Source: a virus | DNA length: 40,992 nt | IMG/VR virus record: IMGVR_UViG_3300046836_000562 | Location: 1 to 40,992 of that record | Reading direction: 5' to 3' (one strand) | Shown here: positions 1-40,992 of the stretch, piece by piece | Layout of the letters: every line of letters begins with the position of its first letter | How positions within the stretch are numbered: position 1 is the stretch's first letter | Notes under the pieces: generated by a model | What the model saw: the letters and a program-made list of their open reading frames with translations, nothing else | The model's database searches: none | What the model was told of the DNA's origin: nothing | Made by a program: the position numbers and the translations under genes

Positions 1-136
1 TGCCGGCGTCCTGGTAGGCAGCCCACACGGCATCGCGCAGCTTCCTCGGTGCCATGTACCAGTGCCGGGGGCACATCAGCTTGCGTGGCGGCACGGCGGC
101 CGCGCAGTCCCTGGCGGGGCAGTTGTGGCCGCTCAT
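1..136 (-). CDS. Small Cys/His protein, N-terminal part (cut by window edge)
   Basis: The first 45 codons of a small protein of unknown function, starting at the ATG at 134-136, whose first bases overlap the TGA of the gene at 133-366. It carries a CPARDC motif and a second CPRHW motif, together resembling a single zinc-binding site. The same protein, differing at only three of its first five residues, is encoded complete at 40775-40990, and bases 1-121 are identical to 40855-40975. If the molecule is circular these are one gene and the real product is about 71 aa. It belongs to the leftward run of small genes that starts near 2697. Confidence 0.7.
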   Translation of the reverse strand, partial: MSGHNCPARDCAAAVPPRKLMCPRHWYMAPRKLRDAVWAAYQDAG

Positions 137-138
137 CC
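1..138. repeat. Left copy of terminal direct repeat
   Basis: Bases 1-121 match 40855-40975 exactly in the same orientation. The next 17 bases align without gaps but differ at positions 122, 132, 136, 137 and 138. The repeat lies inside a gene rather than between genes, which fits the overlap of a circular assembly better than a functional terminal repeat. Confidence 0.9.
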
Positions 139-366
139 TGTCCTCCCGGCGGCCAGGAAGCGCCCGGCGTCGTCGCGGGCGGCATAGGTGCCGTACGGCA
201 TCCCGGGGACGGCGCCCCGGGCGGCGGCGCGCTCGCGCAGGGCGAGGTTATGGGCGTCTATGCACCGCTGGCATGGCTTCTGGCCGCGCCGGTAATGGCG
301 GCGGTATGCCGCCTCGGTGCCGCATGGCTTGACGAGCGCCCGGCGGGTGCCGAAGTGGCCGCTCAT
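133..366 (-). CDS. Small phage-type protein with CxxC/His zinc-like motif
   Basis: A 77-aa basic protein of unknown function. The start ATG (364-366) overlaps the stop of the gene at 363-512, and its own stop overlaps the next gene's start, so it is translationally coupled on both sides. The N-terminal half holds a CGTEAAYRRHYRR segment followed by PCQRC, an arrangement of two Cys clusters with an intervening His that recurs in small actinophage and prophage proteins and could bind one zinc ion. The C-terminal third is a Tyr/Arg-rich tail. No enzymatic motif is visible and the role is unknown. Confidence 0.65.
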   Translation of the reverse strand: MSGHFGTRRALVKPCGTEAAYRRHYRRGQKPCQRCIDAHNLALRERAAARGAVPGMPYGTYAARDDAGRFLAAGRTG

Positions 367-512
367 GCGTGCACCCACCTGGAGATCCTGGCCACCCAGC
401 GCCAGCCGCGCGGGCAGTGCAGCGTGTCGGCGAGGTCGGCGGTGACGCGGACGGTGCACCTGCAGGTGCGCGGCTCGCCGGCCCAGCGGGCGTCGTCGTC
501 CGGCCAGGCCAT
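363..512 (-). CDS. 49-aa Trp/Cys-containing protein, unknown
   Basis: A very short gene with ATG at 510-512 overlapping the upstream gene's TGA, and a TGA at 363-365 overlapping the next ATG. The product starts MAWPDDDARW and contains CRC and a later lone Cys followed by a Trp-rich stretch (CPRGWRWV). The perfect ATGA coupling at both ends and GC-rich third positions support a real gene. No family was recognised. Confidence 0.55.
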   Translation of the reverse strand: MAWPDDDARWAGEPRTCRCTVRVTADLADTLHCPRGWRWVARISRWVHA

Positions 513-1240
513 CACGCTCCCCACCTCGCCGTGGAGTCCCGCCGTGCCTCAACCGCCGGGTAGAACGGCCGGAAGATGTTGCACGCCACCGTCCCGCCGG
601 CCGCCCGCATCGGCGCGGTGGGCCGGTAGTCGCCCCGGTAGCCGGGCATGGGGTGGTCGCCGGCGTAGGTGACCCACGCTGGCCGGCCGTCGTAGGGGTG
701 CTGCCCCCGCCCGGGATAATCCCTGGGCGGGGCGGTCGGGGGCAGCGTCGCCGCGCCACCGGGGGGGGTGGTGGCCACGGCGGCCGGAGGCGGGGCACCT
801 CCGGCGTCAGTCCCGGTGCCGGCCGCAACGGCACCGGGAGACTGGGGGACGGCGTACTGGGCGCAGTAGCAGCACGGGCAGCCGCCGTCGTCGATGTGCT
901 CTTCATGGGCGGCCATGCCGCCGCAGGAGCCGCCGCAGCCGGGCAGGTGCGGCAGTTCCCCCCGCTGCTCGCCGGCGACGACCAGGGGTGGTTGCCCCGG
1001 CCCGCACCGCGCTGCGCCCTCCACGGCGTGGCGGCCTGCGGGCCGGGGCGCCGCCTGCACCGGTCGCCCGGCCGGGGCAGGGGCTGCCGCCGCCGCGCGG
1101 GGAAGCACGCGGCGGAAGATCACCGGGATGACCGGGATGAGCCGGATGAGCGTCCAGGTGTCGCGGGCGGCGGCGCGCAGCCAGGCGGCGGCGGGGCCGG
1201 GCTGCCGCGGGCGGGCGTGACGGCCCTCGTACTCGCTCAC
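512..1240 (-). CDS. Hypothetical protein with a hydrophobic helix and Cys cluster
   Basis: A 242-aa protein of unknown function. The GTG at 1238-1240 overlaps the TGA of the BldC-like gene, which is the reason for choosing it over longer upstream frames. Residues about 25-45 (LIRLIPVIPVIFRRVL) form one hydrophobic or amphipathic helix that could contact the membrane. The middle has a dense Cys region (CGGSCGG, then CPCCYC) that could bind metal. The C-terminal part is Pro/Gly-rich and ends with a short hydrophobic stretch. The run of coupled genes suggests co-expression with the regulator upstream. Nothing identifies its role. Confidence 0.55.
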   Translation of the reverse strand: MSEYEGRHARPRQPGPAAAWLRAAARDTWTLIRLIPVIPVIFRRVLPRAAAAAPAPAGRPVQAAPRPAGRHAVEGAARCGPGQPPLVVAGEQRGELPHLPGCGGSCGGMAAHEEHIDDGGCPCCYCAQYAVPQSPGAVAAGTGTDAGGAPPPAAVATTPPGGAATLPPTAPPRDYPGRGQHPYDGRPAWVTYAGDHPMPGYRGDYRPTAPMRAAGGTVACNIFRPFYPAVEARRDSTARWGA

Positions 1241-1434
1241 GACGGGCGCTCCGTCTCCGGCTTGAGCAGCGCGTTGACCGTGTCGGCGGCATACCTGCGG
1301 TGCCCGCCGAGGGTGCGGATCGAGGTGATCTTCCCCGCCTTCGCCCACCGGCTGACGGTCTTGACGTCGACGCGGAACAGCGCGGCGACCTCGGCGGGGG
1401 TGAGGAGGTCAGGCCCCTCGGCGCGGCGGCTCAC
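1237..1434 (-). CDS. BldC-like MerR-family HTH transcriptional regulator
   Basis: A 65-aa single-domain DNA-binding protein. The core LLTPAEVAALFRVD, then TVSRWAKAGK and SIRTLGGHRRY, matches from memory the small developmental regulator BldC of Streptomyces almost throughout, including the helix-turn-helix and the GGHRRY wing. BldC is known to bind direct repeats cooperatively and to delay entry into sporulation. The GTG start (1432-1434) overlaps the upstream TGA and the stop overlaps the next GTG. It has no effector domain. On this element it may control phage or transfer promoters or influence host development; that is inference. Small excisionases share the fold, but the closeness to BldC argues for a transcription factor. 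Confidence 0.85.
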   Translation of the reverse strand: MSRRAEGPDLLTPAEVAALFRVDVKTVSRWAKAGKITSIRTLGGHRRYAADTVNALLKPETERPS

Positions 1435-2213
1435 AGCTCGCCGCCCGTCCGGACCTTCGCGCCGTCCAGGCGCGACACGAACCCCATCCGGCTGTCGAGC
1501 GAGACGACCCGGCGGGGCAGCTGGCCGCCGTCCAGCAGGCCGTGCTGCACCGTGCGGCTGGCGTACTTGTCGGCGTACGCCTGGCTGCCCGGCTCAGGGT
1601 CGTCGCCGGACGGGTCCGGCGGCTCGGGGCAGAAGTAGCCCTCAACGAAGCCGCGGGTGATGTCCAGCGGGTGCGCGGCCAGCGGCTGGCCGCAGGTGCA
1701 GGTCTCGCCGTCGTCCATCGGCGTCGCCGTCTGCGGCGCGTCGTCGGCGACGGTGACCGGCTGCCCGCTGGCGATCGACGCGGCGAGGACGCGCCCAGCG
1801 CAGTCGCGGCACAGGTCGCCGGCGGGCCGCCCGGCGATGCACTGGGCGCCGCACCCGGCGCACTTCCACGCCTCGCTGTCGATCGCGGGGGATGCGGCGG
1901 CGACCGAGGCGTATGCGCCGAACATGGCGCCCGCGTGCGTGAACTCGAACTTGTGCCACGCCTTGGACGGGTCGTCGTAGGTCTCGACGCGGATGGTCGC
2001 GCCGAACCGGCCGGCCCACGCTCGCAGGTCCGGCAGCGGGTCCCGTCCGCGATAGCCGTTGAACTGGAAGTCGATGGCGCTGCTAGTCGTGCTGCCGGCC
2101 AGGCTCGGGTGCATGGTGATGTAGCCGGGGTCGGGCAGGCCGAGGCTGAGGGCGTCGGCGAGGGCCAGGGCGAGGGAGGCGCCGTCTGCCTTGGCGGCGG
2201 GTGGTGCGTTCAC
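1431..2213 (-). CDS. Hypothetical protein with two zinc-ribbon-like Cys clusters
   Basis: A 260-aa protein of unknown function starting at the GTG at 2211-2213, preceded by a good AGGAG site. The N-terminal 110 residues contain FQFNGYRGRDPLPDLRAW and a segment ending in WHKFEF, possibly a small alpha/beta domain. Near residues 117-138, CAGCGAQC followed by CRDCAG forms a four-Cys zinc-ribbon-like site. A second cluster (CTCGQPLAAHP and later YFCPEP) follows. The C-terminus is hydrophilic. It lies just after a strong hairpin and before the BldC-like gene, so it may have its own or read-through transcription. Confidence 0.6.
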   Translation of the reverse strand: MNAPPAAKADGASLALALADALSLGLPDPGYITMHPSLAGSTTSSAIDFQFNGYRGRDPLPDLRAWAGRFGATIRVETYDDPSKAWHKFEFTHAGAMFGAYASVAAASPAIDSEAWKCAGCGAQCIAGRPAGDLCRDCAGRVLAASIASGQPVTVADDAPQTATPMDDGETCTCGQPLAAHPLDITRGFVEGYFCPEPPDPSGDDPEPGSQAYADKYASRTVQHGLLDGGQLPRRVVSLDSRMGFVSRLDGAKVRTGGEL

Positions 2214-2264
2214 TTCGTGCTCCTATGCTTGTCGTGTCCCGGCGTGGTGCTCCTCGCCGGGCCT

Positions 2265-2290
2265 GCCGCCCCCGGTGACTCGGGGGCGGC
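2265..2290 (-). terminator. GC-rich hairpin after the HTH gene pair
   Basis: A perfect 10-bp inverted repeat, GCCGCCCCCG at 2265-2274 and CGGGGGCGGC at 2281-2290, with a 6-base loop. It begins 7 bases beyond the stop of the 2297-2506 gene. There is no T-tract, as is common for actinomycete terminators. It may terminate or attenuate leftward transcription before the 1431-2213 gene. Confidence 0.65.
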
Positions 2291-2296
2291 GTCATT

Positions 2297-2506
2297 TCAG
2301 GCGGGCTGGCGGACGAGGAGCGAGCGCTCCCACGCCTCCACGTCCTCGAGGCGGTAGCGGACGAGCAGGCCGTTGCGGATGAAGTTCGGCCCGGTGCCCT
2401 TGCTGTTCCAGCCGTAGACGGTCGGCTCGGAGACGCCGAAGCGATCGGCGAGGTCCTTGACCGTCAGGTGGCGGGGGCGCGGCTCGCCGGGCTTGCGCGG
2501 CGGCAT
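2297..2506 (-). CDS. Excisionase/AlpA-like helix-turn-helix protein
   Basis: A 69-aa DNA-binding protein of the HTH_17/excisionase type. The recognisable core is LTVKDLADRFGVSEPTVYGWNSKGTGPNF followed by the wing LVRYRLEDVEAWERS. Such proteins act as recombination directionality factors or small transcriptional regulators. The ATG (2504-2506) overlaps the TGA of the HTH gene just upstream, so the pair is translationally coupled. With no integrase visible in the window, a regulatory rather than excision role is plausible. A transfer module usually carries such a gene beside its integrase, so this may be what is left of an int-xis unit. Confidence 0.75.
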   Translation of the reverse strand: MPPRKPGEPRPRHLTVKDLADRFGVSEPTVYGWNSKGTGPNFIRNGLLVRYRLEDVEAWERSLLVRQPA

Positions 2507-2697
2507 CAGGACGCCGCCTTGACGAGCTGGGCCTTGCGGCGGGCAAGGAAGGCCTCGACGGATTCCTCGGTGATCCGGTAGTGCGAGTTGGGCGCGTCGC
2601 CGGTTTTGATGGCCTCCAGCTCGCCGTCCCGGATCAGCTTCGCGAGCAGGTTCCGGTTAACCCCGATCCGCTTGCGCGCCTCTGCTGATGTCAGCAT
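2506..2697 (-). CDS. Small HTH (excisionase-family) DNA-binding protein
   Basis: A 63-aa protein, MLTSAEARKRIGVNRNLLAKL, then GELEAIKTG and HYRITEESVEAFLARR, the usual layout of a minimal HTH_17 domain with a C-terminal helix. The ATG at 2695-2697 has a GGGAG site 9 bases upstream. It is the first gene of the leftward early operon and lies directly below a promoter and a group of repeated operator-like sequences (2719-2843), which it or its coupled partner may bind. Function as excisionase, repressor or activator cannot be separated from sequence alone. Confidence 0.75.
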   Translation of the reverse strand: MLTSAEARKRIGVNRNLLAKLIRDGELEAIKTGDAPNSHYRITEESVEAFLARRKAQLVKAAS

Positions 2698-2718
2698 TTT
2701 CGGCAGCTCCCTGGCTTG

Positions 2719-2843
2719 CTAGTACTTGCCTGTGAGTGGCAACTTAGGGCACGTCAGGTGGCAGAGTCAAGCGACTAGAGGCAAGTGATGGCAAGTTTAA
2801 GTTGGACAAGTAGCTACCAGTGGCCACTAGTTGCCTTGACTAG
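2719..2843. promoter_or_regulatory. Leftward early promoter with repeated ASTTGCC operators
   Basis: On the minus strand TTGACT (2765-2770) and TAAGTT (2741-2746), 18 bases apart, make a plausible promoter for the HTH gene at 2697. Around it lie copies of ACTTGCC/AGTTGCC in both orientations: 2724-2730, 2738-2744, 2780-2786, 2790-2796 and 2829-2835, plus an imperfect copy at 2804-2811. Two direct copies are 10 bases apart, one helical turn. ACTAG is repeated beside several of them (2719, 2774, 2826, 2839). The stretch is visibly richer in A and T than its surroundings. Confidence 0.65.
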
Positions 2844-2907
2844 CCTCAACTCGCTGTCCGGGGACGGATGCAGACAGATGGCGTTGGCTGTAGACGTCTA
2901 TGTGCAT

Positions 2908-2924
2908 GAGGCGCAGCGCGCCTC
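2908..2924 (-). terminator. Short hairpin after the GntR gene
   Basis: GAGGCGC at 2908-2914 and GCGCCTC at 2918-2924 form a perfect 7-bp stem with a 3-base loop, 13 bases past the stop of the leftward GntR gene. A 10-bp palindrome, TAGACGTCTA, lies at 2891-2900. It could stop GntR transcription before the operator region at 2719-2843. Confidence 0.45.
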
Positions 2925-2936
2925 GCGTAGCGGGAG

Positions 2937-3203
2937 CTAGCGAGGGTCGTCGGGCTTCTCCTCGGTTACGAACGTGCCCTTGCCTGCCCGGGCGGCCAGG
3001 ATGCCCCGCTCCTGCAGCACCTGCATGGCGTGCATCACCGTGGAGTAGCCCACCGCCCAGTCCTCGGCGAGGTCCCGGCCGGCGGGGATGCGATCGCCGG
3101 GCGCAAGGTCACCCCGGGCGATCGCCGCGGTGATGTGAGCGGCGATCTGCTCGTACAGCGGGACGACCGACATGGGCCGGAGGTCGGGGCGCGTCAATGC
3201 CAT
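2937..3203 (-). CDS. Short GntR-family repressor (KorSA-like)
   Basis: An 88-aa protein made almost only of a GntR winged HTH: VPLYEQIAAHITAAIARGDLAPGDRIPAGRDLAEDW, then VGYSTVMHAMQVLQERGILAARAGKGTFV. It has no effector domain, as in the short GntR regulators (KorSA type) that repress transfer genes of Streptomyces plasmids and AICEs. It is divergent from the transfer operon beginning at 3390, with a promoter and repeats between them that are the likely operator. ATG at 3201-3203 was chosen; a TTG at 3210-3212 has a better spaced AGGGG site and would add three residues. Confidence 0.85.
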   Translation of the reverse strand: MALTRPDLRPMSVVPLYEQIAAHITAAIARGDLAPGDRIPAGRDLAEDWAVGYSTVMHAMQVLQERGILAARAGKGTFVTEEKPDDPR

Positions 3204-3258
3204 GGTGATCAACGTAATCCCCTGCCTACCTGCGGAAATAACCCGAGAGCAACCGTGC

Positions 3259-3291
3259 GCATTGCAATGCTATCGCTTGCATTGCTACGGT
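3259..3291 (+). promoter_or_regulatory. Promoter/operator of the transfer operon
   Basis: TTGCAA (3263-3268) and TACGGT (3286-3291) are 17 bases apart, a good actinomycete-type promoter reading toward 3390. A perfect 12-bp palindrome, GCATTGCAATGC (3259-3270), covers the -35 box, and GCATTGC is repeated at 3279-3285, exactly 20 bases on (two helical turns). This is the expected position for binding of the divergent GntR repressor. Confidence 0.65.
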
Positions 3292-3389
3292 GGCCCCTAG
3301 CAGGGCTTCCGACAACGGCGGCCACGCTGCCGCCCCCGCGCCTTGCCCGGACGCGGGGGCGGCTCACCGGGCACCGGGCGGAGGGGCTG

Positions 3390-3641
3390 ATGAGCTGGGG
3401 ACCAGAGGGCAGGCCTGCGCTGGACGCGCGGAAGGCGGCCGAGCTGACGACGGCCGAGCTGGGCGCGTGCCTGGAGTGGGCCGAAGGGCAGCTGGCCCGC
3501 GATGACCTGGAGCCGCGGCGGCGGGAGAACCTCGACGGGTGGCGGCAGGAGCTGCTGGCCGAGCAGGGCCAGCGCGCCGACATGGCCGCGGAGGCCAGGG
3601 CCCGCATCGCGGCAATGCGCGCCACCGGGCGGCAGTCGTGA
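3390..3641 (+). CDS. Small charged helical protein of the transfer operon
   Basis: An 83-aa hydrophilic protein with no recognised family. It is rich in Ala, Glu and Arg, and residues about 12-75 look continuously helical (AELTTAELGACLEWAEGQLA and RAEMAAEARARIAAMRA-like heptads). ATG at 3390-3392 with GAGGGG just upstream. It is the first gene of the plus-strand transfer operon under the GntR-controlled promoter and its TGA overlaps the GTG of the next small gene. Small helical proteins at this position are usual in AICE transfer operons, but their role is not known to me. Confidence 0.6.
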   Translation: MSWGPEGRPALDARKAAELTTAELGACLEWAEGQLARDDLEPRRRENLDGWRQELLAEQGQRADMAAEARARIAAMRATGRQS

Positions 3642-3827
3642 GCAGCAGGGAAGCCGACATCGAGGCCGCGTTGTCCCACGGCGACCCGGACGTGAAGGTC
3701 GAGGCCCACCCCTGAGCCGGACGGGTCACGGATCGTGGTGGAGGTTGACGGGGTGACGTACCGGTTCTCGGTCGGGCCGGGCAGGTCGGCGCTGGTCACC
3801 TTCCTGATAACCGGCCACGTCGGCTAG
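3638..3827 (+). CDS. Tiny protein with probable +1 frameshift at CCC-TGA
   Basis: From the GTG at 3638 (overlapping the previous TGA) the zero frame ends after 25 codons at 3713-3715. The codon before the stop is CCC (3710-3712), and a one-base forward slip re-pairs the proline tRNA on CCT (3711-3713) and opens a frame to TAG at 3825-3827. The fused product would be 62 aa, with a C-terminal part (RIVVEVDGVTYRFSVG) that looks like a folded beta segment. A GAGG sequence lies 5 bases before the CCC. Either a programmed +1 shift, a natural frameshift mutation or a one-base sequencing error explains it. The function is unknown. Confidence 0.45.
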
Positions 3828-3920
3828 TCCCGCCGCTAACTGAAAGCGCCCCGCCGCCCGGGTGAAAGCCGGACGACGGGGCTGGACGACCCACCTGAGC
3901 TAGCAGGAAGGCGGTCCTTC

Positions 3921-4628
3921 GTGGACCCTATCGACAATTCACGACCGCGCGCTATCCCTGTCCTGGGATGGCTCCGCGCATGGTGGTCACGGATCATTGG
4001 CGGCCTCGCGTTCGCCGTCGTGGCCGGCGTCACCGGCCGCATCAGCTACGTCCACATCCAGGCGCTGAGCGTGGCTCTGCACCAGTCCCCGGGAGTCGCC
4101 CGGATCATGCCGTTCGGCGTCGACGGGCTCATCGTCGTCGGCTCCGTCGCGCTGCTGAACCCGCCCGACAGCCAGCCGTGGCTCGGCTGGATCTGCGTGG
4201 CACCCGGCTCGGTCGTGAGCCTGTTCGCGAACGTCATGTCGTCCATCGCGGACGGCTGGCTGTCGGCCGCCTGGGCCGGGGTGGCATCCATGTCGTTCAT
4301 CGCGGCCACCTACACGCTTGAACGGTGGATGAAAGCCCAGTTCAGCGTACGTAGCCACGGTGGTTTTCCCGCCGCGGCGGAGACTGATGCGGAGGCTCCC
4401 TCCGCAGGCGGCGCCGACGGCGATCCTGAGCCGGCCCAGCCAACGACGATGGAGGCGCTGCGGCTGCTGCTGGGCACCGCCACGCAGCGGGACCTGGCGT
4501 TCGCGCTGAGGGTCGACCGGAACCGGATCCTCGCGTGGGAACGCCAGCTGGATGCGGCGGCCAGCGAGGTGGATGAGCCGCCCGCGCCGGATCCGACCGT
4601 GAGCGGACTGAACGGGAGCGCGCCGTGA
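3921..4628 (+). CDS. DUF2637 transmembrane protein (Spd-like)
   Basis: A 235-aa membrane protein of the DUF2637 family. The signature SYVHIQALSVALHQSPG, then MPFGVDGLIVVGSVALL is clear. Four hydrophobic segments lie within residues about 20-135, followed by a hydrophilic linker and a C-terminal HTH-like segment (ATQRDLAFALRVDRNRILAW). In Streptomyces plasmids and AICEs this family sits beside the FtsK/TraB translocase and is thought to help intramycelial plasmid spread. GTG start at 3921 with GGAAGG upstream. Its TGA overlaps the GTG of the next gene. The combined membrane and HTH parts suggest a link between membrane and DNA, which is inference. Confidence 0.85.
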   Translation: MDPIDNSRPRAIPVLGWLRAWWSRIIGGLAFAVVAGVTGRISYVHIQALSVALHQSPGVARIMPFGVDGLIVVGSVALLNPPDSQPWLGWICVAPGSVVSLFANVMSSIADGWLSAAWAGVASMSFIAATYTLERWMKAQFSVRSHGGFPAAAETDAEAPSAGGADGDPEPAQPTTMEALRLLLGTATQRDLAFALRVDRNRILAWERQLDAAASEVDEPPAPDPTVSGLNGSAP

Positions 4629-4819
4629 GCCGCCGCCGGATGAAGGTGCTCGCCGTGGCCACCCTCGGCCTGCTGTGGCTGTGCACGCTGCACGTCAGCG
4701 TTCCGCTGGCCGGCCAGGTGCCCGCCGGGGAATTCGTGGCGTGCGCTGAGGCTGTGGTCCTGGCGGTGATCGGCTACGGGATCGCCGGGTCCCTCGGATG
4801 GCAGGTGAGGGCAGGATGA
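4625..4819 (+). CDS. Small membrane protein of the transfer operon
   Basis: A 64-aa protein with two predicted membrane helices (LAVATLGLLWLCTLHVSVPL and ACAEAVVLAVIGYGIAGSLG). GTG start overlapping the DUF2637 stop, and TGA overlapping the ATG of the translocase gene, so it is coupled on both sides. Its position and size fit the small Spd proteins of Streptomyces transfer regions, which are thought to form a membrane complex with the translocase. No catalytic motif. Confidence 0.7.
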   Translation: MSRRRMKVLAVATLGLLWLCTLHVSVPLAGQVPAGEFVACAEAVVLAVIGYGIAGSLGWQVRAG

Positions 4820-6894
4820 CCGCGGGCCCGCACTCGCCGGGCGCCGCTGATGATGACGCCGGGCGGGACGAGGACGACGACGACGTTGCTGAAGGCCAGG
4901 TCGTCCCATTCCCCGGGGTGATCGTCCCCGCGGCCCCCGCGAAGCCGCAGCGCGGCCAGCCGGGCGAGTGGAAGCCCGTCATCCCCCAGCACCTGCGCAC
5001 CCGGGAGGGCATCGCCAGGTCCGCCGGCTGGCACTACCGGCGGGCACGGCACCACTCGCTCTACCACGGGGTGCGCATCCCTGGCCGGATCGCGCTCACC
5101 CTCGGCTGGGCAGCCGTCGGGCTGACCCGCATCACCTTCGCGCAACTGTCGTGGTGGTGGGTCAGCGAGCAGACCTACCTGCGGCACTCGGCTGCCGCTG
5201 ACGGGGACGCCGCGAAGTGGCTCAGCCTCAATAAGCACGTCCGGGAAGTCCGGCTCGTCCGCGGCCTGATCCTGCTCGGCGAGGGCACTGCGGTCACCGT
5301 CGGCGCCATCGTGCTGACCTGGCACTCGCCGTACGCGCCGCTGCTGTGGATCCCGGTCGGCGTCGTCGCCGTGCCGGTGCTGGCGTGGATCGGCCGGCCG
5401 GACGACAAGCCCATCGTGACCAGCTCCGTCGTCCCGGTCGCCGTCGAGCGGCTCACCATCGAGCTGATCATCCGCGCGCTCGGCGCGCTCGGCATCGCCG
5501 AGATGAACAAGGCCCTGCGCGAGGACGCCGCCAAGGCGATCACCACGATTGACGGGCCGATGCGGGACGGCCCCGGGTGGCTGTGGCGCGGTGACCTGCC
5601 GCACGGCGTGACGGCCGGGCAGGTCAGCGAGAAGCGCGAGGAACTGTCATCCGGCCTGCGGCGCCCGCTCGGCACCGTGTGGCCCGAGACGGACCACAAG
5701 CGCCACGCCGGGGCGCTCAGCCTGTACGTCGCCGACGAGGACATGACCACGGCCGAGCAGCCGCCCTGGCCGCTGGCGAAGCGCGGCAAGGCCGACATGT
5801 TCACGGGCACCGTGTTCGCGTTCGACCCGCGCGGCCGGCCGGTCACCGTCACCCTGATGTTCGTCTCGATCATCATCGGCAGCATCCCCCGGATGGGCAA
5901 GACGTTCCTGCTGCGGCTACTGCTGCTGATCGCGGCCCTTGACGTGCGCTCTGAGCTGCACATGTACGACCTGAAGGGCACCGGGGACCTGGCCCCGCTC
6001 CGGTCGGTGGCGCACCGGTACCGGGCTGGGGACGACCCCGACGACATCGAGTACATGGTGGCCGACTTCCGCGCGCTGCAGGCCGAGATGCGCCGGCGGA
6101 CCAAGGTCATCCGCCGCGTCGCCGACGAGGAGCAGGAGCGCTGCCCGGAGAACAAGGTCACCCCGGAGCTGGCCGCCGACAAGAGCCTGCGACTGCATCC
6201 CATCGTCGCCGCGATCGACGAGTGCCAGATCGCCTTCGAGCACCCCGCGTACGGCGAGGAGATGGAGTCCATCTGCACCGACCTGACGAAGCGCGGCCCG
6301 GCGCTCGGGATGCTGCTCATCCTCGCCACGCAGCGGCCCGACGCCAAGTCGATCCCGACCGGGATCAGCGCTAACGCCGTGCTGCGGATGTGCCTGAAGG
6401 TAATGGGGCAGCTCGAAAACGACATGGTCCTGGGCACCTCGCAATACCGGAGCGGAATCCGCTCGACGCAGTTCAGCTTCGATGAGAAGGGCGTGATGTA
6501 TTTCGCCGGGGAGGGAATGCGGCCAAAGATCGTGCGGAGCCAGTACATTGACGGCCCGGCTGCCAAGGTGATCGCCGCGCGGGCGCGGGTAATGCGGCAG
6601 CAGGCCGGGCGGCTGACCGGGTACGCGGCCGATGAGGATTCCGATCAGGAGAAGCGCTCGTTCCTCGATGACGTCCTGGCGGTATTCGGCGATGACCGGA
6701 ACCTGTGGTCCGAGACGATCGCCGAGCGGCTCAGCGGGGCGGTTCCCTCGGCCTACGCGGACATCACCCCGGCCGCCGTCGCCAGCCAGCTCCGCGCGCT
6801 AGGGGTGGCCGTCAAGAAGGTGCGGGAGCCGGGCAGGGAGCCGCGCGCCGGGTGCGAGCGGGCGGGCGTTGCCGAGGCTGCCGGGCATGGGTGA
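4816..6894 (+). CDS. FtsK/SpoIIIE (TraB-type) DNA translocase
   Basis: A 692-aa hexameric-translocase-type ATPase. Order: acidic N-terminus (about 1-30), two or three membrane helices (about 95-200), then the FtsK motor domain with Walker A GSIPRMGKT (residues 355-363) and Walker B IVAAIDE (463-469), an ATQRPD motif further on, and a C-terminal winged-helix-like segment (about 615-670). Streptomyces TraB proteins of this class move double-stranded DNA between cells and recognise short repeats (clt) with the C-terminal winged helix. The ATG at 4816 overlaps the previous TGA and has GAGGGCAGG upstream. The neighbours (GntR, DUF2637, small membrane protein, zinc proteins) are the standard transfer set, arguing for conjugation rather than cell division or packaging. 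Confidence 0.9.
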   Translation: MTAGPHSPGAADDDAGRDEDDDDVAEGQVVPFPGVIVPAAPAKPQRGQPGEWKPVIPQHLRTREGIARSAGWHYRRARHHSLYHGVRIPGRIALTLGWAAVGLTRITFAQLSWWWVSEQTYLRHSAAADGDAAKWLSLNKHVREVRLVRGLILLGEGTAVTVGAIVLTWHSPYAPLLWIPVGVVAVPVLAWIGRPDDKPIVTSSVVPVAVERLTIELIIRALGALGIAEMNKALREDAAKAITTIDGPMRDGPGWLWRGDLPHGVTAGQVSEKREELSSGLRRPLGTVWPETDHKRHAGALSLYVADEDMTTAEQPPWPLAKRGKADMFTGTVFAFDPRGRPVTVTLMFVSIIIGSIPRMGKTFLLRLLLLIAALDVRSELHMYDLKGTGDLAPLRSVAHRYRAGDDPDDIEYMVADFRALQAEMRRRTKVIRRVADEEQERCPENKVTPELAADKSLRLHPIVAAIDECQIAFEHPAYGEEMESICTDLTKRGPALGMLLILATQRPDAKSIPTGISANAVLRMCLKVMGQLENDMVLGTSQYRSGIRSTQFSFDEKGVMYFAGEGMRPKIVRSQYIDGPAAKVIAARARVMRQQAGRLTGYAADEDSDQEKRSFLDDVLAVFGDDRNLWSETIAERLSGAVPSAYADITPAAVASQLRALGVAVKKVREPGREPRAGCERAGVAEAAGHG

Positions 6895-6930
6895 CGCAGC
6901 CCCATGGGGCGGGGGGATGACCAGGCCGGC

Positions 6931-7060
6931 GTTCCGGGCGGGAACAGCGGAACATCGCAGGCCACAGGCCACAGGCGCTGTTCCGGGCGTTCCGCCTGGC
7001 GGCGTAACCGCAGGTCGGCGCGTGTTCCGCTACCGGAACACTTCAAGGGGGGACCGGAAC
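6931..7060. repeat. Cluster of GTTCCG/CGGAAC repeats (candidate clt/transfer site)
   Basis: In 130 bases directly after the translocase gene there are seven exact GTTCCG/CGGAAC hexamers at 6931, 6948, 6980, 6989, 7024, 7034 and 7055 plus a one-mismatch copy (GGGAAC) at 6940. GTGTTCCG (7022-7029) and CGGAACAC (7034-7041) form a perfect 8-bp inverted repeat with a 4-base loop. A short tandem GCCACAG repeat occupies 6961-6975. TraB-type translocases bind short repeated DNA motifs near their own gene, so this is a good candidate recognition locus. A replication origin or an operator for the next gene are alternatives. Confidence 0.6.
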
Positions 7061-7061
7061 G

Positions 7062-7475
7062 GTGAGCTGGCGGCCGCAACTCAGCGTCGTCTGCAACCGG
7101 TGCGGGAAGCCGCGCGGCCTGACCCACGTCTGCGTCAGCAACTCCCGGCGCAAGCAGAGCGTCAAGCCGAGGCTGACGTACGGGAAGTGCCCGGAGTGCC
7201 GCAAGCCCTACGGGGCCGTCCCGCTTGCCCACGTGTGCGCGCCCAAGTCCGACTTCAAGCGCCGCAAGGCGGAGCACGAGAAGCGGGAGCGCGAGAAGGC
7301 CAGGAAAGCCAAGCCGAAGCACGACTACACCGAATGCTCCGATGCCGAGTGCAAAAGGTCGCTGTGCGTCGCCCATAAGGCCGGGATTGCCCTTGGCGAC
7401 GAGCGCGGATATCAGCGCGGATGGCAGCAGGGATATGCGCGCGGCTCGGCCGAATGCCCGCGAGATCATAAGTAA
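7062..7475 (+). CDS. Zinc-ribbon protein of the transfer module
   Basis: A 137-aa basic protein. It has two similar Cys units: CNRCGKPRGLTHVC near the N-terminus and CPECRKPYGAVPLAHVC around residues 45-61, each a CxxC plus HxC pattern expected to bind zinc. They are followed by a Lys/Arg-rich helix, a third Cys group (CSDAECKRSLC) and a Gly/Arg tail (DERGYQRGWQQGYARG). GTG start with AAGGGGG about 10 bases upstream. Proteins of this layout commonly follow FtsK-type genes in actinomycete elements. It may bind DNA; the exact role is not known. Confidence 0.75.
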   Translation: MSWRPQLSVVCNRCGKPRGLTHVCVSNSRRKQSVKPRLTYGKCPECRKPYGAVPLAHVCAPKSDFKRRKAEHEKREREKARKAKPKHDYTECSDAECKRSLCVAHKAGIALGDERGYQRGWQQGYARGSAECPRDHK

Positions 7476-7485
7476 GGAGATGCTG

Positions 7486-7704
7486 ATGACACAGTTCCTG
7501 GTAATGCTTGCCCTGCTCGGCTCGTACGGCCTGTTCGTGCTCGTCTCGCCTACGAAGGCGTGCGGGGCGTGCCAGCGGCGTCGCGGGCGGCCGTGCCCGC
7601 GGTGCCAGGGGACGGGGCGCCAGTTCCGGCCGGGCGCGCGACTGGTGCACCGCGGCGCGGTGAAGGCGCGCCAGCAGGCGCGGGAGCGCCGCCGCCGAGG
7701 ATGA
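7486..7704 (+). CDS. Small membrane protein with DnaJ-like zinc motif
   Basis: A 72-aa protein with one N-terminal membrane helix (FLVMLALLGSYGLFVLV) followed by CGACQRRRGRPCPRCQGTG, which resembles one CxxC-CxxCxGxG unit pair of the DnaJ zinc-binding domain, and a basic tail. The ATG at 7486 was preferred to one at 7480 because AAGGAG ends 6 bases before it. It is the last gene of the plus-strand transfer operon. It would sit in the membrane with the zinc knob and the basic tail inside. Function unknown. Confidence 0.75.
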   Translation: MTQFLVMLALLGSYGLFVLVSPTKACGACQRRRGRPCPRCQGTGRQFRPGARLVHRGAVKARQQARERRRRG

Positions 7705-7792
7705 GGGCGGCCTGCTCGCGGACGTCGCCGGTCGGCGCGAGGGCCAGGGCGAGGACGGCGAGTTCCTGGCGCATGACGGCGTCTAGCTGCAA
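7705..7792 (-). other. Possible remnant of a leftward phage gene at the module junction
   Basis: Read leftward from a TTG at 7790-7792 with GGAG 6 bases upstream, about 29 codons show strong C/G third-position bias (MQLDAVMRQELAVLALALAP onward). The frame then runs on antisense into the end of the zinc-motif gene, to 7550. It may be the start of a former phage gene cut by recombination with the transfer module, or simply noncoding sequence. Otherwise this stretch holds nothing recognisable up to the hairpin at 7851. Confidence 0.25.
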
Positions 7793-7850
7793 GCGGGTCT
7801 CCGTGGGGCGGGTGCGCGATGGGCGCGGCTACAGGTTAGCGGAGACCGGA

Positions 7851-7885
7851 GAAGGCCCCCGCCGGTTTCCCGGCCGGGGGCCTTC
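7851..7885. terminator. Bidirectional hairpin between convergent operons
   Basis: GAAGGCCCCC (7851-7860) pairs with GGGGGCCTTC (7876-7885), and the inner GCCGG/CCGGC extends the stem around a short T-rich loop. It lies between the end of the plus-strand transfer operon (7704) and the end of the minus-strand late operon (7900), where a two-way terminator is expected. Confidence 0.8.
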
Positions 7886-7899
7886 GTCGTGCGATGGAG

Positions 7900-8160
7900 T
7901 TACCCGGCTGGCGCCGGTTCCGGTGCCCCGTCGAAGGTCAGCGTGTACTCCTGGTTCACCTCGAACGCGCCGAACGCGGCCGGGTTGGTGATGGTCAGCT
8001 CGACGTATCCCGATGGCGTGTACTGCGACCACGCGAAGTTGGGGCTAGCCGGGTCAGCGTCGTAGACCGGGGTGAACCGCACTACCCGGGTCGTGTCGCT
8101 GGTCGCGTCCCACGCGGGGGCCGAGTTGCCGATGCACCGTACCTTGGCCTGCACTGTCAT
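7900..8160 (-). CDS. Small phage protein, last gene of the late operon
   Basis: An 86-aa protein starting MTVQAKVRCIGNS and continuing with VVRFTPVYDADPASPNFAW, TPSGYVELTI and a final beta-like segment (YTLTFDGAPEP). It looks like a single small all-beta domain. I recall small proteins of this layout, with an N-terminal KV(R/K)C and a central PVY, near lysis and tail genes of actinophages, role unknown. ATG at 8160 with a strong AGGAGG site. It follows the lysin-like gene directly. It may be a minor virion or host-interaction protein. Confidence 0.65.
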   Translation of the reverse strand: MTVQAKVRCIGNSAPAWDATSDTTRVVRFTPVYDADPASPNFAWSQYTPSGYVELTITNPAAFGAFEVNQEYTLTFDGAPEPAPAG

Positions 8161-8181
8161 GTTTCCTCCTACTGGGATCGG

Positions 8182-8937
8182 TTAGTGCTCGATTACCTTC
8201 CATGCCGACCACTGGCCGGCCGGCAGCGCGCGCACCCGCCACACGGCCGGGGCGGGCAGCCCGAGGTCCAGGCCCATCGCGTGGCTGCCGCTGACGACCG
8301 GCTGCGCGATGACCGTGCCGGGCGCGGCCGGGGTCCCCTCGGCCACCTCGACGCCGTACTGCTTGACGCCAGCGATGGGTGCCCAGCTGAGGTCACCGGT
8401 CACGTGCGGCGTGCCCGACTCGCCGCCCGGCGCGGGCAGGCCGGGCGCGACAGGCGGCTTGCGGTGCGGCCACGCCGTGTCATAGACCACCGTGGCGTCC
8501 CAGTCCGGGGTGCTCTCGTACTGGGTCGCGGCCGCGCCCAGGTAGGCCTGGTGCGGCTGGTTGGTGTAATGGGCCACCCACAGGTCATAGTCCTTGCCGA
8601 GGATGTAGCTGCCCGTCCCCCGGCGCACGTCCGGCACGAGGTACAGCGAGCAGTAGATCGTCGGGCGGTACAGCCCGGCGGCCTTCCGCATCGCGATCCA
8701 GCCCGCCGCCTGGTCCGGGCGGGCATCCCCCGTCTCCACGTCGAGCACGTCCCCGGCGTTGGCGGCCGCGGTCACGCTGATCGTCACGTGGTCGGCGTGC
8801 GGGAACAGGCCCCACTCCGCCTGGCTCCACGCGTAGCGGCCGTTGACGTAGCCGGCCACCTTGACCGCGCCCGGGAACTGGCGGGCGATCCCCGCCGCGA
8901 GGGAGTTGATGCCGTCGTACATCAGGATGTCGTTCAT
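8182..8937 (-). CDS. Glycoside-hydrolase-like lysin with C-terminal Fn3-like domain
   Basis: A 251-aa protein. Residues 1 to about 160 resemble the GH25/DUF1906-type TIM-barrel found in actinobacterial lysins: MYDGIN at the start, VAGYVNG, then HVTISVTA, DVLDVETGDA (acidic residues where the catalytic carboxylates would be), YCSLYLV, LWVAHYTN and QYESTPDWDATVVYD at the end of the barrel. Residues about 175-250 form a beta domain like fibronectin type III (WAPIAGVKQYGVEVAEG and WRVRALPAGQWSAW). It lies next to small membrane proteins that look like holins, fitting an endolysin. ATG start with GGAG 6 bases upstream. There is no signal peptide. A tail-associated murein hydrolase is the alternative. 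Confidence 0.65.
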   Translation of the reverse strand: MNDILMYDGINSLAAGIARQFPGAVKVAGYVNGRYAWSQAEWGLFPHADHVTISVTAAANAGDVLDVETGDARPDQAAGWIAMRKAAGLYRPTIYCSLYLVPDVRRGTGSYILGKDYDLWVAHYTNQPHQAYLGAAATQYESTPDWDATVVYDTAWPHRKPPVAPGLPAPGGESGTPHVTGDLSWAPIAGVKQYGVEVAEGTPAAPGTVIAQPVVSGSHAMGLDLGLPAPAVWRVRALPAGQWSAWKVIEH

Positions 8938-8945
8938 GAGTGCTC

Positions 8946-9263
8946 CTAGCAGCCGAAGTTGCGACGCAACATCACGAAATCGGAGTACAGCGTGTACGCC
9001 TGCATCCGCGACGGATTCGCCGCAGGGTCCGCCGGCTTAGGCACCGGCTGGCTCGTCAGCAGCGCCAGCGTGTCGCACCACTGCCGGTCAGAGCTGGACA
9101 CCTGGAACGTGGTGAACCACAGGCACGCCGCCGCGACCAGGAAGTTGATCGCGAACAAGATGACCGCCGCCCGCCGGGCACCGCGCGACATCCCATCTCC
9201 GTGCTCGCCCCGCTCCCCCCGTTCGCCCTGCTCACCGCGCTGGCCGCGCTCGTGCTCAGCCAT
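8946..9263 (-). CDS. Single-pass membrane protein of the lysis region
   Basis: A 105-aa protein. The N-terminal 30 residues are very hydrophilic, with repeated GE(R/Q) units, followed by one membrane helix (AAVILFAINFLVAAACLWF) and a C-terminal extracytoplasmic segment with two Cys. ATG at 9261-9263 overlaps the end of the gene upstream. A topology of one helix with an outer tail could fit a holin partner or spanin-like protein, but no specific family was recognised. Confidence 0.6.
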   Translation of the reverse strand: MAEHERGQRGEQGERGERGEHGDGMSRGARRAAVILFAINFLVAAACLWFTTFQVSSSDRQWCDTLALLTSQPVPKPADPAANPSRMQAYTLYSDFVMLRRNFGC

Positions 9264-9522
9264 CAGCTTCCCCCGTGGCTGGCGACGAGGAGGACGAAGC
9301 CGGCGACCCCGGCGGCGATGACGAGGGCGAGGCTGAGCCAGTGGACCCAGACAGCGCCTTGATCCGCTTGCCCCCCTCGGCGAGCAGCAGCGCCAGCGCC
9401 GCCCCCGTCAGCACGTCCGACGGCGTGCGGTCCGCCAGCGCCCACAGCACCGCCTCCAGCACGATGATCAGCGCCCCTAGCCCCGCGAGCAGCGCTGGCC
9501 ATGCTGTCGAAACCCACTTCAC
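9256..9522 (-). CDS. Putative holin-like protein, two membrane helices
   Basis: An 88-aa protein starting at the GTG at 9520-9522, which overlaps the upstream TGA. Two hydrophobic helices (ALLAGLGALIIVLEAVLWAL and LTGAALALLLA) are followed by a Ser/Pro-rich tail. Size, two helices and position just before a lysin-like gene are typical of phage holins, though the Ser/Pro tail is not the usual charged one. Assigned by context. Confidence 0.55.
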   Translation of the reverse strand: MKWVSTAWPALLAGLGALIIVLEAVLWALADRTPSDVLTGAALALLLAEGGKRIKALSGSTGSASPSSSPPGSPASSSSSPATGEADG

Positions 9523-9698
9523 TTCGCCTCGCTTCCACTGTCCGTGGCCGCCGTCCTGGTGACGTGCGCCCGCGTCTCCTCGTGCAGCCGCCGGGCCTGC
9601 CTGCGCAGCGCCACGTGATGCGCCCCGATGCCCAGCAGCGTCCAGGCCGACGGCGCCACCACGTTCGGCCACAGCGCCTCCCACAGGTGCGCGAGCAT
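9519..9698 (-). CDS. 59-aa putative holin/membrane protein
   Basis: A very short gene with the ATG at 9696-9698 overlapping the preceding gene's TGA and its own stop overlapping the next GTG. The product has one hydrophobic helix (WPNVVAPSAWTLLGIGAHHV) and a basic, His/Arg-rich tail (RRQARRLHEETRAH). Similar short WP-containing proteins with a charged tail occur among the lysis genes of Streptomyces phages. Probably a holin component or anti-holin; this is based on layout only. Confidence 0.55.
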   Translation of the reverse strand: MLAHLWEALWPNVVAPSAWTLLGIGAHHVALRRQARRLHEETRAHVTRTAATDSGSEAK

Positions 9699-10219
9699 CA
9701 GGCCATCCTGGTCATCTGCAGGTAGGACCCGGCCTTCAGCACCGTCGCCGTCGCGTTGGTCGTGTTCTGCGACCACAGCAGCTGCAGGCTCCCCGCCGAG
9801 GAGCCCATCAGCAGGCTCCCGGAGATCTGCGCCCCCGACGCGTTCGAGGCGTCCACCCCGATCGCGCCGGTCGCCCCGGAGGTGCTCCGCACGTGCGACA
9901 CCGCCGCCGTGGTGCCGGTCGTCGCGAACGAGTCGCACATCCAGTTGCCCTGCGCCCCGCCCGCGCCTGACGGCCACGTCAGCTTTATCAGCAGGTCCGC
10001 GGTGCTGATCGCCGCGCCGGTCGCGATCAGCAGACCTTCGAAGACGTACCTCGCGTTGGCCAGCAGCGGCAGCGTGAAGTCGGCGTCAACCGTCGGCGTG
10101 ACGGTATTCGACCTGGGTAGGTCGACTTCCTTCCACGCGGTGTACGGCGCGAGCGACTGGATCAGCGACGCCGTGTAGTCCATCCCGGGCAGGATCACCG
10201 GGAACTGCCCCTGGGGCAT
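9698..10219 (-). CDS. Minor tail/fibre protein, beta-rich
   Basis: A 173-aa protein rich in Thr, Ser, Gly and Ala without membrane segments or signal. The middle, with LLANARYVFEGLLIATGAA and a final LQLLWSQNTTNATATVLKAGSYLQMTRMA, follows the pattern of small beta-sandwich proteins at the end of actinophage tail modules. ATG at 10217-10219, 13 bases after the preceding large tail gene. Likely a virion-surface or tail-tip protein. The exact role is unknown. Confidence 0.6.
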   Translation of the reverse strand: MPQGQFPVILPGMDYTASLIQSLAPYTAWKEVDLPRSNTVTPTVDADFTLPLLANARYVFEGLLIATGAAISTADLLIKLTWPSGAGGAQGNWMCDSFATTGTTAAVSHVRSTSGATGAIGVDASNASGAQISGSLLMGSSAGSLQLLWSQNTTNATATVLKAGSYLQMTRMA

Positions 10220-10232
10220 CAGCCACCTGCTC

Positions 10233-13200
10233 TCATAGTGCGGCTACCGGGGTGTCCCACAGCGCCACCGCGGCGGCCGCGGCCTGCGCCTTGACGACGC
10301 CGTTCACGCTGCGGGTCACCGTCAGGGCCTGCGGGCTGGTGATCGTCGCGGTGTAGACGGCGCCGGACGTCGCGGCGTTGCCGCCCGACTTGACGGTGAT
10401 CCCGGTCAGCGACCCGGAGATCGTGACCAGCGCCGCGGCCTGGACGTAGGTCCCGGCCGCCGCGGCGTTGACGCTCACCGCGACCAGCGCCCCGCCCGGC
10501 TCGGTCGCCAAGGTGAAGTTGTTCAGCTCGTTCGCGCCGACGGTGCCGCCCAGCTGGACCGTCCAGCCGACCAGCCAGGTGCCCGGCGGCAGCGGCACCG
10601 TCGTGATCAGCTGGGCGTGCGCCGCCGGCGTCGTCGCCGACCCGGTGCCGCCGCTGCCGACGGCAGTCACCGTCACCCGCTCGCCCGCGATGCGCAGGTC
10701 CCACGGCAGCCCCGGGCTGGTGCTCCACGGCAGCCCCGCATTGGCCGCGAGCAGCGACGTGGCGCCGGAGCTGGCGGCCGACGCGAGCACGCAGCCGTCC
10801 GTGTCGGCCTTGCCCGTGCTGGTCCCCTCCTGCGCCACGCGGTACGGCGCCGACGGGATGCCGCACACCGTGATCACGCGCACGTCGCTGAACACCTCCT
10901 CGGCGAGCTGCGCGGCCAGCTGGCTGACGGTGTCCGGGCCGAGGAACCCCGGCGGGTGCGCGATCGTGAGCCGCTGCCCGAGGTCGAGCGCGGCGACCTG
11001 CGCGGACAGCGTCGCGCCCAGGCCCCGGTTCGCCAGGTCGATCGCGATGCCGGGCAGCCGGTGCTCGTCGACGGTGCCGACGTGCACCATCCACGTCGCC
11101 GTGCCCGGCAGGTCCTCGGCGCTGCCGAGGTTGAGGGACGCGCCGCCCCCGTCGTAGGTGCCCACCCCGCCCTGCTTCGGCGGCAGGGCCGCCAGCCGGC
11201 CGCCGGTGACCGGGTTGCCCGGCGCGGCGATGGCCCGGGCCGAGCTGCCGCCCTGGCTCTGGGTGACGGTGACGTCGTTGGCGATCGCCTGGTCATCGCG
11301 GGTCGGCGGCGACGGCCACTCGCCGAGCTGGTCAGCCGCGTAGTCCAGCGCCACCGCGGCGGCCTGGTTATACAGTGCGCTCCTGGGGACGTAGCCCCAG
11401 CCGAGCTGCTGCCGCAGCTCGAACCACGCTCCACGGTCGGCGTCGGCGCACTCCTGGACCAGCGCCGTCACCGTCTGGCTGGCCTGCGGCCCCATGGCCG
11501 CCGTGCCGCCGAGGATGCCGGCCGCCCGGAACGGTATCCCCTCCTCGCCGCAGATCCGGGCCATCCGGCTGCCCGCCGCCTCGAGGTCCCAGGCGTTGAG
11601 CGCGCCGTCCAGCGGAGTCAGGTCCCCGGTGGCAGCCTGGACGGCGACGTGGCCGAAGACGGTCGTGGTGAGCTGCCCGGAGCCGCCGAGCGCGACGCGG
11701 GTCACCGCGCCCACGGTCGCGCTGGCGATGTTGCCGCTGGCAGCGCCGGCGCTGCCACCGGGCACGGTGGCGGCTATCTCCCAGTTGACGCCCCCGGCCC
11801 CGTCCGGGGCCAGGCTGATCCAGAACAGCATCGCGACGCCGTTGGCGGCGAACAGGACCGTGCCGCCTCCGGCGAGCAATGTGCCGTCTGACGCGTAGAA
11901 GAACGGCACGAGGCCGCCGCCGGTGGCGTAGCGGACCACGATCCCGGCCACGGTGCCGCTCGTGGCGATCCTGATGACCTCCGCGGTATTGAACTCGCCG
12001 CCGGATGCCAGCTCCATCAGCCACGACACCTGGTTGCCCGCCCACGTCCCGCCGTACGGGCCGACCTTGCCGCTGAACGTGGCCAGGTTGGCCTGCGGCA
12101 GCGGGTCCGAGCAGGCGAAGTCGCTGTTGCTGGCCAGCTGGGGGGAGCCGGAGTAGTACATCGGCTGGCCGCCGATGCCGGAGGCCAGCGACTGCGCGCC
12201 CGTGCCGTCCTCCATGGACCAGTAGGCCGCCAGGCTCACCCCGGTGATCGCCCATGCCCGGAATATGGCCGACCGGGCCGGGTTGTTGCCCTGCCCGAGG
12301 CGGCGCAGCAGCCCGCCGCCCGCGACGGGGGCCAGCAGCGCCGGGATGACGCCGGTACCCGGGTCGGCCGGCGGCTGGTCCTCGGGGAACTCGGCGATCT
12401 CGGCGTGGGCGCGGTAGTCGCGGTCGCTGATCTCCGCCCCGCCGCCGGTCAGCCACGTCCGCCCCGCCGAGTCGGTCCACGTCGTGGTGCCCGCGGCCTG
12501 CCCGCTGAACACCCCGTCGGCCACCACCGTCCCGCCGATCCCGGAGTAGAGCCTGTACTCCTGCACCTGGCCGCGCAGCTGCACCGGGATCAGGGCCGCC
12601 AGCGAGAATGAGTAGCCGATCACCAGTGCCGACGTCGTCAGCGACAGGATCGACGTCGCGGCGCCGCCGGTGCCGGACGCCGCGGTGCCGAGCGCGGTGT
12701 AAGTGCCGTCGATCGACGTGGCCGTGTAGAACGCGACGGTGCCCGTCGTGGCGTCCATGGTGACCCGCAGCGCCATCGCGCCCCGGGTGAGCGGCACCGG
12801 CACCGTGGAGGTAACCGAGTGCTGCACGACGCCGGAGTCCACCCAGCCGAACGACAGCGTCGCGTCGTCGTTGAGGAGGAACGTCCAGCAGCCGCCGCCG
12901 TCCCACTTGGCCGCCAGCACGCACCCCTGCCAGTCGGTCAGGGCCAGCTGGATCCGCATCTCGATCGACCCGGTGATGTGCAGCGCGGCGACATCGTTGA
13001 TGAACGCGCGGTCGAAGGCGTCGTTCTCCAGCCGCAGGTAGTTCCCCGGCGCGGGGACGCTGACCCGGCACGGCACGTTCTGGACCAGGTACGGGTAGTA
13101 GGGGCCGGTGACGCTGTTGGCCGAGAAGCGGTAGTCCGAGTTGGTCAGCGTCATCGCCAGCGTTGACGGGCTCACGGTGGTCGACTCGTCCGGGTGCCCG

Positions 13201-13310
13201 CGGGCGATGCTGACCGGCCCCTGGTCGAGGTAGTGGGTGACGTTAGTCCAGGCGTTGTTGACCTGCAGCTCGGCGCGGACGTCGAGGGGGATGTCGGGGA
13301 AGGCGCTCAT
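10233..13310 (-). CDS. Large minor tail protein with LamG-like domains
   Basis: A 1025-aa structural protein starting MSAFPDIPLDVRAEL at the ATG 13308-13310, which overlaps the preceding TGA. The first 100 residues (NNAWTNVTHYL and RGHPDESTTVSPSTLAMTL) match the N-terminal part of tail-tip proteins of Streptomyces siphophages. Two concanavalin/LamG-like beta domains follow (about 100-270 and 350-520), suitable for sugar binding. The C-terminal half contains a tail-hub-like region and a Thr/Ala-rich beta domain. It lies between the fibre genes and a small tail protein. Probably part of the distal tail that contacts the cell wall. Confidence 0.8.
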   Translation of the reverse strand: MSAFPDIPLDVRAELQVNNAWTNVTHYLDQGPVSIARGHPDESTTVSPSTLAMTLTNSDYRFSANSVTGPYYPYLVQNVPCRVSVPAPGNYLRLENDAFDRAFINDVAALHITGSIEMRIQLALTDWQGCVLAAKWDGGGCWTFLLNDDATLSFGWVDSGVVQHSVTSTVPVPLTRGAMALRVTMDATTGTVAFYTATSIDGTYTALGTAASGTGGAATSILSLTTSALVIGYSFSLAALIPVQLRGQVQEYRLYSGIGGTVVADGVFSGQAAGTTTWTDSAGRTWLTGGGAEISDRDYRAHAEIAEFPEDQPPADPGTGVIPALLAPVAGGGLLRRLGQGNNPARSAIFRAWAITGVSLAAYWSMEDGTGAQSLASGIGGQPMYYSGSPQLASNSDFACSDPLPQANLATFSGKVGPYGGTWAGNQVSWLMELASGGEFNTAEVIRIATSGTVAGIVVRYATGGGLVPFFYASDGTLLAGGGTVLFAANGVAMLFWISLAPDGAGGVNWEIAATVPGGSAGAASGNIASATVGAVTRVALGGSGQLTTTVFGHVAVQAATGDLTPLDGALNAWDLEAAGSRMARICGEEGIPFRAAGILGGTAAMGPQASQTVTALVQECADADRGAWFELRQQLGWGYVPRSALYNQAAAVALDYAADQLGEWPSPPTRDDQAIANDVTVTQSQGGSSARAIAAPGNPVTGGRLAALPPKQGGVGTYDGGGASLNLGSAEDLPGTATWMVHVGTVDEHRLPGIAIDLANRGLGATLSAQVAALDLGQRLTIAHPPGFLGPDTVSQLAAQLAEEVFSDVRVITVCGIPSAPYRVAQEGTSTGKADTDGCVLASAASSGATSLLAANAGLPWSTSPGLPWDLRIAGERVTVTAVGSGGTGSATTPAAHAQLITTVPLPPGTWLVGWTVQLGGTVGANELNNFTLATEPGGALVAVSVNAAAAGTYVQAAALVTISGSLTGITVKSGGNAATSGAVYTATITSPQALTVTRSVNGVVKAQAAAAAVALWDTPVAAL

Positions 13311-14851
13311 ACGATCCCCGATGCCATGATCGCGCCGTTCCCGGACGATGCCAGGATGTGCGCCAGGGCGTCGGCAACCCAGTCGTTCTCCCACGCGTGC
13401 GCCGCGTCGAGGGAATCCCACTCGCTGTGCAGGACGCCCATGGTGGTCAGCTGCGCCTTGTAGGCGGCGACGTCCGCGGTGAACGCGAACCGGCCGCCGA
13501 TCCACAGCCGCTTCTGCGCGGTGAACGACCCGCCCGCCGCGGTATTCCAGGCCGTGATGTTCGCCGTGGACAGCTGGTAGTTGTTCTTGAAGCTCGCGCT
13601 GGTGCCGTAGGCGTTGGCCGGGTTGCCGCCGACCGTGCTCCCGAACGTCGGGTCCGTCCCGTCGAAGTCCGTCATCATGAACGGCGCGTCCCAGCTGGCC
13701 GTCTTCGCCCACACGTCCGGCCGCCGGAACTGCAGGCCCTGGCCGCCTATGCCCGACTTGGAGAAGCCGATGAGGTAGTTCTTCTCCGTGCCGCTGGTGG
13801 CGTACTGGGAGGCCTGGAGCCACTGCACCAGGTGCAGCATGAAGGTTTCCTGCTGCTGCGCCGCGTTGTTCGGGTTGTCGGCGTACCACGGGTCGATCGC
13901 GTACGCGGGGACGACGATCGTCAGGTTGTAGGCGTTGTGGATGCCGAGCGACTCGGCGACGGATATCGGGTCGCCGTTGGTGGTGGCGGTGCCGATCACC
14001 ACGGGCAGCATGTACAGGAAGGCGTGCTGGTACCTCGTGCTCGGCGAGCTGGGCGGCAGGATCCGCAGCGTCTGCGTCCCCGGCCCGTTGATCGTCGACG
14101 TGAACGACCAGCTGGCCATCCCGCTGCCGTCGACGCCGCTGAGCACGGGGACGAAGTCGGGGACGGGCGACGCCGCCAGCAGCACCGTGTGCGTAACGAG
14201 GATCGAGTTAGTGGCGGACGAGGTCGAGAACGTGCCGCCGCCCACCTGGGTGCCGGAGCTCACGACCGCGTTGCCGTCGCAGATCGCGGACGCGACGTCG
14301 GCGCCGGACACGATCGCCGCCCGCGACGTCGACCCGGCCGGGAGCGTCAGGCCGCCGCCCTCGGCCGCGCCGCCGCCCATGAACACGGCCAGCGACCCGG
14401 CCGCGGCGATGGCGGTGGCCAGCGGGCAGGTCACCGCCGCCGTGTTAGCGCCGCCGAACGCGCCCAGGGAGACCACCGAGATCGGCACCGACGTGTTGGC
14501 GGACGCGTAGGCGAACAGCGAGATAGCCCAGAACCCCGCGATAGTGGACTGGAAGGTGATGACCTTCCCCGCGTCGGAGGCACTCGCCGTGAACTGGAAC
14601 GGGGTGCCACTGACCGATGCCGGGAGCGGTTCCGAGCCGGTCGCCGGGGTGCCGAACGCCGCCGGGGTGGTCCCGGTCGACGACAGGACGGTGACCACGG
14701 GCGCGGTGGCGGTGGTGACCGGCAGGCAGATGGCGTAGATGAGCACCAGGTCCCCGAGCGCGACGGCGGCGGGGATCGTGATGGCCTGCTGGGTCAGCGC
14801 GCTGGCGCTGGTGGCGGTGGCGTTCGACGACGCCCGGGGGGAGATCGCCAT
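13307..14851 (-). CDS. Tail protein with C-terminal alpha/beta-hydrolase (esterase-like) domain
   Basis: A 514-aa protein. ATG at 14849-14851, one base after the previous stop, was chosen over an overlapping TTG at 14875. Residues 1 to about 230 are Ala/Thr/Ser-rich beta repeats, like phage tail adaptor proteins. Residues about 270-505 resemble an alpha/beta hydrolase: a strand with VVIGTA, LTIVVPAYAIDPWYADNP, then YLIGFSKSGIGGQ with the likely nucleophile Ser364 in GFSKSG, later Asp-rich loops and a His in AHAWENDWV. Such a domain on a tail could deacylate or cleave a cell-surface polymer during adsorption. Catalysis is inferred from the motif only. Confidence 0.7.
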   Translation of the reverse strand: MAISPRASSNATATSASALTQQAITIPAAVALGDLVLIYAICLPVTTATAPVVTVLSSTGTTPAAFGTPATGSEPLPASVSGTPFQFTASASDAGKVITFQSTIAGFWAISLFAYASANTSVPISVVSLGAFGGANTAAVTCPLATAIAAAGSLAVFMGGGAAEGGGLTLPAGSTSRAAIVSGADVASAICDGNAVVSSGTQVGGGTFSTSSATNSILVTHTVLLAASPVPDFVPVLSGVDGSGMASWSFTSTINGPGTQTLRILPPSSPSTRYQHAFLYMLPVVIGTATTNGDPISVAESLGIHNAYNLTIVVPAYAIDPWYADNPNNAAQQQETFMLHLVQWLQASQYATSGTEKNYLIGFSKSGIGGQGLQFRRPDVWAKTASWDAPFMMTDFDGTDPTFGSTVGGNPANAYGTSASFKNNYQLSTANITAWNTAAGGSFTAQKRLWIGGRFAFTADVAAYKAQLTTMGVLHSEWDSLDAAHAWENDWVADALAHILASSGNGAIMASGIV

Positions 14852-14852
14852 G

Positions 14853-15644
14853 TCAGAAGCCCAGCGCCGAGCCAAGGTAGCGCACGGCGCCGCCGAAGTT
14901 CTTGAACGCCAGCACGTCGGCGGCGTTCGCCGTGGTGGTCAGCGTCGGCGTGCCGGCGCCGCCGAACTTGTAGACGGCATTCCAGGTGACCACCCTGCTG
15001 CCCGCCGAGTCCTGGGTGACGGTGATCGTGAACGCCTGCCCGTCGGTGAGGTTCGACGGGGCGCCGATCGCGCGGGTCGCGCCGATGCCGCTCGTTGCGA
15101 GCAGCCGGAAGTCGTTGCCCGCGCTCGCGTCGATGGCGACCGTTGCCGCGTCGGTCAGCGTGACCACCGCCGGGGCCAGGTGGCCCGCCATGGCGTCCCC
15201 GGCCTTCGCGACCGCCCCGACCTGCGCCGCCGTGTAGTCGCCGGACTGCGGGGTGACCGTGCCCGTGCGGCCGTCCCAGCTGGTCACGCCGCCGCTGGCG
15301 GCCGGGCCGTACGTGGTGGACGCGATCACCGGGGCCAGGTTGTCCAGCCGCTGGCTGGCCCCGTTCGCGAAGGCGGGCATCACCAGCCGCGGCGATGATT
15401 CCCCCGGAAGCTGCACCTCATACGCCCAGAAGCCGGAAGCGGGCGTCGTGCCGCTGTTGTCGCAGGCGACCAGCGATATCGTCACGCTGCCGCCGGACAG
15501 CTGCCGCACGACCGGCACCGGCGAGACCACCGTCACCCCGGCCGCCGTGACCGCGCTGGTCGGCTGGACGCTCACCGTCCCCGTGCCGGCGTCCTGCCCG
15601 GCGTCCTGCGACGTGATCAGCAGCGATACGTAGTTGAGCGTCAC
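14853..15644 (-). CDS. Tail fibre/receptor-binding-like protein
   Basis: A 263-aa protein. After a beta-rich N-terminus there is a VTSWDGRTGTVTPQSGDYTA segment, the short collagen-like or hinge signature that recurs in phage tail fibres and baseplate proteins, followed by a C-terminal beta domain containing VVTWNAVYKFGGAGTPTLTT and a closing ADVLAFKNFGGAVRYLG. That C-terminal pattern is common in receptor-binding modules of actinophages. GTG start (15642-15644) with GGGGAGG upstream. It follows the tape measure gene directly, as expected for distal tail proteins. Confidence 0.75.
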   Translation of the reverse strand: MTLNYVSLLITSQDAGQDAGTGTVSVQPTSAVTAAGVTVVSPVPVVRQLSGGSVTISLVACDNSGTTPASGFWAYEVQLPGESSPRLVMPAFANGASQRLDNLAPVIASTTYGPAASGGVTSWDGRTGTVTPQSGDYTAAQVGAVAKAGDAMAGHLAPAVVTLTDAATVAIDASAGNDFRLLATSGIGATRAIGAPSNLTDGQAFTITVTQDSAGSRVVTWNAVYKFGGAGTPTLTTTANAADVLAFKNFGGAVRYLGSALGF

Positions 15645-15647
15645 CGC

Positions 15648-18398
15648 TCACCTCCCCACTACGGCGGGGTCTCCGCCCCGGAAGCGGATGTTCTTCTTCA
15701 GCCACGTCATGAACTGCTGGTCGGCCTGGTGGCCGCCGACCCACTCGACCTGCAGCGCCGTCCCCCGGTAACTGCCACCGCCGCCGGCTCCCGCAAGGTG
15801 CGGCTGCGGCACCATCGCCCGGGCCAGCCGGCCGGCCGACGCCCGCACCAGCCCCAGCGAGTCATCCAGGCCCAGCGGGATCCCCGCGCCGGTCAGCCGC
15901 GCTATGTCCCGCGTCACCGTGCTCGGCGAGTGAATGCCCAGCTCGTGCTTCAGCGTGTCGATCATCGCCTTGGCGATCTTCTGCATCATCTTCTGGATCG
16001 CCGACTGCTGCGCCTCGAGGCCGCTGAGGAACCCCTTGCCGGCCTGGCTGCCGGAGTCGTACATCGCGTTCGCCGCGGTCTTCCCCAGGAACCCCGACAC
16101 CTGGTTGATCTGGGACTCGGCCGCGTTGATCTGCTTGATGTCGCTCAGCCCCGAGTTAGCCAGCTGCTCGGCGAGCTGGCCGCCGGCGTCGGGGCCCATC
16201 TGGATCAGCTGGTCAAGGTAAGTGCGGTTCAGCCCGAGCTTCTGCAGCTTGCGGATGTTCACCGCGAACCTCTTGATGGACGCGACGTCGAGCCTCAGAT
16301 TGCCGATGATCTGCCCGGTGGTCTGCGGGCCGCCGTTCCACCCGCCCGCCGCAGCAGACTGCAGGCCGTCGGCCTGGCGGATGCTGCTGGCGACGGACGC
16401 CGCGTACTTCTGCGCGGCCGCGATCTCCTGCATGATCTTCTGCCGCTTCACGGCCAGCGCCTGCAGCCGGGTGCTGTCCTTCTCCAGCCACAGCGTCAGG
16501 TCGCTGCCCTGGCTCTGGGTGATCACCCCCGCGCGCTCATCCTGGGTGACCGCCGTGATCAGCTTGCCGATCGCGGCGCGGACCTGCGCCGGCGACCCCG
16601 CCAGGGTGACGCCAGTCAGGCTCGCCGCCAGGCTCGCCCGGGTGACCTTCTTCGCCGCCGCCTTCTTCGCCGCGGTCGTCGCGCCGTCCGCCCACGCCGA
16701 CCCGTACGCGGACCCGGCCGCCACGCCGGCCGAGTAGCCGGCGGTGGAGTAGCCGCCCTCGCCGGCGTTGCCAAGGGACTCGGCGGCAGTCCCGCCGTAG
16801 CCGTCGGCGGCGGCCGCCCCGCCGCCGCCGAGGCCGCCCAGGCCCGGGATGCGAGACAGCAGCGACAGCGCGGTCACCGCCGCGTTCGCCATCGTGACCA
16901 GGGCGTTAGTGATCCGCTCGATCACCGGCATCATCGGCGCGAGCACGGCATTGGTCAGCTTGAGCAGCACGTTCGCCAGCTGGATCACCGGTACCAGCAG
17001 CGGGGTGATCGCCGCCAGGTTCAGCTGGGTGAACAGGCCGGACAGCTGCAGCACCGGCCCCAGCAGCGGCAGGACCACGGTCCGCAGCAGGCCCAGGGCG
17101 GTCTGCAGCAGCTGCTGCAGCGGCGGCATGATCGCCGTCAGCGACCGGCCCAGCTGGCCGGTGAACGCCTGCGCGACCTGGGAGACCGCCGCGATCAGCG
17201 GCGGCAGCAGCGGCATCAGCCCGGACGCCATGATCGAGAGCATGCGGGCCGCGGGCGGCAGCACCTGCACCAGCGCCCGGGCCACCAGCTGCAGCCCGGC
17301 CCCGGCCAGCTGCGCCAGCAGCCCGCCGACTCGGGACAGGACCGGGGCGAGGATCGTCACGACCTGCGCCACGCTCCGCAGCGCCGGCGCGAGCGCGCTG
17401 GCCAGCGACCCGGCCAGCCGGGCGGCGACCGGGGCGATCGCGGATACGACGCGGGACAGTGACGTCCATACGGCGGCCGAGGCGCGCACCGACGGGCCCA
17501 TCACGGCCAACATCCCGCCCACCGCCCGCGAGAGGGTGCCGAGCACCCCGGAAAGCGCCGCCACTCCGGGGGCGGCGGCCCGCATGAGCGTGATGAATCC
17601 CGGCAGCACGCCGGATACCAGGCCCTCCAGGGCGCGGGCCAGCGGCGCGACCAGCGGCCCGACCGCGGCGAATGCCCGCGAGATGAGCGGCTCCATCTGC
17701 TTCGCCCACAGGCCGATCTGGGCGAACGCGGCGGCGAGCGGCTTGACCAGCGGCAGCGCGGCCACCCGCATCACGCTGGTCAGGGTGCCCATCATGTCGT
17801 TGAACTGGGCGTAGAGAGGCCCCTGGACTTTCTTGGTGCCGATCAGCAGCTTGGCGCCGAGCGCCGCCCCGGCGAGCGCCCCGACGGCGGCGGCGGCCAT
17901 GGGCAGCCCGGCCAGGCCGAGGGTGATCAGGCTCCCCCATCCGGCGACAGCAGGGCGCATCCGCAGGCGGAACCCGCGGTTAACCGCGTCCGCTGCCTTG
18001 ACTCCCGCATCGTTCCCGAGCGCGTCGATCTGCGCCTTCAGCTCGGCGATCTTGATCTCGGCCTCGGACGCGTCGACGCCGATCGTGATGCCCTGCTTCT
18101 CCAGTCGCAGCCTGGCAAGCTGCCTCTGAAGCTCGGCGATCCTGGCCTTGGCCGGATCGACCTCGACTGCCGGCTTGATCGGCTCCGCCTCGGCGACGAC
18201 GGCGGCGGCCCGCAGCTCATCGCGCAGCACCTTGACCTTCGCCGAGGCGGCGGCGGTGTCGATCTTGACCTGCAGCTCGGGATGCAGCTTCCCCAGTTCC
18301 TCGGCCTTGGCGGCGATGCGGTCGATCTTGGCCTCGGAGTCGCCCTCGTCAGCCTGGATCTGCAGCAGGACCCGCCGCACCTGCGTCGCCGTCGCCAT
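15648..18398 (-). CDS. Tail tape measure protein
   Basis: A 916-aa protein, the longest of the tail-assembly genes. Residues about 1-160 are charged and coiled (AKIDRIAAKAEELGKL and repeated AEI/AEL heptads). A hydrophobic stretch follows (LITLGLAGLPMAAAAVGALAGAAL) and a long Ala/Leu/Val-rich helical repeat region with many LAPVL and LLP motifs to about 520. The C-terminal part has KHELGIHSPSTVTRD, the usual ending motif of tape measure proteins. ATG with an ideal AGGAGGTGA site. It follows the frameshifted chaperones. It sets tail length and is later ejected. At one residue per about 0.15 nm, the tail would be roughly 135 nm. Confidence 0.92.
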   Translation of the reverse strand: MATATQVRRVLLQIQADEGDSEAKIDRIAAKAEELGKLHPELQVKIDTAAASAKVKVLRDELRAAAVVAEAEPIKPAVEVDPAKARIAELQRQLARLRLEKQGITIGVDASEAEIKIAELKAQIDALGNDAGVKAADAVNRGFRLRMRPAVAGWGSLITLGLAGLPMAAAAVGALAGAALGAKLLIGTKKVQGPLYAQFNDMMGTLTSVMRVAALPLVKPLAAAFAQIGLWAKQMEPLISRAFAAVGPLVAPLARALEGLVSGVLPGFITLMRAAAPGVAALSGVLGTLSRAVGGMLAVMGPSVRASAAVWTSLSRVVSAIAPVAARLAGSLASALAPALRSVAQVVTILAPVLSRVGGLLAQLAGAGLQLVARALVQVLPPAARMLSIMASGLMPLLPPLIAAVSQVAQAFTGQLGRSLTAIMPPLQQLLQTALGLLRTVVLPLLGPVLQLSGLFTQLNLAAITPLLVPVIQLANVLLKLTNAVLAPMMPVIERITNALVTMANAAVTALSLLSRIPGLGGLGGGGAAAADGYGGTAAESLGNAGEGGYSTAGYSAGVAAGSAYGSAWADGATTAAKKAAAKKVTRASLAASLTGVTLAGSPAQVRAAIGKLITAVTQDERAGVITQSQGSDLTLWLEKDSTRLQALAVKRQKIMQEIAAAQKYAASVASSIRQADGLQSAAAGGWNGGPQTTGQIIGNLRLDVASIKRFAVNIRKLQKLGLNRTYLDQLIQMGPDAGGQLAEQLANSGLSDIKQINAAESQINQVSGFLGKTAANAMYDSGSQAGKGFLSGLEAQQSAIQKMMQKIAKAMIDTLKHELGIHSPSTVTRDIARLTGAGIPLGLDDSLGLVRASAGRLARAMVPQPHLAGAGGGGSYRGTALQVEWVGGHQADQQFMTWLKKNIRFRGGDPAVVGR

Positions 18399-18408
18399 CG
18401 CTCACCTC

Positions 18409-18587
18409 CTAGCGGGCCTTGCTCATCTCGGCGATGTAGCCGTCAATCCCGTCGATGTAGGCGGCGAAGTCCCAGATCGTCAGCTCATCGACCTCGCGCG
18501 CCCCCAGGTGGCACAGCCTCGCCAGCGGGAACAGGTACTCGGCCCGCAGCGCCGGCAGTGGCCGGGTCAGGACACGATGGGGTTCCC
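18409..18587 (-). CDS. Tail assembly chaperone, -1 frame extension
   Basis: This segment is open in the -1 frame relative to the chaperone gene at 18567-19022 and ends with a conserved-looking chaperone tail (REVDELTIWDFAAYIDGIDGYI). In most siphophages such a segment is made only as a fusion by ribosomal frameshifting. No standard slippery heptamer is present, but two zero-frame CCC codons are each preceded by C (18588-18591 and 18579-18582), allowing single-tRNA backward re-pairing just before the zero-frame stop. The fusion would total about 200 aa and ends 10 bases before the tape measure start. Confidence 0.6.
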
Positions 18588-19022
18588 GGGGTCGTATCCC
18601 GGCGGCGGCGGCAGGTACTGCTGCACGGGCTGCGGGGTCGTAGCCGTCGGGGTACCTGACGTCGGTGACGGAGGACCGTCCGGGAGGGGGCCGGTAGGGC
18701 CCACCGCGCCGACCCGGTCCTCGGCATCCCTGGCGGCATCCGCCGCAGCGTTCTCCGCAGCTTCCTCGGCCTCGCGCGCCTCGCCCATGGCGGCCATGAA
18801 TGCCAGCGTGTCGAACTCGCAGTCCTTGATCGGCTTCTCGATCCCGTTCTGCTGGAGCATCAGCCAGTAGTCGCACTGGATCGCCCGCACGTCGAGTTGC
18901 TGGATGCCCTCCAGGAGGGCCTTGATCGTGAGGCCGTAGGCGAAGTGAATCGCGAGGCCCTGCTTGACCCCGATGGTTTCCTGGCTGAACTTCCAGGTGC
19001 GGCCCTCGAAATCGATCTTCAC
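18567..19022 (-). CDS. Tail assembly chaperone (short form)
   Basis: A 151-aa protein starting at the GTG 19020-19022 that overlaps the upstream TGA. The sequence (MKIDFEGRTWKFSQETIGVKQ, then AIQCDYWLMLQQNG and DTLAFMAAMGEAR) has the layout of the first tail chaperone of actinophages, with an N-terminal small alpha/beta fold and a long Ala/Glu-rich helix followed by a Pro-rich end. It is followed by a -1 frame extension. The chaperone coats the tape measure protein before tail tube polymerisation and is absent from the virion. Confidence 0.75.
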   Translation of the reverse strand: MKIDFEGRTWKFSQETIGVKQGLAIHFAYGLTIKALLEGIQQLDVRAIQCDYWLMLQQNGIEKPIKDCEFDTLAFMAAMGEAREAEEAAENAAADAARDAEDRVGAVGPTGPLPDGPPSPTSGTPTATTPQPVQQYLPPPPGYDPGNPIVS

Positions 19023-19423
19023 TTGAACCCTGCCTTCGCTAGCAGCCGGTCGTACTTCCGCGCGAACCGGTCCATCGCGTCGGACGCCTTGGCGTCGGCC
19101 GCGGGGCCGAGGAACGGCCGGTGCTGGTTGAGCACCCACGGGCGGTGGCCGTAGGTGGGATGGAAGACTCCCGGGACCTCGTTGGGATAGGCGGCCGGGG
19201 CGTCGCTGTAGATCGTCGCCGTGGTGCCCGACACCTCGACCGTGATCGAATCGGCCGTCTCCGGCATCCCGTTCCCCCGCGCGATCCTGGCCGCCTCATC
19301 AGCGACGACCTGCGCCGCCTGGCCGAGGTCGTCGCCCCCGGCGAGCTGGCCGCGGTAGGTGCCGCGCGCCAGCCGCGGCGGCCCGGCGGCCTTGCGCCGT
19401 GAGCGCCTGCGGTGGACTGCCAT
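19019..19423 (-). CDS. Tail completion/neck protein (HK97 gp10-like)
   Basis: A 134-aa basic protein starting MAVHRRRSRRKAAG at ATG 19421-19423. It overlaps the tail tube gene stop by ATGA. The middle segment (AQVVADEAARIARGNGMPETAD, then SITVEVSGTTATIYSDAPAAYPNE) and the C-terminal GHRPWVLNQHRPFLGPAADAK correspond to the gp10-like family of minor proteins that act near the head-tail joint. In this phage the gene comes after the tube gene rather than before it, which is a local rearrangement or a related minor tail protein. Confidence 0.6.
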   Translation of the reverse strand: MAVHRRRSRRKAAGPPRLARGTYRGQLAGGDDLGQAAQVVADEAARIARGNGMPETADSITVEVSGTTATIYSDAPAAYPNEVPGVFHPTYGHRPWVLNQHRPFLGPAADAKASDAMDRFARKYDRLLAKAGFK

Positions 19424-20493
19424 CAGGTGGCGTCCGTCGTCCAGTAGGTCAGCTGGATCACGTTGTTCACCCCGTCGTCCCGGGCGACCCACGGGACCGT
19501 CTGCGTCAGCACCTGCACGCCGCCAACGCTCGGCGACTCGCCGTCAAGGCGAACGTTCGGGATCAAGATGTCCAGCGTCGCGAAATCCGACCCGGAGCCG
19601 ATCGCCTCCGCAACGAAGGTGTACTGGATCGCCGTCGCGGTGTCGTTCTGGTAGGCGGCCTGCCAGCTGTCGGTGCTCAGCCACTCCGTGACCAGGCTGC
19701 CGCTGACCGTGGACCTGCCGTTGGTCAGCGGCTCGTTGCGGAACGGCGCGACATCGGGCGCGTACCTGTTCAGCTTCAGCTGCCGCTGGTACTTGACCGA
19801 GATGGGCCCTTCCACGTGCCCTGCCAGCGTCGGCGACGCCAGCGACGTCACGCCCGACGTGGTCGACGGGGTGCCGCCGACATGGACCGCGCCGCCCACC
19901 CACCGGAACGCGCCCCCGGCGGGCGCGGTCCACGACTGCAGCGTCGGCACCGAGCCGTTCAGCGGGTCCTTGAACGACAGGAACAGCTCATTGCGGGCCT
20001 CGATCGTCAGGTTCAGCTTCGCGATCTCGCCCATCGCGCAGCTGATCTCCCAGTCCGCGACCTTGCAGCCCACGTAGGTCGCCGGGCTCACCGTCCCGTC
20101 GATGCCCGGCCGCCCGGCCTGCAGCGTGAACGAGTGGCCGTCCAGGTAGCCGGGCGCGTGGACCGACGAGTAGGCGCCGGTGCTCGCGTCCTGCGTCAGC
20201 GCCGTCTTCGCCTGCCCGAACGAACCCAGCATCCGGAACAGCCACTGCTGCAGCCCCCGCTCCGGCAGCTCCATCGGCAGCGCCCCGCCCGCGCTGTACT
20301 CCAGCGCGTACCGGCGGTTGGCCGTCTCGAACTGCGCGCCCGCGTAGATCCCGGCACCGTCCTTGGCAACCTTGCGCAACTTCAAGGTGTCGGAGTCGCA
20401 GGCGTAGAACTTCGGGGTCGTCAGCAGCGAGACACCGTAGGTGGCTTCATCGAAAGCCCCCCACTGGCCGGCTATCCCGGATGGCGGTGCCAT
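19423..20493 (-). CDS. Major tail tube protein
   Basis: A 356-aa protein. Start ATG at 20493 with GGAGGG upstream. Position just before the chaperones and a mixed beta sequence (YALEYSAGGALPMELPERG, then TYVGCKVADWEISCAMGEIAKLNLTIEARNE and WVGGAVHVGG) match long siphophage tail tube proteins, in which a tube domain (about 30-260) is followed by an extra exposed domain. The IAKLNLTIEA segment is the best match to the tube domain's central strand. Assembles as stacked hexamer rings around the tape measure protein. Confidence 0.82.
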   Translation of the reverse strand: MAPPSGIAGQWGAFDEATYGVSLLTTPKFYACDSDTLKLRKVAKDGAGIYAGAQFETANRRYALEYSAGGALPMELPERGLQQWLFRMLGSFGQAKTALTQDASTGAYSSVHAPGYLDGHSFTLQAGRPGIDGTVSPATYVGCKVADWEISCAMGEIAKLNLTIEARNELFLSFKDPLNGSVPTLQSWTAPAGGAFRWVGGAVHVGGTPSTTSGVTSLASPTLAGHVEGPISVKYQRQLKLNRYAPDVAPFRNEPLTNGRSTVSGSLVTEWLSTDSWQAAYQNDTATAIQYTFVAEAIGSGSDFATLDILIPNVRLDGESPSVGGVQVLTQTVPWVARDDGVNNVIQLTYWTTDAT

Positions 20494-20705
20494 AACATTC
20501 CCTCCTTAACGGGAGTCGCGGTAGTGGCCGCCAGCTCCGTAGCCTTGGCCCTGAGCGCCTCAAGATGCGCCAGCGCGTCACCGGCCGGCGGCGGCGGGGC
20601 GGTCACCGGCCGCCAGTGGACCGGGTCCACCGACGATCCGTCCGGCACCTCGCGGACATCGCCAACGACGGCACCACCGAAGTCCCTGATGCACTCGACC
20701 TGCAC
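20472..20705 (-). CDS. Small tail-module protein, unknown
   Basis: A 77-aa protein (MQVECIRDFGGAVVGDVREV onward) with a beta-like N-terminus, a Pro-rich linker and a short C-terminal helix. GTG at 20703-20705 has a strong AGGGAGG site 6 bases upstream, which decides the start. It overlaps the beginning of the tail tube gene by 22 bases. The N-terminal pattern resembles short proteins between connector and tube genes in Streptomyces phages. Function unknown. Confidence 0.55.
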   Translation of the reverse strand: MQVECIRDFGGAVVGDVREVPDGSSVDPVHWRPVTAPPPPAGDALAHLEALRAKATELAATTATPVKEGMLWHRHPG

Positions 20706-20716
20706 GAACGCCTCCC

Positions 20717-21253
20717 TTAACTCGCTGCCGTCGTGAGCCGCGCGTGATAGGTGACGAAGCACGTCACCAGGCACAGCGCCCCGGACGCCACCTGCCGCGG
20801 CCGCCACGCGAACGGGCCGGTCACCTCGGACCACCACACGAGGCCGCCCATCGTCGTATCGCCGGGGCTGCCCGGGTCCTGCGGCAGGCCGCGCAGCAGC
20901 AGCTCAACCCCGGCGATGATCACCGCCGCCCCGTCCCGGTGGACCTTGTTCGACGTGTCGCCGTTCCAGTGCTGGGCGGCGATCACGACCGACCCGTCCT
21001 CGTCCCGGGTCCGCGCGTGGTCCAGCACCGGGAAGTGCTGCTCGGCCTCCGCCGCCGCGTCGCCGAGCGCCGCCGGGTCGGCCCCGATCCACAGCACGCG
21101 CTCGAGGCTCTGGGTCGCGGCCGGGACCTGCGGGCCGTCGAACACGCTCACCTTCGCCGTCGGGTGCGCGCCGAGCAGCGGCGAGGCGTTCGCGGCGGCG
21201 ACCAGGTAGTCGGTGACCGCCGGGACCCGGGAAGTCAGCGTCGGGGTGCTCAC
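20717..21253 (-). CDS. Tail terminator-like protein
   Basis: A 178-aa protein. Position after the head-tail connector and before the tail tube gene is where the tail terminator is encoded. The sequence begins STPTLTSRVPAVTDYLVAAANA, typical of a terminator's N-terminal helix, then VSVFDGPQVP, a long middle with VVIAAQHWNGD, and a strand pair near the end (CLVTCFVTYHARLTT). GTG start overlaps the upstream TGA. Likely a ring that ends the tail tube and docks it to the head. A gp10-like connector is the alternative. Confidence 0.6.
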   Translation of the reverse strand: MSTPTLTSRVPAVTDYLVAAANASPLLGAHPTAKVSVFDGPQVPAATQSLERVLWIGADPAALGDAAAEAEQHFPVLDHARTRDEDGSVVIAAQHWNGDTSNKVHRDGAAVIIAGVELLLRGLPQDPGSPGDTTMGGLVWWSEVTGPFAWRPRQVASGALCLVTCFVTYHARLTTAAS

Positions 21254-22149
21254 GCCGCCACCAGCTTCGTCTTGTCATATGGCGCCAGCAGCTGCAGCGC
21301 GCGGTTGGGAACGGCGAACCCGAACCCCGGCAGCGTCGTCACCGATTCGCCCGCCGCCACGTCCTGCGCTGCCGTCCCGCCGCGCGTCACCTGCCACAGG
21401 TGCTCCAGGATGATCCGCGACGCCTCGTAGATGCCATTCGGGATGACCGCCCGGCCCGCGCGGTACTGCCAGATGTAGGCGCAGTAGAAGAACGGCAGCC
21501 CCGACGTGTGGGTGACGATGCCGCGCCGCGGGTCGCAGTACAGCTGGCTGGCCGGCCACTCGATCCCGTACAGGCGGGTGCGGAGCATCGGCGACGGCGG
21601 CGACGCCACCGTGATCCCGGTCCCCGCCAGCTCATCAGGGACTTGCGTCCACGGCACCAGGGCGATGACCGGCGGCTTGGACAAGGCGACCACGGTGCCG
21701 CGGCTCGGCAGCGTCTCGGTGACCACCTGCTGCACGACGGGGCCGCAGATGTACTCGATGACCCCGGTCGCGCTGGCGTTGAAGCCCTGGAGCCTCGCGT
21801 CCTGGTCGGTGGTGCCGGACAGGTGCAGGATCTCCTTGGCCTCGGCCAGCGACACGATGGTGCCGTCCTGCGCGGGCTGGACCTCGAACGTGTCGGCGTA
21901 GGCGTCGGCGTGGCCGCTGGCGTCGGTGGCGGTCCACGCCACGAGGTGATGCCCGGCCTGGGTGGTGATGAGGCTAGCGCCGTAGCCGCCGTTCCCGTTG
22001 TGCGTGACCGGAGGCGATGCCGTGGTGCCGTCCGGAAGGGTGACGGTCAGGGTGACCGTCGTCCCCTCGAACGGGTTGCCGCCGGTGTCTGTGGACGTCC
22101 AGGCGAGGGGCACTCCCGCACCCTGGTACCACGGAGTCGTAGCGGGCAC
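21250..22149 (-). CDS. Head-tail connector with N-terminal Ig-like domain
   Basis: A 299-aa protein. Residues about 1-95 look like an immunoglobulin-like fold (VPLAWTSTDTGGNPFEGTTV and VAWTATDASGH). Residues about 100 onward (VSLAEAKEILHLSGTTDQDARLQGFNASATGVIEYICGPVV) carry the gp6-like/phage connector pattern, DD- or DQD-containing helix pair included, and the C-terminal part includes the helix YEASRIILEHLWQVTRGG common in these connectors. It would form a ring below the portal. GTG start with AGGGAGGTGAG upstream. The Ig fusion suggests an exposed decoration at the neck. Confidence 0.75.
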   Translation of the reverse strand: MPATTPWYQGAGVPLAWTSTDTGGNPFEGTTVTLTVTLPDGTTASPPVTHNGNGGYGASLITTQAGHHLVAWTATDASGHADAYADTFEVQPAQDGTIVSLAEAKEILHLSGTTDQDARLQGFNASATGVIEYICGPVVQQVVTETLPSRGTVVALSKPPVIALVPWTQVPDELAGTGITVASPPSPMLRTRLYGIEWPASQLYCDPRRGIVTHTSGLPFFYCAYIWQYRAGRAVIPNGIYEASRIILEHLWQVTRGGTAAQDVAAGESVTTLPGFGFAVPNRALQLLAPYDKTKLVAA

Positions 22150-22187
22150 TGCCCCTCACCTCCCTGCCTGTTGCCTTGGAGGGGGCG

Positions 22188-22493
22188 TCAGGCTGCGGGC
22201 GCGGCCGGGTCGGCCGGCGTCCCCGCAGGCGGCTGCGCCTCGGCCTGCCCGGCAGCCTTCGCCGCGGCCAGGCCCTCCTCGATCTTGTTGATCGTGTCCG
22301 CCAGCGCCGCCAGCAGCTCCGGTGCCTGCGGCAGGTGCACCGCGGACAGCAGCGCCACCATCGCCGGGTTGGCGCTCGCCTGCTCCGCGAGCTTGCCGAC
22401 CACCGGCAGCTCCTGCTCGATGACCTGCGCCGCGGACTCGGCGAAGCTCTTGACGTGCTGCTCGATGTTCTGCCAGGCCTCGGTGAGGCTCAT
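22188..22493 (-). CDS. Ala/Glu-rich helical protein between capsid and connector genes
   Basis: A 101-aa protein beginning MSLTEAWQNIEQHVKSFAES, with long amphipathic helices (QVIEQELPVVGKLAEQAS and ELLAALADTINKIEEGLAAAKAA) and a Pro/Ala-rich tail. ATG overlaps the upstream TGA. Position suggests a minor head protein. No known family was recognised. Confidence 0.6.
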   Translation of the reverse strand: MSLTEAWQNIEQHVKSFAESAAQVIEQELPVVGKLAEQASANPAMVALLSAVHLPQAPELLAALADTINKIEEGLAAAKAAGQAEAQPPAGTPADPAAPAA

Positions 22494-22669
22494 CCCTTGC
22501 TCCTTGCTGGCCGCCTGGCGGCCGTCGTCTCCCGCGCCGGCGAGACCGTGGTCCCTGCCGACGCGCGCCGGGCCTGCGCGCGCAGCTCGGCCGCCCGGGC
22601 GGTCTCGCCGCACCATTCCGCCTGGCGGGCCTCCGCCTCCAGGCGGCCGAGGTACTGCGCGCGCCCCAA
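22490..22669 (-). CDS. Short basic helical protein
   Basis: About 59 aa, starting at TTG 22667-22669, two bases after the decoration-like gene. The product is a charged helix (LGRAQYLGRLEAEARQAEWCG, then ARAAELRAQARRAS) with an Arg/Ala/Thr tail. The TGA at 22490-22492 overlaps the next ATG. The start is uncertain because no ATG or GTG is close. Likely a minor head-module protein. Confidence 0.45.
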   Translation of the reverse strand: MGRAQYLGRLEAEARQAEWCGETARAAELRAQARRASAGTTVSPARETTAARRPARSKG

Positions 22670-22671
22670 TG

Positions 22672-23310
22672 TCAGCTCGCCGTCAGCGAGAACAGCGGGT
22701 AGGCGAACGTCGCCGCCGCCATGGTCGGCAGCACCGCCGGGGCGGTCGCCGTCGCGGACACCGTCGCCGTGGAGCACAGCGGTGCCTGAGTGGACCGCAG
22801 CTGCTCCCCGGCGAGGCTTCCCGCCGCCGCAGCGGCGTCGAGGATGTTGCCCGTGCCGGAGCCGCTGAAGTACAGCGCCAGCCCCCAGACCGCCGGGCCC
22901 TGCGGCACGATCGCGGGCGTCGACGGCCCCTGCGGGGTGCCGACGGTGCCGATGTTCTGCGCGATCGGGGACAGCGCCAGGTTCTGCAGGCCGGCCGCCC
23001 AGCCGGCCGTGACGTCCGCCGCCTGGCCGAGCAGCGCGGCGCCGGTGGCGACCCCGTTGTACACGGCAGCCCAGGAGTGGGCCGGGGTCGCCGCCGCCTG
23101 CGTCTTGACGATGAACCGGATGAACCGGTAGATGTCGCCTGCCTGCGCGACGAACGGGAACACGTACAAGGTGGTGCTGACCATGGTGGCGCCGCCGTTG
23201 CCCGCGCCGACGGCCTTGACGAGCCCGTGCCGGTCAGGGGGCACCGGGAAGCCGTCCTGCGCCCACGTCTCGTCCGTGTCGGGGTACCGGCCGGAGGTCA
23301 GATCGCCCAT
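22672..23310 (-). CDS. Head decoration-like structural protein
   Basis: A 212-aa Ala/Gly/Thr-rich protein immediately after the capsid gene. N-terminus MGDLTSGRYPDTDETWAQ, then a beta-rich body with VSTTLYVFPFVAQAGDIYRFIRFIV and a Pro/Gly region, ending with Ala/Thr strands. ATG at 23310 is spaced well from the capsid stop. In this position HK97-like phages often encode a decoration or head-stabilising protein, but the match is by position and composition only. Confidence 0.55.
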   Translation of the reverse strand: MGDLTSGRYPDTDETWAQDGFPVPPDRHGLVKAVGAGNGGATMVSTTLYVFPFVAQAGDIYRFIRFIVKTQAAATPAHSWAAVYNGVATGAALLGQAADVTAGWAAGLQNLALSPIAQNIGTVGTPQGPSTPAIVPQGPAVWGLALYFSGSGTGNILDAAAAAGSLAGEQLRSTQAPLCSTATVSATATAPAVLPTMAAATFAYPLFSLTAS

Positions 23311-23349
23311 GTGAAGTCCTTCTCCCTTAGGTGGATCGGGTGGCGCCGG

Positions 23350-25086
23350 TCAGAAGCCGACGAGGCCGCCGGCGGTGCCCTGCGACAGGGCCGCGCCGAG
23401 CGCGCCGATGGAGTTGGCGTTGCCGTAGCTGACCAGGTTGCCGCTGGCGTCCTGGTAGCGGTTCGGCATGGAGGCCGCGTAGGCCCACATCTGGAAGCGG
23501 ACGGCGAGCGAGCCGGACAGCACCTCGGTGAGGACCCGGGTCCGCATGTCGCCCTCCCAGACGAACAGGTCGTCCCAGCGGGCCGCGATCAGCGGGGTGA
23601 ACACGTTCGCGTTGGTGCTCGTGCCGCCGGACCCGTCGACCGGCGCGGTGTGGCCGTTGGAGATCGCGCCGATGTACGGCTGCGTCGCGCTCGTGCCGCC
23701 GAAGGTCAGCGGGATGTTCGGGTCGACGTAGAACGGCAGGCTCAGCATCCGGCCCGCCAGGCCCTCCGGGACGTCGCCGCTGTCGATCGCGAGCGCGTTG
23801 AACGGCCCGTTCTGGTCCGGCACCACCAGCGGCCGGTTGTTGCCGTCGGTCGTGACCGACAGCGCCTCCCACACCGCCGAGTTGGTGACCCACGCCGTCG
23901 GCGGCAGGAACCGGGACCGGCCGATCCGGGACTTCAGCTGCCCGGCTGCCGTGTACAGGCTGAACGTGCTGCCCGGGTTGCCGATCCACTGGTTGGTGGT
24001 CAGCGCGTTCGCGATCGTGTACCAGCCCGAGTTGGTAGCGCCCGCGGTGCCGATCGACCCGTTGCCCCACAGCTGCCCGTTCTGGTACATGCCGTTCAGC
24101 TGCGGGTAGCCCGAGCCGAGCATCAGCTGCGCCGAGAACTGCATGTTGTAGTCCGCGGCGAGGTCCATGAAGATGATCTCGTCGTAGTTCAGCGGCGACT
24201 GGTCGAGCAGCTGCATCGCCGCGTCTTCCTGCCCGGCGACGGTCATCATGCGCGCCTGCACGAAGTTGTCCGCCGCATCGCGGCCGGGGACCGGGGCGCC
24301 GTCGCCCGGCTGCGTGCCGGTCGCGGTGCCGACGGTGAAGCGGGGGATGTTGATCGAGTCCGTGCCCGACGGCAACGGGAAGTTGTGCCACAGGTCGGCC
24401 AGCGTCCGCCCGGCGCGCAGGTACCCGATGTACTCATCGACCAGCCACAGCGGGGGCACTTCGTAGCCGCCCTGCCCGTCGGTGCGGGAGATGATCCGCT
24501 TCTCGTACAGCGGCACGCCGAACGCCGACGCGCGCTCCAGGGTCCGCTGCTCCAGGCGGGCCATGCGCCGCTCGCGCCGCGTGCCGCCCTCCAGGTCGGA
24601 GCCGGACAGCCGGTGCTCCAGCTCCCGGTCCGCCGTGCGCGCCCGGCGCTCCTCGCGGGCCGGCATCTCGACCGCAAGCTCCTGCTGGTGACGGCGCTGC
24701 CGGTCCGCCGCTGCCGCGATGCCGCCGTCGCCGGCGCCGCGGCTCAGGGTCGTGCGGCACAGGTCGAGGAAGTAGCTGTGGCCGGAGTGCCGGCCGTAGA
24801 TGGTGGGCTCGCGGGTCACGGTGACCGGCGCGGCGTTGCCGCTCTCCGGCCGGCTGGTGCCGTCGGCGCGGGCCGCGGCGGCGCGCTTCTCGCGCTCGGC
24901 CTGCTCGCGCATGCGCTTCAGCTGGGCGTCGATGTCCCCGATGTCCCTGACGGCCTGGTCGTACTCCGCCAGCTCTTCCGGGGTGTTGCTCAGGGTCTCG
25001 CGGCCTGCCGCGAGGTTCAGCAGCTCGGTAGCGCGCGCAGTCCGCTGCGCGAGGCGCTCTTCAAGCTTGCGGATCAGCTCATCCAC
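23350..25086 (-). CDS. Major capsid protein, HK97 fold
   Basis: A 578-aa capsid precursor. Residues 1 to about 85 are a charged coiled-coil delta/scaffold domain (MDELIRKLEERLAQRTARATE, then QLKRMREQAEREKRAAAAR). A basic linker with Arg/Glu helices follows to about 210, then the HK97 core: YIGYLRAGRTLADLWHNFPLPSGTDSINIPRF (N-arm and E-loop region), QEDAAMQLLDQSPLNYDEI (spine helix), then ADYNMQFSAQLMLGSG and the P/A domains. GTG start with GGGGA upstream, and an unusual 10-bp inverted repeat lies in the leader. The prohead protease gene is next upstream, so the N-terminal delta domain is expected to be removed. Confidence 0.92.
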   Translation of the reverse strand: MDELIRKLEERLAQRTARATELLNLAAGRETLSNTPEELAEYDQAVRDIGDIDAQLKRMREQAEREKRAAAARADGTSRPESGNAAPVTVTREPTIYGRHSGHSYFLDLCRTTLSRGAGDGGIAAAADRQRRHQQELAVEMPAREERRARTADRELEHRLSGSDLEGGTRRERRMARLEQRTLERASAFGVPLYEKRIISRTDGQGGYEVPPLWLVDEYIGYLRAGRTLADLWHNFPLPSGTDSINIPRFTVGTATGTQPGDGAPVPGRDAADNFVQARMMTVAGQEDAAMQLLDQSPLNYDEIIFMDLAADYNMQFSAQLMLGSGYPQLNGMYQNGQLWGNGSIGTAGATNSGWYTIANALTTNQWIGNPGSTFSLYTAAGQLKSRIGRSRFLPPTAWVTNSAVWEALSVTTDGNNRPLVVPDQNGPFNALAIDSGDVPEGLAGRMLSLPFYVDPNIPLTFGGTSATQPYIGAISNGHTAPVDGSGGTSTNANVFTPLIAARWDDLFVWEGDMRTRVLTEVLSGSLAVRFQMWAYAASMPNRYQDASGNLVSYGNANSIGALGAALSQGTAGGLVGF

Positions 25087-25102
25087 GGGAGGCAGTCCCC
25101 TA

Positions 25103-25139
25103 ACACGAGATGCGTTGACGTGGGCGCGTCATCTCGTGT
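25103..25139 (-). promoter_or_regulatory. Hairpin in the leader of the capsid gene
   Basis: ACACGAGATG (25103-25112) and CATCTCGTGT (25130-25139) form a perfect 10-bp stem with a 17-base loop in the 149-base gap between the protease and capsid genes, 17 bases before the capsid start. It could be an RNA-stability or translation-control element giving high capsid expression, or a weak terminator. No clear promoter was seen next to it. Confidence 0.55.
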
Positions 25140-25235
25140 GCAGCGGGCAGGCCGTCCGGGTGCAGCCGCCGCGGGGCGGGGACTGCGGGCCGGCTGGCGG
25201 CGCGCTAGCGGGACTCGATATAGCCCGTAACGCGA

Positions 25236-26513
25236 TCAGGGTAACACGGCCGTCAGCTGGAGCAGCGCAAGCTGCCGCTGGCGCAGCTCCAGCGCCGCCT
25301 TGCTCCGCGCGTAAGCCGCCGCCTCGCCGTCGCCCTCAACCTGCTCGGGCACGCCGTCGCTGTTGATGATGATCGTGCCGTCCTCGGAGTACAGCGCCGT
25401 CCCGCACTGGTCGCAGTGCCTGGCGTCGGGGCCGTTCATGGCCCCGCCCGTCACCGGGCAGTCCGCGCTCGGGCAGACCAGCTGGCCCGGGTCGTCGGCG
25501 TGGGGCTGCGGGTCGTAGTCCGGCGTGGTGTCGTCCGGGTAGCCGCCGCCGTCGCGCTGCTCGCCCGCGCGCCTGTTGCGCAGCATCCCCACCGGCCGCC
25601 GCAGCGACAGCCCCTCGGCCGGCAGCGCGACCATGCTGCTGCCCGCGGTGCCGTCGTTCGCCCCGAACACCACCGCGGACACGTCGCCCTTGTGCAGGTC
25701 CATCTCGATGATGTTGCGCTGCTCGTAGTCCGGCGACCATGCCTGCTGGAGCACCATGAACGCGCAGGACATCTCATCCATGTCGCCGCGGTCCACGGCG
25801 CTGGCCAGCGCCCGCACGTCGTCCCGCGAGCCGTCCATCTCCGGCACTTCCACCCACAGCCCGTGGGAGTCCTGCCCGAGCGTCATCGTGCCGCTCTTAG
25901 TGCGGGCCATCGGGATTCCGGCGTCGTTGTGGCCGATCAGGAACGGCACGTCGCAGCTGTTGGCCAGTGTCCTGGTACATGCCCCCTGGTTGACGATCTC
26001 AGTGAACTCATCGCCCCAGAAGTCCCACATGTCGAACGGGTGATCGAACACGGCAGCGTAGCCGTTGAACTGGAACTTCGTGCCGCCCGTCCCGTTCGCC
26101 TTCGCCCGCATCTCCATGCCGCCGACGCCGAACTTTAGCGCCAGCCGCTCGGGAACCCGCAGCATCGACAGGCGCCGCTGCATGCGCAGCTCGAGCGGCT
26201 GGCCCGCGGCGAACTGCTTGGCCGGCGGGTCGACGCCCATCGCCCGCAGGTGGCTGGCCAGGTGCGAGTACGCCTTGTTCTTGGCCGCGGCCGAGGCGGA
26301 CACGCCGCCGCGCGAGCCGTTCAGCGCCGAGATCGCCGCGATGCACCCGTCCTTGTCCGCCCCCCCGACGTGACCGTCAGACACGTCATGGTGCGGCAGC
26401 GACGAGTCCGACTTGCTGTCACCGGGGATCGCGAACAGCGCGTTGATCGCGGACCTCGGCGGCTCATCGCCCAGGGCCTTGACCGCTGCCGGGCCGTCCC
26501 AGCGGACTTCCAT
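25236..26513 (-). CDS. Prohead protease with extra N-terminal and zinc-ribbon domains
   Basis: A 425-aa protein starting MEVRWDGPAAVK, just after the portal stop. Residues about 40-95 form a helical domain (HHDVSDGHVGGADKDGCIAA, then LNGSRGG, SHLASHLRAMG) often fused to proteases in Streptomyces phages. The HK97-type protease core spans about 145-290: GYAAVFDHPF, FLIGHND with catalytic His195, and DEMSCAFMV with catalytic Ser249. The C-terminal part has a four-Cys zinc ribbon (CPSADCPVTGG, then HCDQCGTALY). It cleaves capsid precursors inside the prohead. Length is about twice the minimal protease, because of the added domains. Confidence 0.88.
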   Translation of the reverse strand: MEVRWDGPAAVKALGDEPPRSAINALFAIPGDSKSDSSLPHHDVSDGHVGGADKDGCIAAISALNGSRGGVSASAAAKNKAYSHLASHLRAMGVDPPAKQFAAGQPLELRMQRRLSMLRVPERLALKFGVGGMEMRAKANGTGGTKFQFNGYAAVFDHPFDMWDFWGDEFTEIVNQGACTRTLANSCDVPFLIGHNDAGIPMARTKSGTMTLGQDSHGLWVEVPEMDGSRDDVRALASAVDRGDMDEMSCAFMVLQQAWSPDYEQRNIIEMDLHKGDVSAVVFGANDGTAGSSMVALPAEGLSLRRPVGMLRNRRAGEQRDGGGYPDDTTPDYDPQPHADDPGQLVCPSADCPVTGGAMNGPDARHCDQCGTALYSEDGTIIINSDGVPEQVEGDGEAAAYARSKAALELRQRQLALLQLTAVLP

Positions 26514-26515
26514 GC

Positions 26516-27787
26516 TCACACTCCCTGGTTGGGCCGGGCGACCGGCGGCGGCAGCGGCGTTACCAGCTTGTCCAGCTCGGCCTCGATCGCCGGGGCCATC
26601 ACCGGGATGCGCGTGTTGGACAGGTCCGCCTTCTCCCGGCCCTCCCCCTGCGTCATGATCCGGCTGCCGATCGCCATGTGCAGCCCGGTCCACTTCGTCA
26701 GGAAGTCGACCCGCTGCAGGGCGTCAGTGTCGAACTTGCAGTACAGGCCCGGCGGCAGGCAGTCGCCCAGCCACATCTCCCACCGCTTGATCCACCGGAA
26801 CATGGTGAACGTCAGGAAGTGCATCGCCCGCTGCTCGACGTTCGCGTAGGTGATGCTGCTGCCCTCGCTGGCCGCGCCGATCAGCTCCGGCGGCACCCGG
26901 CCCATGTAGCGGCAGACCTTCGTGTCCGACAGCTTCTGCGTCTCCAGGAACATCGACTCATCGGGCGTGATCTGGACCTTCTGGTACTTCCACCCGCCGC
27001 CGAGGACGACCGGCTCGCGCGACAGCCGCAGCGCCTCGACGAACCGCTGCTTGAGGGTCCGTGCGTCGTCCTGGCTGACCAGCTTCGCCGTGTCGTTCGT
27101 CAGCACGCCGCTGGGATGGCCGCCGTCCTCGAAGTACTGGTTGCCGAACTGCTCGGCGTTCAGCCCCTGCCGCGTCACCTTCGCCGCGTACTGCAGCGGC
27201 GACATGCCCAGCGGCGAGCCGGGGAACCGGTACATCGCCTTGTGCCACAGCTCCGGCGGCTTCACCACCTCATTGCGGAACCGGTACTCATAGGTGCCGT
27301 CGCCCTGCTTGCGGACCCTCACGACACCGGGATTCTCCAGCTCCACCTGCACCGGCTTCAGCGTCCGGCGGTCCCGCGCGAGCACCCGCCCGAACTCGTT
27401 GCCCTTCGTCGCCAGCGACATCGTGCCCATGTAGGTGAAGTCCGCGATGTCCGCGTCCGCCGACGGCTGCAGCAGGATGTCCGGCTGGTTCTGCACCCGG
27501 ATCGCCTCACCGTGCCCGACCCCGTCCCCCTCGTACGCCCACGGGGTCAGCATCGCCATGCAGGACGCGATCAGGTCCGCGCACGCCCACACCGCCGAGT
27601 GCCGCAGCGCCCCCTCCGGGTCATCCGCGGACATGTCCTGGATCGCCTGCGTGTACGGGCCGATCGGCGGGCTGATGAACGCCAGCGCCCGCTGCTCGAA
27701 GCCCTCGCGCATGCCATACGACTGAGGACGCTCCCGCCCCGTCCCGGCGCCACCGTCGTAGGCGCGGCGGCCGCCGAAGACGCCCAC
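26516..27787 (-). CDS. Portal protein (HK97 family)
   Basis: A 423-aa portal protein. Start GTG 27785-27787 overlaps the TAG of the gene before it. Key signs: SAVWACADLIASCMAMLTPW near the N-terminus, the stem and clip segments with GNEFGRVLARDRR, then RFPGSPLGMSPLQYAAKV, and the characteristic GSSITYANVEQRAMHFLTFTM before the crown helix. Forms the dodecameric portal ring through which DNA is packaged and ejected. It follows the large terminase and precedes the protease, the normal HK97 order. Confidence 0.93.
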   Translation of the reverse strand: MGVFGGRRAYDGGAGTGRERPQSYGMREGFEQRALAFISPPIGPYTQAIQDMSADDPEGALRHSAVWACADLIASCMAMLTPWAYEGDGVGHGEAIRVQNQPDILLQPSADADIADFTYMGTMSLATKGNEFGRVLARDRRTLKPVQVELENPGVVRVRKQGDGTYEYRFRNEVVKPPELWHKAMYRFPGSPLGMSPLQYAAKVTRQGLNAEQFGNQYFEDGGHPSGVLTNDTAKLVSQDDARTLKQRFVEALRLSREPVVLGGGWKYQKVQITPDESMFLETQKLSDTKVCRYMGRVPPELIGAASEGSSITYANVEQRAMHFLTFTMFRWIKRWEMWLGDCLPPGLYCKFDTDALQRVDFLTKWTGLHMAIGSRIMTQGEGREKADLSNTRIPVMAPAIEAELDKLVTPLPPPVARPNQGV

Positions 27788-28023
27788 TAGACGCGCCGGT
27801 CCAGCAGCAGCGCGAACGCCCCGCCGACCAGCCCGGCAACCCAGGGAGTCAGCCCGTGGCCCCACAAGTGCCCCGCGAGCTCGCCCGCGCACAGCGACAC
27901 CGCCGCAGCGCCGCCCAGCCCGGGAAGCAGCGGCAGCAGCGACAGGGCACGGCCCGTCACGCTGCCCGCGGCGCCGGCCAGCGGGCCGGCGATCCGCTTA
28001 GCGGGTATCGAGAGCACGGCCAC
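27787..28023 (-). CDS. Small two-helix membrane protein between terminase and portal
   Basis: A 78-aa protein with hydrophobic helices (LSLLPLLPGLGGAAAVSLCAG and WVAGLVGGAFALLLD), starting at GTG 28021-28023 (a second GTG at 28015-28017 is possible). The TAG overlaps the portal GTG. Small membrane proteins between terminase and portal are uncommon; the sequence before it is A/T-rich (28025-28056). No family recognised. A membrane-anchoring or superinfection-control role is possible but unsupported. Confidence 0.5.
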   Translation of the reverse strand: MAVLSIPAKRIAGPLAGAAGSVTGRALSLLPLLPGLGGAAAVSLCAGELAGHLWGHGLTPWVAGLVGGAFALLLDRRV

Positions 28024-28058
28024 GCCTAAAGAGTAAACCTCAACCTGACCTTTAGGTA

Positions 28059-29723
28059 TCACCTGATCTGCTGGAGCGGGTCGACTTCCTCCAGCCTCGC
28101 CAGCGAGTCGATCCCCATGCACATCGCCACCGTCGCGTCGATGTGCATCGCCGACTTCCGCTTGGACAGGGTGAACCCGTTCTCCTGGTCCCGCTTCACC
28201 GCGGACTTCACCTGCCGGGCAAAGTCCGGGTCACCGTCCTGCACGATCTCCGTGGCCACGATCGCGTCGAACGCCCGCCGCACGGCAGGGACCATCATCG
28301 CCGGTGACTGGCTGAACTCGATGACGAGCAGCCCTTCCTCGTCCTCCAGCATCTCGGCAGGCAGCTCGAAGTAACGGCTGTCATAGGCGAGCCCGCGGAA
28401 CCGCGGTCCCAGCTGGCGGGCGCGGTCCCGGATGTGCCGGTACACGTCCAGGTGCGACACCTTCTTATCGGACGGCTCCCAGATCTTCGCGGTCACGGCG
28501 AACCGGCCGTCGACGATTCTGGTGACCTCCACCACGGCCACCGTGTCGCGGCGCAGTGCCATGTCGACCGCCAGCACGGTCGGCTCCTCGCCGTGGATCG
28601 CCCAGGTCCCCTTGCACGCATTCCAAGCGCCCGGGTGATCGGACAGCCACGACTCCGCCGCCTGGTCCACCCACCTGTTCGCGTAATAGCGGATCCACTC
28701 GTGGTGCTCAACCTCAGGCTTGTCCCACTCCCGGACGCGCTTCTCCACGTCCCACAAGACCCCGGCCGCCGCCGACGCCTCGACGACAGCGCGGCGGCGC
28801 ACCTCCGGATCCTTGTACTTGGAGTCGTCAGTCTCGGAAGCCTCCCGCCAGTCGAAGTACAGCCGCGGCGCGGACAACGGGTCATGCAGGGCCTTCTGGC
28901 CTCCCAGGTACATCTTCCCGGCCAGCGAGTGCTCGGCGTCGAACCCGGCGGTGGTGATGTTCAGGTTCCGGCCCGGGCCGCGGGTGATCTCCCGCCACCA
29001 CCGCGGCCCCTTCGGCCCGCGTTCCTCCACGAGCTTGCCTGGCCCGTCGAAATGCGGCTCGTCGAGCGGCACCCGGCAGATCATGCGCCGCTTGGACGTG
29101 CTCTTGCCGATCACCATGTGCACCCGGGCCTTATTCGACCCGACGTCGCCCCACTCGTGGAGCTCGTCGCACACGAACAAGCTGGGCAGGCCGCCCTCGT
29201 TCGTCCCCGCGACCGCGGCGACGCGCTTCATGACCCCCGGCTGCCCGTCAGCGCGCTTGATCTCCGTGTCATACACCTCGGCATAGCCGCACAGCGGCGC
29301 CACGTCCTTGTACATCTGGTCCCGGCCGCCGAGCATCGTCGCCGCGATCGAGAACAGCAGGTCGGCCTGGTCGAACGACGCCGCGGCGTTGATGATGTTC
29401 GGGCTGACCGGGGCGATCTCCGGCGGCCCGAACATCTCCAGGCACTCCAGCCCGGCGACCTTCGTCGTCTTCCCGCCGCCGGTCGCCTCGCCCCACAGCG
29501 CCTGGTCGTAACGCCAGTAGCCGCAGTTCCAGCAGTACTCATACCACCGCCACACCTGGACCTTCTGGTCGCGGCGCAGCCGCAGCGGCTTGCCGAACCA
29601 GTCACCCTCAGCGCAAATGAGGAGGCTCTCCATCCACCGGACGGCCGCCCGGCCCTCGGACGGCCACTTCTCCCCGGGCGCGGGATGCCAGCCGCAGTCA
29701 ACGCAGCCGGGGTCAGGCGCCAT
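28059..29723 (-). CDS. terL: Large terminase subunit
   Basis: A 554-aa packaging motor with both domains intact. ATPase: Walker A GEATGGGKT (about 78-86) and Walker B LFVCDE (about 182-187). Nuclease: an acidic strand VLAVDMAL near the middle of the C-terminal half, the AYDSRYFE segment, and a final HIDATVAM. The N-terminal Cys/Trp region (CVDCGW, CWNCGYW) may bind zinc. ATG start overlaps the end of the small gene before it. The long PGRNLNITTAGF and YYANRW motifs are typical of the phage HK97-like terminases. Confidence 0.95.
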   Translation of the reverse strand: MAPDPGCVDCGWHPAPGEKWPSEGRAAVRWMESLLICAEGDWFGKPLRLRRDQKVQVWRWYEYCWNCGYWRYDQALWGEATGGGKTTKVAGLECLEMFGPPEIAPVSPNIINAAASFDQADLLFSIAATMLGGRDQMYKDVAPLCGYAEVYDTEIKRADGQPGVMKRVAAVAGTNEGGLPSLFVCDELHEWGDVGSNKARVHMVIGKSTSKRRMICRVPLDEPHFDGPGKLVEERGPKGPRWWREITRGPGRNLNITTAGFDAEHSLAGKMYLGGQKALHDPLSAPRLYFDWREASETDDSKYKDPEVRRRAVVEASAAAGVLWDVEKRVREWDKPEVEHHEWIRYYANRWVDQAAESWLSDHPGAWNACKGTWAIHGEEPTVLAVDMALRRDTVAVVEVTRIVDGRFAVTAKIWEPSDKKVSHLDVYRHIRDRARQLGPRFRGLAYDSRYFELPAEMLEDEEGLLVIEFSQSPAMMVPAVRRAFDAIVATEIVQDGDPDFARQVKSAVKRDQENGFTLSKRKSAMHIDATVAMCMGIDSLARLEEVDPLQQIR

Positions 29724-29907
29724 TTAGCTTCTCGAAGTCCAGGTCATTCAGGGCATGCAGCACTCGCGATCGCGCGCGCAGCCGGCGTGCGCGCAACGGC
29801 CGCCACCACTGCCGGTCCGCCTCGGCGAGCAGGCTCACCATCTGCCGCTGCCTGTCCGCTATGCGCGCCAGGATGACGCTGCGGGGTTCACCTGGGGTCG
29901 TCGTCAT
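29713..29907 (-). CDS. Small protein between terminase genes
   Basis: A 64-aa basic, helical protein (MTTTPGEPRSVILARIADRQ, then LLAEADRQWWRPLRARRLRAR and a final ALNDLDFEKLNGA). ATG 29905-29907 was chosen since GGGAG lies 8 bases upstream, rather than ATGs at 29913 and 29925. It overlaps the small terminase end and the large terminase start. Possibly an accessory packaging factor. No known family. Confidence 0.5.
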   Translation of the reverse strand: MTTTPGEPRSVILARIADRQRQMVSLLAEADRQWWRPLRARRLRARSRVLHALNDLDFEKLNGA

Positions 29908-30373
29908 CGTCATCACTCCCGTCATTAATCCGCCTGTTCAGGTCATCCAACGACAACTGCGCCGCCGTGAACGTCAGCCCCAGCCGCGCCCGGTGCAACG
30001 CCCCCACCCCGATCTGCGCCTCGCACGCCTGCGCCACCCCGATCGCCTTCGCCGCGATCCCGTAATGCGGCGACTCCACCTCCTGGCCCATGCTGCCCCT
30101 GCTGATCGGCTTCGCGTCCGCCAGCTCCAGCGACCGCGCCGCCCGGTCCAGCGCATCCGCCCACCGCAGCAGCACCGGCCGGTCAGCCACCGACAGCAGC
30201 GACGACACCGGATCCGCCCACATCGCCAGCCACGCCCGCTTCGTCTCCAGCCGCCACCCCGGCTTGCGCGCCGGCAACCGGAACTCCGCCAGCTGCTCGG
30301 CCGCCGCGATCTCAGTGCGGCGGCCGTTTCGCCGGTCGACGGCGGTTCCGGCTGGCTTGGCAGTGCGCGGCAT
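29888..30373 (-). CDS. terS: Small terminase subunit (P27-like)
   Basis: A 161-aa protein just upstream of the large terminase. MPRTAKPAGTAVDRRNGR, then RLETKRAWLAMWADPVSSLL, PVLLRWADALDRA, and the acidic tail GSDDDDDDPR match the P27-type small terminase family, which recognises the packaging site and forms a ring. ATG at 30373 with a GGAGG sequence 12-13 bases upstream. The preceding intergenic sequence and the HNH gene beyond it are a typical cos-phage arrangement. Confidence 0.78.
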   Translation of the reverse strand: MPRTAKPAGTAVDRRNGRRTEIAAAEQLAEFRLPARKPGWRLETKRAWLAMWADPVSSLLSVADRPVLLRWADALDRAARSLELADAKPISRGSMGQEVESPHYGIAAKAIGVAQACEAQIGVGALHRARLGLTFTAAQLSLDDLNRRINDGSDDDDDDPR

Positions 30374-30503
30374 TCGAAATCCTGTCCTCCGTTCGAAAAA
30401 ACAAGCCGATGTGGTACCAGGCGAAAAAGAAGGGAACTGCGCGGGTCATGGTGCCTTCATGTCCTAAAAAACCCGGTATGTCCGGTTCAGTTCGTTGCTC
30501 ATG
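30374..30503 (-). other. A/T-rich gap between HNH and small terminase (candidate cos/late leader)
   Basis: A 130-base stretch containing A-runs and few coding features, richer in A and T than neighbouring genes. It separates the early leftward operon from the late operon. Because HNH and terminase genes often flank cos in HK97-like phages, this is the best place to look for a packaging start and a late promoter, but neither is proven by sequence. Confidence 0.4.
30466..30487 (-). terminator. Hairpin plus T-tract ending the early operon
   Basis: On the minus strand AACCGG, a five-base loop and CCGGGTT are followed by T's, together giving a run of six T (30466-30471). The stem is short with one bulge, but a T-tract is rare in this genome and fits a terminator directly after the HNH gene. 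Confidence 0.55.
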
Positions 30504-30815
30504 CTAACGATTCCCTCTGTTGCACTCGGCGTGGGCCAGGCCCCGGTATGCGGTCCTGTCCTCAGTGTGCGCGAGGTCCAGGCCGGTGCTGCTCATCATG
30601 GGCTGCTGGCAGTGGGCGCACGCGTCGCCTGGCTGCCAGGCTGCGAGGTAGCGCAGCTTGGCTTGCTGGTGTGCTGAGCCGTAGCCACGCTGGGTTGTGT
30701 TGGGTCGCTGCTGGCGTGCTGTGGTGGCCTTGGCCTGGCATGCGGGGCAGCGCAGGGTGCCGGTGCTGTCCATGTCGAACAGCTGCCGGCAGTCCTTGCA
30801 CCACCGCTTGGGCAC
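30504..30815 (-). CDS. HNH endonuclease
   Basis: A 103-aa zinc-dependent nuclease. Order: CKDCRQLF and CPACQAKA zinc pair, RGYGSAHQQAKLRYLAA, then the HNH core CAHCQQPM ... GLDLAHTEDR ... GLAHAECNRGNR. Such proteins beside terminases help cut DNA at cos during packaging in HK97-like phages. GTG start, and it is the last gene of the leftward operon before the small terminase. A homing endonuclease is less likely given size and location. Confidence 0.85.
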   Translation of the reverse strand: MPKRWCKDCRQLFDMDSTGTLRCPACQAKATTARQQRPNTTQRGYGSAHQQAKLRYLAAWQPGDACAHCQQPMMSSTGLDLAHTEDRTAYRGLAHAECNRGNR

Positions 30816-30818
30816 TGG

Positions 30819-31220
30819 TCAGGCGAGGATTCGCTCGGCCGCGTCGGGCGAGACCAGGCCGTCGCGCGCCATGTCGCGGGCGACATCGCCGGGGCGCTCT
30901 GGCCGGTAGCCGTGCGGCACCTCGATGCGGGCGGCCTCGATGGAGGCGATGACGCGCAGTACCGCGTCTATGTCGGCGTCGGTGAGCCGGTGGCCCATGC
31001 CTGGGTGGGTGGTGATGGCGTGGATGAGGGGGTTGGCGGTGATGGCGTCAGTGGCGCTGCGGAGCGCGGCCAGGAGGGGCGGCGGTGCTGAGCGGCGGTG
31101 CTGCTGGGCTGGCGGCTGTTCCGGCGCGGCGTGCTGTTCCGGCGCGGCGTGGTGGCCGGTGCTGTCGGCGCGGGCGGCGGTGATGGCGGTGGCCTCGTCA
31201 AAGGCGGGCAGGCTGCTCAT
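30819..31220 (-). CDS. Hypothetical protein with Q/P/A-rich linker
   Basis: A 133-aa protein. A low-complexity N-terminal third (repeats of EQHAAPEQ) is followed by a helical C-terminal domain with SATDAITANPLIHAI and DADIDAVLRVIASIEAARIE, ending in RDMARDGLVSPDAAERILA. An 18-bp tandem DNA repeat encodes the EQHAAP units (31116-31151). No known family. It belongs to the replication-end operon. Confidence 0.55.
   Translation of the reverse strand: MSSLPAFDEATAITAARADSTGHHAAPEQHAAPEQPPAQQHRRSAPPPLLAALRSATDAITANPLIHAITTHPGMGHRLTDADIDAVLRVIASIEAARIEVPHGYRPERPGDVARDMARDGLVSPDAAERILA
31116..31151. repeat. Two tandem 18-bp repeats inside a gene
   Basis: CTGTTCCGGCGCGGCGTG occurs twice in direct tandem (31116-31133 and 31134-31151). 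It keeps the reading frame and codes for repeated EQHAAP units on the minus strand. Confidence 0.9.
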
Positions 31221-31245
31221 GATGGTGCTCCTTCGGTTGCGGTGG

Positions 31246-31413
31246 TCAGTGGTCCTCTGCTGTCCAGGTGCGGATGTTGGTGATCGGGAAGCTGCGGTCC
31301 GGGTCGGGGGTGTGCATGCGCCCGGCGAGGTGCAGGACGCCGTCGAGCAAGCGGTAGCTGCCGCAGCGGTAGGTCTCCTGCTTGCCGTCCATCCAGGTGA
31401 TGACGATGGTCAC
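31246..31413 (-). CDS. 55-aa beta-strand protein (TIVITWMDGKQETYR)
   Basis: A short protein beginning at GTG 31411-31413 (overlapping the upstream TGA) with MTIVITWMDGKQETYRCGSYR, LLDGVLHLAGR and a final PITNIRTWTAEDH. The pattern of a small beta-barrel, with an ITWxDG start and a WT-containing end, looks like small conserved actinophage proteins. GGAGGAACC upstream is a good RBS. Role unknown. Confidence 0.6.
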   Translation of the reverse strand: MTIVITWMDGKQETYRCGSYRLLDGVLHLAGRMHTPDPDRSFPITNIRTWTAEDH

Positions 31414-31667
31414 GGTTCCTCCGGTTGGGATAGGCCGGTCGACTTCCAGTTGCCCAGGTCGCCGAGGAAGTGGCGTTCCACCGCGTCGGCCGGGTCGTCG
31501 CAGCAGTCGCAGCCTGGGGTGACGCAGTAGCCGGGCCCCTCTGGGTAGCCATCGTCGCCCCATGGCTCGCCTAGGCCGATGTCGGCGAGGAACTGGTTCT
31601 CTTCCTCGCAGGTGGGCGACATCGGGCAGGTGTCGCAGCAGATGACGCGCGGCGTCGCGTTACCCAC
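31410..31667 (-). CDS. Cys-rich small protein
   Basis: An 85-aa protein with three Cys groups (VICCDTCPMSPTC, then GYCVTPGCDCCDDP) that could bind one or two metal ions. GTG start at 31665-31667 overlaps the preceding TAA. No family recognised. The acidic middle (EEENQFLADIGLGEPWGDDG) is not DNA-binding-like. Confidence 0.5.
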   Translation of the reverse strand: MGNATPRVICCDTCPMSPTCEEENQFLADIGLGEPWGDDGYPEGPGYCVTPGCDCCDDPADAVERHFLGDLGNWKSTGLSQPEEP

Positions 31668-32235
31668 GGCCGCCGTCCAGCGCCTCGCGGGCGAGGGCCC
31701 GGAGCGTGTGCGCGTTCGCCGCCGGGCTGGCGTCGATGTCCTCCAGCGCGCCCCGGTAGCGGGCGCGCTCGGCGCCGGGATGGTGCGCCTCGATCGCGGC
31801 GACATCATCGGCGATGACGATATTCACGCCGGGCGCGAGGCGGCGGAAGCGCTCGTAAGCGTCATGTCCCTGCTGCGCGGTCAGCCGGCGGCCGAACGCG
31901 ATGACGACCGTGTCGCCTGGCGCGGCGGTGGCGACAAGCTGCCCGCGCGCCTCCTCCAGCTCTGCGGTGAGCTGCGCGGCCCGCGTGTCGTGCGCCTGCC
32001 GGGCCTGCGCCAGCTCGGCGGCCATGGCGGCGTGCGCGGGGGCGAGCCGCTCGATCGCCATGCTGGCAGCGGCGAGGATGACAGCCGCCATGTCCTGCCC
32101 GCCGGGCATCTCCAGCTCATCGCGGTGGCCCCACAGGTCCTCCCATTCGGGCAGGTGCCACTGATCGCCGGCTGCGGGGCGGATGGCGTCGTCCCACATG
32201 GCGGCGGCGAGCGCCTCCGGCGTGAGGTCAGCCAC
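31660..32235 (-). CDS. Coiled-coil protein with conserved C-terminal domain
   Basis: A 191-aa protein. Residues 1-45 form a Trp-rich segment (MADLTPEALAAAMWDDAI, then WHLPEWEDLWGHRDE), about 50-100 a coiled coil (ERLAPAHAAMAAELAQARQAH, EEARGQL), and 105-150 a small alpha/beta domain (GDTVVIAFGRRLTAQQGHDAYERF and VNIVIADDV) recurring in actinophage proteins. GTG start at 32235 overlaps the upstream stop. Unknown function. Confidence 0.55.
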   Translation of the reverse strand: MADLTPEALAAAMWDDAIRPAAGDQWHLPEWEDLWGHRDELEMPGGQDMAAVILAAASMAIERLAPAHAAMAAELAQARQAHDTRAAQLTAELEEARGQLVATAAPGDTVVIAFGRRLTAQQGHDAYERFRRLAPGVNIVIADDVAAIEAHHPGAERARYRGALEDIDASPAANAHTLRALAREALDGGRG

Positions 32236-32947
32236 CGTCGCCGTCCAGCCCGGCGCGCTTGCGCCACCCGGCGATGCGGGCCAGGTCCTCGCCGACGATG
32301 GTCCACTCAGCGACCTCGCGGAGGATCTCGGCGGCCAGCTCGCGGAGAGCGCCAGTCTCGGCGGCCTCATAGGCGACCGCGCCAAGCTCGGGCGGCCGGA
32401 CGGCGCGCTGGCTCGCCGCGCTGCGCGGCAGCTCGGCCAGCCCGGCGCGCGCCAGGTGCCGGTTCAGCGACGTCAGCGAGATGCGGGCGGACCAGCCGGA
32501 CTGGGCGGACGGCCCGAACTCCCCGCACAGCTGCTGGTAGCCGTCGCGGACGGCGCGGGTCTCGGCCATGGCGGCGGCCAGCTCCGGGGCGGCCTGCTCG
32601 CCGAGCACCTCGGCGATGAGGGCGCGGGCGTCGACCGGGTCGCGGCCGTTCAGCTCGACGTAGCGGGCGACGGCCGCCTGCGCGGCGGCGTCCCACTGGG
32701 CGCGGAGGTCCTCGTGCAGCCCGTTCCACGGCGTGCCGGGATACCAGTCCGCCCCGAGCTCGCCGAACGCCTGCCGGGCGGCCTGCCCTGGCGTGGCCGT
32801 CGCGGGCGCCGGGGCGCTGGCGTACCAGCCGAGCCTGGCCACCACGGGGTCAGTGCAGGTGCCCTGCTGGTGGTAGGTGATGCCGCCCTGCTCCGGGCAG
32901 CCGCATGGCGGCGGGGACGGCGGCGACTCCGGGAACACCTCGCTCAC
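32228..32947 (-). CDS. Hypothetical protein with Cys N-terminus
   Basis: A 239-aa protein, GTG at 32945-32947 overlapping the preceding TGA. N-terminus Pro-rich with CGCPEQGG and a later Cys (GTCTDPV), then a GWYASAPAP motif; the same GWYxxAP motif recurs in the small protein at 35382-35660. The rest is helical (ARQAFGELGADWYPGTPW, AVARYVELNGRDPVDARALIAEVL). It may be an accessory early protein. No family recognised. Confidence 0.55.
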   Translation of the reverse strand: MSEVFPESPPSPPPCGCPEQGGITYHQQGTCTDPVVARLGWYASAPAPATATPGQAARQAFGELGADWYPGTPWNGLHEDLRAQWDAAAQAAVARYVELNGRDPVDARALIAEVLGEQAAPELAAAMAETRAVRDGYQQLCGEFGPSAQSGWSARISLTSLNRHLARAGLAELPRSAASQRAVRPPELGAVAYEAAETGALRELAAEILREVAEWTIVGEDLARIAGWRKRAGLDGDGG

Positions 32948-33135
32948 GTGCCCCGCACCGCCTTCAGGACCCGGGCGAACTCCTCGCCTAGCGGGTCGGC
33001 GACCAGCACCAGCCACGCGGCGTGGCGCAGCGCCTCAGCGCGGGTCATGCGGGCCTTCGGGGCCATGACGACGATGAGGCCGTCGCCGCGGCCGCCGACG
33101 AACTGGTCATTGGCGGCCTCGATGCCGGCGCTCAT
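32944..33135 (-). CDS. 63-aa hypothetical protein
   Basis: MSAGIEAANDQFVGGRGDGL, then IVVMAPKARMTRAEALRHAAWLVLVADPLGEEF. The strand plus helix pair (VVMAPK, AEALRHAAWLVLVAD) is like small conserved proteins of actinophage early regions. ATG overlaps the upstream TGA, and its stop overlaps the next GTG, so it is coupled. Role unknown. Confidence 0.6.
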   Translation of the reverse strand: MSAGIEAANDQFVGGRGDGLIVVMAPKARMTRAEALRHAAWLVLVADPLGEEFARVLKAVRGT

Positions 33136-33428
33136 GCGAGCGTGATCTTCTGGCCGCCGAAGCGGGCCGACAGCAGCTGCTCGTACCGGGCATGCTCGGC
33201 CTCGGCGGCGTCCGCGAGGGCGTCCATGTACTCGTCCCGGGTGATGATCCCCTTGGCGATGAGCAGCGTGGCCAGCGCGGCGTCGTTGACGAGCGCCGAG
33301 TTGACGCCGACCCGCAGCTGCTTGGGCGTCGTCGCACCCCTGCTGCCGGACGGGTCGCTTTCCATGTCGGTGGCGATGCCGGATTGCATGGCGTGCATCG
33401 CGGCGACGTAGCGCTCTTGCGGTGTCAT
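33132..33428 (-). CDS. Conserved-type small actinophage early protein
   Basis: A 98-aa protein, MTPQERYVAAMHAMQSGI, then TTPKQLRVGVNSALVNDAALATLLIAKGIITRDEYMDAL and a final charged helix. The TPKxLRVGVN...ALAxLLIAKG pattern recurs in early regions of actinophages; the function is unknown. ATG at 33426-33428 overlaps the preceding stop. Confidence 0.7.
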   Translation of the reverse strand: MTPQERYVAAMHAMQSGIATDMESDPSGSRGATTPKQLRVGVNSALVNDAALATLLIAKGIITRDEYMDALADAAEAEHARYEQLLSARFGGQKITLA

Positions 33429-33655
33429 TTCGCTTTCTCCTTCGCTTTCGCGGTGGCTTTCTTCCACCTGGCGTTCTCCGCCTCGATCAATTTCCGCTTC
33501 TGGGATGGCGTTATCCGCCATTCCCACATCCATTCCACGTACTTCGCTATCCGCGCCTCGTGCCCGGCCTTCGTCGTGACCGGGGCCAGCTCGGGGCAGT
33601 TGCCCGCCCAGTGGTCCGCGCCGCTGCAGTCGAAGCAGCCGAACGGGGACGTCAC
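33425..33655 (-). CDS. CCHC zinc-knuckle protein
   Basis: A 76-aa protein with a perfect CCHC zinc knuckle at residues 7-20: Cys7, Cys10, His15, Cys20 (C-X2-C-X4-H-X4-C, CFDCSGADHWAGNC). It is followed by a basic helical region ending in a Lys/Ala tail (RWKKATAKAKEKAK). CCHC knuckles bind single-stranded nucleic acid in retroviral and eukaryotic proteins. Coupled to the loader-like gene upstream (overlap of a few bases), suggesting a role at replication forks or with RNA. Function unproven. Confidence 0.7.
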   Translation of the reverse strand: MTSPFGCFDCSGADHWAGNCPELAPVTTKAGHEARIAKYVEWMWEWRITPSQKRKLIEAENARWKKATAKAKEKAK

Positions 33656-34200
33656 CCCGGGGCCTCCGCAGGCTGGCGGGCGAGCCAGGCGCGCAGCTCG
33701 GGCGGGTCGCCGGGCAGCTGCTGCCAGCGGGGAGCGGCAGGGGCGGCTAGCGGCCAGTCAGTGGCCTGCCGCCCCCTGATCGCGCCGTCCAGCCACGCTG
33801 CGGCCTTGCGCTCGGCTGCGTGGTCGGCGAGGTAGGCGGCCTCGTCGCGGGCTTGCATCCGCTCGATCATCACGGCCTTGGCCTTGAGGAACTCCCCGGT
33901 TGCCGGGGTGCCGCCTGCCGGGTCGACCTCACGGCGGTTGGCGAACTCCAGGGCCTCGGCCAGGGGACGGCTCGACGGGTGCCGGGCTGCCGTTGAGCGG
34001 CTGCACTCGCTGATGATGTCGGCCACGTCGATGAACCTCTGCGCGTTGTGCTTGAGCGAGATCACGGCGGCCTGGGCCGCGTGGAAGTCCAGGTCCTTGA
34101 CGACGGGATGCCAGGCGATGGGCGTCTTGCGGTCAATCGCCTGCTGCGGGCAGAGCGCGTGGACGAACTCCACCAATTTCACCGTTTCCGTTGGCGTCAT
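33652..34200 (-). CDS. Helicase-loader-like protein (DnaI/G39P type)
   Basis: A 182-aa protein following the initiator gene. MTPTETVKLVEFVHALCPQQ, IAWHPVVKDLDFHAAQAAVIS and FIDVADIISECSR follow the helical N-terminal fold of phage helicase loaders and inhibitors of the G39P class, which pair with host DnaB-like helicase. C-terminal half is Ala-rich with Arg/Trp groups. ATG 34198-34200 with GGGAGG upstream, overlapping the initiator gene by 68 bases. The assignment is from layout and neighbourhood. Confidence 0.6.
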   Translation of the reverse strand: MTPTETVKLVEFVHALCPQQAIDRKTPIAWHPVVKDLDFHAAQAAVISLKHNAQRFIDVADIISECSRSTAARHPSSRPLAEALEFANRREVDPAGGTPATGEFLKAKAVMIERMQARDEAAYLADHAAERKAAAWLDGAIRGRQATDWPLAAPAAPRWQQLPGDPPELRAWLARQPAEAPG

Positions 34201-35020
34201 TTGCGGCCTCCCATTCCTCGATCTGCGCTGCCATCCGGTAGTTGTCGTCGAATATCCCGGCTACTTCCTCAGTGCGGGACTGCCGCGAACTGCCATTCGG
34301 CTGCCTGCCGATGCCGTTGTCGGCGTTTCGCATCCAGGTGCGCCATGCGGCGGTCCAGTCGAGTTTCCTGGCCTTCGCGCCGCTGGCGGCATTCCAGTGG
34401 TCGGTGAATTGCTCGGTCTCGCGCTTGCCGTCGACGCGGGGCACGTTGGCCCTGGCCCAGGCGACCATGTCGGGCGTGACGGTGAAATCGGCAGGCAGTC
34501 GCGTGGCGGTCGTCGGGCGGTTTCGCCCCCCGGGGGGCACCGACGGCGAAGCCGGCGGTGGGGGGCGGTCTTTAAGTGCCTCTGCCTCTGCCTCTGCCTC
34601 TGGCATCGGATCGCATGCCGTTCGCATAGCGTCGTCGGTGCGCGGTTGATGCGATTTGGTATCGCGATCGCTTCCCCATCGTGCTGCCGCCGCACGCTTG
34701 CCCGATTCCGACCGTCGTACGGACAGTTCCTCGATCTCCGCCTTGGACCGCTGATGGCCGTCCGGTCCGATGAAGTCGTGCATCTGGTAGCCGCCGCTGA
34801 CCTTCTCGGCCAGTCCGCGCTCTACCAGCTTGCGGTGGTCGGCCGGCGGCCCGGTCTCACCCCACACGTCGTCGCTGATGAAGCCGTCGGTGTGGTAGCG
34901 CCCGGCGAAGCACCACAGCTCAACCAGCGTCCAGCGCGCCGAGCGGGGCAGCCCGGCGAGCTTGGGGTGACCGGGCAGGAGTACGTCTACGCGGATGTAC
35001 TCCCAGTTAGGGCGGGCCAC
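34133..35020 (-). CDS. Replication initiation protein (replisome organiser)
   Basis: A 295-aa protein. Residues 1-115 resemble the winged-helix N-terminus of phage initiators (WEYIRVDVLLPGHPKLAGLP, ARWTLVELWCFAGRYHTDGF, LVERGLAEKVSGGYQMHDF). A low-complexity Glu/Ala linker (EAEAEAEA) and Pro-rich segment follow, then a helical C-terminal domain (VTPDMVAWARANVPRVD, FTDHWNAASG, WTAAWRTWMRNA). GTG start with AAGGTGA upstream, first gene of the leftward operon under a promoter within a palindrome. It would bind an origin and bring in the loader and host helicase. Confidence 0.75.
   Translation of the reverse strand: MARPNWEYIRVDVLLPGHPKLAGLPRSARWTLVELWCFAGRYHTDGFISDDVWGETGPPADHRKLVERGLAEKVSGGYQMHDFIGPDGHQRSKAEIEELSVRRSESGKRAAAARWGSDRDTKSHQPRTDDAMRTACDPMPEAEAEAEALKDRPPPPASPSVPPGGRNRPTTATRLPADFTVTPDMVAWARANVPRVDGKRETEQFTDHWNAASGAKARKLDWTAAWRTWMRNADNGIGRQPNGSSRQSRTEEVAGIFDDNYRMAAQIEEWEAANDANGNGEIGGVRPRALPAAGD
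34577..34600. repeat. Hexamer repeat in the initiator gene
   Basis: TGCCTC repeated four times head to tail (GAGGCA on the coding strand), coding an alternating Glu-Ala linker. Copy number change would keep the frame. In lambda-like phages the origin iterons lie inside the initiator gene at a comparable place between DNA-binding and C-terminal domains, so an origin role is possible. Confidence 0.7.
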
Positions 35021-35059
35021 GCATCACCTTCTTTCACTCTGTTCAATCGGCCGCCTCAG

Positions 35060-35088
35060 ACTATGCCACGTGTCATGTGGCTACGCAA
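35060..35088 (-). promoter_or_regulatory. Leftward promoter of the replication operon
   Basis: On the minus strand TTGCGT (35083-35088) and CATAGT (35060-35065) are spaced 17 bases. The -35 box lies inside the 26-bp palindrome at 35078-35103. The expected transcript begins about 33 bases before the GTG of the initiator gene. Confidence 0.6.
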
Positions 35089-35103
35089 CATGTTGCGTAG
35101 CCA
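35078..35103. promoter_or_regulatory. 26-bp perfect palindrome (operator)
   Basis: The half-site TGGCTACGCAACA (35078-35090) is followed directly by its reverse complement (35091-35103) with no spacer. It covers the -35 box of the leftward replication promoter and lies upstream of the rightward HTH promoter, so one dimeric regulator could control both. The HTH protein encoded at 35170 is the closest candidate. Confidence 0.8.
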
Positions 35104-35120
35104 TGTATGATGTCGCCAAG

Positions 35121-35147
35121 TTGACATAGGCCACACGGATGTGACAA
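35121..35147 (+). promoter_or_regulatory. Rightward promoter of the HTH gene
   Basis: TTGACA (35121-35126) is a consensus -35 and GACAAT (35142-35147) a possible -10 with a short 15-base spacer. An imperfect ATGTC/GACAT inverted repeat (35110-35127) overlaps the -35. It reads toward the HTH gene at 35170. Confidence 0.5.
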
Positions 35148-35169
35148 TGCGAAGGTGGATGATGCACCG

Positions 35170-35370
35170 ATGACCGCGATCACCAGCGCGCGTGACGCCT
35201 ACCTCGCGGCGCGCCAGGCCGTCACTGAGGCGCGCCTGGCGCTGGGTCGTGCCATCGCGGATGCCCGCGCGAAGGGCGTCGAGCAGGTTGACATCGCCAG
35301 GAAGCTCGGCCTCACCCGCGAGCAGATCAGGCGCTATGAGGCCGAGTACCGCGAGTCGGCCGGCGGCTAG
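35170..35370 (+). CDS. Small HTH regulator, divergent from replication genes
   Basis: A 66-aa protein: an N-terminal helix (AITSARDAYLAARQAVTEARLA) and a C-terminal HTH of the sigma-70 region-4 or MarR-like type (VEQVDIARKLGLTREQIRRYEAEY). ATG at 35170 was chosen, with GGTGGA about 10 bases upstream; a GTG 15 bases earlier is in frame. It is the only plus-strand gene in this half and lies next to the 26-bp palindrome, so it is a good candidate for a repressor or Cro-like switch protein. Confidence 0.7.
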   Translation: MTAITSARDAYLAARQAVTEARLALGRAIADARAKGVEQVDIARKLGLTREQIRRYEAEYRESAGG

Positions 35371-35381
35371 CCGCGCGGCGG

Positions 35382-35660
35382 TCATGCGCCGCACTGCCAG
35401 CACGGCAGCGGCATCGCGGGCAGGTCCGCCTGGGCGCAGCCGCAGCCGGGGCAGGCGCGCATCGCGATGGGCCGCAGGGGTGCCGTGGGGTACCAGCCGA
35501 ACACGGCCGGGTCGGGCTGGCGGGGCGACGGGGCGCGGTCAAGTTCGCCCCAGGACATGGGCGGTGCCTCGGCCTGCCGGGCGGTGACGGGCTGGGCCGG
35601 CTCGGGGGCGTGCTGCGCCGGGGCGTCCTGGCCCCGGCGCAGGCTGGTGAGGAGGCTCAT
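35382..35660 (-). CDS. Small protein with C-terminal four-Cys motif
   Basis: A 92-aa protein with a Pro/Ala-rich N-terminus, the motif FGWYPTAPLRP and a C-terminal zinc-ribbon-like CPGCGCAQADLPAMPLPCWQC. GWYxxAP is shared with the protein at 32228-32947, suggesting a common partner or origin. Ends 11 bases from the convergent HTH gene. Unknown function. Confidence 0.6.
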   Translation of the reverse strand: MSLLTSLRRGQDAPAQHAPEPAQPVTARQAEAPPMSWGELDRAPSPRQPDPAVFGWYPTAPLRPIAMRACPGCGCAQADLPAMPLPCWQCGA

Positions 35661-35676
35661 CAGTCGCCGCTGATGC

Positions 35677-36504
35677 TCATGCCGGGCGTCCCTGCATGAC
35701 GGTGGCGGCGCACGCCGCGGCGACCTGGTCCGCGATCTGGGCGACGGCGTCGCGGGCGGTGCGGGCCGGGTCGGCGAGGAAGTAGCCGAGCTTCAGGTCG
35801 CCGTTGGTGAGGCGGTAGCGGAACCGGGCCGGGACGAGCGCGGGCGCGCAGTCCTCGAACGGGACGATGGCGAGCGCGAACTCCGACGGGATGACGATCT
35901 CGCCGCGCTGGCCGGCGCTGGCCTCGACGTTCTCCACGTAGGTCAGCTGGGTCTGGCCGGTGGCGAGCCGGGTGCCCTTGGAGAAGTTAACCTTGGTGTG
36001 GGCGTGGAACTCCTGGGCGACCTCCAGCAGGTCGGCGGCCGACACGGGGCCGGCGGCGGCGACGTCGCGGGCGTTGTCCTCGAGGAACTCGGCGAACTCC
36101 TGCTGGCTGAGCCACCTGCGGTCGTTGGCCAGCCAGGTGCGCCACGGCAGCGACGTCTGCAGGGCCAGGACGAGGCGGTGCTGCTGCCAGCGTGCGCCGT
36201 CGGTCTTGTGCGCGTCCAGCACCGCCGTGAACGTCGCGGCGTCGAGGTCGGCGAAGACCTCGGTGCCGTCGTCGGCGTGCCGCTCGTAGTAGTGCGCGAA
36301 CGAGGCAACGTCGCGGACGGTGACGGTGCCGCGCTTGCGCTCGGGAAAATCGAGATAGGCGTCGCCGGTGAGGTCCAGCTTGTGGAGATTGCCGTTGGCC
36401 ACGACGGCGTAGACGTAGCCGGGGTCGTACTGCGCCAGCCCGGCGGCCTCCTGGGCGAGGTCGCGGATGATTGCGGCGGCGTCGCCGGTGACTTGCTCGG
36501 TCAT
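35677..36504 (-). CDS. DUF2303 family protein
   Basis: A 275-aa protein recognisable as DUF2303 by its pattern: DVASFAHYYERHADDGTEVFADL, then TFTAVLDAHKT, WRTWLANDRRWLSQQEFAEFLEDN and the C-terminal VPFEDCAPALVPARFRYRL. This family is common in phage early regions close to recombination genes; its function is not known. ATG at 36504 and a normal length. It is likely transcribed with the RusA-like gene. Confidence 0.8.
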   Translation of the reverse strand: MTEQVTGDAAAIIRDLAQEAAGLAQYDPGYVYAVVANGNLHKLDLTGDAYLDFPERKRGTVTVRDVASFAHYYERHADDGTEVFADLDAATFTAVLDAHKTDGARWQQHRLVLALQTSLPWRTWLANDRRWLSQQEFAEFLEDNARDVAAAGPVSAADLLEVAQEFHAHTKVNFSKGTRLATGQTQLTYVENVEASAGQRGEIVIPSEFALAIVPFEDCAPALVPARFRYRLTNGDLKLGYFLADPARTARDAVAQIADQVAAACAATVMQGRPA

Positions 36505-36509
36505 TGGCT

Positions 36510-36842
36510 TCAGTCCTGGGTCTCGAAGAGGGTGCCGTGGGAGCGGGGGTCGTTGCGGTTGAGGCCGCCGTGCTCGTCGTAGAAGAACAGCCCGGCGTGC
36601 GGGTCGCGGCTAGGTGACTTGACGGACACGCGGCCGGATAGCTGGACGGTGTCGTTGTTGCCGGTGAACGGGGCGACCTCCAGCGTCAGGGTGAGGGTGC
36701 CCTTCTTGCCGACGGCGGTGACCTCCTGGACGAGGTCGGCGAGCATGGCGGCGGCCTCGTCGGCGAGCGCGCCGCGGTTGACCTGGGCGAGGACGTGCGC
36801 GAGCTGCGGCACTTCCTCCTTGGCGGCCTGCTGGTCGTTCAA
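36510..36842 (-). CDS. Hypothetical protein next to RusA-like gene
   Basis: A 110-aa protein. TTG start (36840-36842) overlaps the RusA stop and has AAGGGG about 6 bases upstream. N-terminal helix (EEVPQLAHVLAQVNRGALADEAAAMLADLVQE), then a beta region (GTLTLTLEVAPF and QLSGRVSVKSPSRDP) and a small YDEHGGLNRNDPRS end. A pattern of a helix plus a two-strand beta domain occurs in small proteins beside DUF2303 in actinophages. Unknown function. Confidence 0.6.
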   Translation of the reverse strand: MNDQQAAKEEVPQLAHVLAQVNRGALADEAAAMLADLVQEVTAVGKKGTLTLTLEVAPFTGNNDTVQLSGRVSVKSPSRDPHAGLFFYDEHGGLNRNDPRSHGTLFETQD

Positions 36843-37288
36843 GATTGCCCCTTATCGGTTTCAGTGATTGGCGGGTCATTGGGGACCTCGCGGACGTGGA
36901 GGACGATGCGGCCGCGCGGGTGCAGCGGGTACACCGGCCCGATCCGGTAGTGCACGGCGGTGACGTGCTTGCCGTCGTCGTCGGGCAGGACCCCGGCGGC
37001 GACCAGGCCGTCAATCAGCGGCTTGCCGGTGGCGGCGTAGTTGTCGGGGTCGCGGCGGCGCCGGTCGGGGGGCTGGTACTCGACGGTGATCTCGGCGCGC
37101 TGCAGGGCCGGGGCCTTGGCGGCGCGGGCCATGACGTGGGCGGCTGACTTGAGCTGCTGTGCGGCGCGGTTGCGCTCGGCCCAGTGCAGGCGGCCGTTCA
37201 GCGACAGGACCGGCAGCCCGGGGGGCAGGGCGATGCTGAGCTCGCGGGAGCCGGGTTCGCCGCTGGTGGTGACGGTGAACTCAGCCAC
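36839..37288 (-). CDS. RusA-type Holliday junction resolvase
   Basis: A 149-aa nuclease. The signature is RRRDPDNYAATGKPLIDGLVAAGVLPDDDGKHV, which contains the catalytic acidic residues in DPDN and in DDD, preceded by the strand ITVEYQPPD. RusA resolves Holliday junctions formed in phage recombination or replication. GTG at 37286-37288, overlapping the upstream gene by 8 bases. Size is normal for RusA with a short N-terminal extension. Confidence 0.85.
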   Translation of the reverse strand: MAEFTVTTSGEPGSRELSIALPPGLPVLSLNGRLHWAERNRAAQQLKSAAHVMARAAKAPALQRAEITVEYQPPDRRRRDPDNYAATGKPLIDGLVAAGVLPDDDGKHVTAVHYRIGPVYPLHPRGRIVLHVREVPNDPPITETDKGQS

Positions 37289-37550
37289 CGTCGCTGTCGC
37301 CCTTCGCGCGCAGTTCCGCCTGGACGGTCCGCGCGGGGATCAGCTCGATCTCGGTGATGTCGCTGATGGTGGCGCGCCAGACGCGGACCGCGTGGTTCTT
37401 GCCGCGCTGGCGTGCCCTTTCCTCGACCTGGTAGGCGGCGTGGGGGCCGTCGGCGATGGCGGTGATGGGCCATTCGCCTGCGGCGGTGACGAGGTAGACG
37501 TATTGCAGGGGCGGCTTGTCGCGGCCCGCGTAGTTGCCGAGGTCAGCCAT
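37281..37550 (-). CDS. Small hypothetical protein before RusA
   Basis: An 89-aa protein (MADLGNYAGRDKPPLQYVYLV, then HAAYQVEERARQRGKNHAVRVWRATISDI). The fold looks mixed alpha/beta. ATG at 37548-37550 overlaps the preceding TGA, and its end overlaps RusA's GTG. No family recognised; expressed with the recombination genes. Confidence 0.55.
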   Translation of the reverse strand: MADLGNYAGRDKPPLQYVYLVTAAGEWPITAIADGPHAAYQVEERARQRGKNHAVRVWRATISDITEIELIPARTVQAELRAKGDSDGG

Positions 37551-37845
37551 GCTCGCGCGCCTCCCCGGCGGCCGGGCCGCCGTCAGTACGGCGGCCGTCC
37601 GTTAGCTCGGCGTAGGCGACGCGGATGGCCGGGACGTCGCCGGGGTAGTGGTGGATGACCTTGAGCGCCCCGGCGAGGGTCGGATGATAGGCCGGGGTGA
37701 GTAGCGCCTGATGCTTGCGGCAGTCGGCCAGGTAGGTGCGGACGTCGGCGGTGAGCCGGTCCTTGCCGGTGAGATGAGGGGCGGCGTGGCCGCGTGTCCA
37801 TTCACGGTTCGCGATGCCGCCGGTCCACCGCTGGTCACTCGCCAC
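37543..37845 (-). CDS. Hypothetical protein after the annealing protein
   Basis: A 100-aa protein with Trp/His-rich N-terminus (MASDQRWTGGIANREWTRGHAAPHL), helical centre (RLTADVRTYLADCRKHQALL) and a strand (DVPAIRVAYAEL). GTG at 37843-37845 overlaps the annealing protein by 11 bases. No family recognised. Possibly an accessory recombination protein. Confidence 0.5.
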   Translation of the reverse strand: MASDQRWTGGIANREWTRGHAAPHLTGKDRLTADVRTYLADCRKHQALLTPAYHPTLAGALKVIHHYPGDVPAIRVAYAELTDGRRTDGGPAAGEAREHG

Positions 37846-39064
37846 CGGCCACCTCGCCGGTTGCGAGCATCGCGTCCAGCTGGGCGCGGTCGCTGATCAT
37901 GTCCAGCGCCCGGATGACGCGGGCGGCCTCGCTGCTGGACAGGTCGGTGGTGGACTCCAGGCGGGGCAGGCGGGCGAGGCGGGCGACGACGCCGAGGCGG
38001 GCGTCGCGCTCCTCGGGCTCGTCGCCTGCGTAGCCGAGGCGGCGCATGTGCCCCTGGATCTTCCCGACCTGGCCGGTGCTGGCGGGCGGGTCATCCGGCG
38101 GCTGGTTCTCCGACGGGGCATCCGGGGCGGGTGCAGGGGCGCCGCTCGCCGAGCCCTCCTCCGAGGCGCTTGCAGAGGGGGCACCGGAAGGGCGGTCGGC
38201 TGGCTCCTTGGCCTTGCGTGCGCCGCGTGGCCTCGCCGGCGTCGCGTCGGCCTGCGCCGTGAGCTCGGCCGCGGTGGGCGACGAGGACGGCACCGCGCCG
38301 AACTCGGCCTCAGTCGTCGTCTCCCCGCGCTCAAGGGAGCGCCAGATCACGGCCAGCTGCGCGAGGTCGCCCGCCGACCACCGTGCTTGCGGCGCGCCCA
38401 CCTTGCGCACCAGCTGGTCGGCGCGCACGCCGATCGTGTCGAACCGGGCGGCGGCTGTCGCGGCGCGCTCGGCGAGCGTCTTGCCGTCCCTGTCGTCGGC
38501 CGCGAGGGTGGCGTAGCAAGCGGCCTTGGCGTCCTCCACGAGCCACGGCGGCAGGACGTTGAGGATCATCTCCCGCATGCGGCGCGAGCCCATGTTGGCG
38601 TTGTTCTCGTAGATGTCCCGGACGTCCGCGAGCCGCTTGCGGCCGTTGGTCGTGTCGAGGACGTGCGGCACGATGAACGTGGTCGACGGGCGGGCGTTGG
38701 TCTGCACGTCCCAGGCGAACGCCATCATCTCCGACTCGCCTGCGTCGTCGTCGCGGCGCAGCTCGGCGATGCCGTACTGGATGTTTCCCCAGCAGCGGGC
38801 CAGTTCCTTGGCGAGGACGATCGACTCGCCGGTCAGCTGCTGGCCGCCGCGCGGGTAGCGCCAGAACGCCTTCTCGGCCAGGCTCCGCTGGGCGCATGAG
38901 CGCATTACCTCGCGCACGGCGGTGTCCACGTTGCGGGGCATCTGCTGGGCGACGATCACCTGCGCCTGGACCTCGGCGATGGCGCGGGACTGCTCGACGG
39001 CCGTGGCCTGCCCGATCCTTGGCGGGACCGCGACGGGGCGCGCGTGCTCTAGCTGGCTGGTCAT
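37835..39064 (-). CDS. Putative ssDNA-annealing recombinase (RecT-like role)
   Basis: A 409-aa protein directly after a RecE/lambda-Exo-like nuclease gene, with ATGA overlap. N-terminal domain: AQVIVAQQMPRNVDTAVREVM, GQQLTGESIVLAKELARCWGNIQYG and MGSRRMREMILNVLPPWLVEDA. A motif of this type (TGxSIxLAxxxARxWGNIxYG) is found in phage single-strand annealing proteins that accompany such nucleases. The C-terminal third is Pro/Ala/Ser-rich with a helical end (GKIQGHMRRLGYAGDEPEERDARLG). It would anneal ssDNA ends produced by the nuclease. The assignment rests on neighbours and motif rather than on a sure family match. Confidence 0.65.
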   Translation of the reverse strand: MTSQLEHARPVAVPPRIGQATAVEQSRAIAEVQAQVIVAQQMPRNVDTAVREVMRSCAQRSLAEKAFWRYPRGGQQLTGESIVLAKELARCWGNIQYGIAELRRDDDAGESEMMAFAWDVQTNARPSTTFIVPHVLDTTNGRKRLADVRDIYENNANMGSRRMREMILNVLPPWLVEDAKAACYATLAADDRDGKTLAERAATAAARFDTIGVRADQLVRKVGAPQARWSAGDLAQLAVIWRSLERGETTTEAEFGAVPSSSPTAAELTAQADATPARPRGARKAKEPADRPSGAPSASASEEGSASGAPAPAPDAPSENQPPDDPPASTGQVGKIQGHMRRLGYAGDEPEERDARLGVVARLARLPRLESTTDLSSSEAARVIRALDMISDRAQLDAMLATGEVAGGE

Positions 39065-39894
39065 GATGCGTAGAAGTCCTCTCGGCTCTTGCTCCACGCG
39101 GGGAGCGCGAGGGTGGTGATCTCGTCCGGGTAGCCCGGCCACTGGCCCGTCTCGGTGCACTGCCGGTAGAGGCGCAGGGCGCGGTCGATGGCGTCGCGGG
39201 CGATCCGCCGCGCCTCGGCGTCGACCTGGTACACGCCGACCAGGTAGGGCGGCTCCTTCTCCTGGGCGATGAACGCGAACTCGGGCCGCTCGCCGAGCAG
39301 GGCCTTGTAGCCGTCGCTGTACCATTCGGCCTGGATGTGGTAGCCGAAGTTGCCGATGGCCTTGGCGAACCCGCCGGGGCTGGCGTCGGCGCAGGTCTTG
39401 TAGTCGAGGGCGAGCGCGCGCCAGTCGGGCAGCCAGTCCCAGCGGCAGCGCCGCCATGTGCCGCCCTCGGTCCAGAAGCCGGACAGCTCGGCTTCGCCGC
39501 GTCCCTCGCGCAGGAGGGCGGAGGCGAGCTTGTGCTTGCGCAGCTCGGCGGCCATGTCCTGGACGGTGCCGAGGTCGCGGGACAGCAGCGGGATCTTGCC
39601 CAGGGCGCGGGCCGTGTCGGCGGCGTCCTTGGCGGCGTTGCCGCGCCAGTTGTCGGCCTTGACCTCGTGCAGCTCGGGGCCGGTGCCGAGCACTAGCCGG
39701 TGCGCGGCGGTGCCGAGCTCCATCGCGGGCGTCGGGGTGCTGCTGCCCGCGTAGCGGTACCGTGCCGGGCCGCCGGGGCGCAGCAGCGTCTTCACCCCGG
39801 ACTGTGACAGGGAGCCGTCCGGCACGGGGTCGCCGTGGTAGGTCGCCTCGTTCATGAGGTAGACGTCCGGCTCGGTGATCTCGACGGCGGTCAT
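39061..39894 (-). CDS. RecE/lambda-Exo-like PD-(D/E)XK exonuclease
   Basis: A 277-aa nuclease of the RecB-type fold. Signs: YHGDPVPDGSLSQSGVKTLL at the N-terminus, TPAMELGTAAHRLVLG, then a central CRWDWLPDWRALALDYKTCADAS with the DxK (Asp then Lys in LDYKT) catalytic pair, followed by GYHIQAEWYSDGYKAL, a conserved tyrosine-containing helix in RecE. It resects double-stranded ends in phage recombination. ATG at 39894 overlaps the upstream stop. Length is normal for the catalytic domain of exonuclease VIII. Confidence 0.8.
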   Translation of the reverse strand: MTAVEITEPDVYLMNEATYHGDPVPDGSLSQSGVKTLLRPGGPARYRYAGSSTPTPAMELGTAAHRLVLGTGPELHEVKADNWRGNAAKDAADTARALGKIPLLSRDLGTVQDMAAELRKHKLASALLREGRGEAELSGFWTEGGTWRRCRWDWLPDWRALALDYKTCADASPGGFAKAIGNFGYHIQAEWYSDGYKALLGERPEFAFIAQEKEPPYLVGVYQVDAEARRIARDAIDRALRLYRQCTETGQWPGYPDEITTLALPAWSKSREDFYAS

Positions 39895-40061
39895 GAGGCG
39901 GACCACCACAGCTGGTCGCCGTGGTCGTAGTGCAGCAGCGGCCCGGGGTGGCCGGGGGGCAGGTCGCACTGGAGGCGGCCGACTTCCCCGCCGGAGCCGC
40001 GGACTGTGGCGCTCTCCTCGCAGGTGGCCCCGCGCAGGACGACTTTCAGCAGCTCAGCCAT
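39891..40061 (-). CDS. Small protein beside the exonuclease
   Basis: A 56-aa protein (MAELLKVVLRGATCEESATVRGSG, then CDLPPGHPGPLLHYDHGDQLWWSA). Two Cys and three His could bind zinc. ATG at 40059-40061. Coupled to the exonuclease by ATGA. The CDLPPGHPGPLLHYD pattern recurs in small actinobacterial phage proteins. Role unknown. Confidence 0.6.
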   Translation of the reverse strand: MAELLKVVLRGATCEESATVRGSGGEVGRLQCDLPPGHPGPLLHYDHGDQLWWSAS

Positions 40062-40329
40062 TGGCGCTTCCCCCGGTCTCGGCGGGCCGGAGGTTGTAGG
40101 TCTGGTGGTCGGCACAGTAGCCGGGGCAGTCGCAGCCGCCGCAGTTCATGCAGTGCTGGTGGTCGCAACCCTCCTCGTCGCACCACTCTTCACAGATGTG
40201 GCTGCACGGCTCGTCGTCGAACCCGTCGAACCCGCCTGCTTGCGCTTCCGCGTTCGCCCCGGCCAGGGACTCGCACTCGCTGGTGCCGCAGTCGCCGCCG
40301 CAGGTCGGGCACTGGTCGGTGTCGCTCAT
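40054..40329 (-). CDS. Very Cys-rich small protein
   Basis: A 91-aa acidic protein with about fourteen Cys and several His (CPTCGGDCGTSEC, then CSHICEEWCDEEGCDHQHCMNCGGCDCPGYC). It could coordinate several metal ions. ATG at 40327-40329 overlaps the upstream TGA. It is one of four adjacent Cys-containing small proteins at this end. No family recognised. Confidence 0.6.
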   Translation of the reverse strand: MSDTDQCPTCGGDCGTSECESLAGANAEAQAGGFDGFDDEPCSHICEEWCDEEGCDHQHCMNCGGCDCPGYCADHQTYNLRPAETGGSANG

Positions 40330-40778
40330 AGCGCTATCCCGTTGTTGCGGCTCATGCAGTAGTCGTGGCCGCAGTTGCCTGCGCAGGTGCAGGCGTTGTC
40401 GACGTAGTCCGGACCGCACCAGCGGCAGCCGAGCGCCGGGTCGGGGTCGATGGCCTCGGTCCGCGTCCGGTCGGTGATGTGGCCGCCGTGCGGCGGGTGG
40501 ACGAGGCCGCCGAGGTCCATGACGATGGTGACGGGCAGGTGCTTCCGGTCCGCGTCGGCGACGGCGCGGCGCAGCCGGCCGCGGCCGGGGATGCCGCCCT
40601 GGCCGTCGCCGTCGTCCATGAGGCCGCCGAGCCGCCGCGCCCTGGCCAGCAGCCACACGCCGGCGGCGGCGGGGGCGACGGCGGCTATGCACCATCCGGC
40701 GATCCGCAGTGCCTCCATGCCGGCGTAGGGGAGCGCGGCGAGGACGTAGGCGCCGAAGTCAGCCGGGTACGGGGTCAC
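40326..40778 (-). CDS. Membrane-anchored small protein with Cys tail
   Basis: A 150-aa protein. One or two N-terminal hydrophobic helices (YVLAALPYAGMEALRIAGWCIAAVAPAAAGVWLL) precede an Arg/Gly/Asp-rich cytoplasmic part, a VTIVMDLGG strand and a C-terminal Cys/His cluster (GCRWCG, CTCAGNCGHDYC). GTG start coupled to the previous gene. Unknown function; it could hold a metal-binding domain at the membrane. Confidence 0.55.
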   Translation of the reverse strand: MTPYPADFGAYVLAALPYAGMEALRIAGWCIAAVAPAAAGVWLLARARRLGGLMDDGDGQGGIPGRGRLRRAVADADRKHLPVTIVMDLGGLVHPPHGGHITDRTRTEAIDPDPALGCRWCGPDYVDNACTCAGNCGHDYCMSRNNGIAL

Positions 40779-40990
40779 GTCGCGCTCCCTGCGATCTTGG
40801 CGTTGACGGCCCCGATGGCGGCGGCGCAGGCTGCGCGGTGCTCAGGTGATCCCGTGCCGGCGTCCTGGTAGGCAGCCCACACGGCATCGCGCAGCTTCCT
40901 CGGTGCCATGTACCAGTGCCGGGGGCACATCAGCTTGCGTGGCGGCACGGCGGCCGCGCAGTCCCTGGCGGGGCACTTGTGGCCGGTCAC
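40775..40990 (-). CDS. Small Cys/His protein, complete copy at right edge
   Basis: A 71-aa protein (GTG start at 40988-40990), with CPARDC, CPRHW and a helical C-terminal part (RAACAAAIGAVNAKIAG). It equals the gene truncated at the left edge apart from the first five residues (MTGHK here, MSGHN there, and GTG instead of ATG). The possible stop of an upstream gene overlapping the start is kept in both. If the molecule is circular this is the continuation of that gene. Function unknown. Confidence 0.65.
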   Translation of the reverse strand: MTGHKCPARDCAAAVPPRKLMCPRHWYMAPRKLRDAVWAAYQDAGTGSPEHRAACAAAIGAVNAKIAGSAT

Positions 40991-40992
40991 GT
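40855..40992. repeat. Right copy of terminal direct repeat
   Basis: Identical to bases 1-121 over 40855-40975; in the final 17 bases there are five mismatches. The mismatches change a start codon (ATG to GTG) and two residues conservatively, but keep both the start and the overlapping stop, unlike random end errors. Confidence 0.9.

Follow-up and report, generated by a model that had tools for sequence, protein, structure and literature searches.

A TraB-type transfer cassette with a candidate transfer site in a 40,992-bp tailed-phage genome

Phages of Streptomyces-like hosts are usually thought to spread in virions, and conjugation is left to plasmids and AICEs. The virus record IMGVR_UViG_3300046836_000562 (40,992 bp, analysed over its whole length and called the window here) is a tailed-phage genome with overlapping ends, in which a transfer operon (GntR / DUF2637 / FtsK / CxxC protein) sits between the lysis and early genes. 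It raises the question of whether a phage may also move by direct DNA transfer. An earlier note on this DNA had described a TraB-type transfer cassette inside a phage genome, and the results below support that description.

Cassette genes and the FtsK translocase

The genes named in the earlier note were present, in the order it gave. It had started the cassette with a GntR repressor at 2297; a GntR-type, HTH-only regulator of 78 aa was found at 2937..3173 (minus strand, PF00392 1.6e-16) and is presumed to repress the transfer operon, whereas 2297-2697 holds a pair of excisionase-like HTH genes, both on the minus strand. The 69-aa protein (2297..2506) matched PF12728 (3.2e-9) and phrog_66 (1.2e-8) and has a 42% homologue in L006, an independent 52.8-kb virus record that is the nearest relative and shares the cassette order. 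The 63-aa protein (2506..2697) matched PF12728 (2e-9) and scored above the cut-off of the NCBIfam model "excise"; its L006 homologue is 60-62% identical, and the upstream DNA is alignable. An operator-like gap (2698..2936) follows. GGCAA-type repeats at 2715-2840 adjoin the xis pair and are conserved in L006; they were weighed as putative iterons or excisionase sites.

The first gene of the operon (3390..3641, plus strand, 83 aa) is a gene call whose product gave no match in Pfam, PHROGs and NCBIfam scans. The DUF2637 protein (4020..4628, plus) has hydrophobic segments by hydropathy and matched PF10935 at 4e-4, its 20.7 bits lying below the cut-off of 22.8. SpdB2 of pSVH1 had no match to the DUF2637 Pfam family, so the label "Spd-like" refers to position only. 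The next gene call (4625..4819, plus) gives a 64-aa product, hydrophobic by hydropathy and presumed to be a membrane protein. Behind ftsK lie two genes for CxxC proteins on the plus strand: the zinc-ribbon-like ZnA (7062..7475, CxxC at 11 and 43), with a 69% homologue at the same place in L006, and ZnB (7480..7704, CxxC at 28 and 39, hydrophobic N-terminus), with a 48% homologue there. A hairpin had been said to join the cassette to the phage genes; a perfect, terminator-like 11-bp inverted repeat was indeed located at 7851..7885, where the cassette and the lysis genes converge, and it was not among the results of a T-run terminator scan.

The FtsK translocase (4816..6894, plus) matched phrog_1358 (3.1e-25) and the FtsK Pfam family (6.6e-5; 22.9 bits against a cut-off of 24, and 25.7 bits in another scan). 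Foldseek (FtsK, 1.8e-14) and a PDB profile search (FtsK, 1.3e-10) both returned the FtsK motor fold, and the best Foldseek matches of the model were the FtsK motor and the coupling protein TcpA. The AlphaFold model (mean pLDDT 85.6) comprises N-terminal helices, a motor and a winged helix. Hydropathy exceeds 1.6 at residues 150-169 and 171-194, inside predicted helices at 63-193, and these are predicted N-terminal membrane segments. The C-terminus (~616-691) has the predicted order H-E-H-H-H-E-E-H, interpreted from the model as a winged helix. TraB of pSVH1 aligned with 27.9% identity over query residues 238-600 (4e-22). By its motor fold, hydrophobic N-terminus, winged helix and similarity to pSVH1 TraB, the protein is a TraB-like translocase; the earlier note had held that an FtsK unrelated to TraB would count against it, and the pSVH1 alignment, the model and Foldseek all point the other way. 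The protein shares 73% identity with FtsK of L006. The dN/dS between the two is about 0.37, and the winged-helix part evolves faster (0.53); a changing site or weaker constraint would each account for this.

Repeats behind ftsK

Directly behind ftsK, the 167 bp at 6895..7061 hold 7 CGGAAC hexamers (both strands counted; 0.13 expected), out of 31 in the whole record. These repeats are a candidate clt, the transfer site. Strong repeat clusters stood behind ftsK in 91 of 111 loci, compared with 79 of 771 control gaps; the remaining 20 loci, that of the Pseudonocardia plasmid pPaSha2 included, had none. TAG-type motifs made up the clusters of 79 of the 91 loci, and CGGAAC of the window differs from them. 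The array also differs from that of L006. The recognition sequence of pSVH1 TraB is GACCCGGA. Repeat-motif similarity tracked the identity of the C-terminal domain when the motor was held fixed (partial correlation 0.40, 0 of 999 permutations); the reverse test, of motor identity against motif similarity, gave -0.02 (585 of 999 permutations). In the relatives, the motif thus goes with the DNA-binding domain rather than with the motor.

The reading we favour, and think rather probable, is that the record represents a siphophage, temperate now or in the past, whose host is a mycelial actinomycete, and that it carries an intact TraB-type module in its lysogeny region, with both a pump and a virion route of spread. 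During lysogeny the transfer operon would be repressed by the GntR protein. Once expressed, FtsK/TraB would form a membrane-seated ring, and its winged helix would bind the CGGAAC repeats (clt) that immediately follow ftsK; with help from the DUF2637 and CxxC proteins, the ring would then drive double-stranded phage DNA into adjacent hyphae or compartments. The virion genes would provide the second route. Since an integrase is absent, we infer that the prophage would be kept extrachromosomally.

Virion genes, relatives and the integrase question

The virion and lysis module (8182..30373, minus strand) was delimited by profile matches to TerL, portal, protease, major head protein, head-tail adaptor, tape measure and tail proteins; TerS and endolysin gave weak matches. 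The phage gene set listed in the earlier note is present, and the record has the virion structural and packaging genes expected of a phage-plasmid. A 514-aa protein of the tail region had no PHROG or Pfam match. The best matches of the tail proteins were to Streptomyces phages (32 of 33 records). For FtsK, the best genomic relative was from Herbidospora (50%). A phage-type replication initiation protein is encoded at 34133..35020 (minus; phrog_3926 2.3e-21, phrog_1408 4.6e-14, phrog_2447 7e-14; no match in the Pfam scan). Profile matches also gave a RusA-like resolvase (36839-37288), a phrog_3657 protein of unknown function (37835-39064) and an exonuclease VIII-like protein (39061-39909), all on the minus strand. 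Rfam and tRNA searches of the 40,992-bp record returned no match. The record ends overlap: 133 of 135 bases agree, with an exact match over the first 121. One gene therefore runs across the junction, and the molecule is either a circle or has terminal redundancy; the overlap is compatible with a circle and also with a permuted virion genome.

Of the 24 virus records found to hold an FtsK relative, 19 carried at least one of TerL, portal and HK97 capsid, 10 at least two, and five none of the three. A search of 50,697 phage records with the window FtsK returned no match at 1e-5, which means that a cultured phage that forms virions and has the module is absent from this collection. Two complete circular plasmids of Pseudonocardia carry TerL, portal, capsid, DUF2637 and FtsK: pPaSha2 of P. 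alni (CP052773, 41.9 kb, FtsK 43.5%) and unnamed3 of P. broussonetiae (27.4 kb, FtsK 29.5%; with Prim-Pol and a primase). Both keep a tyrosine integrase beside the cassette, unlike the window.

An assembly chimera of a phage with an AICE or plasmid would suit a record from an uncultured virus and an FtsK family that is commonest outside phages. L006, with the order xis-xis-int-GntR-DUF2637-FtsK-ZnA-ZnB-lysin-tail, independently places this cassette between early genes and the lysin and tail genes, the isolate plasmids show the same combination, and the end overlap closes the circle. The gene order of L006 and the two circular plasmids argue against an assembly accident; we find a chimera hardly credible and rejected an artefact. 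An origin of cassette and phage genes from different molecules, named by the earlier note as a ground for doubt, was likewise contradicted by the same join in L006.

Alternatively, the record might be no phage: a conjugative element or satellite might have captured the virion genes and since stopped forming virions. Phage genes adjoin only 3 of 80 genomic loci with FtsK relatives, and Prim-Pol, integrase and FtsK occur together with head genes in a Pseudonocardia plasmid and in the virus record G010. In the window, however, the head, tail, tape-measure and lysis genes have good coding signal, and it carries phage recombination genes and the phage-type initiator, with no Prim-Pol found by profile search; we regard such a capture as very unlikely.

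The earlier note had seen neither an integrase nor a Rep. The first point stands, and the second gives way to the phage-type initiator. A tyrosine integrase (PF00589) was absent from the record by profile search; no catalytic recombinase was found in the 50 of 61 proteins scanned with PHROGs, where the only matches were to HTH-type excisionase/transposase families; and there was no candidate serine integrase, gene-called proteins above 300 aa matching phage families or FtsK except for the 514-aa protein. Where the window has ~240 bp, L006 carries exactly a block of XRE repressor and tyrosine integrase, of which tblastn detected no remnant in the window (best E 0.42 for the repressor and 2.2 for the integrase). 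No partition or plasmid Rep match appeared when 50 of the 61 genes were scanned with PHROGs. Together with the missing integrase and L006-like XRE repressor, this counts against the favoured reading, and the module is possibly being lost. Of 110 parABS phages, 105 are without a RepA homologue, according to the accessible part of the source (PMC7157519).

These absences bear on two further readings. The pump may work only within one mycelium, carrying copies of the prophage across septa to new compartments and to spores: with no integrase and no partition gene seen among the genes scanned, an extrachromosomal prophage would need help reaching every compartment, and Spd-type genes of Streptomyces plasmids act in spread within the mycelium. 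A clt-like site and TraB architecture belong, however, to plasmids and AICEs that cross between organisms, and we consider confinement to one mycelium unlikely. To a still lower probability we assign a relic, in which the repressor-integrase block was lost, as the ~240-bp gap would suggest, and the leftover transfer genes are decaying passengers or have a new role, for instance in the exclusion of rivals. Against this, the cassette genes are open, FtsK has the dN/dS given above, and the array behind ftsK is present and unlike that of L006, as expected if the site evolves with its protein.

Known systems and the biology of mycelial phages

An AICE is defined by a tyrosine or serine integrase, a Rep of RepSA, RepAM or Prim-Pol type and an FtsK/SpoIIIE-type Tra (PMC3218068, accessible part). 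The window has such a Tra; no integrase was found in the record, and an AICE identity was rejected. AICEs and pSVH1-type plasmids (TraB/clt) resemble the window in the short repeats behind tra, and pSVH1 also in a GntR regulator divergent from an operon that ends in TraB and includes an Spd-type gene. The window differs from them in its CGGAAC motif, its lack of integrase and Prim-Pol, and its virion gene set.

The earlier note's view of a phage-conjugative hybrid as unprecedented does not hold, given the two Pseudonocardia plasmids and pZL12/PhiZL12, described in the accessible part of the literature as a Streptomyces plasmid that is also a phage, with conjugal transfer. In sequence comparison pZL12 was represented by pSLE1, its nearest accessible relative. 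Like the window, pSLE1 has a GntR gene on the minus strand, a plus-strand operon and a conjugative-transfer protein, followed by terminase and capsid; it is about twice the size (86 kb) and has ParA/ParB and two integrases. Its transfer protein barely matched FtsK_SpoIIIE (0.0063), was not similar to FtsK of the window by BLAST (best E 0.47) and, judged by sequence, looks like another lineage. No clear repeat cluster followed the pSLE1 transfer gene, the top 7-mers occurring three times and being frequent elsewhere. PhiNon1 of Nonomuraea gerenzanensis is an actinomycete plasmid-phage that its authors liken to pZL12 (PMC5431353, accessible part); it integrates at a tRNA-Val site.

Among isolated phages, FtsK-type motors are annotated in cluster J mycobacteriophages and 131-kb Streptomyces phages. 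The cluster J proteins are described as closest to mycobacterial FtsK and without an N-terminal membrane domain in the accessible part of PMC3706429, and pSVH1 TraB matched these proteins weakly (E 1e-5 at best among the matches listed). A TraB-like profile, also run on positive controls, detected no TraB-like neighbour in the stretches examined of the isolated Streptomyces phages VWB and Gilgamesh, both of which have DUF2637. Among the papers listed in a literature search outside subscription, none described a siphophage with a TraB module. A module of TraB type together with its own site, within a siphophage of ~40 kb, looks like a variant that is new and recurrent.

The phage may thus spread in virions and also through direct transfer of its DNA; a few broadly similar plasmid-phages have been described before. 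It is quite possible, though we propose it tentatively, that there is a recurrent class of small actinomycete siphophages in which a TraB/clt module replaces or supplements integration, a ~40-kb genome spreads as virions and as naked double-stranded DNA between hyphae, and the repeat array of each phage is its own address code, co-evolving with the winged helix of the pump. With a TraB and cognate site of its own, a phage could pass through dense mycelium with no need for lysis or surface receptors, and might carry host DNA along, as TraB plasmids do. The link between motif and DNA-binding domain would offer a cheap prediction of testable transfer sites for many actinomycete elements.

Gene content and ends of the genome

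The codon-model gene call on the 40,992 bases of the window, the entire IMG/VR record, gave 59 genes. Two were added by hand, a CxxC protein (7480-7704) and a replication initiator (34133-35020), for a total of 61, and the PHROGs scan covered 50 of these. The minus strand encodes TerL, portal, protease, major head protein, head-tail adaptor, tape measure and tail proteins, along with exonuclease VIII-like, RusA-like and replication-initiation genes. The major head protein matched HK97 Phage_capsid over the cut-off; TerS was matched weakly (phrog_83, 3.3e-4), as was a GH25-type endolysin, below the cut-off (3.3e-4). The molecule is either circular or terminally redundant, since its first 135 bases recur at the end (133 identical, first 121 exact) and one gene crosses the end-to-start join. 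That the window is a real phage with a TraB-type cassette is well supported.

The cassette lies on the plus strand (3390-7704), between the lysis genes and the early genes. It consists, in order, of an unknown gene, a DUF2637 protein (weak, 20.7 bits versus a cut-off of 22.8), a small hydrophobic protein, FtsK (4816-6894; 692 aa), and two CxxC proteins, ZnA (7062-7475) and ZnB (7480-7704). A short GntR protein (2937-3173, minus strand) is divergent from this operon, with two excisionase-like (xis) genes on its far side (2297-2697). The gene set is as the earlier note described it, except that the GntR gene had been misplaced and a replication gene, said to be absent, is present in the form of the initiator.

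Three further minus-strand genes were observed. A BldC-family regulator (1237-1434; NCBIfam HTH_BldC, 95.1 bits versus a cut-off of 77) is a phage version of an actinomycete regulator family, and the gene at 133-366 matched phage WhiB-like regulator families (phrog_12112, 1.1e-7). The 514-aa tail-region protein at 13307-14851 had no match in Pfam or PHROG; by eye, it has a possible esterase-type GFSKS motif.

Relatives in viruses, plasmids and bacteria

The nearest relative, L006, is a portion of an independent 52.8-kb virus record, with FtsK 73% identical to that of the window. Its order is exonuclease, xis, xis, XRE repressor, integrase, two GntR, DUF2637, FtsK, ZnA, ZnB, lysin and tail. The same join, with FtsK in the same gene order, thus occurs in both records, which rules out a chimera of different molecules, a possibility raised in the earlier note. 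The DNA could be aligned at 74-78% in three stretches of the cassette region (2442-2795, 4864-6860 and 7063-7554). No similarity to the window TerL, portal or capsid was found anywhere in the 52.8-kb record, which matched the tape measure (33%) and a tail protein (39%), a pattern that would suit a module swapped between mosaic phages. The repressor-integrase block of L006 is exactly what the window is without, ~240 bp standing there instead. A GGCAA/TTGCC repeat cluster (2715-2840), common to both, adjoins the xis pair and may represent excisionase sites, an operator or iterons.

An FtsK alignment search gave 24 virus records with FtsK relatives. TerL (phrog_9) was present in 15 of them, the HK97 capsid in 11 and the portal (phrog_12) in 10. 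At least one of these markers was found in 19/24, at least two in 10/24 and none in 5/24, with four marker genes split or carrying an internal stop (G001, G007, G016, G022). DUF2637 occurred in 12/24 and a tyrosine integrase in 17/24, versus none found in the window, in agreement with the earlier note. The circular isolate plasmids pPaSha2 (Pseudonocardia alni) and unnamed3 (P. broussonetiae) each carry TerL, portal, capsid, DUF2637, FtsK and integrase.

At least 553 FtsK relatives were confirmed in bacterial genomes, and 80 were kept as loci. When these 80 were scanned locally with phage proteins taken from the window and from plasmids, 3 proved to have phage genes, one by a weak tape-measure match alone. 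The whole-genome search of 38 genomes drawn from these loci gave 80 FtsK matches at 1e-40, five with a phrog_12 portal gene no more than 25 kb away: two closely related to the window FtsK (S. meridianus L053, Streptomyces STR69 L069) and three distantly. The family thus resides mainly outside phages, though it recurs in them. L017 (virus record G010) and L008 (the P. broussonetiae plasmid) have integrase, Prim-Pol, FtsK and phage head genes in one place, and constitute a second hybrid kind, nearer to an AICE having phage packaging genes.

FtsK and the candidate transfer site

By tblastn, the window FtsK had no match at 1e-5 among 50,697 phage records and matched 57 plasmid records, including TraB of the Streptomyces plasmid pSVH1 (27.9% identity, 4e-22). 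It is TraB-like, and the earlier concern that it might be unrelated to TraB translocases was not borne out. Relaxing to E ≤ 10 gave 41 phage records; the best 20 (lowest E 1e-4) covered 19-30% of FtsK within the motor. In the AlphaFold model (34 sequences, mean pLDDT 85.6), the N-terminal part consists of long helices that are hydrophobic at 150-194; it is followed by an FtsK-type motor (Foldseek: FtsK 1.8e-14, TcpA 2.9e-13) and a C-terminal domain that was read as a probable winged helix. By a simple counting method at high GC, comparison with L006 gave dN 0.21 and dS 0.57; the ratio of 0.37 (0.53 in the last 81 codons) indicates selection on the protein.

Of the 31 CGGAAC hexamers in the record, 7 fall within the 167 bp that follow ftsK (6895-7061), where 0.13 would be expected. 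The L006 locus has 6 CGCGACAC octamers, 4 of them at the corresponding position. Equally dense hexamer clusters elsewhere in the window are mostly low-complexity GCC repeats, and also CAGCGC near 9.3 kb. A fixed test took the best 7-mer cluster within 250 bp downstream of ftsK and ranked it against segments of its own locus; this region was in the top 5% for 87/111 loci (window, 1.03%). The positive control, pSVH1, gave CCGGGTC six times, which fits the TraB recognition sequence, presumably GACCCGGA. Cluster scores of at least 5 were obtained in 91/111 places behind ftsK versus 79/771 control gaps of at least 120 bp. A strong cluster was absent in 20/111 loci, pPaSha2 included, and 12 of these 20 had no 7-mer three times behind ftsK.

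Among the 91 loci with a motif, which are related and hence not independent events, motif similarity correlated with C-terminal-domain identity (rank correlation 0.59). The partial correlation was 0.40 with the motor held fixed (0/999 permutations as high), versus -0.02 for the motor with the C-terminus held fixed (585/999). The 167 bp are a candidate transfer site (clt), against which the equally dense clusters elsewhere in the window and the 20 loci lacking a strong cluster both count. In 79 of the 91 loci, the 250 bp downstream of ftsK contained TAG-type repeats (for example CCGCTAG and GCTAGAC), which may be a widespread clt family in actinomycetes.

Known systems and proposed mode of spread

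The earlier note knew of no established phage-conjugative hybrid; pZL12, however, is a plasmid-phage with studied conjugal transfer, according to the portions consulted of PMC3583192 and PMC4487206. Its relative pSLE1 has GntR, operon, conjugative-transfer protein, terminase and capsid in line, but this transfer protein has no BLAST similarity to the window FtsK. AICEs are defined, in the part consulted of PMC3218068, by integrase, Rep and an FtsK-type Tra; the window has the Tra but lacks the integrase. Among papers on phage-plasmids and prophages, the accessible text of PMC11652158 lists conjugation as one of the plasmid-like functions, that of PMC10879196 reports oriT and mob genes and nowhere mentions FtsK, and in that of PMC10023795 FtsK, conjugat- and AICE are all absent.

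Isolated phages carry FtsK-like motors of kinds other than the window's. Like the window (weakly), the isolated Streptomyces phages VWB and Gilgamesh carry DUF2637, with no TraB relative nearby in the stretches examined. VWB gp24 (L113 7914-9230), a hypothetical protein, is a strong DUF2637 member (1.2e-35), and the DUF2637 protein of the 129-kb Gilgamesh (L114 4950-6170) is 63% identical over 60% of a plasmid one. Near the Gilgamesh gene are a gene with a ParB-like annotation and two that are annotated as AAA-ATPases.

The missing integrase suggests either a prophage kept outside the chromosome or a recent loss. No partition gene was found among the 50/61 genes scanned with PHROGs. That a plasmid Rep is lacking weighs little as an objection, since 105 of 110 parABS phages had no RepA homologue in the section consulted of PMC7157519. 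The plasmid-phage idea is already known, and the phage-borne TraB-type cassette looks like a new form of it. Judged from sequence, the cassette probably functions in DNA transfer, be it between hyphae or within one mycelium. Given that the window combines a pump with a candidate site and a presumed repressor, the simplest reading is that this phage would have a second, virion-free route of spread alongside its virions.
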